Below, piece after piece: positions 1 to 41,262 of a stretch of 41,262 nt of DNA. The notes below the pieces were generated by a model. The model worked only from the letters and a program-made list of their open reading frames with translations. It searched no databases and was not told the DNA's origin. The position numbers and the translations under genes were made by a program. Origin of the DNA: a virus. The stretch's first letter is position 1. Each line of letters opens with the position of its first letter. The stretch spans positions 1-41,262 of IMG/VR virus record IMGVR_UViG_3300008459_000116. One strand, 5' to 3'.

Positions 1-1
1 T

Positions 2-2875
2 GACAATGGTGATAGTGCAGTTCTTGGAGCGATGGCTAAGACCGTCGAAAAGATGATGGATATCTTTGGAGATCGCTTCTATGGCGAACTCCAATGGGCT
101 AATTTTCGTGAGCAACACATTATTAACCAGTTTATTATTCAGTTGAGCAAAGCGTATGGTTTCCAACTAGTTAGCACTTGTGATGCACACTTTCCTTCAC
201 CAGACATGTGGAAGGATCGTGAAATCTATAAAATGCTTGGCTGGATGAATAAAAAGAAAGATGAAATCAAGATTGATGCCCTTCCTTCCACACTCCATGA
301 AATGGAATATCAGCTTTATCCAAAGAATGGCGATGAGCTATTCGCGGCATACAAGGCTTTTTCACAGCGTCTTGGATTTTCTTATGACGATAAGTTGGTA
401 GAGGAAAGCATTGCTCGCACTGCTGATATTCTCAAGAGCCGTATTGAGAATTATACGCCAGACACTACAATTAAACTTCCTAATTTTGTTGTGCCCGAAG
501 GTGAAACTGCGGATACAGCACTAGCTAAACTAGCCGTTGAGAATTTTAAGAAGAGCGGCCTTTATGTTGAGCAGGAATATATTGATCGCCTAAAGGAAGA
601 ACTACATACAATTAAAGATCGTGGTTTTTCTAAATACTTCCTTGCCATGAAGACTATTGTTGATGAAAGTAAAGACCGTCAGCTTTGCGGTGCTGGTCGT
701 GGTTCAGGTGCTGGTTCACTTGTTTCTTATTTACTAAACATTACCGAAGTTGATCCAATTAAATACAAGCTCCAGTTTTCACGGTTTATCCGTAAGAATG
801 CAAAGGACTATCCAGATATCGATTTCGATGTCAGCGATCCTATGACTATCAAGGAAGCTCTTATCAATAAGTTTGGCGAGAACAGTGTTGTACCAATTAG
901 CAATTACAACACCCTACAGGTACGTTCGCTTATTAAGGATATTAGCAAGCTTTATGAAATCCCATTCCAAGAAGTAAATGACGTTACCAGCAAAATGTTA
1001 TTTGAGGCTACACCTGTAGCTAAAAAAGATCACGGTATTACTGCTGGTGTTTACAACCCAACTTGGGATGAGCTTAAGAGGTATTCGCCAAGCCTTGCAA
1101 ATTATCTAACCAAATATCCAAAGGTTGCAACACACGTAGAAAATCTACAGGGTCAAGTGCGTTCTATTTCTCGTCATGCCGGTGGTGTTCTATTTGCTGA
1201 TAACCTTGATGGGCAGATGCCGCTAATTAAAAGCGGTGATGTTGTACAAACCCCTTGGACAGAGGGACAAACTGTACGCCACCTAGAGCCGCTTGGTTTT
1301 ATTAAGTTTGATATTCTTGGCCTTGCTTCGCTCCGCATGGTTGAAGACTGTATTCGCCATATCCTAAAGCGTCACCATAATATGGCTAATCCAACCTTTG
1401 ATGATATTAAGGCTTATTATAACGAGAACCTACATCCAAACCGTATTAATCTCTACGATCAAAATGTATATAAAAATATCTTCCAGAAGGGTAATTTCAT
1501 GGGAACCTTCCAGTTCACAAATGATAATACCCAGAAGTTCTGTATGGAAACCGCTCCAGAAAATATCGTAGACATTGCCGCGATTACTTCTATTTATCGC
1601 CCCGGTCCATTGTCGGCCAACGTAGATAAAAAATATGTTGAGGCAAAACGGAATCCAGAAGGCATTAAGTACATCCATCCACTAGTTAAAGAAGTAACAG
1701 AGGAGACATTTGGTTTTATCGTCTTCCAAGAGCAGCTATCATTGCTTGCTCACAAACTAGGAAAAGATATTTCCCTAGACGAAGGTAATGAACTCCGTAA
1801 GGTATTAACCAAAAAGGGCACTGGTAAGGAAGCCCAAGTAAAAGAAAAACTATATGGCAAGTTTATCGACGGGTGCATTGAGAAGGGCATCCGCAAGGAA
1901 GATGCAGATGATCTTTGGAAGAAGATGGAATTTTTCTCAGGCTATGGATTTAACCTTTCTCATGCTATTTGCTATTCCATTCTTAGCTATCAGTGTGCTT
2001 GGCTTTACAATTACTTTCCTGCTGAATGGGCTTGCGCGTTTCTTGACAAAGAGCCAGAGCAACGGAAAGAACAAGCTATAAGTATTATCAAGCAAGCTGG
2101 TTTCCGTGTGCGCGAGCTAGATATCAATAGCTCTAGCGTAACGTGGGAAGTAGATAGTGGGGATAACAAAACCCTCGTACAGCCGCTTTCTTCAATTAAG
2201 GGGCTTGGCGATACAGCTATTGCAGAAATCCTAAAGGCACGTCCGTTTAAAACTGTTGAAGAATTACTGTTTAATGATAACATTTCGTATAGTAAATTAA
2301 ACAAACGCGGCCTTGATGCTCTTTGCCGTAGCGGCGCACTTAAAGGATTAATGGATAATCGTTTTACGGGTGGCAAGCATTTCTGGAGTGTCGTTGCCGT
2401 AGATCGCCCAAAAACCTTGAAAAAGTTTAAAGAAAATCTTGAGCTATATAAACCAGAGGGTGAATTCACAGATGAAGAAAAGATTGAGAATATTACTCAA
2501 CTTACAGGTGCATACCCTATTCATCTTGTTATGACAGAAGAAATCCTTGTTAAACTAATTAAGAAGGAAATCCGGCCTATTGGCGAGAAGAAGGAAGAGG
2601 CCGACGAAGGAATCGTACAGGATGTAGAGGAATATGGTGATAAGCTTGTATGGTTTATCCCACGCAGCAAAGAGATAGTAACAGGTAAGAAAGGGCGTCC
2701 ATATTGGACAATCACAGTAACCGATAACACAAACAGCCTGACAAACATTAAATGTTTTGGTGTACGTGAAAGTGATGTAATCCACATGAACCGCCCTTAT
2801 CTTGCACAAGTAAATAAAAATCAATTTGGTTACTCTATAAAGAACTTTAAAGATAGTATAAAATTGCTGGCTTAG
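2..2875 (+). CDS. dnaE: DNA polymerase III alpha subunit (family C), 5' partial
   Basis: Replicative family-C DNA polymerase. The frame is open to the first base of the window, so the N-terminal part of the PHP domain is missing; the ATG at 32 is internal. The remaining PHP end (FGDRFYGELQ and the following STCDAHF) is visible. The palm has GAGRGSGAGS near 690 and the PDIDFD motif at 812-829, whose Asp pair matches the catalytic residues of E. coli DnaE; a third Asp lies in KFDILGL at 1304-1324. Later blocks match DnaE: YRPGPLS, FIVFQEQ, GYGFNLSHA, then a helix-hairpin-helix (SSIKGLGDTAI) and a C-terminal OB-like segment. About 957 residues remain. It is followed 9 nt later by the cupin gene. 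A phage using Pol III alpha rather than a PolA- or PolB-type enzyme is less common. Identity is secure. Confidence 0.95.
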   Translation, partial: DNGDSAVLGAMAKTVEKMMDIFGDRFYGELQWANFREQHIINQFIIQLSKAYGFQLVSTCDAHFPSPDMWKDREIYKMLGWMNKKKDEIKIDALPSTLHEMEYQLYPKNGDELFAAYKAFSQRLGFSYDDKLVEESIARTADILKSRIENYTPDTTIKLPNFVVPEGETADTALAKLAVENFKKSGLYVEQEYIDRLKEELHTIKDRGFSKYFLAMKTIVDESKDRQLCGAGRGSGAGSLVSYLLNITEVDPIKYKLQFSRFIRKNAKDYPDIDFDVSDPMTIKEALINKFGENSVVPISNYNTLQVRSLIKDISKLYEIPFQEVNDVTSKMLFEATPVAKKDHGITAGVYNPTWDELKRYSPSLANYLTKYPKVATHVENLQGQVRSISRHAGGVLFADNLDGQMPLIKSGDVVQTPWTEGQTVRHLEPLGFIKFDILGLASLRMVEDCIRHILKRHHNMANPTFDDIKAYYNENLHPNRINLYDQNVYKNIFQKGNFMGTFQFTNDNTQKFCMETAPENIVDIAAITSIYRPGPLSANVDKKYVEAKRNPEGIKYIHPLVKEVTEETFGFIVFQEQLSLLAHKLGKDISLDEGNELRKVLTKKGTGKEAQVKEKLYGKFIDGCIEKGIRKEDADDLWKKMEFFSGYGFNLSHAICYSILSYQCAWLYNYFPAEWACAFLDKEPEQRKEQAISIIKQAGFRVRELDINSSSVTWEVDSGDNKTLVQPLSSIKGLGDTAIAEILKARPFKTVEELLFNDNISYSKLNKRGLDALCRSGALKGLMDNRFTGGKHFWSVVAVDRPKTLKKFKENLELYKPEGEFTDEEKIENITQLTGAYPIHLVMTEEILVKLIKKEIRPIGEKKEEADEGIVQDVEEYGDKLVWFIPRSKEIVTGKKGRPYWTITVTDNTNSLTNIKCFGVRESDVIHMNRPYLAQVNKNQFGYSIKNFKDSIKLLA

Positions 2876-2884
2876 GAGATAAAC

Positions 2885-3238
2885 ATGATTGAAGAACGTC
2901 CTTGGGGATATTATACAGTTCTAGAAGATAGACCTACTCATAAAGTAAAACGTATTGTTGTATACGCTGGTCAAAGACTCAGCTATCAATCGCATGAAAA
3001 ACGTGCTGAAACATGGGTATTTACAAAAGGAGAAGGGATTGTTACAATAGATGATATCGACCATTTAGTTATGGCAAAGTCGATTATCAAAATTCCTATG
3101 CGCGCAAAACACAGAGTTAAAAATACCGGTCCCGGCCATCTAGAGTTTGTTGAAGTGCAAACCGGCGAATATTTTGGCGAAGATGATATCATTCGTTATA
3201 GCGATGATTATGGGAGAGCAAATGGGACCACTACTTAG
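2885..3238 (+). CDS. Cupin, mannose-6-phosphate isomerase type II-like
   Basis: 117-residue single-domain cupin resembling the C-terminal domain of ManC/AlgA-type enzymes: it starts RPWGYY, has the metal-site region SYQSHEKRAETW (His37, Glu42), a second His at 76 (KHRVKN) and ends with the family pattern FVEVQTGEYFGEDDIIR and DDYGR. These enzymes interconvert fructose-6-phosphate and mannose-6-phosphate. Here no nucleotidyltransferase domain is fused, although a separate nucleotidyltransferase lies two genes downstream. Start ATG follows AGGAGATAAAC. Family assignment is strong; the phage substrate (perhaps sugar or surface modification) is inference. Confidence 0.85.
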   Translation: MIEERPWGYYTVLEDRPTHKVKRIVVYAGQRLSYQSHEKRAETWVFTKGEGIVTIDDIDHLVMAKSIIKIPMRAKHRVKNTGPGHLEFVEVQTGEYFGEDDIIRYSDDYGRANGTTT

Positions 3239-3476
3239 TGAACGTAATACTTGGAAAACAGAATTGTTTTCTCTAGAAGAAATGTGCGACGAAGAAGGTA
3301 ATTGCACATATTACATGGATAATGTTGGAATTATATGTGGTGCATTCTCTAGCAGAAAACATAATATTATATTGTTAAAAGACCACTTACGTAAAATCTT
3401 AAAAAAGCTAGAGGAAACCTCAGAAGAAGAAATATTAACTAACATAGAAAAAAATGTTATAGAGCATTTGCAATAG
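3222..3476 (+). CDS. Hypothetical protein, 84 aa
   Basis: I chose the ATG at 3222 rather than an upstream in-frame one because GGGAGAG precedes it; it overlaps the end of the cupin gene by 17 nt. The product is acidic (MGPLLSERN start, EETSEEEIL near the end), has two Cys in DEEGNCTYY and GIICGAF, and a helical C-terminal half. I do not recognise the family. It lies in the same operon-like run as the cupin and nucleotidyltransferase genes. Confidence 0.6.
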   Translation: MGPLLSERNTWKTELFSLEEMCDEEGNCTYYMDNVGIICGAFSSRKHNIILLKDHLRKILKKLEETSEEEILTNIEKNVIEHLQ

Positions 3477-3484
3477 GAGAACAC

Positions 3485-3931
3485 ATGGCAAAAACACCAA
3501 CATTAGAAACAATAAGTGAATATCGTAGACCAATTAAAGTAGCAGCTAGTGGGTATTTTAATCCCTTGCATAAGGGTCATGTAGAATATCTTGAGAAAGC
3601 AAAAGCATTAGGCGACTACCTTGTTGTTGTTGTAAACAGCGACAAACAACGCGCTCTTAAAGGTTCAAAAGAATTTATGCATGAAGATGAACGTATGCTT
3701 ATTGTTTCCGCTTTACGCTGCGTAGATGAAGTGGTACTATCCATAGATGAGGACACCACTGTATGTAATTCACTAAGATTAGTAAGTCCAGATATCTTTG
3801 CTAAAGGTGGCGACCGTACAATTGATGAAATTCCAGAAGCAAAGGTCTGTAATGAAATCGGCGCTCGTATGGTAGATGGTCTTGGCGATAAGGTACAAAG
3901 TTCCTCATGGCTTCTTAAAATAAAGGATTAA
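3485..3931 (+). CDS. Cytidylyltransferase-like nucleotidyltransferase
   Basis: 148-residue HIGH-superfamily nucleotidyltransferase of the TagD / HldE-C-terminal kind. The nucleotide-binding HxGH is at residues 29-32 (PLHKGHVEYL), a KGGDR block is at 107-111, and the final QSSSWLL takes the place of the ISSTxI motif. Such enzymes transfer CMP or AMP onto a phosphorylated sugar or glycerol phosphate. With the cupin two genes upstream this suggests a small nucleotide-sugar module, but the substrate cannot be read from sequence. RBS AGGAGAACAC precedes ATG. Confidence 0.85.
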   Translation: MAKTPTLETISEYRRPIKVAASGYFNPLHKGHVEYLEKAKALGDYLVVVVNSDKQRALKGSKEFMHEDERMLIVSALRCVDEVVLSIDEDTTVCNSLRLVSPDIFAKGGDRTIDEIPEAKVCNEIGARMVDGLGDKVQSSSWLLKIKD

Positions 3932-3933
3932 AA

Positions 3934-4158
3934 ATGTTTTGGAGACTAATGCACGAAGATGTTGAAGTATTAGAAAACAGCGAAATTGTTTCAAAATCAT
4001 CAATTATTTTTGAGCATGATGGTACTAAAATAAAGTTAGCCGATACGGTTACATCTCATAACCATGTACTTGGTAGTAAAAAAGTACTTGTGGATACAGC
4101 ATATAAGCTGGAAGAACTAGCAAGGCAAATGAAGAAAAAAGCAGATTCACTATATTAG
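3934..4158 (+). CDS. Hypothetical protein, 74 aa
   Basis: Small gene starting 2 nt after the nucleotidyltransferase stop (AAGGATTAAAAATG, so the RBS lies in the preceding gene's end) and ending 8 nt before dUTPase. The N-terminal half looks beta-rich, the C-terminal third is a Lys-rich helix (LEELARQMKKKAD). No family recognised. Its tight packing between two enzyme genes supports that it is real. Confidence 0.6.
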   Translation: MFWRLMHEDVEVLENSEIVSKSSIIFEHDGTKIKLADTVTSHNHVLGSKKVLVDTAYKLEELARQMKKKADSLY

Positions 4159-4166
4159 GAGGAAAG

Positions 4167-4667
4167 ATGACAACTATTCTTGGTAATTGGGATAAGAACA
4201 AAAAGAACACTTGGGAAGACCTTATACGGGCAAGACTAGAATGGAAGCCGCTAACAGAAACAGCGAAGGGACCACAAAAGGCGCATGGCGAAGATGCCGC
4301 TTGGGATCTTTATGCAGATTGCCCAAATGATCCTATTGTATTGCTACCCGGTGATACACGTATTGTTCAAACTGGCTTGGCAATTATGCCCCCAAGGGGA
4401 TGGTGCTGCGATATCCGTGGAAGAAGTGGCATGAACAGCAAGGGTAAACTTGTTATACTTGGCCTTGTTGATTCTTTTTATACTGGTCCTTGGGGTGTTG
4501 TCCTGCATAATGCAACTACCGAAAGAGTTGTAATTAATCACCATGATAAGATTGCACAATTTACTGTACAGCGTGTATGGGAAAGCGAGCTTGTTCAGGT
4601 AGAGGAGTTCAATATACCAGAAAATAGCCGTGGTTCTGGCGGGTTTGGCAGCAGCGGCACGAAATAA
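4167..4667 (+). CDS. dut: dUTPase (dUTP diphosphatase)
   Basis: Hydrolyses dUTP to dUMP and pyrophosphate, keeping uracil out of DNA and feeding dTMP synthesis. All five trimeric-dUTPase motifs are present: AAWDLYA (44-50), RGRSGMNSKG (84-93), GLVDSFYTGPW (99-109), DKIAQ (127-131) and RGSGGFGSSG (155-164). Length 166 is normal, with a roughly 40-residue N-terminal extension that I do not recognise. RBS AGGAGGAAAG. A terminator follows at once, so this is the last gene of the first operon. Confidence 0.95.
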   Translation: MTTILGNWDKNKKNTWEDLIRARLEWKPLTETAKGPQKAHGEDAAWDLYADCPNDPIVLLPGDTRIVQTGLAIMPPRGWCCDIRGRSGMNSKGKLVILGLVDSFYTGPWGVVLHNATTERVVINHHDKIAQFTVQRVWESELVQVEEFNIPENSRGSGGFGSSGTK

Positions 4668-4683
4668 TTTATATTTTATTTTA

Positions 4684-4720
4684 CCCCTGTGACACTATTT
4701 ATTAGCGTCACAGGGGTTTT
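4684..4720 (+). terminator. Intrinsic terminator with a late-promoter-like motif in its loop
   Basis: CCCCTGTGAC pairs perfectly with GTCACAGGGG, followed by TTTTT: a strong rho-independent terminator after dut. The loop holds ACTATTTAT (4694-4702), the same word found upstream of other capsid-targeted genes, so the site probably both ends one transcript and starts the next. Confidence 0.85.
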
Positions 4721-4736
4721 TATTTGGGAAAAAAGC

Positions 4737-5123
4737 ATGAAAATTACTAAACAATATCTAAAACAAATTATTAAAGAAGAAATAAATAAAATAAATGAGG
4801 CGGGGGAAGAAGATAAGCAGGATTACAGTTTAAAATTTGAAAAAGACGCAATGTCATACATGTCGCAATATAAAGTTAAAGAACATACTATAAGCGATAA
4901 AACAGTGGAATTCAATTTTATGGTCCCATCTATGTATCGATTAATTAAATCTGTAGCATCAAGAACAATGAAGTTTAAATATAATGACAGCACGAACACT
5001 TCCGATACAGAACATGGATATTATACTGAGAAAGATCTTGCTGGCGTACTAGAAGATCAAGCGCCTGTTGATCGTATTAATCTAGAGCTAACAACAGTAG
5101 CACGCTATCTCTTAAGTAAATAA
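4737..5123 (+). CDS. Capsid-targeted protein with MKITK-type propeptide
   Basis: 128 residues from the ATG at 4737; an upstream in-frame ATG at 4689 lies inside the terminator hairpin and is rejected. The N-terminus MKITKQYLKQIIKEE is shared with proteins at 18514, 20869 and 25534. It is followed by I-N-E|A at residues 19-22, matching the T4 gp21 prohead-protease rule (L/I)xE|(A/G). I infer a head-packaged protein whose leader is removed during maturation. The rest is an unrecognised globular domain with an acidic C-terminal half. Monocistronic, flanked by terminators on both sides. Confidence 0.75.
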   Translation: MKITKQYLKQIIKEEINKINEAGEEDKQDYSLKFEKDAMSYMSQYKVKEHTISDKTVEFNFMVPSMYRLIKSVASRTMKFKYNDSTNTSDTEHGYYTEKDLAGVLEDQAPVDRINLELTTVARYLLSK

Positions 5124-5140
5124 ATAATTTTTCTTTCCAG

Positions 5141-5175
5141 CCCACGGTATGCTACAATAGCTACCGTGGGTTTTT
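5141..5175 (+). terminator. Intrinsic terminator with an embedded -10 element
   Basis: CCCACGGTA pairs with TACCGTGGG, followed by TTTTTATTT. The loop carries TACAAT (5153-5158), a good -10 hexamer; the -35 region 17 nt upstream is weak (TTTCTT). It ends the 4737 transcript and may start the 5189 operon. Confidence 0.75.
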
Positions 5176-5188
5176 ATTTGGAGGATAT

Positions 5189-5425
5189 ATGCCACAACTT
5201 AATCGTAAACAACGCAGAGCATTAGGAAAAATGGTTAACAAAAAAGCAGCTTCGTCAATCGATCTTATGTTAAACCTTGGAGATCATTGCTTGACTTGTC
5301 GCAAACCGTTTGATAGAATGTCAAAAGAAATGGCCAATACATGGTTTATAGAAGTGTTTAAGGAAGATGCTATAACCCACTTATATTGTCCAGAATGTTA
5401 CCCAAAGAGAGGTCAAAATGAATGA
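5189..5425 (+). CDS. Small zinc-ribbon-like protein, 78 aa
   Basis: Two CxxC pairs (CLTC and CPEC, about 32 residues apart) suggest a zinc-binding fold; the N-terminus is basic (LNRKQRRALGKMVNKK). RBS GGAGGATAT. The stop overlaps the start of the IMPDH/GMPR gene by 8 nt, implying translational coupling. Role unknown. Confidence 0.75.
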   Translation: MPQLNRKQRRALGKMVNKKAASSIDLMLNLGDHCLTCRKPFDRMSKEMANTWFIEVFKEDAITHLYCPECYPKRGQNE

Positions 5426-6440
5426 AACGTTTTCTTATGATGATGTTCTGCTAGTGCCAAAGTATTCAGAGGTTGAAAGTCGTTCACAAGTAAGCCTAGA
5501 TTCTAAGCTAGGATCAAATCTAGAGTTTAAGACGCCAATTATTGCTAGCCCGATGGATACTGTAAGTGGTTTTCAAATGGCAATAGAGCTATCAAAATTG
5601 GGTGGGGTAGCAATCATCCACCGCTATAATTCTATCGAAGAGCAAGCTGATATTGTACGGGCAGTAAAACGCGAGGGCGAACGTGTTGGTGCTGCCGTTG
5701 GCAGTACAGGCGATTATATGGATCGCGTAACCGCTCTATATAATGCTGGTGTTGATTTTATTTGTATTGATGTAGCACACGGTCACCATATTAATGTTTA
5801 TCGAGCTATTAGGGCTATACGCGATCATTATGGCCCAGCTATACATATTATGGCTGGCAATGTAGCAACATCCGAAGCTTTTGAAGCCCTCCAGACTTGG
5901 GGTGCCGACTCAATCCGCGTAGGTATTGGTGGCGGTAGCATTTGCTCTACCCGCATCCAAACAGGTCATGGCGTACCAAATCTATCAGCTATTATGGATT
6001 GCTCAACCGTAGCTAGAACCGCAGCATTAATTGCTGATGGCGGTATCAAAAATGCTGGTGATGCGGTCAAGGCACTTGCTGCTGGTGCTGACTTTGTAAT
6101 GCTAGGATCGATTCTAGCGGGTACAGATGAGGCTCCCGGCCAAGTTGTGGAGTCTGTTCTACACGGCATGAAGATGAAAAGCTACCGTGGTATGGCAAGC
6201 CGTGAAGCCCAAGAGGATTGGCGGGGTAAGTCATCCGCTCCAGAAGGTATTGCAACAATGGTGCCATATAAGGGTCCAGTATCTAATATATTTAATGATC
6301 TTGTTGGTAATATTAAAAGCGGTTTATCATATACTGGCGCTGTAAACATTGGTGGTCTACAGGCAAGATCAGAGTTTATTCGGCAAACAAGTGCCGGTCA
6401 GCATGAAAGCTCTACTCATATTCTTAGCAGAGTTCCCTAA
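5418..6440 (+). CDS. guaB: IMP dehydrogenase / GMP reductase family, no CBS domain
   Basis: 340-residue TIM-barrel enzyme of purine interconversion. SYDDVLLVP at the start, PIIASPMDTV, the catalytic Cys176 loop GGGSICSTR, the phosphate-binding IADGGI, and C-terminal VPYKGPV are family hallmarks. IMPDH makes XMP from IMP; GMP reductase runs GMP to IMP. Length and the missing CBS pair fit GMP reductase or a minimal IMPDH; the YRGMASREA flap and the ESSTH end look more IMPDH-like, so I leave the reaction open. The symbol is provisional. A PurA homologue is encoded at 21741, pointing to phage control of purine supply. Confidence 0.9.
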   Translation: MNETFSYDDVLLVPKYSEVESRSQVSLDSKLGSNLEFKTPIIASPMDTVSGFQMAIELSKLGGVAIIHRYNSIEEQADIVRAVKREGERVGAAVGSTGDYMDRVTALYNAGVDFICIDVAHGHHINVYRAIRAIRDHYGPAIHIMAGNVATSEAFEALQTWGADSIRVGIGGGSICSTRIQTGHGVPNLSAIMDCSTVARTAALIADGGIKNAGDAVKALAAGADFVMLGSILAGTDEAPGQVVESVLHGMKMKSYRGMASREAQEDWRGKSSAPEGIATMVPYKGPVSNIFNDLVGNIKSGLSYTGAVNIGGLQARSEFIRQTSAGQHESSTHILSRVP

Positions 6441-6760
6441 TGCGAGAACCTAACAAGAATACCAAAAAGATTGTTTTTTATGATACCGATCATAATCACG
6501 CTAAATTGCGGATTAAGTTCATTGAACACGGTATTAAACAAAAAACATTCTTTAGGGAAATTGTACAGGCTTGCATAAATGACGACCCACTTATCCTACA
6601 GTGGCTCGAAAAGAACCCAAATTGTAAAATTACTAAGCGTAGTATGAAAATGCGTAAGCGCCAAGATAAGGAAGTCCAGCAAGAGATCAAGAAGTTTAAT
6701 CTTAACAACGAAGATCTTGATGAACTTTTTGATATTATATCAGAGGATGATAAACTATGA
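6440..6760 (+). CDS. Hypothetical protein, 106 aa
   Basis: Overlaps the previous stop as TAATG. Basic in the middle (KITKRSMKMRKRQDKE), acidic at the end (DLDELFDIISEDD), predicted mainly helical. Position between the purine enzyme and the sigma-like gene, with 4-nt overlaps on both sides, shows it is part of one coupled operon. I do not recognise it, though the small basic-then-acidic layout could suit a nucleic-acid or RNA-polymerase interacting factor. Confidence 0.65.
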   Translation: MREPNKNTKKIVFYDTDHNHAKLRIKFIEHGIKQKTFFREIVQACINDDPLILQWLEKNPNCKITKRSMKMRKRQDKEVQQEIKKFNLNNEDLDELFDIISEDDKL

Positions 6761-7017
6761 GCTATTCACAATGTACAAAAGAATGTAAAAAGAATGATTC
6801 CCCATGCAATAAGGATGACTGCCGTAATTGGATGGACTACGGTGAGGATCTTAATTGTGTGCTTATAGCCACCGAAAGACATGGTCCAATGACCCTAGAC
6901 GAGATATCAAAACGGCTAGGGTTGTCACTAGTCCGTATCAAACAAATTGAGGAAGCAGCACTAATTAAGTTGAAAAAACGTAATAATGGACTAGTTAAAG
7001 AGTTATTACATGAATAA
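6757..7017 (+). CDS. Sigma-70 region 4-like HTH protein with Cys-rich N-terminus
   Basis: 86 residues. The C-terminal half (MTLDEISKRLGLSLVRIKQIEEAALIKLKK, residues 45-74) follows sigma region 4.2, which in host sigma factors reads the -35 box. The N-terminal third has five Cys (6, 10, 17, 22, 34), probably metal-binding. No region 2 is present, so it cannot act as a complete sigma factor. A T4 gp33-like co-activator or an appropriator that redirects host RNA polymerase is the natural inference. It lies directly upstream of the first standalone ACTATTTAT element at 7044. Confidence 0.8.
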   Translation: MSYSQCTKECKKNDSPCNKDDCRNWMDYGEDLNCVLIATERHGPMTLDEISKRLGLSLVRIKQIEEAALIKLKKRNNGLVKELLHE

Positions 7018-7043
7018 TTTTTTAAACTTTTGAAAAATCGTGT

Positions 7044-7052
7044 ACTATTTAT
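7044..7052 (+). promoter_or_regulatory. ACTATTTAT element, candidate late promoter
   Basis: The nonamer lies 47 nt upstream of the 7100 gene in an AT-rich gap. The same word occurs upstream of the capsid-targeted genes at 4737, 18514 and 25534, with TTATTTAT before 15465. It resembles the single-element -10-type late promoters of T4-like phages in being AT-only plus C, but is not the T4 word. Confidence 0.5.
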
Positions 7053-7099
7053 TTATGTAAATCTGAATATTTACATTTTTATATCCTAGGAGAATATAA

Positions 7100-7882
7100 A
7101 TGAGTGATAAGAAGTTACTAGAAGAATCTACCATTCGTAGATTCATGCAACTAGCCAACATTAAACCACTTAATGATGGCCTACTTTCAGAAGCTGCTTC
7201 TGAAAAGAAGCATGGTAAAGTAGAAGAAAAAGAACAAAAAGCAGTTAAGAAAGAAGAAAAAAAGCCAGCCAAGACAGAAGAAAAAGTAGAAGAAGGCATG
7301 GATGAAGCTTCTATGACACATGGCGGTATGGAAGAAAAGTATCACGAAGAAGCCTATAAAGAAGAAGGTCTAGAAGAAGCCGAAGCGGAAGGGGGTGAAG
7401 GCGAAGGCAAAGACGCAGAAGTACGCGCAGCTCTTGAACAAATCAAGGCTGGTGTAGATGCGCTTCTAGGCATGATCGGCGGTGCTGGTGTTGAGCTAGG
7501 CGTCGAAGAAGAACCAGAAGGCGGTGAAGGCATGGAAGACGAAGAAGGCGGCATGGAAGATGAAGTCTATGCTGAAGAAGGTCTTGAAGAAGTAGCCGAA
7601 GAAGGCAAGATGGAAGAAGAAGGCCTTGAGGAAGCTGCTGCTGCTGATAAGAAAGGCAAAGTACCAGCGGGTCTAAAAAAGCATATGGGCCAAAAAAAGC
7701 CAGCACCAGAAGCGGAAGAAGAAGCTCTAGCTGAAGAACTAACCCGTCGTGTTGCTGCTCGTCTTGTAGCAGAAATGAAGAAGGGTGGCGGTAAATGGGG
7801 TTCCGGTCCAAAAGGCACAAAGCCAAAGGCACACGGTAAGCCAAAGTCACCAACTGGCTATAAACCAGCCAAGAAAGCTTAA
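7100..7882 (+). CDS. Acidic low-complexity protein, candidate head core/scaffold
   Basis: 260 residues, dominated by Glu, Ala, Gly and Lys with long charged stretches. N-terminus STIRRFMQLANIKPL then L-S-E|A at 29-32 fits a capsid-targeting leader and gp21-type cleavage site. Further LEEA sites occur at about residues 91-94 and 175-178, so the protein could be cut several times, as T4 scaffold core proteins are. The C-terminal 60 residues switch to a basic Gly/Lys/Pro-rich tail. Own transcription unit: upstream ACTATTTAT, RBS AGGAGAATATAA, terminator after. Inference: prohead core or internal protein. Confidence 0.7.
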   Translation: MSDKKLLEESTIRRFMQLANIKPLNDGLLSEAASEKKHGKVEEKEQKAVKKEEKKPAKTEEKVEEGMDEASMTHGGMEEKYHEEAYKEEGLEEAEAEGGEGEGKDAEVRAALEQIKAGVDALLGMIGGAGVELGVEEEPEGGEGMEDEEGGMEDEVYAEEGLEEVAEEGKMEEEGLEEAAAADKKGKVPAGLKKHMGQKKPAPEAEEEALAEELTRRVAARLVAEMKKGGGKWGSGPKGTKPKAHGKPKSPTGYKPAKKA

Positions 7883-7905
7883 TATATAAAGCTCACAATA
7901 AAGAG

Positions 7906-7933
7906 GGCGACCGGGAAACTGGTCGCCTTTTTT
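7906..7933 (+). terminator. Intrinsic terminator
   Basis: GGCGACC, 8-nt loop, GGTCGCC, then six T. Ends the 7100 transcript. Confidence 0.9.
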
Positions 7934-7985
7934 ATTCCCTTTATCTCGCAATTAACTTGTAGTACCATGCACTTAGAGGCGCAGA

Positions 7986-8342
7986 ATGATATATTTTTTA
8001 TTTTTTATGCTTGGTGCTTTTTGTTTTAAGCTGTTTCAAGAACTACTTAGTGTTATAGGCGGCTATCAAATTTTTAAATTTGTAGAGCAATATTCAATAA
8101 CGCTTATTGCAGAACTAGAGGTTTACCGACACCATTCATTACAGATATTAAAATTGTGTTATGAAGAGGCCGATAAACTTGAGGAGTACGAAAAGGTAAA
8201 AGGCAAGATAAACGAAAAGTTTGGCTTACTACATACTGGCATGATTGCGGCCATAAAAAACCGCATACCGTATCCAGTAGATTATACCAACCTACAAGAA
8301 GCAATAAAGATAATAGAAAAACAGGAGAAGAAAGATGAGTAA
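7986..8342 (+). CDS. Membrane-anchored hypothetical protein, 118 aa
   Basis: Hydrophobic N-terminus (residues 1-27, FLFFMLGAFCFKLF) gives one membrane helix or signal anchor; the rest is a charged helical segment rich in Glu and Lys. No strong Shine-Dalgarno (GGCGCAGA). Overlaps the next small gene by 8 nt. Function unknown; it heads a run of four small genes leading to the ClpP-like gene. Confidence 0.6.
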   Translation: MIYFLFFMLGAFCFKLFQELLSVIGGYQIFKFVEQYSITLIAELEVYRHHSLQILKLCYEEADKLEEYEKVKGKINEKFGLLHTGMIAAIKNRIPYPVDYTNLQEAIKIIEKQEKKDE

Positions 8343-8514
8343 CGACGCGACAATGACTATGTTAAAGCAACTGATCAAAGAAGTTAAGGAAGAAAGTAAA
8401 GGCAAGGTAATCTCTGAAGCAAAACAGCCAGTTGCAAATATTTCTGAGGAGAAAGAGCTAAAACAATACGTAACAAAGAGCCTTGTTGACGCTCTTAGAA
8501 AAGCAGAAAAGTAA
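8335..8514 (+). CDS. Short capsid-targeted-type protein, 59 aa
   Basis: Starts after AGGAGAAGAAAG inside the previous gene. Translation begins MSNDATMTMLKQLIKEVKEE; the LKQLIKE helix resembles the MKITK-type leaders, and I-S-E|A at 26-29 fits prohead protease cleavage, leaving a 31-residue mature peptide. It stops directly before the ATG of the next gene (TAAATG). Too short for homology claims. Confidence 0.6.
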   Translation: MSNDATMTMLKQLIKEVKEESKGKVISEAKQPVANISEEKELKQYVTKSLVDALRKAEK

Positions 8515-8793
8515 ATGACTGTAAGGGAGCCAAAAACTATAATACGTAATCTTTTTAATAAATATGCTAACATAAAAGATAATGTAGTATATGCCGAGAA
8601 GCTCTTTGTTATAAATACAGTAATAAATTATGTCTTTAGAGATTCCCACCAAAAGCCTGTAAATAAAAGTGAACTGATGTATTATGGAGAAGTAATCGAC
8701 CGATATCTTAAAAACCAGCTTGACATCCGCTGGGAAGCTGATAAACTGGTGGTTAGTGAGTTCCCATATAATGGAAAAACTACAGGAGAGTAA
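8515..8793 (+). CDS. Hypothetical protein, 92 aa
   Basis: ATG abuts the preceding stop. No Cys clusters or membrane helix; mixed helix/strand composition with a central YAEKLFVINTVINYVF segment. The ORF ends 1 nt before the GTG start of the next gene. Unrecognised, supported mainly by tight packing. Confidence 0.6.
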   Translation: MTVREPKTIIRNLFNKYANIKDNVVYAEKLFVINTVINYVFRDSHQKPVNKSELMYYGEVIDRYLKNQLDIRWEADKLVVSEFPYNGKTTGE

Positions 8794-8794
8794 C

Positions 8795-9091
8795 GTGAAG
8801 ACATCTGCTTGGAAGTTCCATGAAGACGAAAACGGTATTATGTACAGCGTTCAGTTTGATGAAGTACCTTGGAAATTCAGAAAAAGTCTCAATGAAGCTA
8901 TGAAGGATTGGAATGCGTCTGGTACTGGCTGGCATAAAACATCTGGCAACCAGATTCTTCTATATAAGAAATACTTTAAGTCACAAGAAGATTGGGAAAA
9001 GTGGGCAAATAGTTTCCCTCTACAGATCACTGAGAAGAAATATTGGGGCGACAGAGAAAAAGTGGTTATCCACGGAAAGAAGAGCAAATAA
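8795..9091 (+). CDS. Hypothetical protein, 98 aa, GTG start
   Basis: GTG at 8795 has AGGAGAG at ideal distance; upstream in-frame ATGs (8720, 8771) lack one and run into the previous gene. The product is rich in Trp and Lys (WKFHEDENG, WHKTSGN, DWEKWANSFP). No family recognised. The stop overlaps the ClpP-like start as TAATG. Confidence 0.65.
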   Translation: MKTSAWKFHEDENGIMYSVQFDEVPWKFRKSLNEAMKDWNASGTGWHKTSGNQILLYKKYFKSQEDWEKWANSFPLQITEKKYWGDREKVVIHGKKSK

Positions 9092-9750
9092 TGAAGAAGA
9101 GCCTACGACCCGACGCGCAAGAAGAAGCACAACACCCAGAACATTCTAATAGTTTTGTATTTGTTCAGCCACCACAAGAAGAAAAGCCAGAAGTTAATCT
9201 TCGCAAAATTGGTCTAATTGGCGATGTAACAGAAGAGAAGAGCAGCGATATTATCTATGGCCTTTATGCACTAAAGGAGGTAGGTAAAAATTATGTTGAG
9301 CCAACTACTAAACGCGGTAAGCCAAAGCTTTCTTATGATCCAATTGATTTTGTTATCTCCACGAATGGTGGTTCTGCATCAGACATGTTTGCGATTTTTG
9401 ACGTAATGCGCGATATCCGTAAGGAATGTGAGATCCACACCTTTGGTATTGGCAAGGTAATGAGTGCTGGTGTTCTATTGCTAGCTGCTGGCACAAAGGG
9501 TAAGCGTAAAATTGGTAAGCATTGCCGCGTTATGATCCATTCAGTTATTGCCGGTAATAGCGGACCAATGTTTAATCTAGAAAATGAAATGAAGGAAGTA
9601 CGCGAAACACAACGCCGTTATATCGAAGCACTAAAGAGCGAAACAAAAATGAGCGTTGCACAAATAAATAAGTTCTTTGAAAAGCATGTTGACATCTATT
9701 TATCTGCTGAAGAGGCAGTCAAACTTGGTATTGCCGATATTGTAGTATAG
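9091..9750 (+). CDS. ClpP-like serine peptidase (S14)
   Basis: 219 residues with the ClpP fold. The triad is readable: Ser125 in KVMSAGVLL, His150 in RVMIHSV, Asp201 in HVDIYLSAEEA. The oxyanion-region STNGGSA (90-96) is also present. Host ClpP forms a 14-mer that degrades substrates fed by Clp ATPases. In phages, S14-type enzymes also serve as prohead proteases. No Clp ATPase is seen here, and several window proteins carry prohead-type cleavage sites, so either role is open. An N-terminal 35-residue acidic stretch precedes the fold. RBS GGAAAGAAG. Confidence 0.9.
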   Translation: MKKSLRPDAQEEAQHPEHSNSFVFVQPPQEEKPEVNLRKIGLIGDVTEEKSSDIIYGLYALKEVGKNYVEPTTKRGKPKLSYDPIDFVISTNGGSASDMFAIFDVMRDIRKECEIHTFGIGKVMSAGVLLLAAGTKGKRKIGKHCRVMIHSVIAGNSGPMFNLENEMKEVRETQRRYIEALKSETKMSVAQINKFFEKHVDIYLSAEEAVKLGIADIVV

Positions 9751-9760
9751 AGGATATAGG

Positions 9761-12133
9761 ATGAAGAAGGAAATAGATTTAGCCCAAGTATTACGCGACA
9801 GTATACTAAAGGCCAATAAAGATCTTGGATTTTTAAAAGAGCAACAAGAGTTCAAGTCAGCGTTTGACGAGGAATTTGATCCTAAAAAACATATGCCGTC
9901 GCTTGAATTGGCCCCTAAAAAATGGGGAACTGTAGGCACAGTTGAAGCAAAACAACTTGATGCAATTGTTGCTAATTTAGTTCCACAAGGCGAAAAAGAT
10001 GGGCTTGTAAGGTTTAAAACAACACTTACAAATCTTAATAAAGCATTAGGTGTCACTTTCGCAAAAGGTGGAGAAAGTGAATATACAACCTTTGAAGACA
10101 AGGGTCAGCAATCAAACATAAATGAGATTGTATCTGGTTTGATGATTAAAAACCTTATGCATAATCTCATCACAAACATGCCAGCCGGTGGTGCTGGTAC
10201 TGCCTATGAAGGTTTCATTGCTAGATTAGCTGGTGGGTATTCTTCAAACGAAACCGATAAACCAATCGAAGACTTAGTTGATGCAGCAGGCAATTTTGTT
10301 AGCTTAAAATTAATAATTGGCAACACTGAGATAAAAGGCTCTTTATCTGGTTTAGCAAAAGGCATTGTTGAATCGCCAAATAATAAAGTGATATATCTTG
10401 TTTGTGTTAAAGATCGTGAAAATGATCCTTTTAAACTATCAAGCTATTCATTTGAAATAAATGAAGAAAACTTTTTTAGTTTTATTGTTGGTAAAAATAA
10501 TCCTACGGCAGCGGAAGTTACACAGTTCAAAGAAAAAATTTATAAAGATCTTGGTATAGCCACAACAGTAACGCCAACAAATACTGGTGAAGTATTGAGC
10601 GAAGTATCATTCGCACATGCTTCTGAAAAAATTTCTGTGGAGCAATATGAAGAAATTGCAAAGAGATACTTTGAACAACAAGGATTAGGCGAATATTCTA
10701 GACAGAATTTTATTAAACATATTAATGATGTTGTTAATTCAGTTGGCGATTTAACGGAAGAAGAGTTAAATGTTCTTAATGTTTTATTAAAAAGAGAAAA
10801 ATTTGAGCCTTTCAAAAAAGAAAATTTTAAATCTGATATAAAAACCAGAATGGTAAAATCAGGTACTGGTGGTGCATTATTTAATAAATCATCTTTTTCT
10901 AGATTAATGACCATTCTGCCAAAAGCTATAAAAGAAATTCCTAAAGAAAAAGAAACAGAAATAAGGTCTGCCGCACTCAAAGCAGCAGATCCAGAAGGAA
11001 AATATTCTGTTGATATTGATGCATCTGAAAGAGCAAGCACAAAGAAAGAAGAATTTATAACTCAGTACAAAATTCAGATTTATAAGCGCTACTCTGGTTC
11101 TAGTGAACAAACCCTAAAAGCATTAGAAGCCGCTTCTAAGCAAAAATCAATTGAAGAATTTAAAACAACAAAAGAACAATCAATAAAAAAAGAATTCGCA
11201 GAAAGCAAACAAGGCAAAAGCCTTCAAGCACAACCAGAAAAATATAAAGAAGCAGAAAATAAATTTGTTGAAAAAGCACAAGAAAAATTTGTTAACGAAA
11301 AAATTTCTCAACTAGATAATCAAGCAGAGCTTTCTGGCAAAGCACAGTATAAAAAAGAAGTAGAAGGGCAGTTTCAAACTTCAGGTTCATCAGCTAAAAG
11401 TTCTGCCGCTATGGATAATTTAAAGCAAAAATATACTGCCATCAGAGCAAAATTAGCTCCGTTAATAAACTTTTTTGCAAATTTTGAGTATGAGATTGAT
11501 AAAGTAGCACCAGAAGAAGAAAAACTGTCTACTAAAGAAAAAGAAGCAAGCGAGAGAATTGTACAAGATTATCCCGGCGAAACACCAGAAGAAAAGGCTA
11601 AGGCTGAACAAGATTCACAAAGCGCACAAAAGCTCTTCTTTACATACTTAAAAAAATATTTTGCTGGCGAAGACGCCGGTCAATTGAGAGAAGCGGGAGA
11701 AGGCGGCGGTATTTCTACACAATTCTTGATTCCACAAAATTCTGTAAAGAAACTTGTAAGCATTGATTCAAGTTATCCACAAATAGTAATTGAAAAAACA
11801 CAGCTTTTTGACTCTGCCAACAAAAATGCTAAACTGTTTAAAGATTGGGTAGAACCAATTTATCGTGGTATGCATTATCTTACACAAGGCGTAAATCAAT
11901 ACTTTATAGAAGATATGCCAAACGGTTTAGCTAATGCCGAAACAAAAGGTATAGAAGTTGTTAAAAGTGGAATTACAAAGTTTAAAACTCAGCAAGCTGG
12001 TGGCGAAGGCAGTGGCGAAGTACCAAAAGCGTCACAAGTTGGTAAACAAAAAGAACCACAACAAGTAGCAGAATCTAAAAAAACAGCCTTTAACGATGAC
12101 TTCTTAGATGATATACTAAAAGACCTAATTTAA
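9761..12133 (+). CDS. Large protein, possible PD-(D/E)xK nuclease-like core
   Basis: 790 residues, no confident family. Residues 141-200 contain GGAGTAYEGFIARLAGG with Glu150, then IEDLVDAAGN (Asp171/174) and VSLKL (Lys183): spacing that resembles a restriction-endonuclease-like core. The middle (about 380-620) is very Lys/Glu/Gln-rich and helical. L-R-E|A at about 642-645 matches the head-protease rule. The C-terminus ends DDFLDDILKDLI. It lies between ClpP-like and GroEL genes with 10-nt gaps. It could be a packaged head protein with nuclease ancestry or a structural protein; both are inference. Confidence 0.65.
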   Translation: MKKEIDLAQVLRDSILKANKDLGFLKEQQEFKSAFDEEFDPKKHMPSLELAPKKWGTVGTVEAKQLDAIVANLVPQGEKDGLVRFKTTLTNLNKALGVTFAKGGESEYTTFEDKGQQSNINEIVSGLMIKNLMHNLITNMPAGGAGTAYEGFIARLAGGYSSNETDKPIEDLVDAAGNFVSLKLIIGNTEIKGSLSGLAKGIVESPNNKVIYLVCVKDRENDPFKLSSYSFEINEENFFSFIVGKNNPTAAEVTQFKEKIYKDLGIATTVTPTNTGEVLSEVSFAHASEKISVEQYEEIAKRYFEQQGLGEYSRQNFIKHINDVVNSVGDLTEEELNVLNVLLKREKFEPFKKENFKSDIKTRMVKSGTGGALFNKSSFSRLMTILPKAIKEIPKEKETEIRSAALKAADPEGKYSVDIDASERASTKKEEFITQYKIQIYKRYSGSSEQTLKALEAASKQKSIEEFKTTKEQSIKKEFAESKQGKSLQAQPEKYKEAENKFVEKAQEKFVNEKISQLDNQAELSGKAQYKKEVEGQFQTSGSSAKSSAAMDNLKQKYTAIRAKLAPLINFFANFEYEIDKVAPEEEKLSTKEKEASERIVQDYPGETPEEKAKAEQDSQSAQKLFFTYLKKYFAGEDAGQLREAGEGGGISTQFLIPQNSVKKLVSIDSSYPQIVIEKTQLFDSANKNAKLFKDWVEPIYRGMHYLTQGVNQYFIEDMPNGLANAETKGIEVVKSGITKFKTQQAGGEGSGEVPKASQVGKQKEPQQVAESKKTAFNDDFLDDILKDLI

Positions 12134-12143
12134 CGGAGGAATA

Positions 12144-13724
12144 ATGGGTCGAGTTTATAGTAAGCAAAGCGATTTAAATAATAAAATTGTTGAAGGTGTT
12201 AAAAAACTAAGTGAAGCGGTAGGTGTAACTTTAGGTCCAAAAGGACGTAACGTTGTTATACATCCAAAAGGTAAACAGCCATTCATAACCAAGGATGGTG
12301 TAACCGTTGCTTCACATGTACATTTAGAAGACCCCTTTGAGAATGTTGGGGCACAAGTTCTAAAGCAAGTATCGCAACGTACTGTTGAGGATTGTGGTGA
12401 CGGTACAACGACAAGCACTGTTCTAGCAAGCGCAATCCTCATTAAGTCACATAAATATATTACGGCTGGTTCTTCACCTGTTGATCTGCGCCGTGGTATG
12501 GAACGTGCTACCGAAGAGATCGTAACTAATCTAAAAAAACTATCAAAACCTGTGCGCGACATTAGCGAAATTGAAAACATCGCAACAATCTCAGCAAACG
12601 GTGATCGTAAGATTGGCAAGCTAGTTGCTACTGCTATTGATAAGGCCGGTATTGATGGTGCAGTTTCTATTGAAGAAGGACGTTCACAGGAAACAACTCT
12701 TGATATTGTAGAAGGCTTCCAGTTTGATTCTGGTTTTATTTCACCGCAATTTATTAATGACGAGCGTAAAGGCTCAATGCGTTACGAGAATGCTCTTGTG
12801 CTTGTAACTGATCACCATATCGAGAACGTAGACCAGATCTGGAATATCCTACAGCAAGTAGCGAATGCTAATAAGCCATTTATTATTGTAGGCGAGAGCA
12901 TCGAAGGCCAAGCCCTAGCTGCGCTTATTATGAACGCTGTACGTGGTACAATGCGTGTAGCAGCTATCAAGGCACCGAGATATGGACAGGAGCGTAGAAA
13001 CATTCTAGCCGATCTTGCTGTTGCAGTTGGTGCTACATTTATTTCTAAGGAAAGTGGATTACTATTATCAGAAGTTAAACTATCTGATCTTGGTATTGTA
13101 AAGAGCGTAGAAGCACTAAAGAATTGGTCTACATTTGTTGGTGGCAAAGGTAAGCTAGAAGAAATTGAAAAGCGCATTGAATCACTGAAGGCCGAAATTA
13201 GTCAAACAGATGACCTTGAGGATTGCAAACGTATCCAAGATAGAATCTCTCGCCTAGCATCAGGTGTTGCTATTATACGTGTAGGCGGCGTAACAGAAGT
13301 AGATATGATTGAGCGTAAGCACCGCATTGAAGATGCCCTAAGCGCCGTTAAAAGCGCCCAACAAGAGGGCGTACTTCCCGGTGGTGGTATTGCACTGCTA
13401 CGAGCCTCCAGAAATATTCAAAAGCAAAGTGGTCACAGGGATGAAGACTTTGGCGCTCAAATTATTATTGAGGCTTGCGAAGCTCCTATACGTAAGATAT
13501 CAGAAAACTGTGGATTGCCAACAGATGTTATAATTGCATCCTTATTTGATGTAGAAAAGTGTGGTGGTGATTGGGGTGGCTATAATTTTGCCTTAGAAGA
13601 GTATGTAAGGATGGATGCTGCGGGTATCGTAGATCCAGCAAAAGTTACTCGCTGTGCCCTACAAAATGCAGTATCGGCAGCTTCTACTCTTATGACAACA
13701 AATTATGCGATTGTAGAAATATAA
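12144..13724 (+). CDS. groEL: GroEL-like chaperonin (HSP60)
   Basis: 526 residues, close to the normal 540. ATP site: VTLGPKGRNV and CGDGTTTSTVLA; catalytic Asp in RIEDAL following VTEVDMIERKH; PGGGIALLR near the end. The apical loop reads GFISPQFIN where E. coli has GYLSPYFIN, so the Tyr203 position is Gln. The Gly-Gly-Met C-terminal tail is absent (ends NYAIVEI). No GroES gene is in the window. Phage GroELs elsewhere help fold phage proteins, some without co-chaperonin. RBS GGAGGAATA. No promoter seen directly upstream, so probably transcribed with the preceding genes. Confidence 0.95.
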   Translation: MGRVYSKQSDLNNKIVEGVKKLSEAVGVTLGPKGRNVVIHPKGKQPFITKDGVTVASHVHLEDPFENVGAQVLKQVSQRTVEDCGDGTTTSTVLASAILIKSHKYITAGSSPVDLRRGMERATEEIVTNLKKLSKPVRDISEIENIATISANGDRKIGKLVATAIDKAGIDGAVSIEEGRSQETTLDIVEGFQFDSGFISPQFINDERKGSMRYENALVLVTDHHIENVDQIWNILQQVANANKPFIIVGESIEGQALAALIMNAVRGTMRVAAIKAPRYGQERRNILADLAVAVGATFISKESGLLLSEVKLSDLGIVKSVEALKNWSTFVGGKGKLEEIEKRIESLKAEISQTDDLEDCKRIQDRISRLASGVAIIRVGGVTEVDMIERKHRIEDALSAVKSAQQEGVLPGGGIALLRASRNIQKQSGHRDEDFGAQIIIEACEAPIRKISENCGLPTDVIIASLFDVEKCGGDWGGYNFALEEYVRMDAAGIVDPAKVTRCALQNAVSAASTLMTTNYAIVEI

Positions 13725-13761
13725 AGATACTAATTATATGTAATGGAAGGAGGATCGACAA

Positions 13762-14067
13762 TTGCCCCCACAAGAAACTGAAGTTGTACGCGAATTATTG
13801 ACAGAATTAAAAATAAGTGTTGAAAGAATGTCAGCAAGAGTCGATCAAACATATGATCGTATGGAGAGATTAGAAAACTCTCTACAGGAAGTAAAAAGCT
13901 CTATGAGCGGCCAAGAACGTCGTGTTATTATATTAGAACAAAATGTACCACCTAATCTTATTTCAGACCTAGCTCTTATGAAAGATAGTGTTGATACATA
14001 TAAAAAGGTCGTATGGATCGTAGTAGCGGCAGTAGCCGGTGCTTGGGCTAAGATGTTCTTTACATAG
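13762..14067 (+). CDS. Coiled-coil protein with C-terminal membrane helix (XhlA-like layout)
   Basis: TTG start at 13762 preceded by GGAAGGAGG. 101 residues: about 60 of heptad-rich coiled coil, then VVWIVVAAVAGAWAKMFF as one membrane helix and a 1-residue tail. This layout resembles XhlA/haemolysin-type proteins of phage lysis cassettes, but no holin or endolysin is adjacent; the GH19 endolysin is 10 kb away. Lysis role is a guess from architecture. A terminator follows. Confidence 0.65.
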   Translation: MPPQETEVVRELLTELKISVERMSARVDQTYDRMERLENSLQEVKSSMSGQERRVIILEQNVPPNLISDLALMKDSVDTYKKVVWIVVAAVAGAWAKMFFT

Positions 14068-14091
14068 ACTAAAGTCTATGCTAAAGTGAAG

Positions 14092-14121
14092 GGGTGACGG
14101 GTGGATCCTGTCGCCCTTTTT
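14092..14121 (+). terminator. Intrinsic terminator
   Basis: GGGTGACGGG, short loop, CCTGTCGCCC, then TTTTT. Separates the groEL-side transcript from the 14135 operon. Confidence 0.85.
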
Positions 14122-14134
14122 CATTGGAGATAAC

Positions 14135-14437
14135 ATGAGAGTTAAATTAAGTTATACAGTAGAATTTGATGATGTACCACAAATTGTTAATGACAAGATG
14201 AAAGAAATAGGCGGGGCACTAGAAAAATGCGGCATGGCAGTAAAACCAGATCTATGGGAAGATGATACCCTGTTAGGACGATTAGAGAATATTGATAGGG
14301 TTCGCAAACAATTAGCACTACTTGACGCACAACTAGAAGACTGCTATAGTATCCTTGCTGGCTACAACAAGGCACTGGCAGAATCTAAACTGCCAAGCCA
14401 GCCAGAAACGAGCCAACAGGATGGACAACACGATTAA
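14135..14437 (+). CDS. Hypothetical protein, 100 aa
   Basis: N-terminus MRVKLSYTVEFDDVP looks like a beta-strand pair, then helical segments with two Cys (KCGM, DCYS) and a polar Gln/Ser tail. RBS GGAGATAAC. Overlaps the next gene by 17 nt. Not recognised beyond a general impression of small conserved phage proteins. Confidence 0.6.
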   Translation: MRVKLSYTVEFDDVPQIVNDKMKEIGGALEKCGMAVKPDLWEDDTLLGRLENIDRVRKQLALLDAQLEDCYSILAGYNKALAESKLPSQPETSQQDGQHD

Positions 14438-14672
14438 AGCTGGAGATATAGTTAAAGTACCGCAAAACGTATTCCTTGTTTCGCTAGACAAAAATGATTA
14501 TCCTGAAGCCTATTATAAGATCGATAAGCCAGTTGCTGCGATTTATCTAGGCGAGAAATATGCTGCCTATGGTAATAGACCACTTAAAGAGCTTCTTCTA
14601 GACAACCAGATTTGGTATGCCCAAGAAGATGAAATATTCCTATGGAGGGAACATGCTAGTAAAAATGACTGA
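14421..14672 (+). CDS. Hypothetical protein with KAGDIV start, 83 aa
   Basis: Start ATG at 14421 (MDNTIKAGDIVKV) after CAACAGG; an earlier in-frame ATG lies deep in the previous gene. The AGDIV opening and beta-rich body recall the SH3-like VGDIW family at 26438-29124, but the rest does not align clearly. Overlaps the next gene by 20 nt. Confidence 0.6.
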   Translation: MDNTIKAGDIVKVPQNVFLVSLDKNDYPEAYYKIDKPVAAIYLGEKYAAYGNRPLKELLLDNQIWYAQEDEIFLWREHASKND

Positions 14673-14934
14673 GGTATTCCTAACACCAAACACAAACACC
14701 TACAACATGCGAGAAGTTTTTGTAAATCCAGAACACGTTACAGCTATTCGCGAAGATTATTCAGCCAACCGTGCCCTTACTGAAAACCGTATGCCAACAG
14801 GTTTATCAGATGGTGTAAGTTTTTCAACCCTATTCCTTAGCACGGGCCAGCATGGTTTAAATATGACAGTTGTTGGGACGCCATCAATGATTCAGGAAAA
14901 GATGAGCGGGTCACGTAAAATTCTTAAAGGTTAG
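14653..14934 (+). CDS. Hypothetical protein, 93 aa
   Basis: ATG at 14653 follows TATGGAGGGAAC. The pattern MTEVFLTP, REVFVNPEHVTAIRED, then a short strand and VVGTPSMIQEKM resembles small FlbD-type beta proteins by layout only. Ends 3 nt before the hsp20 promoter. Function unknown. Confidence 0.6.
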   Translation: MLVKMTEVFLTPNTNTYNMREVFVNPEHVTAIREDYSANRALTENRMPTGLSDGVSFSTLFLSTGQHGLNMTVVGTPSMIQEKMSGSRKILKG

Positions 14935-14937
14935 CTC

Positions 14938-14965
14938 TTGACAAGTTTTAAACTGGTTTTATAAT
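14938..14965 (+). promoter_or_regulatory. Consensus sigma70 promoter for hsp20, with leader hairpin
   Basis: TTGACA (14938), 16-nt spacer, TATAAT (14960). The predicted transcript begins near 14972 and opens with a perfect hairpin GCGGC-TGGA-GCCGC (14978-14991) before the RBS AAAGGAG. Confidence 0.9.
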
Positions 14966-15010
14966 AAACTGTATAAAGCGGCTGGAGCCGCAACCTAAAG
15001 GAGAAAACAC

Positions 15011-15391
15011 ATGGCAAATGAAACACCCTATCATCTCGACCGCGCACTAGACAGTTTTTTTGGCACCACAACCAGCACAACTGGTGCTTCAACCTACCGC
15101 ACAAGGCATAACTACGCACAATATTCAAATGAGAAGTCATATACTATTGAAGCACCAATGATTGGCGTAACAAAGGAAGATCTAAAAGTCAATATTATTG
15201 ATAACACCCTTGTTGTTTCTGCTGCTCCAAGCGCGAAATCGCATTTTTCTACTGGTTTTAACCAAAGTTGGTCACTTAACGAGGATGCTGATATTAATAA
15301 TATTAATGCACGCCTTGAAAATGGCCTACTTACACTAACTATTCCAAGATTTAAGCCATCTACAAGAACAGTTAACGTAACGGTACAGTAA
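15011..15391 (+). CDS. Small heat-shock protein, Hsp20/alpha-crystallin
   Basis: 126 residues. The alpha-crystallin domain spans about 40-126: YTIEAPMIGVTKEDLKV, then the family signature ENGLLTLTIPRF. The short N-terminal arm is Ser/Thr-rich. Such proteins hold unfolded clients for GroEL-type refolding; a phage GroEL is 1.3 kb upstream, so the two may cooperate, possibly in head assembly. It has its own consensus promoter and terminator, implying strong separate expression with host RNA polymerase. Confidence 0.9.
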   Translation: MANETPYHLDRALDSFFGTTTSTTGASTYRTRHNYAQYSNEKSYTIEAPMIGVTKEDLKVNIIDNTLVVSAAPSAKSHFSTGFNQSWSLNEDADINNINARLENGLLTLTIPRFKPSTRTVNVTVQ

Positions 15392-15416
15392 TAATTTATT
15401 GAAACTGTAGTAGAAG

Positions 15417-15440
15417 GGGCGGCTTTTAGCCGCCCTTTTC
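15417..15440 (+). terminator. Intrinsic terminator
   Basis: GGGCGGC, 5-nt loop, GCCGCCC, TTTTCTTTT. Ends the hsp20 transcript. Confidence 0.9.
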
Positions 15441-15442
15441 TT

Positions 15443-15450
15443 TTATTTAT
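15443..15450 (+). promoter_or_regulatory. TTATTTAT element, variant candidate late promoter
   Basis: Lies 14 nt upstream of the 15465 ATG, straight after a terminator, matching the CTATTTAT word before other head-type genes at 7 of 8 positions. It overlaps the T-tract of the terminator, which weakens the case. Confidence 0.35.
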
Positions 15451-15464
15451 CACTAATTATTGGT

Positions 15465-16190
15465 ATGAGATTAGTTATAAAAGAAAAATCAGAATTACCA
15501 GTAGGCGCTCCAACTGTTGGCCAACACGCTCCTAGTATTTTTACTAGGAATGGTGCTGGTTTAGAAGATGGAAGAACAGAAGAAACCTTGAAGGAATGCG
15601 GCTGCTCTTGCCCAATGTGTTCCAAAGGTGACCATAATTTTCATGATGAATATGAAGAGCCAGAGGCACTAGAACCAGAAATACTGGCGGGTCTTTACCA
15701 CGACCCAGAAATTATATATGTAATTATTGATGAAGATAGCCTTTCAGAAGGTAAAAAGAAAAAGAAAGGTGACCGGTGTGTACGTATAGCACGTCGCAAA
15801 TATCATAAATGGCCTTCAGCATATGCAAGCGGTGCAGTTGTTAAATGCCGTCAGGGTAAGATTTGGAAAGGCTTAAAAGAAAGCTCTGAGCTTGTTGAAT
15901 ACGAAATATATGAAACAACTCTAGAAGAAGCCGTTAAGCTATTTGAAAAATATAAACCAAACTTTTCTCTAGAAAAAAACCAAGGCTTACATGGCTGGTT
16001 CAAACGCAACAAGGGCAAGGGCTGGATAGACTGCAAGACAGGCAAGCCATGTGGTCGCAAGAAGGCTGGCCGTGGCGCACGCCGTAAGTATCCTGCTTGC
16101 CGTCCAACCAAGGCGCAGTGCAATAAGGCCGGTACTCGTCGTAAGAAAACAGGTAAAACAATCTCTTGGAAACCAAAGAAGGATAAATAA
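15465..16190 (+). CDS. Proprotein: acidic Cys-containing leader, LSE|G site, basic mature domain
   Basis: 241 residues in two parts. Residues 1-95 are acidic with a CGCSCPMC cluster (45-52); L-S-E|G at 93-96 fits the gp21-type rule and is followed directly by KKKKKGDRC. Residues 96-241 are strongly basic with two conserved-looking blocks: RKYHKWPSAYASGAVVKCRQ, and WIDCKTGKPCGRKK followed by RRKYPACRPTKAQC. I remember similar blocks in other marine-phage and giant-virus proteins of unknown function. Inference: a DNA-associated internal head protein. The leader MRLVIKEK resembles that of the next gene (MLKLVLKEK). Confidence 0.75.
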   Translation: MRLVIKEKSELPVGAPTVGQHAPSIFTRNGAGLEDGRTEETLKECGCSCPMCSKGDHNFHDEYEEPEALEPEILAGLYHDPEIIYVIIDEDSLSEGKKKKKGDRCVRIARRKYHKWPSAYASGAVVKCRQGKIWKGLKESSELVEYEIYETTLEEAVKLFEKYKPNFSLEKNQGLHGWFKRNKGKGWIDCKTGKPCGRKKAGRGARRKYPACRPTKAQCNKAGTRRKKTGKTISWKPKKDK

Positions 16191-16610
16191 ATGTTAAAAT
16201 TAGTCCTAAAAGAAAAAATGCCATGCGAAGGTATGGGTTGTTCAGAAGAACAAATAGAAGAAATGTTGCAGGAAATGGATGGTCAAACGATCACCGAAGA
16301 TAATGAGATGGTTTGTGAAGCTTGTCTTTACGAATCACTCACCTGTGGTTGCCCAGATTATCTAGGCGAAGCTAAATATCATGGTAAAAGTGTACCACTT
16401 GGCAAGCCAATGCGTGGCGATGTAAAGAAGTTTAAAGTTTATGTACGCGATCCAAAGACAGGTAATGTTAAGAAAGTAAACTTTGGTGACAAGAAGATGC
16501 GTATTAAGAAAAGCAATCCAAAGCGCCGTAAGAGTTTCCGCGCTCGTCATAATTGTGCAAACCCCGGCCCACGTACAAAAGCAAGATATTGGTCATGCCG
16601 TAAATGGTAA
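16191..16610 (+). CDS. Proprotein: acidic leader, LGE|A site, basic mature domain
   Basis: 139 residues, starting directly after the previous stop. Residues 1-60 are acidic and Cys-rich; L-G-E|A at 58-61 then releases AKYHGKSVPLGKPMRG and a basic domain with KFKVYVRDPKTGNVKKV, KMRIKKSNPKRRKSFRAR and a terminal YWSCRKW. The mature part resembles a widespread phage structural-type domain that I cannot name with certainty. Same design as its neighbours at 15465 and 18059, so probably a co-packaged internal protein. Confidence 0.75.
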   Translation: MLKLVLKEKMPCEGMGCSEEQIEEMLQEMDGQTITEDNEMVCEACLYESLTCGCPDYLGEAKYHGKSVPLGKPMRGDVKKFKVYVRDPKTGNVKKVNFGDKKMRIKKSNPKRRKSFRARHNCANPGPRTKARYWSCRKW

Positions 16611-16643
16611 TATATTATTCCCTCAAGGGAGGAGAAAGGAGAT

Positions 16644-16967
16644 ATGGAAAATACAACAAATGAGCTACCACTAGCAGCACCTGCTGCGCCAACAACAGCA
16701 ACAGTTGCACAACCACAAACAATGGTTGGTGAACTTGTACAATTAAAAGAATTAACTGGCGGTAATCCTATCGTCACAGTTGTTCTTGTTGTAGTTGTAC
16801 TATTAGGTTCAGGCGCTGGCTGGAAATTATGGCAAAAGAAAAGCGAACAAAAGCATGAACTTGAAATGAAAAAACTAGAGCTAGAAGCAGAAGCAAAAAA
16901 GGCCGAAGCAAAAGCTAAAGCCGATGCTCTAAAATCAAAAGCAAAGGCGGTTAAAGGCAAGAAATAA
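16644..16967 (+). CDS. Single-pass membrane protein with Lys/Ala coiled coil
   Basis: 107 residues: Ala/Pro/Thr-rich N-terminus, one membrane helix (TVVLVVVVLLGSGAGWKLW, about 50-68), then a long Lys/Glu/Ala helix ending KAKAVKGKK. RBS GGAGAAAGGAGAT. Could be an envelope-associated or lysis accessory protein; no family recognised. Confidence 0.65.
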   Translation: MENTTNELPLAAPAAPTTATVAQPQTMVGELVQLKELTGGNPIVTVVLVVVVLLGSGAGWKLWQKKSEQKHELEMKKLELEAEAKKAEAKAKADALKSKAKAVKGKK

Positions 16968-16981
16968 GCCGAGGATTAAAT

Positions 16982-17416
16982 ATGAGCCGCTTATTGTTTG
17001 TTTTGTTTCTTCTGCTTGGCTTAAAAGGTCACGCAATAGAAAATGGCAATTGCGATTGGACAGGAGTTCCTATAGATAGCGAAGGCTGCGTAGACTTTTT
17101 TTGGTATAAAAAAGCAGATGTTATGAAATGCACAAATATGCCAAATTGTTTTAAAATGCAGATGGAAGATATACCAAAAGAAAAACCAAAGAAAAAAGAA
17201 TTCTTTGCTAAAGAAGATGTCGAAGAAAAAAAGAAAATAATTCCAATACTTGATAATTCTGCTGTAGCCCTGTTAAAAAATAGCAGTCTTAAGAACATAA
17301 AGATTATATTTTATAATAAGTCGGGAAAGTTAAGCAAAGATTTTGCTAAAGAAGCAGAGCAATACATATTAGATAAAGGCGTCAAGAAAGACCAATTTAT
17401 TATAGAGATAAGATAA
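16982..17416 (+). CDS. Exported protein with signal peptide
   Basis: 144 residues. MSRLLFVLFLLLGLKGHA is a clear signal peptide, with cleavage likely after HA (residue 18). The mature N-terminus has four Cys (GNCDW, EGCVDF, MKCTN, NCFKM), likely disulphides in the periplasm. A Lys/Glu-rich linker leads to a C-terminal alpha/beta segment (KIIFYNKSGKLSKDF to the end). Function unknown. Confidence 0.7.
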   Translation: MSRLLFVLFLLLGLKGHAIENGNCDWTGVPIDSEGCVDFFWYKKADVMKCTNMPNCFKMQMEDIPKEKPKKKEFFAKEDVEEKKKIIPILDNSAVALLKNSSLKNIKIIFYNKSGKLSKDFAKEAEQYILDKGVKKDQFIIEIR

Positions 17417-17417
17417 C

Positions 17418-18059
17418 ATGGCAGATCAAAAAGCATTAGTAACCTTAAAAGACGGTACAAAAATAGAAGTAACAGATCTTGCAGAATTATCGAAATATTC
17501 TGATCGTCAAGATCTAGATTCTATTTCTTTCTTTGGTGATAATGACGCACCACCTATGGAATCGGCAGCGCCCGCACCAATGCCAGCAGCGTTAATAAAT
17601 GCTACATTATCAATTGATACAAGCCCAAAAACGGAAACAGTAGCAACCGTTGAACAACCAAAGGCAGACCCAGTTGTACCCAAACCACAACCAGCGGGTG
17701 ACGGCGTTACAACAATTACTGTAACAATTGGCGCATTAGCTGGCGCAGCTTCTTCTGCCGGTATGCCAGCAGTTACTAATCTTGTCAAGAATCTAATCAA
17801 AAATAAATTAAAATTTAAAAAGAAGGGTGGCGATTCTAAACCAGAAGAAGAAAAAGAAGAACCAACCGATTGCAAAACTCATCAAATCAAAGCTAGTGCT
17901 AAATTTACGTCACTATCAGCTAGAATAACGGCACTTGAGAATAGACCACAGCCAGAATCTAAATCATCGTTTGATACCGATTCATTTGATGATCTAGACG
18001 ATAAACTCAAAAAACTTGAAAAGCGCATTAAAATGTTAGAAGCTAAAAGGAAGAAATAA
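17418..18059 (+). CDS. Hypothetical protein with central hydrophobic segment and coiled coil
   Basis: 213 residues: N-terminal 50 acidic, Pro/Ala/Thr linker (55-95), hydrophobic TITVTIGALAGAASSAGMPA (about 100-119) that may insert in a membrane, basic KLKFKKKGG, then a Glu/Lys tail with a leucine-zipper-like end (DDKLKKLEKRIKMLEAK). The stop overlaps the next start as TAATG. Function unknown. Confidence 0.6.
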   Translation: MADQKALVTLKDGTKIEVTDLAELSKYSDRQDLDSISFFGDNDAPPMESAAPAPMPAALINATLSIDTSPKTETVATVEQPKADPVVPKPQPAGDGVTTITVTIGALAGAASSAGMPAVTNLVKNLIKNKLKFKKKGGDSKPEEEKEEPTDCKTHQIKASAKFTSLSARITALENRPQPESKSSFDTDSFDDLDDKLKKLEKRIKMLEAKRKK

Positions 18060-18460
18060 TGTTGACTCTTTTTATATTTGACAAGAAGGAATTAGAGGTC
18101 GGCATAGAAAAAGAAATGAAGGAACATGGCATGAGCCATGAAGAAGCTCTTAGAACGGCCAAAGACCATCTTAAAGAGAACCCACATTATTATAGCATAG
18201 CTGACAGTGTTGGCCTTGAAGACGAAGAACTAAACGAAGCTAAGAAAAAAAAGAAAAAGAAAGCCAAATATAAAAGCGGTTTTGGTAAAGGTAAAATGGG
18301 CAATAGCAAACATGCCCAAGGTATACCAAGCGGGAAGAACTTTCCCTTTACCCAGAAGTCTGGTAGACTATGGAAGATAAGGGCTGCTGCTGAAAAAGGC
18401 CCAGTTGTGGCAGTAGGAGCAGGATTTGGTGGACCAGCCGAAGGGCTTGAAAAAGAATAA
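18059..18460 (+). CDS. Proprotein: DUF5661-like leader, LNE|A site, poly-Lys tail
   Basis: 133 residues. Residues 10-46 (KELEVGIEKEM, EEALRTAKDHLKENPHYY) follow the pattern I associate with the DUF5661 family. L-N-E|A at 58-61 is followed by seven Lys and a Gly/Lys-rich basic tail ending in GAGFGGPAEG. This is the third protein in the cluster with acidic leader, prohead-type cleavage site and Lys run. Inference: internal head protein. Confidence 0.7.
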   Translation: MLTLFIFDKKELEVGIEKEMKEHGMSHEEALRTAKDHLKENPHYYSIADSVGLEDEELNEAKKKKKKKAKYKSGFGKGKMGNSKHAQGIPSGKNFPFTQKSGRLWKIRAAAEKGPVVAVGAGFGGPAEGLEKE

Positions 18461-18487
18461 ATACTGTGGTATAACAGCAGTATAGCG

Positions 18488-18496
18488 ACTATTTAT
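18488..18496 (+). promoter_or_regulatory. ACTATTTAT element, candidate late promoter
   Basis: Ends 17 nt upstream of the ATG at 18514, with RBS ACGAGGAAT between. The spacing is the same as for the 25508 copy and its gene. A transcript starting about 7 nt downstream would have a very short leader. A small inverted repeat (ATACTG..CAGTAT, 18461-18483) precedes it. Confidence 0.55.
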
Positions 18497-18513
18497 GTTA
18501 CGAGGAATATTAT

Positions 18514-18948
18514 ATGAAAATTTCTAAAGATAGATTAAAGCAAATTATCAAAGAAGAATTAACCGTTGGTGTTGTTGGTGGAGAACCAATGCATGGCGGT
18601 GAAGAAGGTGGGCATGATGAATATGCTGGTAGCGAATATCCACGCGACCAACATGGCTACGAAGGCGAAATGGCAAAAACCAATCTTTGGAAGATTGCCG
18701 AATATGCCCAAGAAATGCACGATCTTATCCATGATGATGAAGATTTAGAGCCTTGGGTTGAAGAAAAGATTGCGGTTGCGGCGTACATGATGGACCAAAT
18801 TGGCCACCACCTACAATATAAGAAACATCGCGGTCACGAAGAAGCGGAAGGCGAGCCGGGGCATGTTGACTTTTCCCATGACGAAGAACATGAGGATGAA
18901 GAAGACGAAGACCTTATCGTAGGCGATGAGCTTTGCGAAGATTGCTAA
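18514..18948 (+). CDS. Capsid-targeted protein, His/Glu-rich
   Basis: 144 residues. MKISKDRLKQIIKEE leader of the same type as 4737, 20869 and 25534, but no exact (L/I)xE|(A/G) site just after it. The core KTNLWKIAEYAQEMHDLI, EPWVEEKIAVAAYMMDQI matches a short helical domain I have seen repeatedly in T4-like marine phages. The rest is rich in His, Glu and Gly with an ending CEDC. First gene of a likely late operon (18514-21672). Confidence 0.75.
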   Translation: MKISKDRLKQIIKEELTVGVVGGEPMHGGEEGGHDEYAGSEYPRDQHGYEGEMAKTNLWKIAEYAQEMHDLIHDDEDLEPWVEEKIAVAAYMMDQIGHHLQYKKHRGHEEAEGEPGHVDFSHDEEHEDEEDEDLIVGDELCEDC

Positions 18949-18963
18949 AGGGAAAACAATATA

Positions 18964-20592
18964 ATGGCTAATTCTATTCGTGAAACAAAAATATTACTTG
19001 AAGGCTTCCGCCGTTTTGCTATTAAAGAAGCAGAGAAACCAGCCGAAGGTGTAGAGATAGTAAGAGTATTTGACTTTGATGGTACTCTTTTTGAGCCACA
19101 AGATGAGCTTTTTAAAAATCCACTTTGGCGCTCTTTATTAAAATCAGCAGATTATAAAAAAATCATGGCAATTGGTAAACAATCTGCAAATGAAGAAGTT
19201 TTAACAAAGCTAAAAGAAACAAATTTTGGAGGAAAACCAGTTAAATCATATGTAGTATCTTTAGTTGGATCTACTGGCTTCCCTATCACTGGTCATAAAC
19301 TAGCTGATCTAGCATTAAAAAATGATGTAGGCTTAACCAGTTTTGTAGATAAGATCGATAAAACAGCAGAATTTAAAAAAGCTAAAGAGCAAGCTGTAAG
19401 CCAAAAATCAGAAGATCCGCTAAGATCTTTCTTCAAAAAGTATACTAGATTAAAAGATATTATCTTGGATAAATCTGTTACAGAAATAGAAGCATTAAAA
19501 AAGAAAATTTCATTTTATGAAGAATATCCAGTAGATGGTACAAAACAAGAACAAGCGGCGGTTAAACAAAAGTATGGCGTTAAACAATATCAGCCTAGCT
19601 TTGATTTAAAAAATGCCAAAGCTGTCGTTCAAGAGTTTGAAGAATCTACAAGCAATAAAGAAAGTGTAGACTCGCTAGACAATGAACGCCTAGTTGCAAT
19701 TCAAAAACAACTAATTGAAGAATTTTTAAAAGCTAAAAGTGCAAGCGTAGTAAGAGTTGATGTAAAGAGTAGCCTTGCAGAAAGAACCAGCGAAGAACAA
19801 GGTTATGAATTAGTCAAAGGTACATCAGGCAAAAGACCTTTAGTGCAAAAAATAGCATCTGAAAATAAAGGCGCTTCATTTGAAATATATGATAATTTAC
19901 CACAATCATTAAATGATATGGTTGTTGGCGTAACAAATGTTATTGCACCTTCTGAAGAAGAGAAATCATCATTAATTGTTCAAGGAAAATTAAAAAAATT
20001 CCTAGTTGGCGAAGATGGTTCCATACAAGACCAAAGTTTTGGTAGAGTTTCAACGTCAAAATCGGAAACGCCAGAACAAGCATCGCAAAGAGATGTAACT
20101 GGCGCACAAAGAAAATTTGACCAGATTAAAAGAAGACTATTTGACGATTTTAAAATATTATTAACGGGCGGCGCAAAAGGCCGTCCATCCTCTGAAAAAA
20201 GAAAAGCTTTTGCAGATGGTTTAAACGCTTGGATGTCTGATAAAAAGAATGCAGAACAGTATGGCGACTTAATAAAAGTTTTAAATGCTATGTTATTTTC
20301 TAAAACGGAAAACCCTTCAACAACGACATCAGATGCAATTAAATTAAGAGATGAAGTATTCAATACATCTGAAAAAATAATTCGCTTATTCGATCTTCTT
20401 AATACATTTACAACTTCTGGTGATGAAGAAAAATTAAAGAACGATATTTTAAGCAAAATGCCAAAAACTGTACCGTCTTCGGATGAAGAAGATTATGAAG
20501 GTGACCGTGATCTTGATGAATCAATCTACGAAGAATTAGAACGCCTGCAAACAAACAGGAAATATACATTTAGTATAACATCAAAGAAATAG
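18964..20592 (+). CDS. HAD-like hydrolase fused to capsid-targeting leader
   Basis: 542 residues. N-terminus KILLEGFRRFAIKEAEKP carries two gp21-type sites, L-L-E|G (11-14) and I-K-E|A (20-23). It is followed at once by HAD motif I, VFDFDGTLF (35-43), with the nucleophile Asp37 and Asp39. The remaining 480 residues are Lys/Glu-rich and do not show other HAD motifs that I can place with confidence. HAD-like proteins with such leaders occur in other large myoviruses. Inference: an enzyme or enzyme-derived protein packaged in the head. Confidence 0.75.
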   Translation: MANSIRETKILLEGFRRFAIKEAEKPAEGVEIVRVFDFDGTLFEPQDELFKNPLWRSLLKSADYKKIMAIGKQSANEEVLTKLKETNFGGKPVKSYVVSLVGSTGFPITGHKLADLALKNDVGLTSFVDKIDKTAEFKKAKEQAVSQKSEDPLRSFFKKYTRLKDIILDKSVTEIEALKKKISFYEEYPVDGTKQEQAAVKQKYGVKQYQPSFDLKNAKAVVQEFEESTSNKESVDSLDNERLVAIQKQLIEEFLKAKSASVVRVDVKSSLAERTSEEQGYELVKGTSGKRPLVQKIASENKGASFEIYDNLPQSLNDMVVGVTNVIAPSEEEKSSLIVQGKLKKFLVGEDGSIQDQSFGRVSTSKSETPEQASQRDVTGAQRKFDQIKRRLFDDFKILLTGGAKGRPSSEKRKAFADGLNAWMSDKKNAEQYGDLIKVLNAMLFSKTENPSTTTSDAIKLRDEVFNTSEKIIRLFDLLNTFTTSGDEEKLKNDILSKMPKTVPSSDEEDYEGDRDLDESIYEELERLQTNRKYTFSITSKK

Positions 20593-20600
20593 GGTAGCAC

Positions 20601-20867
20601 ATGTGTACAATTTGTAAAAAATTTAAAAGAGGATCAATTTCATTAGCGGAAGCCCGTGAAGAATTAGACGAGCAAGCAGAATATCTAAGCGAGGATCACA
20701 TCGAAGATATTGAAGAAATGTTGTCTGAAGCAGAAGATGCCTATGATTATATAAGCGAACGTAAAGGTGATTATGTATCTGCTGATGATGAAGATATGGC
20801 ATATGATGATGCTGATTTACCATTACTAGACGAATCTTATGATCTAGGCGATGAAGAGGATAATTAA
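20601..20867 (+). CDS. Very acidic small protein, 88 aa
   Basis: Starts MCTICKKFKRG with a CxxC, then becomes extremely acidic (Asp/Glu to the end, including DYVSADDEDMAYDDAD). L-A-E|A (15-18) and L-S-E|A (41-44) match head-protease sites. 8-nt gap from the previous gene and 1-nt gap to the next. Perhaps a scaffold-type peptide; inference only. Confidence 0.65.
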   Translation: MCTICKKFKRGSISLAEAREELDEQAEYLSEDHIEDIEEMLSEAEDAYDYISERKGDYVSADDEDMAYDDADLPLLDESYDLGDEEDN

Positions 20868-20868
20868 A

Positions 20869-21672
20869 ATGAAATTAACAAAAGAATATTTAAAAGGTTT
20901 AGTTAAAGAATCATTAGAGGAAGGTGATTTTCATAAAAGGCATGGTCATGATCTCCCCTCTATTGGTGGCCTTAAAGGCGTTGAAAGAAAGGCATTAGGA
21001 TATCTTAAAGCCATAGATAAACTTAAAACACTAGAGCCAAGTTTAGAAGGTGGTTTATCTATAGTAAGAAAAGATTTTAGTTCGGCCCATTCAGATGCTA
21101 TTTCATCAAATTTATCGGATGCAAAAGAAAAATTAAATTTTGGAATTCAAGCTTTAGAAGAAATGGGTGTATTAGACAAAATTGAACAATTAGTAAATGG
21201 GGTCAGAGAAAATAAAATTTCAAAGTCTACCCTTGATAAAATTATCAAGGAAGAGTATACTAAATTAGTAAATGAAGGTGGCGATTTTGATCCTTCTGCT
21301 AAAAGAAGCACAACTGTCTACACTGCAAGAGGAACATCTGTTTCACTTGGATTGGCGTTAGACAAAGGGTTAGCATATAGATTTGAAAAAGGCGGCAAGC
21401 TAATTTATCCAGAAAAGTATCAAAAGAAGCATTGGGGCTATACAATAAGCGATAAGCCATCTGAGCCAGAAAAACCAGATCATCCAACTGTTGCTATGGC
21501 AAAAAAATTTGTTGCAAGCTACGATAGAGCAGATAGATTAGATAATTTACCCGGTGATTTATTTCATACTAGACCAGATAGACTAGAAATTTTAGGTAGA
21601 GCAAGAAAAGCTGCTGCTGGTGACGAAACAGTAAATTTAACACAACAAGAATTAGATAATTTTTACAAATAA
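20869..21672 (+). CDS. Capsid-targeted protein with internal second leader-like helix
   Basis: 267 residues from the ATG at 20869; an in-frame ATG 18 nt upstream lies in the previous gene. Leader MKLTKEYLKGLVKE then L-E-E|G at 16-19. A second leader-like helix occurs inside (STLDKIIKEEYTKLVNEGG, about 123-141). The C-terminal part (RSTTVYTARGTSVSLG, YPEKYQKKHWGY) is an unrecognised domain with an SH3-like strand pattern. Last gene before a terminator. Confidence 0.7.
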   Translation: MKLTKEYLKGLVKESLEEGDFHKRHGHDLPSIGGLKGVERKALGYLKAIDKLKTLEPSLEGGLSIVRKDFSSAHSDAISSNLSDAKEKLNFGIQALEEMGVLDKIEQLVNGVRENKISKSTLDKIIKEEYTKLVNEGGDFDPSAKRSTTVYTARGTSVSLGLALDKGLAYRFEKGGKLIYPEKYQKKHWGYTISDKPSEPEKPDHPTVAMAKKFVASYDRADRLDNLPGDLFHTRPDRLEILGRARKAAAGDETVNLTQQELDNFYK

Positions 21673-21681
21673 TTTTTCTTC

Positions 21682-21730
21682 TTTACTTCACAATTGAACC
21701 ACGGTAGAATGTCTGCCGTGGTTTTCTTTT
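21682..21730 (+). promoter_or_regulatory. Overlapping promoter and terminator before purA
   Basis: TTTACT (21682), 17 nt, TAGAAT (21705) makes a sigma70-like promoter whose -10 lies in the loop of a terminator hairpin, ACCACGGTA..TGCCGTGGT (21698-21722), followed by TTTCTTTTT. The one site ends the late operon and could start the purA transcript. Confidence 0.7.
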
Positions 21731-21740
21731 TGGAGGACGG

Positions 21741-22748
21741 ATGTCAATAGCATATGCAGATGTAATTGTTGATCTACAACAAGGCGATAGCGGCAAGGGT
21801 AAGGTCGCACATCACCTTTGTAAAATTAATGACTATACCCATGTTATAAGGTACAATGGATCGAATAATGCCGGGCATACAATTTATCATGAGGGTAAGA
21901 AAATTGTAACCCATGCAATCCCGATTGGTGTTGTACATGGAATTAAAAGTATTATCGGTCCCGGCTGTGTTGTTAATGCAGAACACTTCTTTCAAGAACT
22001 AAAGGAGCTTCAAGATGCTGGTATTAAAACTGATGGGCTTGTTTTCATTGCCAATAACGCGCACGTCATTACTCCCGAACATCTCGCGGAGGACCGACAA
22101 GATAACACTATCGGAACAACCAAGCGTGGAAACGGTCCAGCCTACCGCGACAAGTACAGCCGTAAGGGCATACGAGCGATGGATGTACCAGAACTAAAGC
22201 CATACCTAATTGATATCTACGAGGAACTACATGAGAAATATGGACGCCATGCTAGAATTCTTTTTGAAGGCGCGCAAGGTTTTGGTTTGGATGTGGATTG
22301 GGGCGATTACCCTTATGTTACTTCATCACATTGCACAGTAGGTAGCGCAATCCTAAATGGTGTACCACCACAATATATTCGTCACGTATGGGGTGTTGCT
22401 AAGATTTACGAAACCTATGTTGGTGCCAAGTCATTTGAACCACCAGATAAGATATTTAAAGAGATCCGTGAACTTGGTAAAGAGTACGGTGCAACAACTG
22501 GCCGTCCCCGCCAATGCAACTGGCTTGATATAAAGATGGTCCGCAAGGCCGCAATCATTAATGGTGTTACAGATATTGTATTCAACAAGATGGATATTCT
22601 TGCACAGATTGGTGAGTGGAAGCTTTATGACGATCAGGGCGCAATTAGAGAATTCGCTAATGAAGATGCAATGAAGCGTTATATCTATAACTATCTGCCA
22701 GACTCTATCAAGCATTATGTGTGGTCTGACAACCCAGATGGTTTCTAG
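21741..22748 (+). CDS. purA: Adenylosuccinate synthetase family (PurA, or PurZ-type variant)
   Basis: 335 residues, shorter than bacterial PurA (about 430) and near the length of archaeal and phage PurA/PurZ proteins. Visible motifs: P-loop-like QQGDSGKGK (13-21; the Asp that acts as general base in PurA is Asp16, while the usual Glu after it is Ser), NNAGHT with catalytic His46, IGTTKRGNGPAY, FEGAQGFGLD, YPYVTSS, TTGRPRQCNW. PurA joins IMP and Asp using GTP; PurZ does this on dGMP towards 2-aminoadenine. No DatZ or MazZ partner is in the window, so PurA chemistry is the default. RBS GGAGGACGG. Confidence 0.9.
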   Translation: MSIAYADVIVDLQQGDSGKGKVAHHLCKINDYTHVIRYNGSNNAGHTIYHEGKKIVTHAIPIGVVHGIKSIIGPGCVVNAEHFFQELKELQDAGIKTDGLVFIANNAHVITPEHLAEDRQDNTIGTTKRGNGPAYRDKYSRKGIRAMDVPELKPYLIDIYEELHEKYGRHARILFEGAQGFGLDVDWGDYPYVTSSHCTVGSAILNGVPPQYIRHVWGVAKIYETYVGAKSFEPPDKIFKEIRELGKEYGATTGRPRQCNWLDIKMVRKAAIINGVTDIVFNKMDILAQIGEWKLYDDQGAIREFANEDAMKRYIYNYLPDSIKHYVWSDNPDGF

Positions 22749-22756
22749 GAGGAATC

Positions 22757-23107
22757 ATGGTCAATAGACATAAGCATGGCGCTAAAATGAGAAGGCTTGC
22801 GGAACAGATGGCAAGAAAATATAATAATAAATTGCCTATTGGCGAACTTGTTTCACAAAAATATGTTACTGGTTCTATTGGTCTTAAGCTAACAGACTTT
22901 GAGCCTAGGCGTAAATACTATAAAAAGCCAGAATATACTGGTAAGGCAACAGAATTAAAAGTATTGCAACAGTATAACTTCTACTGTACAGTTCTTTGGT
23001 TGCACCACCCAGATCTAGAAAGTGGTTCTCTTGAAAAATATGATAATGTTTACTTTGATATGATTAAGAAAGCAGATGAAAAGAAAGTTCTTGAAAGACT
23101 CAAGTAG
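22757..23107 (+). CDS. Hypothetical basic protein, 116 aa
   Basis: Basic N-terminus (NRHKHGAKMRRLAEQMARKY), central FEPRRKYYKKPEY, then a WLHHPD stretch and helical end. RBS GGAGGAATC, 8 nt after purA, so co-transcribed. The promoter of the next gene overlaps its 3' end. Function unknown. Confidence 0.65.
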   Translation: MVNRHKHGAKMRRLAEQMARKYNNKLPIGELVSQKYVTGSIGLKLTDFEPRRKYYKKPEYTGKATELKVLQQYNFYCTVLWLHHPDLESGSLEKYDNVYFDMIKKADEKKVLERLK

Positions 23108-23119
23108 TTGTGCTAGAAT
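23091..23119 (+). promoter_or_regulatory. Sigma70 promoter for the H1-like gene, with leader hairpin
   Basis: TTGAAA (23091), 17 nt, TAGAAT (23114) preceded by TGC (extended -10). The leader contains a perfect hairpin GCTCT-CACAGT-AGAGC (23134-23149) before RBS AAAGGGA. Confidence 0.85.
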
Positions 23120-23165
23120 GCTTTTACTAAGTCGCTCTCACAGTAGAGCAGAAAAGGGAAAACAA

Positions 23166-23450
23166 ATGGCTCGTTCAACTTCAACTCGTTCACGCACTAC
23201 CCGCACCACCCGCAAGACTCCTGCTCGTCGCACCACCACTGCTCGTACCACTAAGCCTGTACGTGCTGCCGATAAGCGCACCCTAAAGTATTACAACTTT
23301 CAATACAACCGCGATGATGTTTCACATGCCCGTGGTGCTAACAGTGTAACAATCACCGACCGCTCAAACATCGGCAACAGCGTTTCACTAAGCCTACAAG
23401 AAGCTCGCGCTCTATACGACTTCATTGGCTCACAAATTCGTTCACGATAA
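23166..23450 (+). CDS. Histone H1-like basic DNA-binding protein
   Basis: 94 residues from ATG 23166; the longer in-frame ORF runs back through the promoter and is rejected. Residues 1-45 are nearly all Arg, Thr, Ser, Lys, Ala and Pro (TTRKTPARRTTTARTTK), like histone H1 or bacterial HctA-type tails. Residues 48-94 form a small mixed domain (LKYYNFQYNRDDV, SLQEARALYDFIGSQI). Codon choice is visibly more GC-rich than in neighbouring genes, which with its own strong promoter, leader hairpin and terminator suggests high expression. Likely binds DNA or RNA. Confidence 0.75.
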   Translation: MARSTSTRSRTTRTTRKTPARRTTTARTTKPVRAADKRTLKYYNFQYNRDDVSHARGANSVTITDRSNIGNSVSLSLQEARALYDFIGSQIRSR

Positions 23451-23476
23451 ACTCCTCCTCCTTTCGTTCGTGAACG

Positions 23477-23513
23477 GCCCCCCTAGCTTTAACCACTAGG
23501 GGGGCATTTTTTT
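23477..23513 (+). terminator. Strong intrinsic terminator
   Basis: CCCCCCTAG, 9-nt loop, CTAGGGGGG, CA, then a run of seven T. Ends the H1-like transcript. Confidence 0.92.
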
Positions 23514-23524
23514 GAGAGGGTACA

Positions 23525-23788
23525 ATGGATCCAAAAACTTATGTCTTGTTAACAAGAAGCAACAACGGAACCTATATAGACAAAGTCAATGTTTGCGCTG
23601 ATCTAAACCTTTGTAGGCAAATTTTACAAGCTATGATTAACGCCAACAAGAACGCCAACAGGGCCGAAATACTTGAAGGCAATCGTGATTATATTGGTGA
23701 TTTTCGAGTAAAGCCATTACAAAAATTTTCTATTAACATGCACAGGAATCTTGTGCTTGAGGTAGATGATGCGAACAATAAAAGTTAA
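23525..23788 (+). CDS. Hypothetical protein, 87 aa
   Basis: RBS GAGAGGGTACA. N-terminal strand pattern TYVLLTRSNNGTYIDKVNVCAD, then a helix with repeated Asn/Ala (AMINANKNANRAE). Overlaps the next gene by 23 nt. No family recognised. Confidence 0.6.
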   Translation: MDPKTYVLLTRSNNGTYIDKVNVCADLNLCRQILQAMINANKNANRAEILEGNRDYIGDFRVKPLQKFSINMHRNLVLEVDDANNKS

Positions 23789-24026
23789 AGGCGCTGATAT
23801 TATACGGCACCCAAATGACTGTAAGCGGATTCAAGATATCTTGATTGATAAAGGCCTATATGCTACACTAGAACAGTGCCAGCAGCTTTGGGAAAAGTAT
23901 TCAGAAGATCATTGGTGTGCTGGCTGGCTTGTCCTAGAAGGATCAACAAACGATGACATCTATTATGCCATTAAAGAATATTATGAAGAAGGGCCGGATA
24001 GCGGCATGGATACGCGATACCTATGA
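23766..24026 (+). CDS. Hypothetical protein, 86 aa
   Basis: Tandem ATGATG start at 23766, preceded by TTGAGGTAG. Mixed alpha/beta, Cys at 18, 38 and 51, Trp-rich middle (DHWCAGWLVLEG). Overlaps both neighbours, so translation is probably coupled. Unrecognised. Confidence 0.6.
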   Translation: MMRTIKVKGADIIRHPNDCKRIQDILIDKGLYATLEQCQQLWEKYSEDHWCAGWLVLEGSTNDDIYYAIKEYYEEGPDSGMDTRYL

Positions 24027-24525
24027 ATATAGTTGGCTTTGGTATGTCGTCAAATGGGTTAAAGACTTTGCTTGGTATCCCATTATATATCGTACTACCC
24101 GTAGGTATCATATCCTCGACCTTCGTGATGCTGGTAACGGCTATGATATTGGGTGGCATGACAGCGATAGCCAAATCCTTCAAGCAAACTTTCTTATCCT
24201 TAAAAACTTCGTTGAAAAAGAACAGCCATTCAAATACATAGACTGGGATTACGATGAAGAATATTCTAAACTTGGTAAAGAAATTAAAGACCTTTATGTT
24301 TGGTGGACGGTAGAACGCGCAAAAGAGCATGCCGAACTTGCTGCTGAGTGGGATAAGCGTGATCTTAGTTGGCGTACTGAGCCTACTGAAAATGGCAAAT
24401 ATCACCGAATGGTTTGGACAGGTGACGAGGTAAAAGACCTACATAAACGTGAAGAAGAATTGCACGAAAAAGATACGGAAATGTTAATTAGATTGATGAA
24501 AATCCGTAGAAGTTTATGGACTTAG
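23983..24525 (+). CDS. Hypothetical protein, about 180 aa
   Basis: Start uncertain: ATG 23983 (MKKGRIAAW) is preferred over 23953 to reduce overlap, but neither has a good RBS. Very aromatic N-terminus (YEYSWLWYVVKWVKDFAWYPIIY, positions about 12-34) that could touch a membrane, followed by HILDLRDAGNGYDIGWHDSD and a charged helical C-terminus. I do not recognise the family with confidence. Confidence 0.65.
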   Translation: MKKGRIAAWIRDTYEYSWLWYVVKWVKDFAWYPIIYRTTRRYHILDLRDAGNGYDIGWHDSDSQILQANFLILKNFVEKEQPFKYIDWDYDEEYSKLGKEIKDLYVWWTVERAKEHAELAAEWDKRDLSWRTEPTENGKYHRMVWTGDEVKDLHKREEELHEKDTEMLIRLMKIRRSLWT

Positions 24526-24555
24526 CACTAATTAGTGACAAGGAGGAAGTCATGA

Positions 24556-25131
24556 ATGTCACTATTAACAGAAGAGAAATTAAAGGCAATTTTTCCAAAG
24601 GCACCACCAGATAAACTAAAAGCTTACGGCCCAATCTTTGGAAAAGCTTGCGAGGAAATGGGTTTCAATACCCCAAAGCGTATCGCTGCTCTATTAGGTC
24701 AAATTGGTGTTGAGAGCGGCGAACTACGTTACGATAAGGAACTACCATCAGTATATAACAAGAAAGACCCAAAGGACAAGAACGAACCAACTGGTACGCT
24801 ATATGAAGGTCGCAAGAACCTTGGCAATCTACAGGCTGGCGACGGTCCAAAGTTTATTGGCCGTGGTGTTCTACAATTAACTGGTCGTGAGAACTATACC
24901 CTTTATGGTAAGAAGCTAGGTTTAGATTTAGTTGGCAACCCAGAACTTGCTTGCTCGCCAGAAGTTTCAGTTAAGATTGCTTGCCAATATTTTAAAGATC
25001 GTAAACTAGACGAAGCTGCTGATAAATGGGATCTTGATACAATTACCCTAAAAGTAAATGGTAAAGCAAAGCTCCATCACGATAAGCGCGTTGCATATAG
25101 TGAACATGCACTAAAAGTATTAGGCGGTTAA
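24556..25131 (+). CDS. Endolysin, glycoside hydrolase family 19 (chitinase-like)
   Basis: 191 residues. GH19 hallmarks: catalytic Glu53 in GQIGVESGELRY, then FIGRGVLQLTGRENY and LGLDLVGNPELACSPEVSVK. In phages this fold cleaves peptidoglycan for lysis. No signal peptide, so release would need a holin or similar. RBS AGGAGGAAG; ATG 24556 chosen over an out-of-frame ATG four bases earlier. Followed 1 nt later by a small gene of unknown role. Confidence 0.92.
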   Translation: MSLLTEEKLKAIFPKAPPDKLKAYGPIFGKACEEMGFNTPKRIAALLGQIGVESGELRYDKELPSVYNKKDPKDKNEPTGTLYEGRKNLGNLQAGDGPKFIGRGVLQLTGRENYTLYGKKLGLDLVGNPELACSPEVSVKIACQYFKDRKLDEAADKWDLDTITLKVNGKAKLHHDKRVAYSEHALKVLGG

Positions 25132-25132
25132 A

Positions 25133-25438
25133 ATGCATAAATTTGCTCTAAGAGAAAGTAAAAAAGTACGGCCAATACAAGTATGGGTTGAACAACCACA
25201 TAAAAAAGGCCCAACTGGTTTATGGACTCTTGGAATACGTTGGTTAGGCGATCCTAAATTTATTGAAACACGCGGTACATATGACGTAGATACAGATAGC
25301 CCATTCCAGCAAGCAATAGATCGTTTGCCGGGACCACTTGTGGGTGGTGAATTAATGGCTGGTCATCTTGCTACTGTAACAGATAAATTTTATAAAGATG
25401 CCTATCCTGTCCTTGCTGATATTTTACAGAAATCTTAA
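25133..25438 (+). CDS. Hypothetical protein, 101 aa
   Basis: Begins just after the endolysin stop (TAAAATG). Beta-rich N-terminal half (IQVWVEQPHKKGPTGLWTLG), C-terminal helix. No membrane helix, so not a holin. Co-transcribed with the endolysin up to the downstream repeat at 25439. Function unknown. Confidence 0.6.
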   Translation: MHKFALRESKKVRPIQVWVEQPHKKGPTGLWTLGIRWLGDPKFIETRGTYDVDTDSPFQQAIDRLPGPLVGGELMAGHLATVTDKFYKDAYPVLADILQKS

Positions 25439-25500
25439 CCCTGCCTTATGACAGTAACCTTGTCCCGACGCCATGTCATTTTTATGTGGTATTTCTTTTT
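25439..25500 (+). repeat. Intergenic repeat copy 1 (decayed terminator)
   Basis: Matches 26332-26395 over about 33 nt (CCT/CGCCTT.TGA.AGTA.CCTTG.CCCGACGCC) and again in the final TTTCTTTTT. The hairpin in this copy is poorly paired compared with copy 2, so it may be a decayed terminator. Confidence 0.65.
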
Positions 25501-25507
25501 GGAATAA

Positions 25508-25516
25508 ACTATTTAT
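25508..25516 (+). promoter_or_regulatory. ACTATTTAT element, candidate late promoter
   Basis: Ends 17 nt before ATG 25534, exactly the spacing seen at 18488/18514, with RBS TTGGAGAAA between. Confidence 0.55.
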
Positions 25517-25533
25517 AGTCATTGGAGAAAAAT

Positions 25534-26313
25534 ATGAAAATTACAAAAGATTATATAAAACAAGTTATTCAAGAAGAAATACAAAATCTACAAGAATTAA
25601 AACCAAATCCACAGCTAGAGGGTAGCGTTCATCAAACATACTACTATAATGATAGACAAAAAAAATATTTTATGATTTCCACGAAGAAAGATTACGCCTC
25701 TGGTGTTGCACGAGGAGCATTTAAATTTTGTAATGTTTTGTTCCAAATTTTGGAAAATGATATTGTTGTGATCGATAGCAAATACTCTGGTTGTCATGAA
25801 AGTCAAGATTATGCGATTGCTGATCACAAAAGAGCTACGAAGGCATTTAAAAACGAAGGAGCTAGAGTTCTTAGTCGTGAACAAATTATAAAAATTTTTC
25901 CAAATAATACAGCTATAAGCGTACCTTCTTTACCCCAAAATACTGCTATGAATGAGTCAAGCATGAAGATTACTAGAAGCCATCTAAAGCAAATTATTAA
26001 GGAAGAATATAGCAGATTGTTAACTGAAGAAGAAAAACTTCAAACTATGAGAGCAGAAGTTATGAAAGCCGAAAAAGCTTTTAGAAGTATTAATCTTATT
26101 AAAATTCCTAGTGAAAAAATATTAAATACTACCATTAAAAAAAATCCAAACTTTGCATCTAAATTTGATGAAGGTTTTGTCTATTTAAAGAATGCTCTTA
26201 ACGCAGTAGGTGGTGCAGTAAACACGACACCAGTATCAAATTACATCTATAGTAATAGAAGTAATTTACCTAACGTCATTCATTATATTGAAAAATTTAA
26301 TCAGATGATTTAA
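25534..26313 (+). CDS. Double capsid-targeting protein (two MKIT-type leaders in one ORF)
   Basis: 259 residues. Leader 1 MKITKDYIKQVIQEE at the N-terminus, then an approximately 120-residue alpha/beta domain (YYYNDRQKKYFMISTKKD; QDYAIADHKRATKAF). At residues about 147-161 a second complete leader appears, MKITRSHLKQIIKEE, preceded by MNESS, then a helical C-terminal domain. This looks like two related genes fused in frame; I see no RBS before the internal Met. No clear (L/I)xE|(A/G) site after either leader. Monocistronic, with ACTATTTAT upstream and a terminator repeat after. Confidence 0.75.
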   Translation: MKITKDYIKQVIQEEIQNLQELKPNPQLEGSVHQTYYYNDRQKKYFMISTKKDYASGVARGAFKFCNVLFQILENDIVVIDSKYSGCHESQDYAIADHKRATKAFKNEGARVLSREQIIKIFPNNTAISVPSLPQNTAMNESSMKITRSHLKQIIKEEYSRLLTEEEKLQTMRAEVMKAEKAFRSINLIKIPSEKILNTTIKKNPNFASKFDEGFVYLKNALNAVGGAVNTTPVSNYIYSNRSNLPNVIHYIEKFNQMI

Positions 26314-26331
26314 TTTTAACACCGCGTTTAA

Positions 26332-26395
26332 CCCCGCCTTGCGATAGTATCCTTGGCCCGACGCCCCGCTGGAAACAGTTGGGGCGTTTCTTTTT
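26332..26395 (+). terminator. Intergenic repeat copy 2, intact terminator
   Basis: Second copy of the 25439 repeat. ACGCCCC pairs with GGGGCGT, followed by TTTCTTTTT (26361-26395): a working-looking terminator after the 25534 gene. Confidence 0.8.
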
Positions 26396-26402
26396 ATGTC
26401 TG

Positions 26403-26431
26403 TTGACACATAAACTATTCTACTGTACTAT
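26403..26431 (+). promoter_or_regulatory. Sigma70 promoter of the VGDIW-family array
   Basis: TTGACA (26403), 17 nt, TACTAT (26426). Only 6 nt separate the -10 from the ATG at 26438, so the transcript should be leaderless or nearly so. Confidence 0.9.
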
Positions 26432-26437
26432 CTCAGC

Positions 26438-26632
26438 ATGAGTAACGCCATCAAGCCACAAGTTGGTGATATCATTGGTGGTAAGCTCACCAATTATTAT
26501 TTTCTCGTTCTTATTGTTGAGCGCGATGTGATATCGGAATGGTATCTGTGTCTTAATTTGATGACGGGCGAAAAAGAGATTCTTGGATATTTCAACGAAA
26601 TGGCTAGTACCGCTTGGGAGATATTGGCATGA
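26438..26632 (+). CDS. VGDIW-family protein 1, 64 aa
   Basis: First gene of the array. Opening KPQVGDIIGG, then YYFLVLIVER, WYLCLNLMTGEKE: the family pattern is (Q/K)VGD(I/L)(W/I/Y), a YxLVL strand, a variable loop, a strand ending in x-L-x-x-G, and an aromatic-rich short C-terminus. I read this as a small SH3-like beta-barrel; the opening recalls MazF/PemK proteins (GDIW then VLVL), without their catalytic residues. Start is leaderless by promoter position. Its end overlaps the next start as ATGA. Confidence 0.75.
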   Translation: MSNAIKPQVGDIIGGKLTNYYFLVLIVERDVISEWYLCLNLMTGEKEILGYFNEMASTAWEILA

Positions 26633-26850
26633 GTAAGAAGCCAAAGTATAAAGTTGGGCAAGTGATTATTTCTACCCAACCACTTGAAACCTGTATGATA
26701 ACAGATATCTTAATCTATGAAAACTATGCCGTTAAATGGTTTTATGTGGATGATAAAGCAAATGAAGTATACCATACGCCTAGACTTTCATTTTATGTAG
26801 CACATAAATATTTTATGGAGATAGAAAAATTTGACTCCTCCAAACTTTAA
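26629..26850 (+). CDS. VGDIW-related protein 2 (KVGQVI subtype), 73 aa
   Basis: Opens KPKYKVGQVIIS instead of VGDIW and pairs best with protein 11 at 28553 (QKYKAGQVLRS). Body ITDILIYENYAVKWFYVDD is strand-rich. RBS GGAGATATT. A second subtype in the same array, probably of the same barrel fold. Confidence 0.65.
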   Translation: MSKKPKYKVGQVIISTQPLETCMITDILIYENYAVKWFYVDDKANEVYHTPRLSFYVAHKYFMEIEKFDSSKL

Positions 26851-27040
26851 AGTTGCTGATATCGTAACACCAAAAAAGTTTACAACTGCCCATAAAGATG
26901 ACGGACCATATATAATGGTTATGCAGATATGCAACGACCATAATTATTTTCATACTTATTTCCTTATGGATTTAAATGATGCGTCAAAATATTACGAAGA
27001 TATAGAATATCTTGATGCCTATTATATAAAGGTGGCATGA
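26831..27040 (+). CDS. VGDIW-family protein 3, 69 aa, TTG start
   Basis: TTG at 26831 with GGAGATAG upstream; overlaps the previous gene by 20 nt. NFKVADIVTPKK, YIMVMQIC, YFLMDLNDAS follow the family plan, and the C-terminus YYIKVA carries the recurrent KVA ending. The stop and the next start share ATGATG. Confidence 0.65.
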   Translation: MTPPNFKVADIVTPKKFTTAHKDDGPYIMVMQICNDHNYFHTYFLMDLNDASKYYEDIEYLDAYYIKVA

Positions 27041-27216
27041 TGCGATTCCGTATTGGCGACATATACCAGCTTGGTGAATTTCACTATCTTGTTCTTGGAC
27101 TAATAAATTTAGACTTTGAAAGCTCTAATAGATATCTAACCCTAAACCTTGAAAAAGGTATTGTAAGTCGTCCTTTAGCTTGGTATGCAGATCAGAGCGG
27201 AGTATTTGTAACCTAA
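27040..27216 (+). CDS. VGDIW-family protein 4, 58 aa
   Basis: Among the shortest members: MRFRIGDIYQLG, FHYLVLGLIN, RYLTLNLEKG. The ATG at 27040 overlaps the last base of the previous stop. Nearly bare core of the family, useful for defining the domain: about 58 residues suffice. Confidence 0.7.
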   Translation: MRFRIGDIYQLGEFHYLVLGLINLDFESSNRYLTLNLEKGIVSRPLAWYADQSGVFVT

Positions 27217-27416
27217 TGCGTAGAAGAGATCATCCACAAGTTGGAGATTTATGGGCCAACAGCGATAGCAGTTCTGTTTTTATAGTTTTAGAAAAAACAT
27301 TTTGTAAATCATGCAATGATTGGGAACTTATAGTTCTGTTGAATGGCGAAAAGCGAACTGTTTATTATGATAAAGACTTTAAAAAATTAGACGGACAATA
27401 TTGGAAACTAACATGA
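27216..27416 (+). CDS. VGDIW-family protein 5, 66 aa
   Basis: Starts at TAATG 27216. HPQVGDLWANS, SVFIVLEKTF, two Cys (CKSC), ELIVLLNGEKR, end QYWKLT. Family member with a loop containing CxxC. Stop overlaps the next ATG as ATGA. Confidence 0.7.
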   Translation: MRRRDHPQVGDLWANSDSSSVFIVLEKTFCKSCNDWELIVLLNGEKRTVYYDKDFKKLDGQYWKLT

Positions 27417-27619
27417 CATATCCATGCGGCAAAGGTCATCCACATAATACCGAACAGGGCATGAAACGTTGCAATTTAAAATATGCCGATAAGCGTATTG
27501 AACGCCAGATGAAGAAGGGGCCACCAATCTATCAAGAGGTTGTCTATGACCCACCCTTAGTTGTTGACAAGGGCGGCATAGCTGTGATAGTATATCGTTC
27601 AGCAGTGAGGATTGCATAA
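27413..27619 (+). CDS. Small Cys/His protein inside the array, 68 aa
   Basis: Not of the VGDIW pattern. YPCGKGHPHNTEQGMKRC could bind a metal (Cys, three His, Cys). The C-terminus ends AVRIA, echoing the array's terminal motif. ATG 27413 within ATGA overlap; ends TAATG with the next. A weaker internal promoter (TTGACA, N18, TAGTAT, 27564-27593) lies in its 3' part. Confidence 0.6.
   Translation: MTYPCGKGHPHNTEQGMKRCNLKYADKRIERQMKKGPPIYQEVVYDPPLVVDKGGIAVIVYRSAVRIA
27564..27593 (+). promoter_or_regulatory. Possible internal promoter of the array
   Basis: TTGACA (27564), 18 nt, TAGTAT (27588), 25 nt upstream of the 27619 gene. Lies inside a coding sequence; may re-initiate transcription of the second half of the array. 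Confidence 0.5.
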
Positions 27620-27807
27620 TGTTCAATGTAGCCGACATATGGGAATATGATACAGGCATGCAAGGAACAAAGCATTACTTTCTACTCCTACAAAACAATG
27701 GTACACCACCACATTGGACATCTATTAATCTAAGCACAGGTAAGACCAGCTCCATCTTTATCGTAAAGACCGAAACAGGCCGGTTCAGATGGAAGAAGGT
27801 AGCATGA
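27619..27807 (+). CDS. VGDIW-family protein 6, 62 aa
   Basis: MFNVADIWEYDTG, KHYFLLLQNNG, HWTSINLSTGK, C-terminus RWKKVA. Gly of the motif is Ala here, as in protein 3. Overlaps the next start through GCATGATG. Confidence 0.7.
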   Translation: MFNVADIWEYDTGMQGTKHYFLLLQNNGTPPHWTSINLSTGKTSSIFIVKTETGRFRWKKVA

Positions 27808-28001
27808 TGCAGGTAAAAGTTGGCGACATCATAGGCTTACGTAGATGGGATTCCGATGGCCAAACTATCGAATGTGATATCTATTACCTTATTCTTAAAA
27901 CGCGTAATAGATTTCGATACCTAGCGTTATTTTTAAATGATGGTACACTAACAGAACTAGATAAAAGTTATGTTAGGAAGTATGCTGTAAAGGTGGTATG
28001 A
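27804..28001 (+). CDS. VGDIW-family protein 7, 65 aa
   Basis: Start in ATGATG (27804 or 27807). QVKVGDIIGLRRW, IYYLILKTRN, FRYLALFLNDGT, C-terminus AVKVV. Preceded by GGAAGAAGG as RBS. Confidence 0.7.
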   Translation: MMQVKVGDIIGLRRWDSDGQTIECDIYYLILKTRNRFRYLALFLNDGTLTELDKSYVRKYAVKVV

Positions 28002-28204
28002 TGTACAAGATGATCCCCGGCGAAGTATACTGTTGGACAAAAAATTGGGAAAAGCATCCCGATGAACCAGAATATAACTACTTCATGGTACTAGAAAACA
28101 AATGGGGAGCGGTACTTGTACAGTTCCTTATGGATAACCGCCGTGTAAATTATGCAGAGGCAACATTCAAGGACAACGCCCAATATCTCCGAAAGGTCGA
28201 GTGA
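27998..28204 (+). CDS. VGDIW-family protein 8 (divergent), 68 aa
   Basis: ATGATG start. KMIPGEVYCW takes the place of VGDIW, YNYFMVLENKW the LVL strand, VLVQFLMDNRR the third block; ends YLRKVE. Divergent but collinear with the family. Confidence 0.65.
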   Translation: MMYKMIPGEVYCWTKNWEKHPDEPEYNYFMVLENKWGAVLVQFLMDNRRVNYAEATFKDNAQYLRKVE

Positions 28205-28398
28205 TGAAGTTCCAAGTGGGCGACATATTAGAAATAAAAGCAACAGAATATTCCCGACCATTTCATCTGCTTGTCCTAGCATTTTATGGTTATTCTGCAA
28301 AGTTTGAAGAATATACTGTTATCTATCTTGAAGAAGGCCTAACAACAAATACCCGTTTTTGGACTACAGACAATATTATTGTAAGAGTTGTAGCATGA
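28204..28398 (+). CDS. VGDIW-family protein 9, 64 aa
   Basis: ATG 28204 inside TGATG; an in-frame GTG just before is possible. KFQVGDILEIKA, FHLLVLAFYG, YTVIYLEEGL, C-terminus VRVVA. Confidence 0.7.
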   Translation: MKFQVGDILEIKATEYSRPFHLLVLAFYGYSAKFEEYTVIYLEEGLTTNTRFWTTDNIIVRVVA

Positions 28399-28571
28399 AT
28401 CAACCCGAAGTTGGCGACATATGGGTATGGAGGGGGTTAGAACATTACCTCCTGTTAGAACGGGAGCAGATAAGCTATAATGTATTTACAGCAATTTATT
28501 TACAAGAAGGGGAGCTAATGGTAAATGTGCCAATAGACCCAAAGGATCCAACATGGACAAAGTATGCATAA
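28395..28571 (+). CDS. VGDIW-family protein 10, 58 aa
   Basis: ATG 28395 in ATGA with the previous stop. NQPEVGDIWVW is closest to the consensus opening; EHYLLLERE, FTAIYLQEGE, C-terminus WTKYA. Overlaps the next gene by 19 nt. Confidence 0.75.
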   Translation: MNQPEVGDIWVWRGLEHYLLLEREQISYNVFTAIYLQEGELMVNVPIDPKDPTWTKYA

Positions 28572-28813
28572 ACCAAAAGTATAAGGCGGGGCAAGTCCTA
28601 AGATCAAAGTATTGCCTAGGTAGACCACCAATTAAAATACTATATGTCTACCCACCGTATAACGGGAAGCTATCAAGGGATCCACTTTATAGGGTAAAGT
28701 TCCTTGGCAAGCATAAACCATTTGTCAATAAAGACTTGTTCCATCAATCAACCCTAAACCACTACTATGAGATAGTACCAGTACCAGTAGGAGAGGGAGG
28801 AGGGGCACCATGA
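28553..28813 (+). CDS. VGDIW-related protein 11 (KAGQVL subtype), 86 aa
   Basis: QKYKAGQVLRSKY, IKILYVYPPYN, LYRVKFLGK: aligns with protein 2 at 26629 rather than with the main subtype. The end is Gly/Pro-rich (VPVPVGEGGGAP). Stop overlaps the next start as ATGA. Confidence 0.65.
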   Translation: MDKVCINQKYKAGQVLRSKYCLGRPPIKILYVYPPYNGKLSRDPLYRVKFLGKHKPFVNKDLFHQSTLNHYYEIVPVPVGEGGGAP

Positions 28814-29124
28814 CATACTACAGATATGATACGGGCGACATAGTAGCATACATAAAGGATAAGCCAATGATGATCCTGCAAAGGGATGGCTTCAAGAAAG
28901 ATGTAAATGGTGAAGTCTTTACCCTAGATGTAGCATATCTTGTCTTAAACCTAACAGATGGTAAGAAGTCCCTACTAAGCAGGGATTGGATAGACCAATA
29001 TTGTTCCCGTATTGAAGACCTAGAAGACGGTCAACCAACAACCCTAGAAGCCCAAGAGGAATCCCTACGCCAAGCCCTAGAGAATCCACACCAACTTAAA
29101 CATAAAGGTTGGCCCACATACTAG
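28810..29124 (+). CDS. VGDIW-family protein 12 with extended C-terminus, 104 aa
   Basis: YDTGDIVAYIK, PMMILQRDG, AYLVLNLTDGKKS give the family core, followed by about 40 extra residues that are Glu/Gln-rich (EAQEESLRQALENPHQL). Last gene of the array; base composition becomes purine-rich at its end. RBS GGAGGAGGGGC. Confidence 0.7.
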   Translation: MTYYRYDTGDIVAYIKDKPMMILQRDGFKKDVNGEVFTLDVAYLVLNLTDGKKSLLSRDWIDQYCSRIEDLEDGQPTTLEAQEESLRQALENPHQLKHKGWPTY

Positions 29125-29870
29125 GAGTAGGAGGAGGGGTAGTAGGAGGGTAGTAGTAGGGGCGGCATACTACCAAATATAATAGATATACATCCAGTAC
29201 TACAAGTAAGACTAATAGTACCACTACCCCCAGCCCCAGTAGGAGGGGAGGAGGTATAGATAATACCCGTAGGAGGTAGCCCTATGCCATAGGAGGAGTA
29301 GGGGAGGGGAGTCAAGCCCTATAGAGAAAAAACTATAGAACGAACCCTCTGCCCCACCACTTGTTCAAAACCCCACAGAGGCACCGCGAAGGGTGCAAAT
29401 GGTGTGCCAACCGCCAACCCATACCATATATGGTGGGTGGCTAGAGGATATAGAAAATATCTATAAACATCGGGAAAATAAAGAACTTGACGATTAGGGG
29501 TATCATATGATAACTTGAGGGGACCACGGTTATGCTTTTTCCCCCTGTGACAAAATGCCACACCCACGATTAACACACGTTAACCGCCCGTAACCATTAG
29601 CTTTTTTTTATCTAAACTGCCACTATGACATCGCGGTCATAGCCTCACCCGCCTTGGAAATCCGCCCTTTAGACATAAAAATGCTCCCTACCCTATGCTA
29701 TACTCTAGCATAGGTATAATCCGGTGTCAACCGGTGAACAAATAGGGGAAAACCTTGTGATTATCGGGACATAGCGCACCTATATTGTATCGTCATTGTT
29801 TAGTAGTATACTCTATCGTTATTGTAAGGTCAAGTACAATGATATTGAGAACTATTCTCAAAATCGGGAG

Positions 29871-29915
29871 AAAATGGGGGGTGACGGGGGCCAAGCGCCA
29901 CCAGCCCCCTTTTTT
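29871..29915. repeat. GC-rich terminator-like repeat, copy 1
   Basis: AAAATGGGGGG ... CCCCCTTTTTT, first of twelve copies of the right-arm inverted repeat. The stem is G/C-run based and ends in T-tracts on both strands. Confidence 0.7.
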
Positions 29916-29916
29916 G

Positions 29917-29962
29917 GAAAATGGGGGTTCACAGCCCCCGGCCCCCACAGCCCCCCACTTTT
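29917..29962. repeat. GC-rich terminator-like repeat, copy 2
   Basis: GAAAATGGGGG ... CAGCCCCCCACTTTTC, in tandem with copy 1; the inner part has a CCCCCGGCCCCC variant of the central GGGACCGGCCCC. Confidence 0.7.
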
Positions 29963-29973
29963 CACCGACGCAT

Positions 29974-30012
29974 GAAAAAGCCCCCCGCTACCCTTTCGGG
30001 CAACAGGGGGCC
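29974..30012 (-). terminator. Terminator of the MoxR transcript (minus strand)
   Basis: Read on the minus strand: GCCCCC, an inner CCCG-AAA-GGG hairpin, GGGGGGC, then TTTTT; 14 nt beyond the stop of the MoxR gene. Confidence 0.8.
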
Positions 30013-30026
30013 ATTCATTGTGCGGA

Positions 30027-31103
30027 TTACTTCTTGTTCGCCTTCATAACGTCGATGATATAATCCTTCACCGTCTTACCCTCGACCGAAACCTTGTGGA
30101 AATCAAGGACGAACTTCAGCATATCCTTATTGCTGTTAATATCGGTATAAAACTTCATCGCCGCTTCGGAGGGCAACTTAAAGAAGAATCGGGCGATGTT
30201 TTCCTTCTCCTGAGTCGAGAGAGCGGGGGTCAACCGCTTGGACTGAATCAACTTCTCGACAAGGGCAAGGTTATCGTTCAACTTAAAGCCCTTCGTCTTA
30301 TCCAGCCGCCCCGCGAGAATATCCTCGACCGTCACCTGCGACTCATACTTCTGGACGAAATCCTTAAGCGAAACCGCCGCCTCGAAACCAACGAAACCAA
30401 GGCCGATATGATAAATCTTCTGCGCGTTGGCCTTGGCCTTATCGCCGTCCGCGAGAATATCAGCCTTCACCAGCGCATCGTTATAACGGAACCATGAACG
30501 GCGCGAGGGATAAATCTTATTAGGCTCAAACTCCCCCTTATGCTCAAGGTGCGACTTGTTCTGGTTAAGGAAGTCCCAAACCATCGGGTGAATCTTGCCG
30601 TTAGCGTAGGAAAGGAAATCCTCCTCGCTAGGCTCAAGGTCGAACACGGTCCAGCGGTCCAACTCAGCGGGGTCCATATCGTTCACGGCATACTGCGCCC
30701 CGTGCGTGCCACCGTTAACAGCGGCGAAAATAAGGGTATCGGGATGCAGACGGTGGCCGTTAATGGTGCGGGAGTCGGTCAACTGGAAAATACCCTGCCG
30801 AACCTCGGTCGTCGCACGGTCAATCTCGTCAAGGAACAGGACAACGGGCTTCTCGCACGCCTCCTTGTACCAATCGGGCGGGTTCCAAGCGGTACGGTCG
30901 CCGTTAATAACAGGCAGACCAACAAGGTCGCCCTCAGTCATCTGCGATGCACGGCGCTCGACAACGGGCATACCAACAGAGGCGGCAAACTGATAAACAG
31001 TCTCGCTCTTACCCATGCCGTGCTTACCGCGAATCATCACGGGATAACGGGCGTCCGTAATGTGCTTGACAACGCTGCCGAACGTCTTAAAGTCGATACC
31101 CAT
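30027..31103 (-). CDS. MoxR-type AAA+ ATPase
   Basis: 358 residues from the ATG at 31103, which has GAGGTAGG upstream; an earlier in-frame ATG at 31133 lies in the loop of the leader hairpin and lacks one. Walker A GKHGMGKS (26-33), Walker B VVLFLDEID (87-95), sensor region FAAVNGG, and LDRWTVFDL. MoxR ATPases work with VWA-domain partners to remodel or activate other protein complexes; such a partner is encoded next door at 31340, in its own unit on the same strand. Target in the phage cycle unknown. Confidence 0.9.
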   Translation of the reverse strand: MGIDFKTFGSVVKHITDARYPVMIRGKHGMGKSETVYQFAASVGMPVVERRASQMTEGDLVGLPVINGDRTAWNPPDWYKEACEKPVVLFLDEIDRATTEVRQGIFQLTDSRTINGHRLHPDTLIFAAVNGGTHGAQYAVNDMDPAELDRWTVFDLEPSEEDFLSYANGKIHPMVWDFLNQNKSHLEHKGEFEPNKIYPSRRSWFRYNDALVKADILADGDKAKANAQKIYHIGLGFVGFEAAVSLKDFVQKYESQVTVEDILAGRLDKTKGFKLNDNLALVEKLIQSKRLTPALSTQEKENIARFFFKLPSEAAMKFYTDINSNKDMLKFVLDFHKVSVEGKTVKDYIIDVMKANKK

Positions 31104-31150
31104 AGTGCCTACCTCGTTTTGGTGACGCTCCATGCGTCAACCGTTTGGAG

Positions 31151-31179
31151 AGAATAACCTAGTGCTGGCGGGATTGCAA
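31151..31179 (-). promoter_or_regulatory. Promoter of the MoxR gene with leader hairpin
   Basis: Minus strand TTGCAA (31174-31179), 17 nt, TATTCT (31151-31156). The leader has GACGC-ATGGA-GCGTC (31124-31138), a perfect 5-bp hairpin with an ATGGA loop. Confidence 0.65.
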
Positions 31180-31270
31180 GCACTTTTTTTAGGTTCCCGT
31201 CGCGGCCCCCTGTTGCAGCCAACGAACAGGGAGGGTTATAGCCCAGAATCGGGCGGGGGTCAAGCGGAAA

Positions 31271-31317
31271 GAAATGGGGGTCAGCGGGGGTCGGCCCCTA
31301 TTGCCCCCCACTTTCGC
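31271..31317. repeat. GC-rich terminator-like repeat, copy 3
   Basis: GAAATGGGGG .. GGGGGTCGGCCCC .. CCCCCCACTTTC. Lies between the VWA gene end and the MoxR promoter. Confidence 0.75.
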
Positions 31318-31339
31318 AGGGGGCGGGGCTTGCTATTGT

Positions 31340-32560
31340 TTACCCTTTAACCTTGTTCTTAATCGGAATAACCCGCTCATTAGTCTTGAAATAGGGGTTT
31401 TCCGCACCGTCCATATCGGTCATCCACATACGACGAACACGCGAGGGCTTAGGCGCGGGAGCCTGCATATCAGTCAGTACGATATGCCCATCATATTCGC
31501 GGTGCTTGTTAACGTATTCCGTAGGGGCGTCGAAATCGGTGCCGCCGCACATAACACGTTCCTTCTTGCGCCGCTCGCCCTTCTTCCACACATAAATCTT
31601 ATCCTCTCCGACACGGGTATCGAATGGGATAATGGTGAACGATGCCAGTTTGGCAAGGTTATCCAACTCAGCGTAAAAGAGGGAAAGCATTTCATCCGAA
31701 ACGCTGCCGCTCTGGTCAATCGAAATGGCGATATTAGCCGTTCGATTAGTCTTTTTACCAGCGTGGATATAGGGGAAGCGGCGATTAATACGCTTCACCG
31801 TATTCTGCTTGGTCGAACGCTGCGCGTTGCCGATAAACATACGGAGGACAGCCTTCCAATCAACCGTACCATTAACGAAACGCATAATCTCCTTCCGCAT
31901 ATCCTGCGGAATCTTTCCCCAACCATTCTCGCTGGACTTCTGGGCCTCCTTAACAGCCTCGCCAACCGCTTCACGCAGACGCTCACGCGCCATATCCCGA
32001 ACGTCCTGCGGGATAGGGTTTTCGCCATTACCCTCGCCCCAACCGCCGTGGTCGTCAAAGTTACCGCAATCGCAAGGCTCGCCGCCCCCCTCGCCCTCAC
32101 CAGCGGAGTGATTGCCGTCACACTTGCTATCATTTCCCCCCTTGTTATCCTGCTCCAACAGTTTATAATACGCCTCTGCGGAGAGGTAGTTCTCATACCC
32201 AAACTTTTCGGGCATCACGGCGAAATCGGGCAGTTCACCCTTAAGGTGGCAGTTAATCGCCATATCGGTAGCGTAGTTCCAACGCTTGCTAATCTTGCGA
32301 CCATCGGGCGAACGCTTGAGACAATGCTCAAGGACAAGGTGATAAAGTTCATGCTTAATAACGCCGATACGGTGATTATCGGGCAGACCGCCCATAAACT
32401 TCTCGTTATAGACCAACTCAAACCGCCCGTCCTCAGTAACCCGCACGCCAGCGGTAGGGATGTTAGCCACCGCACGCTTCTCCAAATAGCGGGAAACAAC
32501 CGCGAAGAACGTATCGCGGATAAGCAGACGGTACATATCTTTTTCCAAATCGTAAGCCAT
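31340..32560 (-). CDS. VWA-like protein with HExxH metallopeptidase motif
   Basis: 406 residues. N-terminal domain has HELYH (70-74), a zinc-peptidase motif. A Gly/Asp/Cys-rich linker (140-180) includes EPCDCGN. The C-terminal domain has the MIDAS-type DQSGS (282-286) and a later ISIDQ/VLTDMQAP arrangement typical of VWA-like domains. This combination matches the DUF2201-type 'VWA-like predicted metallopeptidase' proteins, which are often paired with MoxR ATPases. With the adjacent MoxR gene it forms a two-protein AAA+/VWA module. Own promoter and leader hairpin. Confidence 0.88.
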   Translation of the reverse strand: MAYDLEKDMYRLLIRDTFFAVVSRYLEKRAVANIPTAGVRVTEDGRFELVYNEKFMGGLPDNHRIGVIKHELYHLVLEHCLKRSPDGRKISKRWNYATDMAINCHLKGELPDFAVMPEKFGYENYLSAEAYYKLLEQDNKGGNDSKCDGNHSAGEGEGGGEPCDCGNFDDHGGWGEGNGENPIPQDVRDMARERLREAVGEAVKEAQKSSENGWGKIPQDMRKEIMRFVNGTVDWKAVLRMFIGNAQRSTKQNTVKRINRRFPYIHAGKKTNRTANIAISIDQSGSVSDEMLSLFYAELDNLAKLASFTIIPFDTRVGEDKIYVWKKGERRKKERVMCGGTDFDAPTEYVNKHREYDGHIVLTDMQAPAPKPSRVRRMWMTDMDGAENPYFKTNERVIPIKNKVKG

Positions 32561-32596
32561 CGCAGACCTCTCGCCGCTCCATGCAGCGTGGAAGGG

Positions 32597-32626
32597 ATAC
32601 TACATCAGCAGGGGTCACACCGTCAA
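32597..32626 (-). promoter_or_regulatory. Promoter of the VWA gene with leader hairpin
   Basis: Minus strand TTGACG (32621-32626), 18 nt, TAGTAT (32597-32602). Leader holds GCTGC-ATGGA-GCGGC near 32573-32587. Confidence 0.8.
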
Positions 32627-32642
32627 GCACAATCGGCAGGGT

Positions 32643-32688
32643 GGAAAATGGGGGTCGGCAGGGACCGGCCCCTATCACCCCCCATTAA
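32643..32688. repeat. GC-rich terminator-like repeat, copy 4
   Basis: GAAAATGGGGG .. GGGACCGGCCCC .. CCCCCCATTAAT, between the zinc-knuckle gene end and the VWA promoter. Confidence 0.8.
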
Positions 32689-32712
32689 TGGGAGGAGCAG
32701 GGGAGGGATCAC

Positions 32713-33336
32713 CTATGCAGGAATAATGCCATTCTCGTAATAGGTATCATCCCAGTTGGAAGTACGGCGGCTTAAATCCTCTGCGACCCTACGGTGGACA
32801 ACAACATTCTTCGCATAGAGCGAAGGTTCCATATCATAGGGCTTGTAACTAGGGTCGATAAGATAGACTCCGTGAGACTCAGTAACATTTTCGGGCATAG
32901 GCTGCGGCATCAGCATATGGCTAACACTAAGCCGCACCTCATTAATACCAGACTCACCCTTGCCAAAGGTAAGGGCAGAAATAATAGCACTATCGTACTG
33001 ATACTTATTCTCAGCGATAGAACCATCGGTGTGAAGCTGGATAAGGTGCATGGGCGTAAAACGGAGTTGCTTACTATACTTTACCCGATTCTGGGTGCCA
33101 AACTGCCACTTGGTAATAAAGTCGGCATTATGGAGAACATAGGTGGTACTAGTACCCCAACGGGAGACAACGAAGGTAGCACCCTCGCCCCATCCACGCT
33201 TAACCATAGTGTCAAGAACAAACTTGCGTTCCTGCGGCACAAAGGTTAAAATCTCCTTTCGGACATTGGCCTTCTCCTCGCACTTATCGGCACGATGCCC
33301 TTGCTGCCTACAGTACCCGCACAGACGGCTCGACAT
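32713..33336 (-). CDS. CCHC zinc-knuckle protein, 207 aa
   Basis: N-terminal CGYCRQQGHRADKC is a perfect CX2CX4HX4C zinc knuckle (6-19), usually a single-stranded nucleic-acid binder. The remaining 185 residues (KRGWGEGATFVVSRWG, KQLRFTPMHLIQLHTDGS, SHGVYLIDPSYKPYD) are beta-rich and not recognised. RBS AGGGAGGCGCTC. Monocistronic between two repeat copies. Likely RNA- or DNA-binding. Confidence 0.8.
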   Translation of the reverse strand: MSSRLCGYCRQQGHRADKCEEKANVRKEILTFVPQERKFVLDTMVKRGWGEGATFVVSRWGTSTTYVLHNADFITKWQFGTQNRVKYSKQLRFTPMHLIQLHTDGSIAENKYQYDSAIISALTFGKGESGINEVRLSVSHMLMPQPMPENVTESHGVYLIDPSYKPYDMEPSLYAKNVVVHRRVAEDLSRRTSNWDDTYYENGIIPA

Positions 33337-33361
33337 GAGCGCCTCCCTTCATGGTTTAGGG

Positions 33362-33391
33362 AATATACCCCAGATCCCGTGTGGGCGTCAA
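33362..33391 (-). promoter_or_regulatory. Promoter of the zinc-knuckle gene
   Basis: Minus strand TTGACG (33386-33391), 18 nt, TATATT (33362-33367); transcript start expected near 33355, a leader of about 20 nt. Confidence 0.8.
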
Positions 33392-33397
33392 GGAAAT

Positions 33398-33440
33398 AAA
33401 AATGGGGGGACATAGGGACCGGCCCCCATTACCCCCGATT
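33398..33440. repeat. GC-rich terminator-like repeat, copy 5
   Basis: AAAAATGGGGGG .. GGGACCGGCCCCC .. CCCCCGATT. Ends the tRNA-containing transcript coming from the right and precedes the zinc-knuckle promoter. Confidence 0.75.
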
Positions 33441-33466
33441 AAAGGTCGAGGGTTGGGGGCCGGATA

Positions 33467-33559
33467 TTAACGCTTCCTGTTAAGGTTCTTCGCTCGGCGT
33501 TTCTTGCTACCAATCTTGCGTCTACCCTTGCGCGGACGGTTCTTATGTGGATGCGGCAT
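33467..33559 (-). CDS. Very basic 30-aa peptide with full-length Shine-Dalgarno
   Basis: Reads MPHPHKNRPRKGRRKIGSKK then RRAKNLNRKR: 30 residues, more than half Lys or Arg. Upstream lies AGGAGGTGAT at 5-nt spacing, a 10-nt full match to the 16S anti-Shine-Dalgarno end, the strongest RBS in the window. The first residues resemble the N-terminal extension of the VGEIW protein at 36747 (MPKHPRNHPRKQK). Probably binds nucleic acid; function unknown. Confidence 0.7.
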   Translation of the reverse strand: MPHPHKNRPRKGRRKIGSKKRRAKNLNRKR

Positions 33560-33570
33560 CGTATCACCTC

Positions 33571-33756
33571 CTATTGGACAAAGTTGCAATGGACTGTAAA
33601 GTGCGGCAGATAAGCATGATCTATTATGCCCTGTTCAAGTATTAACATTGTATAGCCGTGGTCCCCATACATCCCCATTCTGTAGTCTTCTTCCAGAACA
33701 AGATAGTGAAATTTACTAGACTTATTATACCAGATATCACCTACTTGGGGTTTCAT
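33571..33756 (-). CDS. VGDIW-family protein 13, 61 aa
   Basis: KPQVGDIWYNKSS, FHYLVLEEDY, YTMLILEQGI: a near-consensus family member on the minus strand. Its ATG is only 2 nt from the CCA end of tRNA-Arg, and its Shine-Dalgarno CGAGG lies in the 3' strand of the tRNA acceptor stem. Confidence 0.75.
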   Translation of the reverse strand: MKPQVGDIWYNKSSKFHYLVLEEDYRMGMYGDHGYTMLILEQGIIDHAYLPHFTVHCNFVQ

Positions 33757-33758
33757 AA

Positions 33759-33835
33759 TGGCGACCTCGGTAGGACTTGAACCTACAACCTAGCGGGTAG
33801 AAGCCGCTTGCTCTATCCAGTTGAGCTACGAGGCC
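33759..33835 (-). tRNA. tRNA-Arg (UCU)
   Basis: Acceptor GGCCTCG/CGAGGTC with one G-U pair, D-arm GCTC..GAGC, anticodon stem AGCGG/CCGCT with loop CTTCTAC (UCU, reads AGA), T-loop GTTCAAG context, encoded CCA. Sits directly upstream of a protein gene in the same transcript. Confidence 0.92.
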
Positions 33836-33843
33836 ACAAAAGG

Positions 33844-33895
33844 GTTCTCACTTCTCTTTAGACGTTCGCGACCGTCCATTGTCCATCGTGAGAAC
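33844..33895 (-). ncRNA. Possible structured RNA between tRNA-Arg and the minihelix
   Basis: A perfect 8-bp terminal stem GTTCTCAC/GTGAGAAC encloses 36 nt with an inner GACG/CGTC stem. It could be a processing signal or a remnant tRNA-like element. Confidence 0.4.
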
Positions 33896-33899
33896 TTAT

Positions 33900-33943
33900 T
33901 GGTGAGGGAGGTGGGATTTGAACCCACAACTAACGGCTCCCTC
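33900..33943 (-). ncRNA. tRNA minihelix (acceptor and T-arm only, with CCA)
   Basis: Minus strand: GAGGGAG, 9-nt linker, T-arm GTGGG-TTCAAAT-CCCAC, CTCCCTC, A, CCA. Acceptor stem (7 bp) and T stem (5 bp) are perfect, yet D-arm and anticodon arm are absent; only 44 nt. Either a deletion relic or a functional tRNA mimic. Confidence 0.7.
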
Positions 33944-33950
33944 TATAAAT

Positions 33951-34026
33951 TGGTGGGTCGTGTCCGAGTCGAACGGACAACCACTTCCTTAAAAGGGAAA
34001 TGCTCTGCCAATTGAGCTAACGACCC
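33951..34026 (-). tRNA. tRNA-Lys (UUU)
   Basis: Acceptor GGGTCGT/ACGACCC, anticodon loop CTTTTAA (UUU), T-arm GTCCG-TTCGACT-CGGAC, A73 and encoded CCA. Confidence 0.95.
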
Positions 34027-34043
34027 GTAAATACTAACAAAAT

Positions 34044-34130
34044 TGGTGGGGATAGTCGGAATCGAACCGACAAGACCTTTCGGTCGGCAGATTTTAAGTC
34101 TGCTGTGTTTACCTATTTCACCATATCCCC
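34044..34130 (-). tRNA. tRNA-Leu (UAA)
   Basis: 87 nt with long variable arm (GACCGAAAGGTC), acceptor GGGGATA/TATCCCC, anticodon stem GCAGA/TCTGC with loop CTTAAAA (UAA), T-loop TTCGATT, encoded CCA. Confidence 0.95.
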
Positions 34131-34131
34131 T

Positions 34132-34207
34132 TGGTGGTCCCGGCGGGATTTGAACCCGCGATCTCCCGCTTATAAGGCAGGTGCCCTAACCGCTAGGCTA
34201 CAGGACC
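34132..34207 (-). tRNA. tRNA-Ile (UAU)
   Basis: Acceptor GGTCCTG/CGGGACC, anticodon loop CTTATAA with UAU (reads AUA directly), T-arm GCGGG-TTCAAAT-CCCGC, encoded CCA. One base separates it from the preceding tRNA, and it follows the 34232 gene by 24 nt, so a polycistronic transcript is likely. Confidence 0.93.
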
Positions 34208-34231
34208 ATCGAACCAGAGCATCTTACCACA

Positions 34232-34516
34232 CTACCAAGAGGAGTTCAAGCACTTTTCGCAGTCAACCAAGCATCGCTTCTCTTGCAGAGGGGCATCCTC
34301 CTCAACAATCAACTCCTTGATATAGAAGCCGCTTGCCCCCTTGAAGTTAGGCTCAACACCGTTCAGGTTCTTCTCATGGAAGCCGATTTCCTGACACTCC
34401 CAGCCGTCCTCCTTGGTAAGAAACTTATACTTCTCAAGAATACGCCGCTCCACAGCCTCTTGAATCTCGCCAACCGTAAGTTCAATCGTGAACATTTCCT
34501 GTCGGTGTCCGGTCAT
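34232..34516 (-). CDS. Hypothetical protein, 94 aa
   Basis: ATG 34516 (MTGHRQEMFTIELTVGEIQE) has GGAGGCAGCG upstream; the longer in-frame ORF crosses the promoter. Helix-rich N-terminal half, two close Cys near the end (CLVDCEKC) that may bind metal. First gene of the transcript that also carries the tRNAs. Function unknown. Confidence 0.7.
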   Translation of the reverse strand: MTGHRQEMFTIELTVGEIQEAVERRILEKYKFLTKEDGWECQEIGFHEKNLNGVEPNFKGASGFYIKELIVEEDAPLQEKRCLVDCEKCLNSSW

Positions 34517-34535
34517 CGCTGCCTCCAGTTCCAAG

Positions 34536-34564
34536 AAGATACTACAGGTTGAAGTGGTTGTCAA
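34536..34564 (-). promoter_or_regulatory. Promoter of the 34516 gene and tRNA cluster
   Basis: Minus strand TTGACA (34559-34564), 17 nt, TATCTT (34536-34541); the -35 box overlaps the end of the tRNA-like RNA gene. An alternative TAGTAT at 14-nt spacing is less likely. Confidence 0.7.
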
Positions 34565-34671
34565 GTGAGCCGCCGAGTCGAACGGCGCAGCCCCAACCCA
34601 CCTTGCGATGGTTATGTTAGCGGATAGAAAACAGTCCGCCAGTTACCAAGTACCCCGTACCGCTCACTTGA
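34561..34671 (-). ncRNA. 111-nt tRNA-like RNA with its own promoter
   Basis: Closed by a perfect 10-bp helix TCAAGTGAGC/GCTCACTTGA. A perfect T-arm CGCCG-TTCGACT-CGGCG stacks directly on the 3' side, as in tRNA. An anticodon-like stem GCGGA/TCCGC has a 10-nt loop (CTGTTTTCTA) instead of 7, and a long variable-type arm (AACC..GGTT) follows. D-arm not clear, CCA not encoded. Promoter 34679-34707 should start transcription within a base or two of the 5' end. Could be a novel regulatory RNA, tRNA mimic or unusual suppressor-like tRNA. Confidence 0.7.
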
Positions 34672-34678
34672 TGAAGGG

Positions 34679-34707
34679 ATAGTACTCCAAGTTATATCAG
34701 TTGTCAA
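34679..34707 (-). promoter_or_regulatory. Consensus promoter of the tRNA-like RNA
   Basis: Minus strand TTGACA (34702-34707), 17 nt, TACTAT (34679-34684). Predicted start about 34671-34672 coincides with the outer helix of the RNA. Confidence 0.88.
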
Positions 34708-34711
34708 AGAG

Positions 34712-34762
34712 GAAAAAATGGTGGTCGGCGGGGACCGGCCCCTACAGCCCCCCACTTTTCAG
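34712..34762. repeat. GC-rich terminator-like repeat, copy 6
   Basis: GAAAAAATGGTGG .. GGGGACCGGCCCC .. CCCCCCACTTTTC. Separates the 34786 gene from the tRNA-like RNA promoter. Confidence 0.8.
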
Positions 34763-34785
34763 CAGGGGGAGTAGAGGGAGAGGTG

Positions 34786-35532
34786 CTACTTCTTGGCACG
34801 CTTCTTGCGTTCATGCAGTTTAATGATACGTTCGGGAACACCCTTAATATCGGACGAGCCAATCCAAAGAACATTGACAAGGCGCGAACCTTTGCCAGCA
34901 CGGCTACGACGGTGAACGTCCTCCGTCATCTGCATAACGGTACCAATACGGTCGGTCAACTTATCGGGGGTATTACTGCCGTCATAATAGGGGTCATATC
35001 GCCAGTTGCCAACATGGGGCTTGCGGAGAACAATAAGGTCGCCTTCCTCAAAGACGCTCTCGCGCTTAACCTCGCGGAACTTCTTAACATTCCAATCGCC
35101 CATGACACGCCAGAACATATGGGCATCAACGGGGCGTTCCTCCCAAGAGGTATCCCAACCATCGCCCCCCTTATAAACCCAAGAACCGCCCGGTCGCTGA
35201 ATATACTGGTAGGTACTACGCATACCGTACTGGTAAATCTCCTTGATATCGTCGCGGCTATCAAACCAAGCAAGGAGGTCTTGCTCATATTGAGCATACT
35301 GCTTGGATTCGGTCATAACAAGGCGTGCAAGATAATCATGTTGATTCGGGGTAAGCGAACCCTTCTGCTTGTAGGCGTCAGTCATGCTCTGTGTTGTAAA
35401 GCAGACGTTATCACCAGTACCCTTTCGCTTGTTGTTCATCTGCTCGCCAAGTGCTACAAGGTCGGCAGTAGGCAGTTTGCGAAGAACCTCAAGGTCAAAG
35501 TGCTTGAAATCAATCTCATATTGCGCGGCCAT
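34786..35532 (-). CDS. Hypothetical protein with C-terminal SH3-like region, 248 aa
   Basis: ATG 35532 (MAAQYEIDFKHFD) has CAAGGAGTACGAC before it; the longer ORF crosses the promoter and repeat. N-terminal half helical (LRKLPTADLVALGEQMNNKRKG). C-terminal part has FEEGDLIVLRKPHVGN, RIGTVMQMTED and LVNVLWIGSSD, which read like a small barrel with a KOW-type turn, and a Lys/Arg tail. Unrecognised; nucleic-acid binding is plausible. Confidence 0.75.
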   Translation of the reverse strand: MAAQYEIDFKHFDLEVLRKLPTADLVALGEQMNNKRKGTGDNVCFTTQSMTDAYKQKGSLTPNQHDYLARLVMTESKQYAQYEQDLLAWFDSRDDIKEIYQYGMRSTYQYIQRPGGSWVYKGGDGWDTSWEERPVDAHMFWRVMGDWNVKKFREVKRESVFEEGDLIVLRKPHVGNWRYDPYYDGSNTPDKLTDRIGTVMQMTEDVHRRSRAGKGSRLVNVLWIGSSDIKGVPERIIKLHERKKRAKK

Positions 35533-35569
35533 TGTCGTACTCCTTGCTGCCCCATGCAGCGTGAGAAGG

Positions 35570-35598
35570 ATAGTAGCGGAAGATGCGTCAGCGGTCAA
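35570..35598 (-). promoter_or_regulatory. Promoter of the 35532 gene with leader hairpin
   Basis: Minus strand TTGACC (35593-35598), 17 nt, TACTAT (35570-35575). Leader has GCTGC-ATGGG-GCAGC (35546-35560 region), a perfect 5-bp hairpin. Confidence 0.82.
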
Positions 35599-35602
35599 GA
35601 GG

Positions 35603-35648
35603 AAAGAAATGGTGGTCAGCAGGGGCCGACCCCCACCAACCCCCATTA
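35603..35648. repeat. GC-rich terminator-like repeat, copy 7
   Basis: AAGAAATGGTGG .. AGGGGCCGACCCCC .. CCCCCATTAAG. Overlaps the last codon of the 35646 gene, the only copy touching a gene. Confidence 0.75.
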
Positions 35649-35864
35649 AGCAACATGGAGGCGGTAGAAGGGCTTGCCATCATTGGCTGTACATTCGTTC
35701 GGGTCATTCCAATCTACAAGGCACTCTTCTCGCCATAGTTTGCCATTTTCAAGTGCTAGTACTATGAAATAATAATCATCCTGATCGGATTGCAGGACAA
35801 GGTTATGACCACCGTTAGCATCCTGCCAGATATCCCCAACGCATGGGATAACTAGGTCTGTCAT
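35646..35864 (-). CDS. VGDIW-family protein 14, 72 aa
   Basis: VIPCVGDIWQDAN, GHNLVLQSDQ, YFIVLALENGK, C-terminus YRLHVA. RBS GGAGGCCAG. Last gene of a seven-gene minus-strand operon; start overlaps the upstream stop as TGATG. Confidence 0.75.
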   Translation of the reverse strand: MTDLVIPCVGDIWQDANGGHNLVLQSDQDDYYFIVLALENGKLWREECLVDWNDPNECTANDGKPFYRLHVA

Positions 35865-36043
35865 CAGTCTGGCCTCCTTGCCTCAAGGTCAGCCAATACA
35901 GCCCCTGTTGCCTTTATACGTGGATCCTGCTTGCCCTGCTCCACAAGGTCGATCCATTCGATAATGTAGTCTGTATCGTAGAAGCCTTCGTTCAGCATAC
36001 GGCGGACGGTTTGAAGAGCCGCTTTATAGTTTGTGCTATCCAT
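35864..36043 (-). CDS. Hypothetical protein, 59 aa
   Basis: ATG 36043 (MDSTNYKAALQTVRRMLNEG) preceded by GGGAGATACGAGC. All-helical composition, no motif. Overlaps the neighbouring stop by 8 nt. Part of the 37273-35646 operon. Confidence 0.65.
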   Translation of the reverse strand: MDSTNYKAALQTVRRMLNEGFYDTDYIIEWIDLVEQGKQDPRIKATGAVLADLEARRPD

Positions 36044-36206
36044 GCTCGTATCTCCCAAGTGAGTATTCGTCAACAGCGATAAACATTCCATCGATAAAGT
36101 CTGCCCGTTCCTGCTCTGATAGCGTCTCCATTTTGTCTAGCAGCACGGGCAGGAGTTTCCCAAAATACTTGTATCCTTGAAGGAATACTTCGTTGCGTCT
36201 GTCCAT
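36036..36206 (-). CDS. Hypothetical protein, 56 aa
   Basis: Starts in TAATG at 36206. MDRRNEVFLQGYKYFGKLLP then helical with ERADFIDGMFIAVDEYS. Falls below common ORF length cut-offs but fits perfectly between coupled genes. Confidence 0.65.
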   Translation of the reverse strand: MDRRNEVFLQGYKYFGKLLPVLLDKMETLSEQERADFIDGMFIAVDEYSLGRYEHG

Positions 36207-36544
36207 TATGCCTTCCCCTTGTGGTTGACACCGCCCAGATTGACGGCTACCGTCTGAAACTTAATGTCTGGCGTGGATGCCAGCTTGCCCATCTGACACG
36301 ATTTACCCTTGTAGAGGCCGCTGTTGTTCTTGAAATACTCCAAGTAGCGCTCCCTGTCAAGGGCATTCTGGAACTTGAGGATAGAAATACTGGCCTGTTT
36401 ACCATCAGCACCGGCAACACCAGCATAGCGCGGAGTATTCTCTTCTGAGCAATCTACGCAATGGGTAGACAATCCGCCGATTCGACGCTTCTCGCGGGAG
36501 TAGGGGTCGAAGGGGGCATCACATTCAGTACATGTTCTCGTCAT
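36206..36544 (-). CDS. Zinc-ribbon-like protein, 112 aa
   Basis: CTEC (5-8) and CVDC (29-32) are two CxxC pairs 20 residues apart, a classic zinc ribbon; the sequence between is basic (SREKRRIGG). C-terminal domain (SISILKFQNALDRERYLEYF) unrecognised. Coupled by ATGA to the upstream gene and TAATG to the downstream one. Confidence 0.75.
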   Translation of the reverse strand: MTRTCTECDAPFDPYSREKRRIGGLSTHCVDCSEENTPRYAGVAGADGKQASISILKFQNALDRERYLEYFKNNSGLYKGKSCQMGKLASTPDIKFQTVAVNLGGVNHKGKA

Positions 36545-36750
36545 ACTACTTTATCTCCATTGTAACACAGCACATCTGCGTAAACCTCGTACAACTGGCC
36601 AGACTCTAGCACAAGACAACGGGCAGCGCAAGACTCGTTTCGATACTGAACTGCTTCAAAAAACTGGAGGACTAGGAGGTGGTACTTCCCCCATCCATCT
36701 TCTTCGTTGTGGATACTGATACGGTAGATGTCACCAATCTCCACGGTCAT
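36541..36750 (-). CDS. VGDIW-family protein 15, 69 aa
   Basis: MTVEIGDIYRIS, KYHLLVLQFFE, RCLVLESGQL, C-terminus GDKVV. ATG 36750 overlaps the upstream stop as ATGA. Confidence 0.75.
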   Translation of the reverse strand: MTVEIGDIYRISIHNEEDGWGKYHLLVLQFFEAVQYRNESCAARCLVLESGQLYEVYADVLCYNGDKVV

Positions 36751-37052
36751 GCTATCCTCGTCCAATCGTCAAGTTCAAAGTTCATACAGAACGATAGCAC
36801 AATCCCGGCCTCAAGGCAAAGGGTAGTCCAACTAAAACCATCATTTTCAGACCAACCTTCAATGATATACGGCTCCAGCAAAAGATAATGATATTCCAAG
36901 TATCCATCAAGCGTAATCATACGGTTACGCCATATTTCACCAACATGGGGCATATCCTCTTCCCTAAACTCCCATGCTTTCTCTTCCCTCTTCTTCTTAG
37001 GAGTATTAGGAGGCTTCTGCTTCCTTGGATGATTACGTGGGTGCTTGGGCAT
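36747..37052 (-). CDS. VGDIW-family protein 16 with basic N-terminal extension, 101 aa
   Basis: Residues 1-25 (MPKHPRNHPRKQK, PKKKREEK) form a basic Pro-rich tail that resembles the free 30-aa peptide at 33467. Then DMPHVGEIWRNRM, EYHYLLLEPY, TTLCLEAGIV, and the C-terminus WTRIA give the family domain. Suggests fusion of two elements that also occur separately. Start in TAATG. Confidence 0.72.
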   Translation of the reverse strand: MPKHPRNHPRKQKPPNTPKKKREEKAWEFREEDMPHVGEIWRNRMITLDGYLEYHYLLLEPYIIEGWSENDGFSWTTLCLEAGIVLSFCMNFELDDWTRIA

Positions 37053-37273
37053 TAGGCCACCTTCTTATAGTAGGCGCTGTTAGGAAAATCAATCCTATCC
37101 AATGACCAAGATTCCACCGAGCCAGTTTCAAGATGGAGATAGGTTACAGTAGTACGGGAGTAAAGATAAGGTTTAATCTCTAAGATAAGAGCATGGATGG
37201 GAACATTATACTCATGGATAGAGGATGTGTCCTTCAGCCAGATGTCACCGACCTGCATTGTGAACCGCGACAT
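37052..37273 (-). CDS. VGDIW-family protein 17, 73 aa, leaderless
   Basis: MQVGDIWLKDTSS, IHALILEIKP, TYLHLETGS, C-terminus YYKKVA. First gene of the operon. ATG 37273 lies 6 nt after the -10 box with no RBS; an internal ATG at 37258 is the alternative start. Confidence 0.72.
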   Translation of the reverse strand: MSRFTMQVGDIWLKDTSSIHEYNVPIHALILEIKPYLYSRTTVTYLHLETGSVESWSLDRIDFPNSAYYKKVA

Positions 37274-37279
37274 GGGTGA

Positions 37280-37308
37280 AGAATATAGGAGGGGGGCAGA
37301 GATGTCAA
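37280..37308 (-). promoter_or_regulatory. Promoter of the minus-strand VGDIW operon
   Basis: Minus strand TTGACA (37303-37308), 17 nt, TATTCT (37280-37285), 6 nt before ATG. TATATT at 15-nt spacing overlaps it. Confidence 0.8.
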
Positions 37309-37312
37309 GGTG

Positions 37313-37360
37313 AAAGAAATAGGGGGAGGAGGGGACCGGCCCCCATGACCCACCATTTAT
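37313..37360. repeat. GC-rich terminator-like repeat, copy 8
   Basis: GAAATAGGGGG .. GGGGACCGGCCCC .. CACCATTTAT, between divergent promoters, where an insulator rather than a terminator role would be needed. Confidence 0.75.
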
Positions 37361-37365
37361 TCCGG

Positions 37366-37395
37366 TGGACGGAGGAGGGGGAGGAGGTGTACTAT
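37366..37395 (+). promoter_or_regulatory. Weak promoter of the 37415 gene
   Basis: TGGACG (37366), 18 nt, TACTAT (37390). The following bases GCTTTTCATGG recur after the next promoter. Confidence 0.5.
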
Positions 37396-37414
37396 GCTTT
37401 TCATGGAGGACGGG

Positions 37415-37558
37415 ATGTGCGAACACGGCGGCTACCAGATGATTGAGGAGGGCATGGTGGAGGAGGTCTGGGAGGAGGGGGACATTCTCTCACAGAAAAC
37501 TTTTGATTGGGTGCGATGCCCAGAGTGTAATGACGATTTCGCTTGCAACTTTCGGTAG
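37415..37558 (+). CDS. Small Cys protein, 47 aa
   Basis: ATG 37415 follows GGAGGACGGG, matching the leader of the next gene; in-frame ATGs at 37394 and 37403 lie in or at the promoter. MCEHGGYQMIEEG, acidic middle, then RCPECNDDFACNF with a CxxC and a third Cys: possible metal site. Function unknown. Confidence 0.6.
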   Translation: MCEHGGYQMIEEGMVEEVWEEGDILSQKTFDWVRCPECNDDFACNFR

Positions 37559-37571
37559 GTTCGGGTAAGAT
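37543..37571 (+). promoter_or_regulatory. Promoter of the 37590 gene
   Basis: TTGCAA (37543), 17 nt, TAAGAT (37566), overlapping the end of the previous gene. Confidence 0.65.
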
Positions 37572-37589
37572 GCTTTTCATGGTGAGGGG

Positions 37590-37949
37590 ATGGACCCCAA
37601 ACCAAAACAAGCCCCAGAGTGGGCAGAAGGGTCAGCGGCTATGGCTATCACCAACGAGCAGGTTCTTGCAGAGGTTTCGTCGTACCGTTCGGAGAATGGG
37701 CGTCCTTGCCCCGCCAACCACCTTGTTGCCAAGTTCGGTGACGAGGTGCTGGACACCATCGCCAGCCTTAAGAAGAATGGCACCCTTATTGGCAAGCGTG
37801 GCCGTACTGGCGGGCTGGTTCCCGCCGATGCTGCCCCCGCTACCACGACGGAGGCGGCGACCTCCGATGAGTCGGTTGCCGACCAGTTCGCGGCTCTTGC
37901 TGCGAGGCTCGCAGAGAGCGAGCAGACCACCGATGTTGCGGTGGGATAG
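37590..37949 (+). CDS. Winged-helix-like protein, 119 aa
   Basis: ATG 37590 with GTGAGGGG upstream. Residues about 19-70 (AITNEQVLAEVSSYRSENGR, HLVAKFGDEVLDTIASLKKN, GTLIGKRGR) have the length and pattern of a small winged helix; the tail is Ala/Thr/Glu-rich and flexible. Possible transcriptional regulator; inference. A good terminator follows. Confidence 0.68.
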   Translation: MDPKPKQAPEWAEGSAAMAITNEQVLAEVSSYRSENGRPCPANHLVAKFGDEVLDTIASLKKNGTLIGKRGRTGGLVPADAAPATTTEAATSDESVADQFAALAARLAESEQTTDVAVG

Positions 37950-37976
37950 TAAGATATAAAACAATATAACGAGAAG

Positions 37977-38008
37977 GCCCACAACCACAACAGGTTGTGG
38001 GCTTTTTC
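37977..38008 (+). terminator. Intrinsic terminator
   Basis: GCCCACAACC, 6-nt loop, GGTTGTGGGC, TTTTTC. Ends the 37590 transcript upstream of repeat copy 9. Confidence 0.92.
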
Positions 38009-38050
38009 TATTGCGTACACTAGCACGGGCGGCGCGGCGCGTCAAGAACC

Positions 38051-38098
38051 GAAAATGGGGGGCAACAGGGACCGGCCCCCACCGGCCCCCTTTTTTTC
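38051..38098. repeat. GC-rich terminator-like repeat, copy 9
   Basis: GAAAATGGGGGG .. AGGGACCGGCCCCC .. GGCCCCCTTTTTTT. Directly upstream of the 38113 promoter. Confidence 0.8.
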
Positions 38099-38112
38099 AT
38101 CGCACCCCACGC

Positions 38113-38141
38113 TTGACGGCGGCGGGGTTCCCGTGTATTAT
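38113..38141 (+). promoter_or_regulatory. Sigma70 promoter of the Gp88-like gene
   Basis: TTGACG (38113), 17 nt, TATTAT (38136). Confidence 0.88.
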
Positions 38142-38180
38142 CCCCTCACGCTCGATTGACGGGCGGTGGAGAATCGGAAC

Positions 38181-38843
38181 ATGGCCAAGGCTTTCAACGC
38201 TCGCTGGAATAAGAACGAAAAACTCGCAAAGACCAGCGGCGGTAACTGGAACATTGTCGGGTTCGGTATTCCTGCTGACCATACGTTCCTCGACGCTAAC
38301 CTTGTCGAGCGTAACACCTGCCCCGGTGCCTTGGCTTGCCGCCCCGTGTGCTATGCCAAGCAGGGCGGTTATCGCTTCCCCGCCAGCATCGCGGCTCGTA
38401 AGCACAACCTCCTGCTTTCGCAGGGTAGCACGTTCGTTGCCGATATTGTTGCGGACCTTGCCCGTATGCGTTCGGTTAATACCGTCCGCATCCACGACAG
38501 CGGGGACTTCTATTCGCAGGAATATTTTAACAAGTGGGCCGATATTGCACGCGCCCTGCCTTATCTCACCTTCTACGCCTACACTAAGAGCCTCAACCTC
38601 GACCTTACGGATATTCCCGAAAACTTCAAGGTTACTCAGTCGCTCGGTGGTAAGCACGACGCGCTTGTGGATATTAGCAAGCCGCACTCCCGCATCTTTT
38701 CCAGCCACGACGCCCGTATTGCCGCCGGTTACGTTGACGGTAATATTGACGACTCCCCCGCCATTCAGGGGCTTGTCCAGATTGGCCTAGTCTATCACGG
38801 GAATAAGAACCTCACCCCTGCACAGGAAAAGTTCTTTTCCTAA
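38181..38843 (+). CDS. Gp88-like phage protein with three-Cys motif
   Basis: 220 residues from ATG 38181 (RBS GGTGGAG). NTCPGALACRPVCYAKQGG has Cys47, 53 and 57; then VRIHDSGDFYSQEYFNKW and LTFYAYTKS. This arrangement matches the protein I know as mycobacteriophage gene product 88-type, widespread in phages. The Cys spacing could hold a metal or Fe-S centre, but it is not the CX3CX2C of radical-SAM enzymes. Biochemical role unknown. High-GC, strongly biased codon use. Monocistronic between repeat copies. Confidence 0.78.
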   Translation: MAKAFNARWNKNEKLAKTSGGNWNIVGFGIPADHTFLDANLVERNTCPGALACRPVCYAKQGGYRFPASIAARKHNLLLSQGSTFVADIVADLARMRSVNTVRIHDSGDFYSQEYFNKWADIARALPYLTFYAYTKSLNLDLTDIPENFKVTQSLGGKHDALVDISKPHSRIFSSHDARIAAGYVDGNIDDSPAIQGLVQIGLVYHGNKNLTPAQEKFFS

Positions 38844-38861
38844 CAGTAGGCCCCAAGCCCT

Positions 38862-38909
38862 CCAAAAAGGGGGGCAAAGGGGACCGACCCCTACCTCCCA
38901 CCATTTTTA
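38862..38909. repeat. GC-rich terminator-like repeat, copy 10
   Basis: AAAAAGGGGGG .. GGGGACCGACCCC .. CCCACCATTTTT. Directly upstream of the 38915 promoter. Confidence 0.8.
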
Positions 38910-38914
38910 GTTGC

Positions 38915-38943
38915 TTGACACCAGCACGGGCAACGTGTATTGT
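38915..38943 (+). promoter_or_regulatory. Sigma70 promoter, leaderless start
   Basis: TTGACA (38915), 17 nt, TATTGT (38938); 7 nt later is ATG 38951. Confidence 0.88.
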
Positions 38944-38950
38944 CCCTCAC

Positions 38951-39160
38951 ATGGAAAACAGGATCAAGGTTGGTACGGTTGTTTGGCACATTTGTCCTAC
39001 CGAGTTGTTTCGCGGTCCCGGTACGGTAACAGGGCTTTTTCGTGAGTTTGACGTTGACTTCGCCACCGTGTTCTGGCAAGGTTCGTTGGTCACGTTCGAC
39101 CACAGGTTGACCAGCCTTATGACGCTGGCCGAAAAGGAGGGCGCACATGGCAACACATAG
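38951..39160 (+). CDS. Small SH3-like protein, 69 aa, leaderless
   Basis: MENRIKVGTVVWHICPTE, RGPGTVTGLFRE, ATVFWQGS, RLTSLMTLAE. The KVGTVVW opening and strand spacing suggest a small barrel, perhaps a distant relative of the VGDIW family. No RBS; the ATG coincides with the predicted transcript start. Overlaps the next gene by 14 nt. Confidence 0.68.
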   Translation: MENRIKVGTVVWHICPTELFRGPGTVTGLFREFDVDFATVFWQGSLVTFDHRLTSLMTLAEKEGAHGNT

Positions 39161-39314
39161 GATTATCGTTCTTTCGGACGGTACATGGGAATCGGTGGGC
39201 GATGCGGAGGTTATGGAAATAACTGAGCGTGCATATTGGGACTTGTGTCAAGGTGCGTTTAAGACAAACGGTATCCCTGAAAAAGATATCATTAACATCA
39301 CAAAGGTGGAATAA
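39147..39314 (+). CDS. Hypothetical protein, 55 aa
   Basis: ATG 39147 with AAGGAGGGCGC. MATHRIIVLSDGTWESVGDA then an acidic helical end with KDIINITKVE. Unrecognised; second gene of the three-gene unit. Confidence 0.65.
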   Translation: MATHRIIVLSDGTWESVGDAEVMEITERAYWDLCQGAFKTNGIPEKDIINITKVE

Positions 39315-39315
39315 C

Positions 39316-39564
39316 ATGCAGGTAACTTTTAAGTATGTCGAAAGCACGGGCGAGTATAACGTGGATGCCGAAGTCAACGGTAGCCGTGTCCAGATTGTAG
39401 CAATCACGGATGATTACAATGAGGACATTGATATTGACGACTTCTCCGATAGTGAGAGGGCCACTATGCGTGGTATTGCCCTCCGCGAATACCACAACCT
39501 ATTGAATGAGGACGATGACGATTCGTCCGATAATGATTCAGATATGAATGAAGCATGGGATTAA
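39316..39564 (+). CDS. Acidic hypothetical protein, 82 aa
   Basis: ATG 39316 (MQVTFKYVESTGEYNVDAEV) with AAGGTGGA; strand-rich first half, then very acidic tail (NEDDDDSSDNDSDMNEAWD). An acidic tail of this kind can mimic DNA, but that is speculation. Ends before repeat copy 11. Confidence 0.65.
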   Translation: MQVTFKYVESTGEYNVDAEVNGSRVQIVAITDDYNEDIDIDDFSDSERATMRGIALREYHNLLNEDDDDSSDNDSDMNEAWD

Positions 39565-39580
39565 GGCCAGCCCTGCCCCG

Positions 39581-39628
39581 CCAATATGGGGGGCAACAGG
39601 GGTCGGCCCCCACCACCCACCATTTTTA
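39581..39628. repeat. GC-rich terminator-like repeat, copy 11
   Basis: ATATGGGGGG .. AGGGGTCGGCCCCC .. CCCACCATTTTT. Directly upstream of the 39634 promoter. Confidence 0.8.
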
Positions 39629-39633
39629 TCTTG

Positions 39634-39662
39634 TTGACACCCAACCCAACTTGGAGTATTCT
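39634..39662 (+). promoter_or_regulatory. Sigma70 promoter with leader hairpin
   Basis: TTGACA (39634), 17 nt, TATTCT (39657). The leader includes GTCG-ATAA-CGAC and RBS GACGGAGG. Confidence 0.88.
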
Positions 39663-39692
39663 CCCTCTTGTCGATAACGACGGAGGCTACGG

Positions 39693-39941
39693 ATGGATAA
39701 GAAGGCGCTGTTCGGAGAGGTTGACTTCGCGGTTGAGGAGGCTCTTAACGCTCGCGTGTCGAAACTGGATACGCTGGACCTTGAGGATTGGACGGACGAC
39801 GTTCTCAAGGAGGATGCCGCCGATGTCAACGCTACCATTAACCGCACGGTGGAGTCAATGGGATGGACGCCACAGGAATATAACCATATCATCCTGCGCC
39901 AGCGGGACAACCGCCACACGCCGAAACGTGTTGCACACTAG
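39693..39941 (+). CDS. Acidic hypothetical protein, 82 aa
   Basis: MDKKALFGEVDFAVEEALNA, DLEDWTDDVLKEDAADVNA, then SMGWTPQEYNHIIL and a basic end (RQRDNRHTPKR). Helical. First of a four-gene unit ending with a membrane micropeptide. Unrecognised. Confidence 0.68.
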   Translation: MDKKALFGEVDFAVEEALNARVSKLDTLDLEDWTDDVLKEDAADVNATINRTVESMGWTPQEYNHIILRQRDNRHTPKRVAH

Positions 39942-39949
39942 GAGGAACT

Positions 39950-40207
39950 ATGGTACAACTCGACCTGTTCGATAACAACGGTGCCGCACAGTCGGCCAAG
40001 GGAGCAAAGAAGATGGCAAAGATTAAGACGAGCAAGAAGGTCTACACTTGGACGGTCCAGAAGAAGGAGGGGGGGCGGTGGCGTTCCATTGTTGATAGTA
40101 ATGGAGTCGTCCTGTTCCAGACCCGCTCGCTTGCACGCAACGTGAGCCGTGAGTATAATAACACCGCTCATCGTCCGCGTTCTTTCCGCGTTAAGAAACT
40201 CGCCTAA
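39950..40207 (+). CDS. Basic protein with N-terminal beta-clamp-binding motif, 85 aa
   Basis: RBS AGGAGGAACT. Starts MVQLDLFDNNG: QLDLF (3-7) is the classic sliding-clamp (DnaN)-binding pentapeptide. After a short linker the rest is basic (KKMAKIKTSKKVYTWTV, WRSIVDSNGVVLFQTRS, RPRSFRVKKLA). Fits a small replisome-interacting or host-clamp-targeting protein. A later in-frame ATG at 40010 would lose the motif. Confidence 0.72.
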   Translation: MVQLDLFDNNGAAQSAKGAKKMAKIKTSKKVYTWTVQKKEGGRWRSIVDSNGVVLFQTRSLARNVSREYNNTAHRPRSFRVKKLA

Positions 40208-40218
40208 ACCAACCACGA

Positions 40219-40306
40219 ATGGGTGCCCGCTATGGCTCGACACATTAAAACCCGCGACTATGCAATGGTGCTGCTTATTAATGGAGCAACCAAGGCGGGC
40301 ACCCAT
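40219..40306 (+). promoter_or_regulatory. 12-bp perfect inverted repeat around the 40232 start
   Basis: ATGGGTGCCCGC (40219-40230) pairs perfectly with GCGGGCACCCAT (40295-40306). The enclosed 64 nt start at the ATG of the next gene, so pairing in mRNA would bury the initiation region. Confidence 0.55.
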
Positions 40307-40570
40307 CGTGATATTCGTAAACACGCAAGCGCAACCGCTTGCAGAGGATTCAAAAAAACTATGATGGCCCAGAAGAAGAAGATTGCTCGTTCATTTGATT
40401 GGACTCGCCCTGCACTTCACGGCGACGAACTCTTTGAGATTTGTGTAGACGACGGCGGTAATATTGTCGAGGTCTACATTATCGACGAGGAGGGTGAGGC
40501 GTGTGCATTTAATCACGGCTCATTCAATGACGAGGAACTGGCTTCCATTCGTGAGGCGGGAAATGTTTAG
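40232..40570 (+). CDS. Hypothetical protein, 112 aa
   Basis: MARHIKTRDYAMVLLINGAT, basic first half (THRDIRKHA, GFKKTMMAQKKKIARS), then alpha/beta acidic half (DGGNIVEVYIIDEEGEA). No good RBS before ATG 40232; an internal ATG at 40361 has GAGGA 12 nt upstream, so the shorter 69-residue form is possible. Start depends on the inverted repeat above. Confidence 0.6.
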   Translation: MARHIKTRDYAMVLLINGATKAGTHRDIRKHASATACRGFKKTMMAQKKKIARSFDWTRPALHGDELFEICVDDGGNIVEVYIIDEEGEACAFNHGSFNDEELASIREAGNV

Positions 40571-40631
40571 TTTATTCTTTATACCAATAGTGATGGTCAT
40601 TGTGGGCGTTATTCGCCTCCGCTCCCTGTGA
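40563..40631 (+). CDS. Membrane micropeptide, 22 aa
   Basis: MFSLFFIPIVMVIVGVIRLR plus SL: one membrane helix. ATG overlaps the previous gene's end and has GAGGCGGGA before it. Similar micropeptides occur on the opposite strand nearby. Confidence 0.5.
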   Translation: MFSLFFIPIVMVIVGVIRLRSL

Positions 40632-40650
40632 CCTCCGGCCCCGGCCTCCC

Positions 40651-40698
40651 CAAAAATGGGGGGGCATGGGGTCCGGCCCCCTCTAGCCCCCATTTTTC
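40651..40698. repeat. GC-rich terminator-like repeat, copy 12
   Basis: AAAAATGGGGGGG .. GGGGTCCGGCCCCC .. GCCCCCATTTTT, between convergent transcripts, where a bidirectional terminator is expected. Confidence 0.82.
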
Positions 40699-40714
40699 AG
40701 AGGGTGGGGCTTGG

Positions 40715-40810
40715 CTACTTCGGCTCGCGCACGATATCAATAATGCAAGCGGTGCAGTAGCCAAGAACCATTCCGCAAGCAAGAAGAACCAAAACCTGCT
40801 TGATAAGCAT
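40715..40810 (-). CDS. Membrane micropeptide, 31 aa
   Basis: MLIKQVLVLLACGMVLGYCT then ACIIDIVREPK: one hydrophobic helix with three Cys. RBS AAGGAG; start overlaps the upstream stop as TAATG. Last gene of the minus-strand membrane operon. Confidence 0.55.
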   Translation of the reverse strand: MLIKQVLVLLACGMVLGYCTACIIDIVREPK

Positions 40811-40887
40811 TAGTTGAACTCCTTAATGAGTTGAAGTGCGCCAAACCCAAGTGCGACCAAGAGTGACGTAAGGGCCAGCCATATCAT
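40810..40887 (-). CDS. Membrane micropeptide, 25 aa
   Basis: MIWLALTSLLVALGFGALQL then IKEFN: one hydrophobic helix. ATG overlaps the previous stop as ATGA and its stop overlaps the next start, so it is embedded in a coupled chain. Confidence 0.55.
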   Translation of the reverse strand: MIWLALTSLLVALGFGALQLIKEFN

Positions 40888-41021
40888 TTTTTATTCTCCA
40901 TGTAGCGGCGAGCGTCTGCTTCCACTTCGTCCAACTTCGCCAACGTAGCAGGGTCGTTAGCAAAACGCAAGCGGGAAATACGAACAACCTCCAAAAACTT
41001 TTCGTACTGTGGGCCGGTCAT
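40884..41021 (-). CDS. Hypothetical protein, 45 aa
   Basis: ATG 41021 (MTGPQYEKFLEVVRISRLRF) preceded by GGAGGCACGCTAAC. Helical, charged, no motif. The longer in-frame ORF runs through the upstream gene and is rejected. Confidence 0.6.
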   Translation of the reverse strand: MTGPQYEKFLEVVRISRLRFANDPATLAKLDEVEADARRYMENKK

Positions 41022-41022
41022 G

Positions 41023-41232
41023 TTAGCGTGCCTCCCGTTCGCAGGAAACCCAAGCCTCTTGGGGACCAATGTTGTGCGCCTTCTGGGTCTTGACCATGCA
41101 ATCGGCAACGGTGAGCATATGGTCATCGCTCGCAGAAATCCAGTTAAACCACACCGTCATTGCAACCGCCACCCCAAAAGCAAAGAACCCAACCGCCACC
41201 TTGTCGCCCACATTGCCTCCCGTGTTCGTCAT
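41023..41232 (-). CDS. Membrane protein, 69 aa, leaderless
   Basis: Gly-rich start, one membrane helix (VAVGFFAFGVAVAMTVWFNW, 12-31), then a soluble tail with two Cys (VADCMVK, VSCERE) that may form a disulphide. ATG 41232 lies 6 nt after TATATT (41239-41244) with no RBS; the -35 box would fall at or beyond the window edge. First gene of the membrane operon. Confidence 0.7.
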   Translation of the reverse strand: MTNTGGNVGDKVAVGFFAFGVAVAMTVWFNWISASDDHMLTVADCMVKTQKAHNIGPQEAWVSCEREAR

Positions 41233-41262
41233 GGTGGGAATATACGATGGAACGCTTAGGGA

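Follow-up and report, generated by a model that had tools for sequence, protein, structure and literature searches.

An expanded family of small proteins, predicted to fold as SH3/KOW-type barrels, fills coupled gene arrays in a virus of bacteria. The main point beyond the preliminary description is that such arrays of this family occur throughout an entire phage lineage and that a boundary element recurs between their genes. The window analyzed here is the whole stretch of 41,262 nucleotides, positions 1 to 41,262 of the IMG/VR record IMGVR_UViG_3300008459_000116. The arrays look like a fast-changing toolkit for host takeover, and we consider it reasonably probable that they encode rapidly exchanged proteins that would be expressed early and bind host or defense proteins. 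Fast-evolving, host-directed proteins are supported indirectly by host-type promoters at array starts, by purifying selection, and by gene content that changes between close relatives. None of the family members belongs to a curated family or has a known function.

Family members in the window

The array consists, as had been described, of 13 open reading frames between 26438 and 29124, nearly all of which abut or overlap their neighbors. At least 10 of them had been assigned to one family, a count that proved slightly too low, as profiles and blastp together identified 12. Five minus-strand genes (33571, 35646, 36541, 36747, and 37052), whose membership and ends had been given correctly, bring the total to at least 17 genes.

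When the 12 seeds of a profile were left out one at a time, all were recovered with E values from 1e-12 to 6e-4, and none of 1,000 shuffles performed as well. A second profile, built only from proteins of relatives and containing no window sequences, matched all five genes on the minus strand and 11 of the 13 in the array; for no matched gene did any of 2,000 shuffles score as well. The weakest matches of this profile were array genes 2 (26629; E = 0.003) and 9 (27998/28010; E = 0.038). These tests uphold the proposal of many divergent paralogues of one tiny domain among the coupled genes. The features are as follows (L002 is a relative from the window's own clade).

26438..26632, plus strand: array gene 1, SH3-like family member (both profiles)
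26629..26850, plus strand: array gene 2, divergent family member (independent profile, E = 0.003; 0 of 2,000 shuffles)
26831..27040, plus strand: array gene 3, family member with a TTG start (independent profile, E = 4e-8)
27037..27216, plus strand: array gene 4, family member (both profiles)
27216..27416, plus strand: array gene 5, family member (both profiles)
27413..27619, plus strand: array gene 6, nonmember inside the coupled run and the sole unrelated gene of the 13 (no profile match)
27619..27807, plus strand: array gene 7, family member (both profiles)
27804..28001, plus strand: array gene 8, family member, 63% identical to L002:14280 (both profiles)
27998..28204, plus strand: array gene 9, divergent family member, 39% identical to L002:15900 (relatives-only profile)
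28201..28398, plus strand: array gene 10, family member (both profiles)
28395..28571, plus strand: array gene 11, family member (both profiles)
28553..28813, plus strand: array gene 12, linked through gene 2 only (blastp against gene 2, E = 6e-5; no profile match)
28810..29124, plus strand: array gene 13, family member with a C-terminal extension (independent profile, E = 6e-4)
33571..33756, minus strand: family member adjoining a tRNA-Arg gene (both profiles)
34789..35052, minus strand: SH3-like domain of the sister (VGDLV) family, fused at the C terminus of the 34786-35646 protein (E = 0.004; 0 of 2,000 shuffles)
35646..35864, minus strand: family member (both profiles)
36541..36750, minus strand: family member, counterpart of L002:3121 (52% identical; both profiles)
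36747..37052, minus strand: family member with a basic N-terminal extension, counterpart of L002:2558 (both profiles)
37052..37273, minus strand: family member heading the minus-strand run (both profiles); its last 68 residues were modeled
38951..39160, plus strand: more distant SH3-like gene of the KVGTVV type, 50% identical to L002:1258, itself a sister-family match (E = 7e-5)

For the gene at 37052, a start at 37273 appears more likely to be the true one, and would give a 73-residue protein like its L002 counterpart.

Gene boundaries and turnover in related phages

Relatives were gathered through the flanking MoxR and VWA genes. The abundance of copies had been regarded as unusual in one phage; the expansion is instead lineage-wide, with 13 to 32 copies in related freshwater phages. 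The wider phage group contains the sister family, with about 1,000 copies in 99 loci and none in controls, and hhalign links the two families (89%, P = 2e-6). When 50,697 phage records were searched by tblastn with family members and with consensus sequences, no relatives and no isolate with such an array were found.

In the sister group, many adjacent genes overlap by exactly 14 nt. The overlap lies in an element of about 33 bp that serves two genes: for the downstream gene it holds the ribosome site, the start, and the codons for the N-terminal KVGD, and for the upstream gene it holds the C-terminal SESR and the stop. The opening codons GGTGAT (Gly-Asp) of the downstream gene also provide the TGA stop of the upstream one. 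The Gly codon was GGT in 297 of 297 exact 14-nt overlaps, compared with 205 of 296 cases elsewhere, and the start was always ATG or GTG. A similar boundary recurs in the window, with copies that are 65 to 73% identical; boundary DNA is only weakly conserved in the window's own clade.

27028..27064, plus strand: 37-nt boundary repeat (ribosome site, stop, start, and VGDI codons), with further copies at 27795-27831, 28192-28228, and 28386-28422

The C-terminal KVA of the proteins resembles ClpX C-motifs, and a protease tag was considered. In many cases, KVA follows from the sequence AAGGTAGCATGA at the boundary, which consists of a ribosome site and ATGA. Because 26 of 63 terminal Ala codons are other than GCA, however, the residue itself is still under some constraint.

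Related phages display clean single-gene insertions with breakpoints in the boundary element, accompanied by microhomology. Among 20 clean array indels in relatives, six had both breakpoints at array starts, as opposed to 0.7 expected. Locus L070 has exactly one additional 184-bp gene relative to L067, with a left flank 99.7% identical, and L002 carries two additional members of the family, interposed between its counterparts of 37052, 36747, and 36541. The arrays may behave as gene cassettes: because the boundaries are similar elements of ribosome site, stop, and start, recombination could add, drop, or replace a whole gene with its neighbors unharmed, and this would be why relatives gain and lose whole genes. 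The window's own array has presumably undergone the same kind of turnover.

Identity between copies is down to about 24%, and purifying selection acts on the copies that are shared. Their dN/dS ratios were 0.09 to 0.31 in 10 of 11 pairs and 0.53 in the closest pair. The arrays could in principle reflect largely neutral tandem amplification that persists through easy boundary recombination and available genome space, given that boundary repeats alone favor duplication and that one recent duplicate was seen in L118. However, shared copies keep their open frames and ribosome sites, with dN/dS well below 1, and neutral amplification is very improbable. Alternatively, the copies might co-assemble into one or more hetero-oligomeric particles, which would explain the translational coupling; overlapping genes suit cotranslational assembly, and the Sm-like proteins are small SH3-like barrels that form hetero-rings. 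A fixed complex, however, could not tolerate the wide variation in copy number and gene content among close relatives, and the predicted models lack the N-terminal helix of Sm proteins. We give this possibility as little weight as neutral amplification, in both cases because of gene turnover and purifying selection.

Predicted fold and possible relation to KOW-type factors

AlphaFold predicted a five-stranded SH3/KOW-type barrel for a window member (37052-37273, last 68 residues; pLDDT 87.8), with strands at residues 6-9, 21-31, 35-42, 48-52, and 64-66 and a short helical turn before the last strand. The sister-family model was likewise predicted to be an SH3-like barrel (pLDDT 92.1). Structural matches of both SH3-like beta-barrel models were SH3/Tudor/KOW modules, a relationship that the preliminary description had proposed to examine. 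The best matches of the sister-family model in the PDB were Spt5 KOW, RPS4E, PsaE, and MutS2.

Searches of the family against Pfam, PHROGs, NCBIfam, PADLOC, and PDB sequences returned nothing convincing, and the window family had no match at all in Pfam. The sister-family consensus showed weak similarity, all below curated cutoffs, to KOW (PF00467), DUF1918, DUF2158, and CarD_TRCF_RID, which are also small SH3-like barrels. Its KOW score was 12.1 bits against a curated cutoff of 22.3, and the window-family consensus gave no match. A suggested likeness to the MazF/PemK barrel was not borne out by Pfam or PDB-sequence matches, and MazF/PemK was absent among the Foldseek and VIA structural matches listed, an absence that falls short of proof. 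No conserved polar catalytic set beyond Gly-Asp was evident in the family alignment.

Binding to nucleic acids and residence in stable complexes are also known for KOW barrels, so a nonadversarial role is possible. Instead of diverse inhibitors, the proteins might be KOW/Tudor-type transcription, translation, or nucleoid factors that tune RNA polymerase, ribosomes, or DNA, with NusG/Spt5 KOW, the RNA-polymerase-binding domain of CarD, and T4 MotB as models. The structural matches of the sister family (Spt5 KOW, RPS4E, and MutS2 KOW) and the subthreshold similarity to CarD_TRCF_RID and KOW favor such factors, as does MotB, an early phage protein with a predicted KOW/SH3-like domain that binds DNA (PMC7827196). 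MotB differs in being a single two-domain gene (KOW plus OB-fold) without an array. Arguing against such factors, the window-clade proteins are acidic (median pI 5.3, with 72% below 6), unlike nucleic acid binders, whereas the sister family is evenly split. The match of the sister-family model to Spt5 KOW (Z = 8.6) is approached by PsaE and CAP-Gly barrels, which score about equally, and a Z near 8 for a small barrel says nothing on function. Overall, we regard KOW/Tudor-type factors as unlikely.

Promoters, proposed role, and comparison with known systems

Consensus matches to sigma70 promoters were found where runs begin; in 47 of 57 cases a sharply defined spacing of 6 nt separated the -10 element from the ATG. 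The same geometry precedes nonfamily genes too, such as the VWA gene in some relatives. The arrays are probably expressed early.

26403..26431, plus strand: putative sigma70-like promoter TTGACA-17-TACTAT, with the -10 ending 6 nt before the ATG of array gene 1 (leaderless geometry)
37280..37308, minus strand: putative sigma70-like promoter TTGACA-17-TATTCT, with the -10 ending 6 nt before the ATG at 37273
38915..38943, plus strand: putative sigma70-like promoter TTGACA-17-TATTGT, before the ATG at 38951

We propose that host-type promoters drive a hyperexpanded SH3/KOW-type barrel family, whose genes would be translated as coupled mini-operons. Shortly after infection, the proteins would most likely bind host proteins, including defense proteins, with the target set by variable loops and surface; we infer a separate target for each copy and a role directed at the host or its defenses. 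The array would be refreshed as hosts change. A plausible, if tentative, extension is a lineage of large aquatic phages with about 10 to 35 exchangeable SH3-barrel cassettes, in which the opening codons form the previous stop and the last codons the next ribosome site, and single-gene exchange at any boundary retargets the phage against changing host proteins or defenses.

A narrower possibility is that the arrays are anti-defense islands, in which each copy inhibits or decoys one defense system and cassette exchange tracks the defenses of local hosts. Array content does turn over, small promoter-headed early genes are enriched in anti-defense genes in archaeal viruses (PMC11065993), and T4 amplifies the inhibitor gene tifA by recombination at microhomology (PMC9391042). 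However, no member matched defense-related profiles, in a library that covers defense proteins and not their inhibitors, and we consider such dedicated islands distinctly improbable. The T4 case, and the SegB-driven amplification reported in T6 (PMC13096335), resemble the host-binding arrays proposed here in that recombination at short sequences changes the copy number of small counterdefense genes. Those systems involve identical tandem copies under laboratory selection, whereas the copies here are diverged and exchanged singly.

The arrays also resemble the PeSL (promoter early stem-loop) cassettes that T4-type phages carry in their hyperplastic regions (Arbiol 2010 and Comeau 2014, as related in PMC4503421). 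There, expression signals that recur around a large phage's small early genes drive the shuffling of single genes. Single-gene gain and loss through a repeated element is likewise seen in the clean indels of relatives. As outlined in that source, the PeSL is an intergenic promoter plus stem-loop, whereas the repeat here is a gene boundary inside overlapping coding sequence; overlaps of 4 or 14 nt leave no room for a promoter and stem-loop between genes, and promoters sit at the heads of runs. The cassettes here also differ in belonging to one domain family. Integron gene cassettes are similar in form, but the boundaries here are coding sequence.

Small orphans make up most of the gene content of large environmental phages, and here hundreds of them share one fold and one logic of expression and exchange. 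With the DNA motif of the boundary, such "hypothetical" genes can be located, and the arrays become a place to look for host- or defense-binding proteins. The dual-coded boundary is a natural modular gene design, in which a cassette supplies its neighbor's stop codon and uses its neighbor's ribosome site. The ORFanage of cyanophage S-PM2, a block of many small orphan genes that is dispensable in the laboratory, is likewise a cluster of small orphans in a large aquatic phage; no single paralogous family is reported for it in PMC4503421, and its authors argue against PeSL shuffling.

One family of small proteins with a predicted barrel fold

All 13 plus-strand open reading frames (ORFs) that the preliminary description had placed at 26438-29124 of the window, a 41,262-base record of an uncultivated virus, were present, and nearly every one overlapped or abutted the next. 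The five minus-strand ORFs placed at 33571, 35646, 36541, 36747 and 37052 were likewise found. The proposal that these genes form one family held: a profile built from 12 clear members recovered every left-out member with E values of 1e-12 to 6e-4, and none of 1,000 shuffles matched these scores. A second profile, built from the relatives' proteins alone, matched all five genes of the minus strand and, in the array, 11 of the 13. The 28553 gene was joined to the family via the 26629 gene (blastp, E = 6e-5), and 27413-27619 was the sole array gene unrelated to the family. Mean identity among the copies was about 24%.

Related contigs were found through adjacent MoxR-like ATPase and VWA-like genes, a pair that adjoins the arrays across the lineage. 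Three such contigs carried the window family arrayed near these genes, with 32, 24 and 13 matches; the window had 14. An iterated search of 99 loci in the wider phage group identified a sister family (consensus, MKVGDLVRLKSG...GIVVEI...YKVLWFDGG...LEVISESR) of 1,002 ORFs, 887 of them distinct and 1,000 on the MoxR strand, and returned no matches in reversed or shuffled ORFs. The two families were related by profile-profile comparison (89%, P = 2e-6). The records searched are genome fragments; on contigs of 120 to 205 kb, the copies lay mostly within one region, commonly 6 to 29 per record.

Genes of the window outside the array
32-2875: DnaE-like alpha subunit of polymerase III, about 30% identity to known phages
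5418-6440: IMP dehydrogenase/GMP reductase homologue (E = 1e-111)
12144-13724: GroEL, about 43% identity to nearest phage copies
21741-22748: adenylosuccinate synthetase homologue (E = 7e-86), a possible PurZ-type enzyme for making 2-aminoadenine DNA
30027-32560: MoxR-like AAA ATPase and DUF2201 metallopeptidase/VWA-like gene
33759-34207: tRNA genes Arg-TCT, Lys-TTT, Leu-TAA and Ile-TAT, adjoining the family gene at 33571
34786-35646: long protein with a sister-family domain at its C-terminus
38951-39160: more distant SH3-like gene

Fusions comparable to the 34786-35646 protein, whose N-terminal part had no Pfam match, occur in two contigs of related phages (L002:4069-4905 and L009:18403-19047).

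The AlphaFold model of the window family, computed from an alignment of 73 members, was a barrel of five strands, the last preceded by a short turn (pLDDT 87.8, pTM 0.73), a predicted SH3 topology. Its PDB matches were assorted SH3-like modules (TraI insert, VapX, CarD, DUF1653, EF-P and Tudor), with no single stand-out. The sister-family model (pLDDT 92.1) had the same strand order and was nearest to the KOW domains of Spt5 and RPS4E, PsaE and MutS2; at a Z of about 8, these matches indicate a shared arrangement, not a function. About 20 small viral proteins in BFVD (UniProt range A0A516L... / A0A516M...) also matched this model, the top ones at 29 to 38% identity and TM 0.8 to 0.9, and probably represent a further array-bearing virus set.

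The boundary element and gene turnover

In 297 pairs of neighbouring sister-family genes, the overlap was exactly 14 nt. The boundary consensus, TGGAGGTnATCAGTGAAAGTCGGTGATTTGGT, reads LEVISESR-stop in the upstream frame and (M)KVGDLV in the downstream frame, with the GGAGGT ribosome site within the LEV codons. Since the first base of the start codon was G or A without exception (GTG or ATG), the last four residues of the upstream protein are SESR or NESR. GGT encoded the Gly of KVGD in 297 of 297 overlapping cases versus 205 of 296 elsewhere, since the T of this codon opens the upstream stop codon, which was TGA in 290 of the 297 overlaps. The boundary pattern occurred in at least 120 IMG/VR stretches. 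Across about 85,000 species of bacteria and archaea it turned up in just three contigs, each belonging to a metagenome-assembled genome.

The element was shorter and looser in the window clade (the window and its closest relatives), as in AAGAAGGTAGCATGA, which encodes KKVA-stop and the next gene's ATG. Of the 87 family genes in this clade, 31 overlap the next start at their 3' end as ATGA and 18 as TAATG/TGATG. A 37-nt boundary repeat was found in four copies in the window.

The strongest evidence that array genes behave as cassettes comes from the relatives, not from the window. Comparison of related phages yielded 20 clean insertions within arrays; both breakpoints lay at array-gene starts in 6 of them (0.7 expected), and boundary-element bases were common to the breakpoints in about half, as judged by eye. 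In the clearest case, contigs L070 and L067 were 99.7% identical up to a boundary, beyond which L070 had exactly one additional 184-bp gene, encoding VEVGDLVCPK...LEVLSESR. Within the window clade, the gene order 37052-36747-36541 was conserved in L002, where each gap held one additional family gene. Shared copies are under purifying selection (dN/dS of 0.09 to 0.31 in 10 of 11 pairs and 0.53 in the closest pair), and this constraint was weaker than on large neighbouring genes in most pairs. In another related phage, an array gene was recently duplicated: stretches at L118:2436-2602 and 4155-4339, about 1.7 kb apart, were 83 to 90% identical in DNA.

Predicted promoters and function

Two sigma70-like sites preceded the first genes of their runs, TTGACA-17-TACTAT upstream of 26438 and TTGACA-17-TATTCT upstream of 37273. 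These consensus matches rank among the region's strongest, and at both the -10 element ended 6 nt before the ATG. Across loci, the spacing between -10 element and ATG peaked sharply at 6 nt (47 of 57). By profile, 24 of those 57 genes were SH3 genes; at control distances the proportions were 12 of 101 and 7 of 42. This predicted geometry suggests that host polymerase would transcribe these genes without a leader as infection begins.

The analysis establishes the family, its predicted fold, the coupling of its genes, the boundary element, purifying selection and, in relatives, the gain and loss of single genes. The best-supported putative function is that of an early set of proteins binding host proteins, which cassette exchange would refresh. 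The window clade was acidic, with a median pI of 5.3, which argues against general nucleic-acid binding. Analogues include the PeSL-mediated shuffling known from T4-type phages (see PMC4503421), tifA amplification in T4 (PMC9391042) and the promoter-headed anti-defence genes of archaeal viruses (PMC11065993). Within the searches made and the part of the literature covered, these systems are without the array boundary design or a one-fold array this large.

In 25200-38200, 39 sigma70-like sites were found, nearly double the number in shuffles (21; SD, 4.7). The roughly 900 bp between two converging operons (29125-30026) held GGAGG-rich repeats but no convincing gene; its minus strand carries a strong hairpin resembling a terminator (30012-29979). 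Five related contigs encoded a strongly basic protein, MNKKKKIKLRNWLAIHAHFRKGAG..., of 45 residues at L066:5801, L067:5008, L070:4865 and L071:4844, with a shorter relative at L118:3706; each of these genes had a consensus promoter of the leaderless type, perfect or nearly so.
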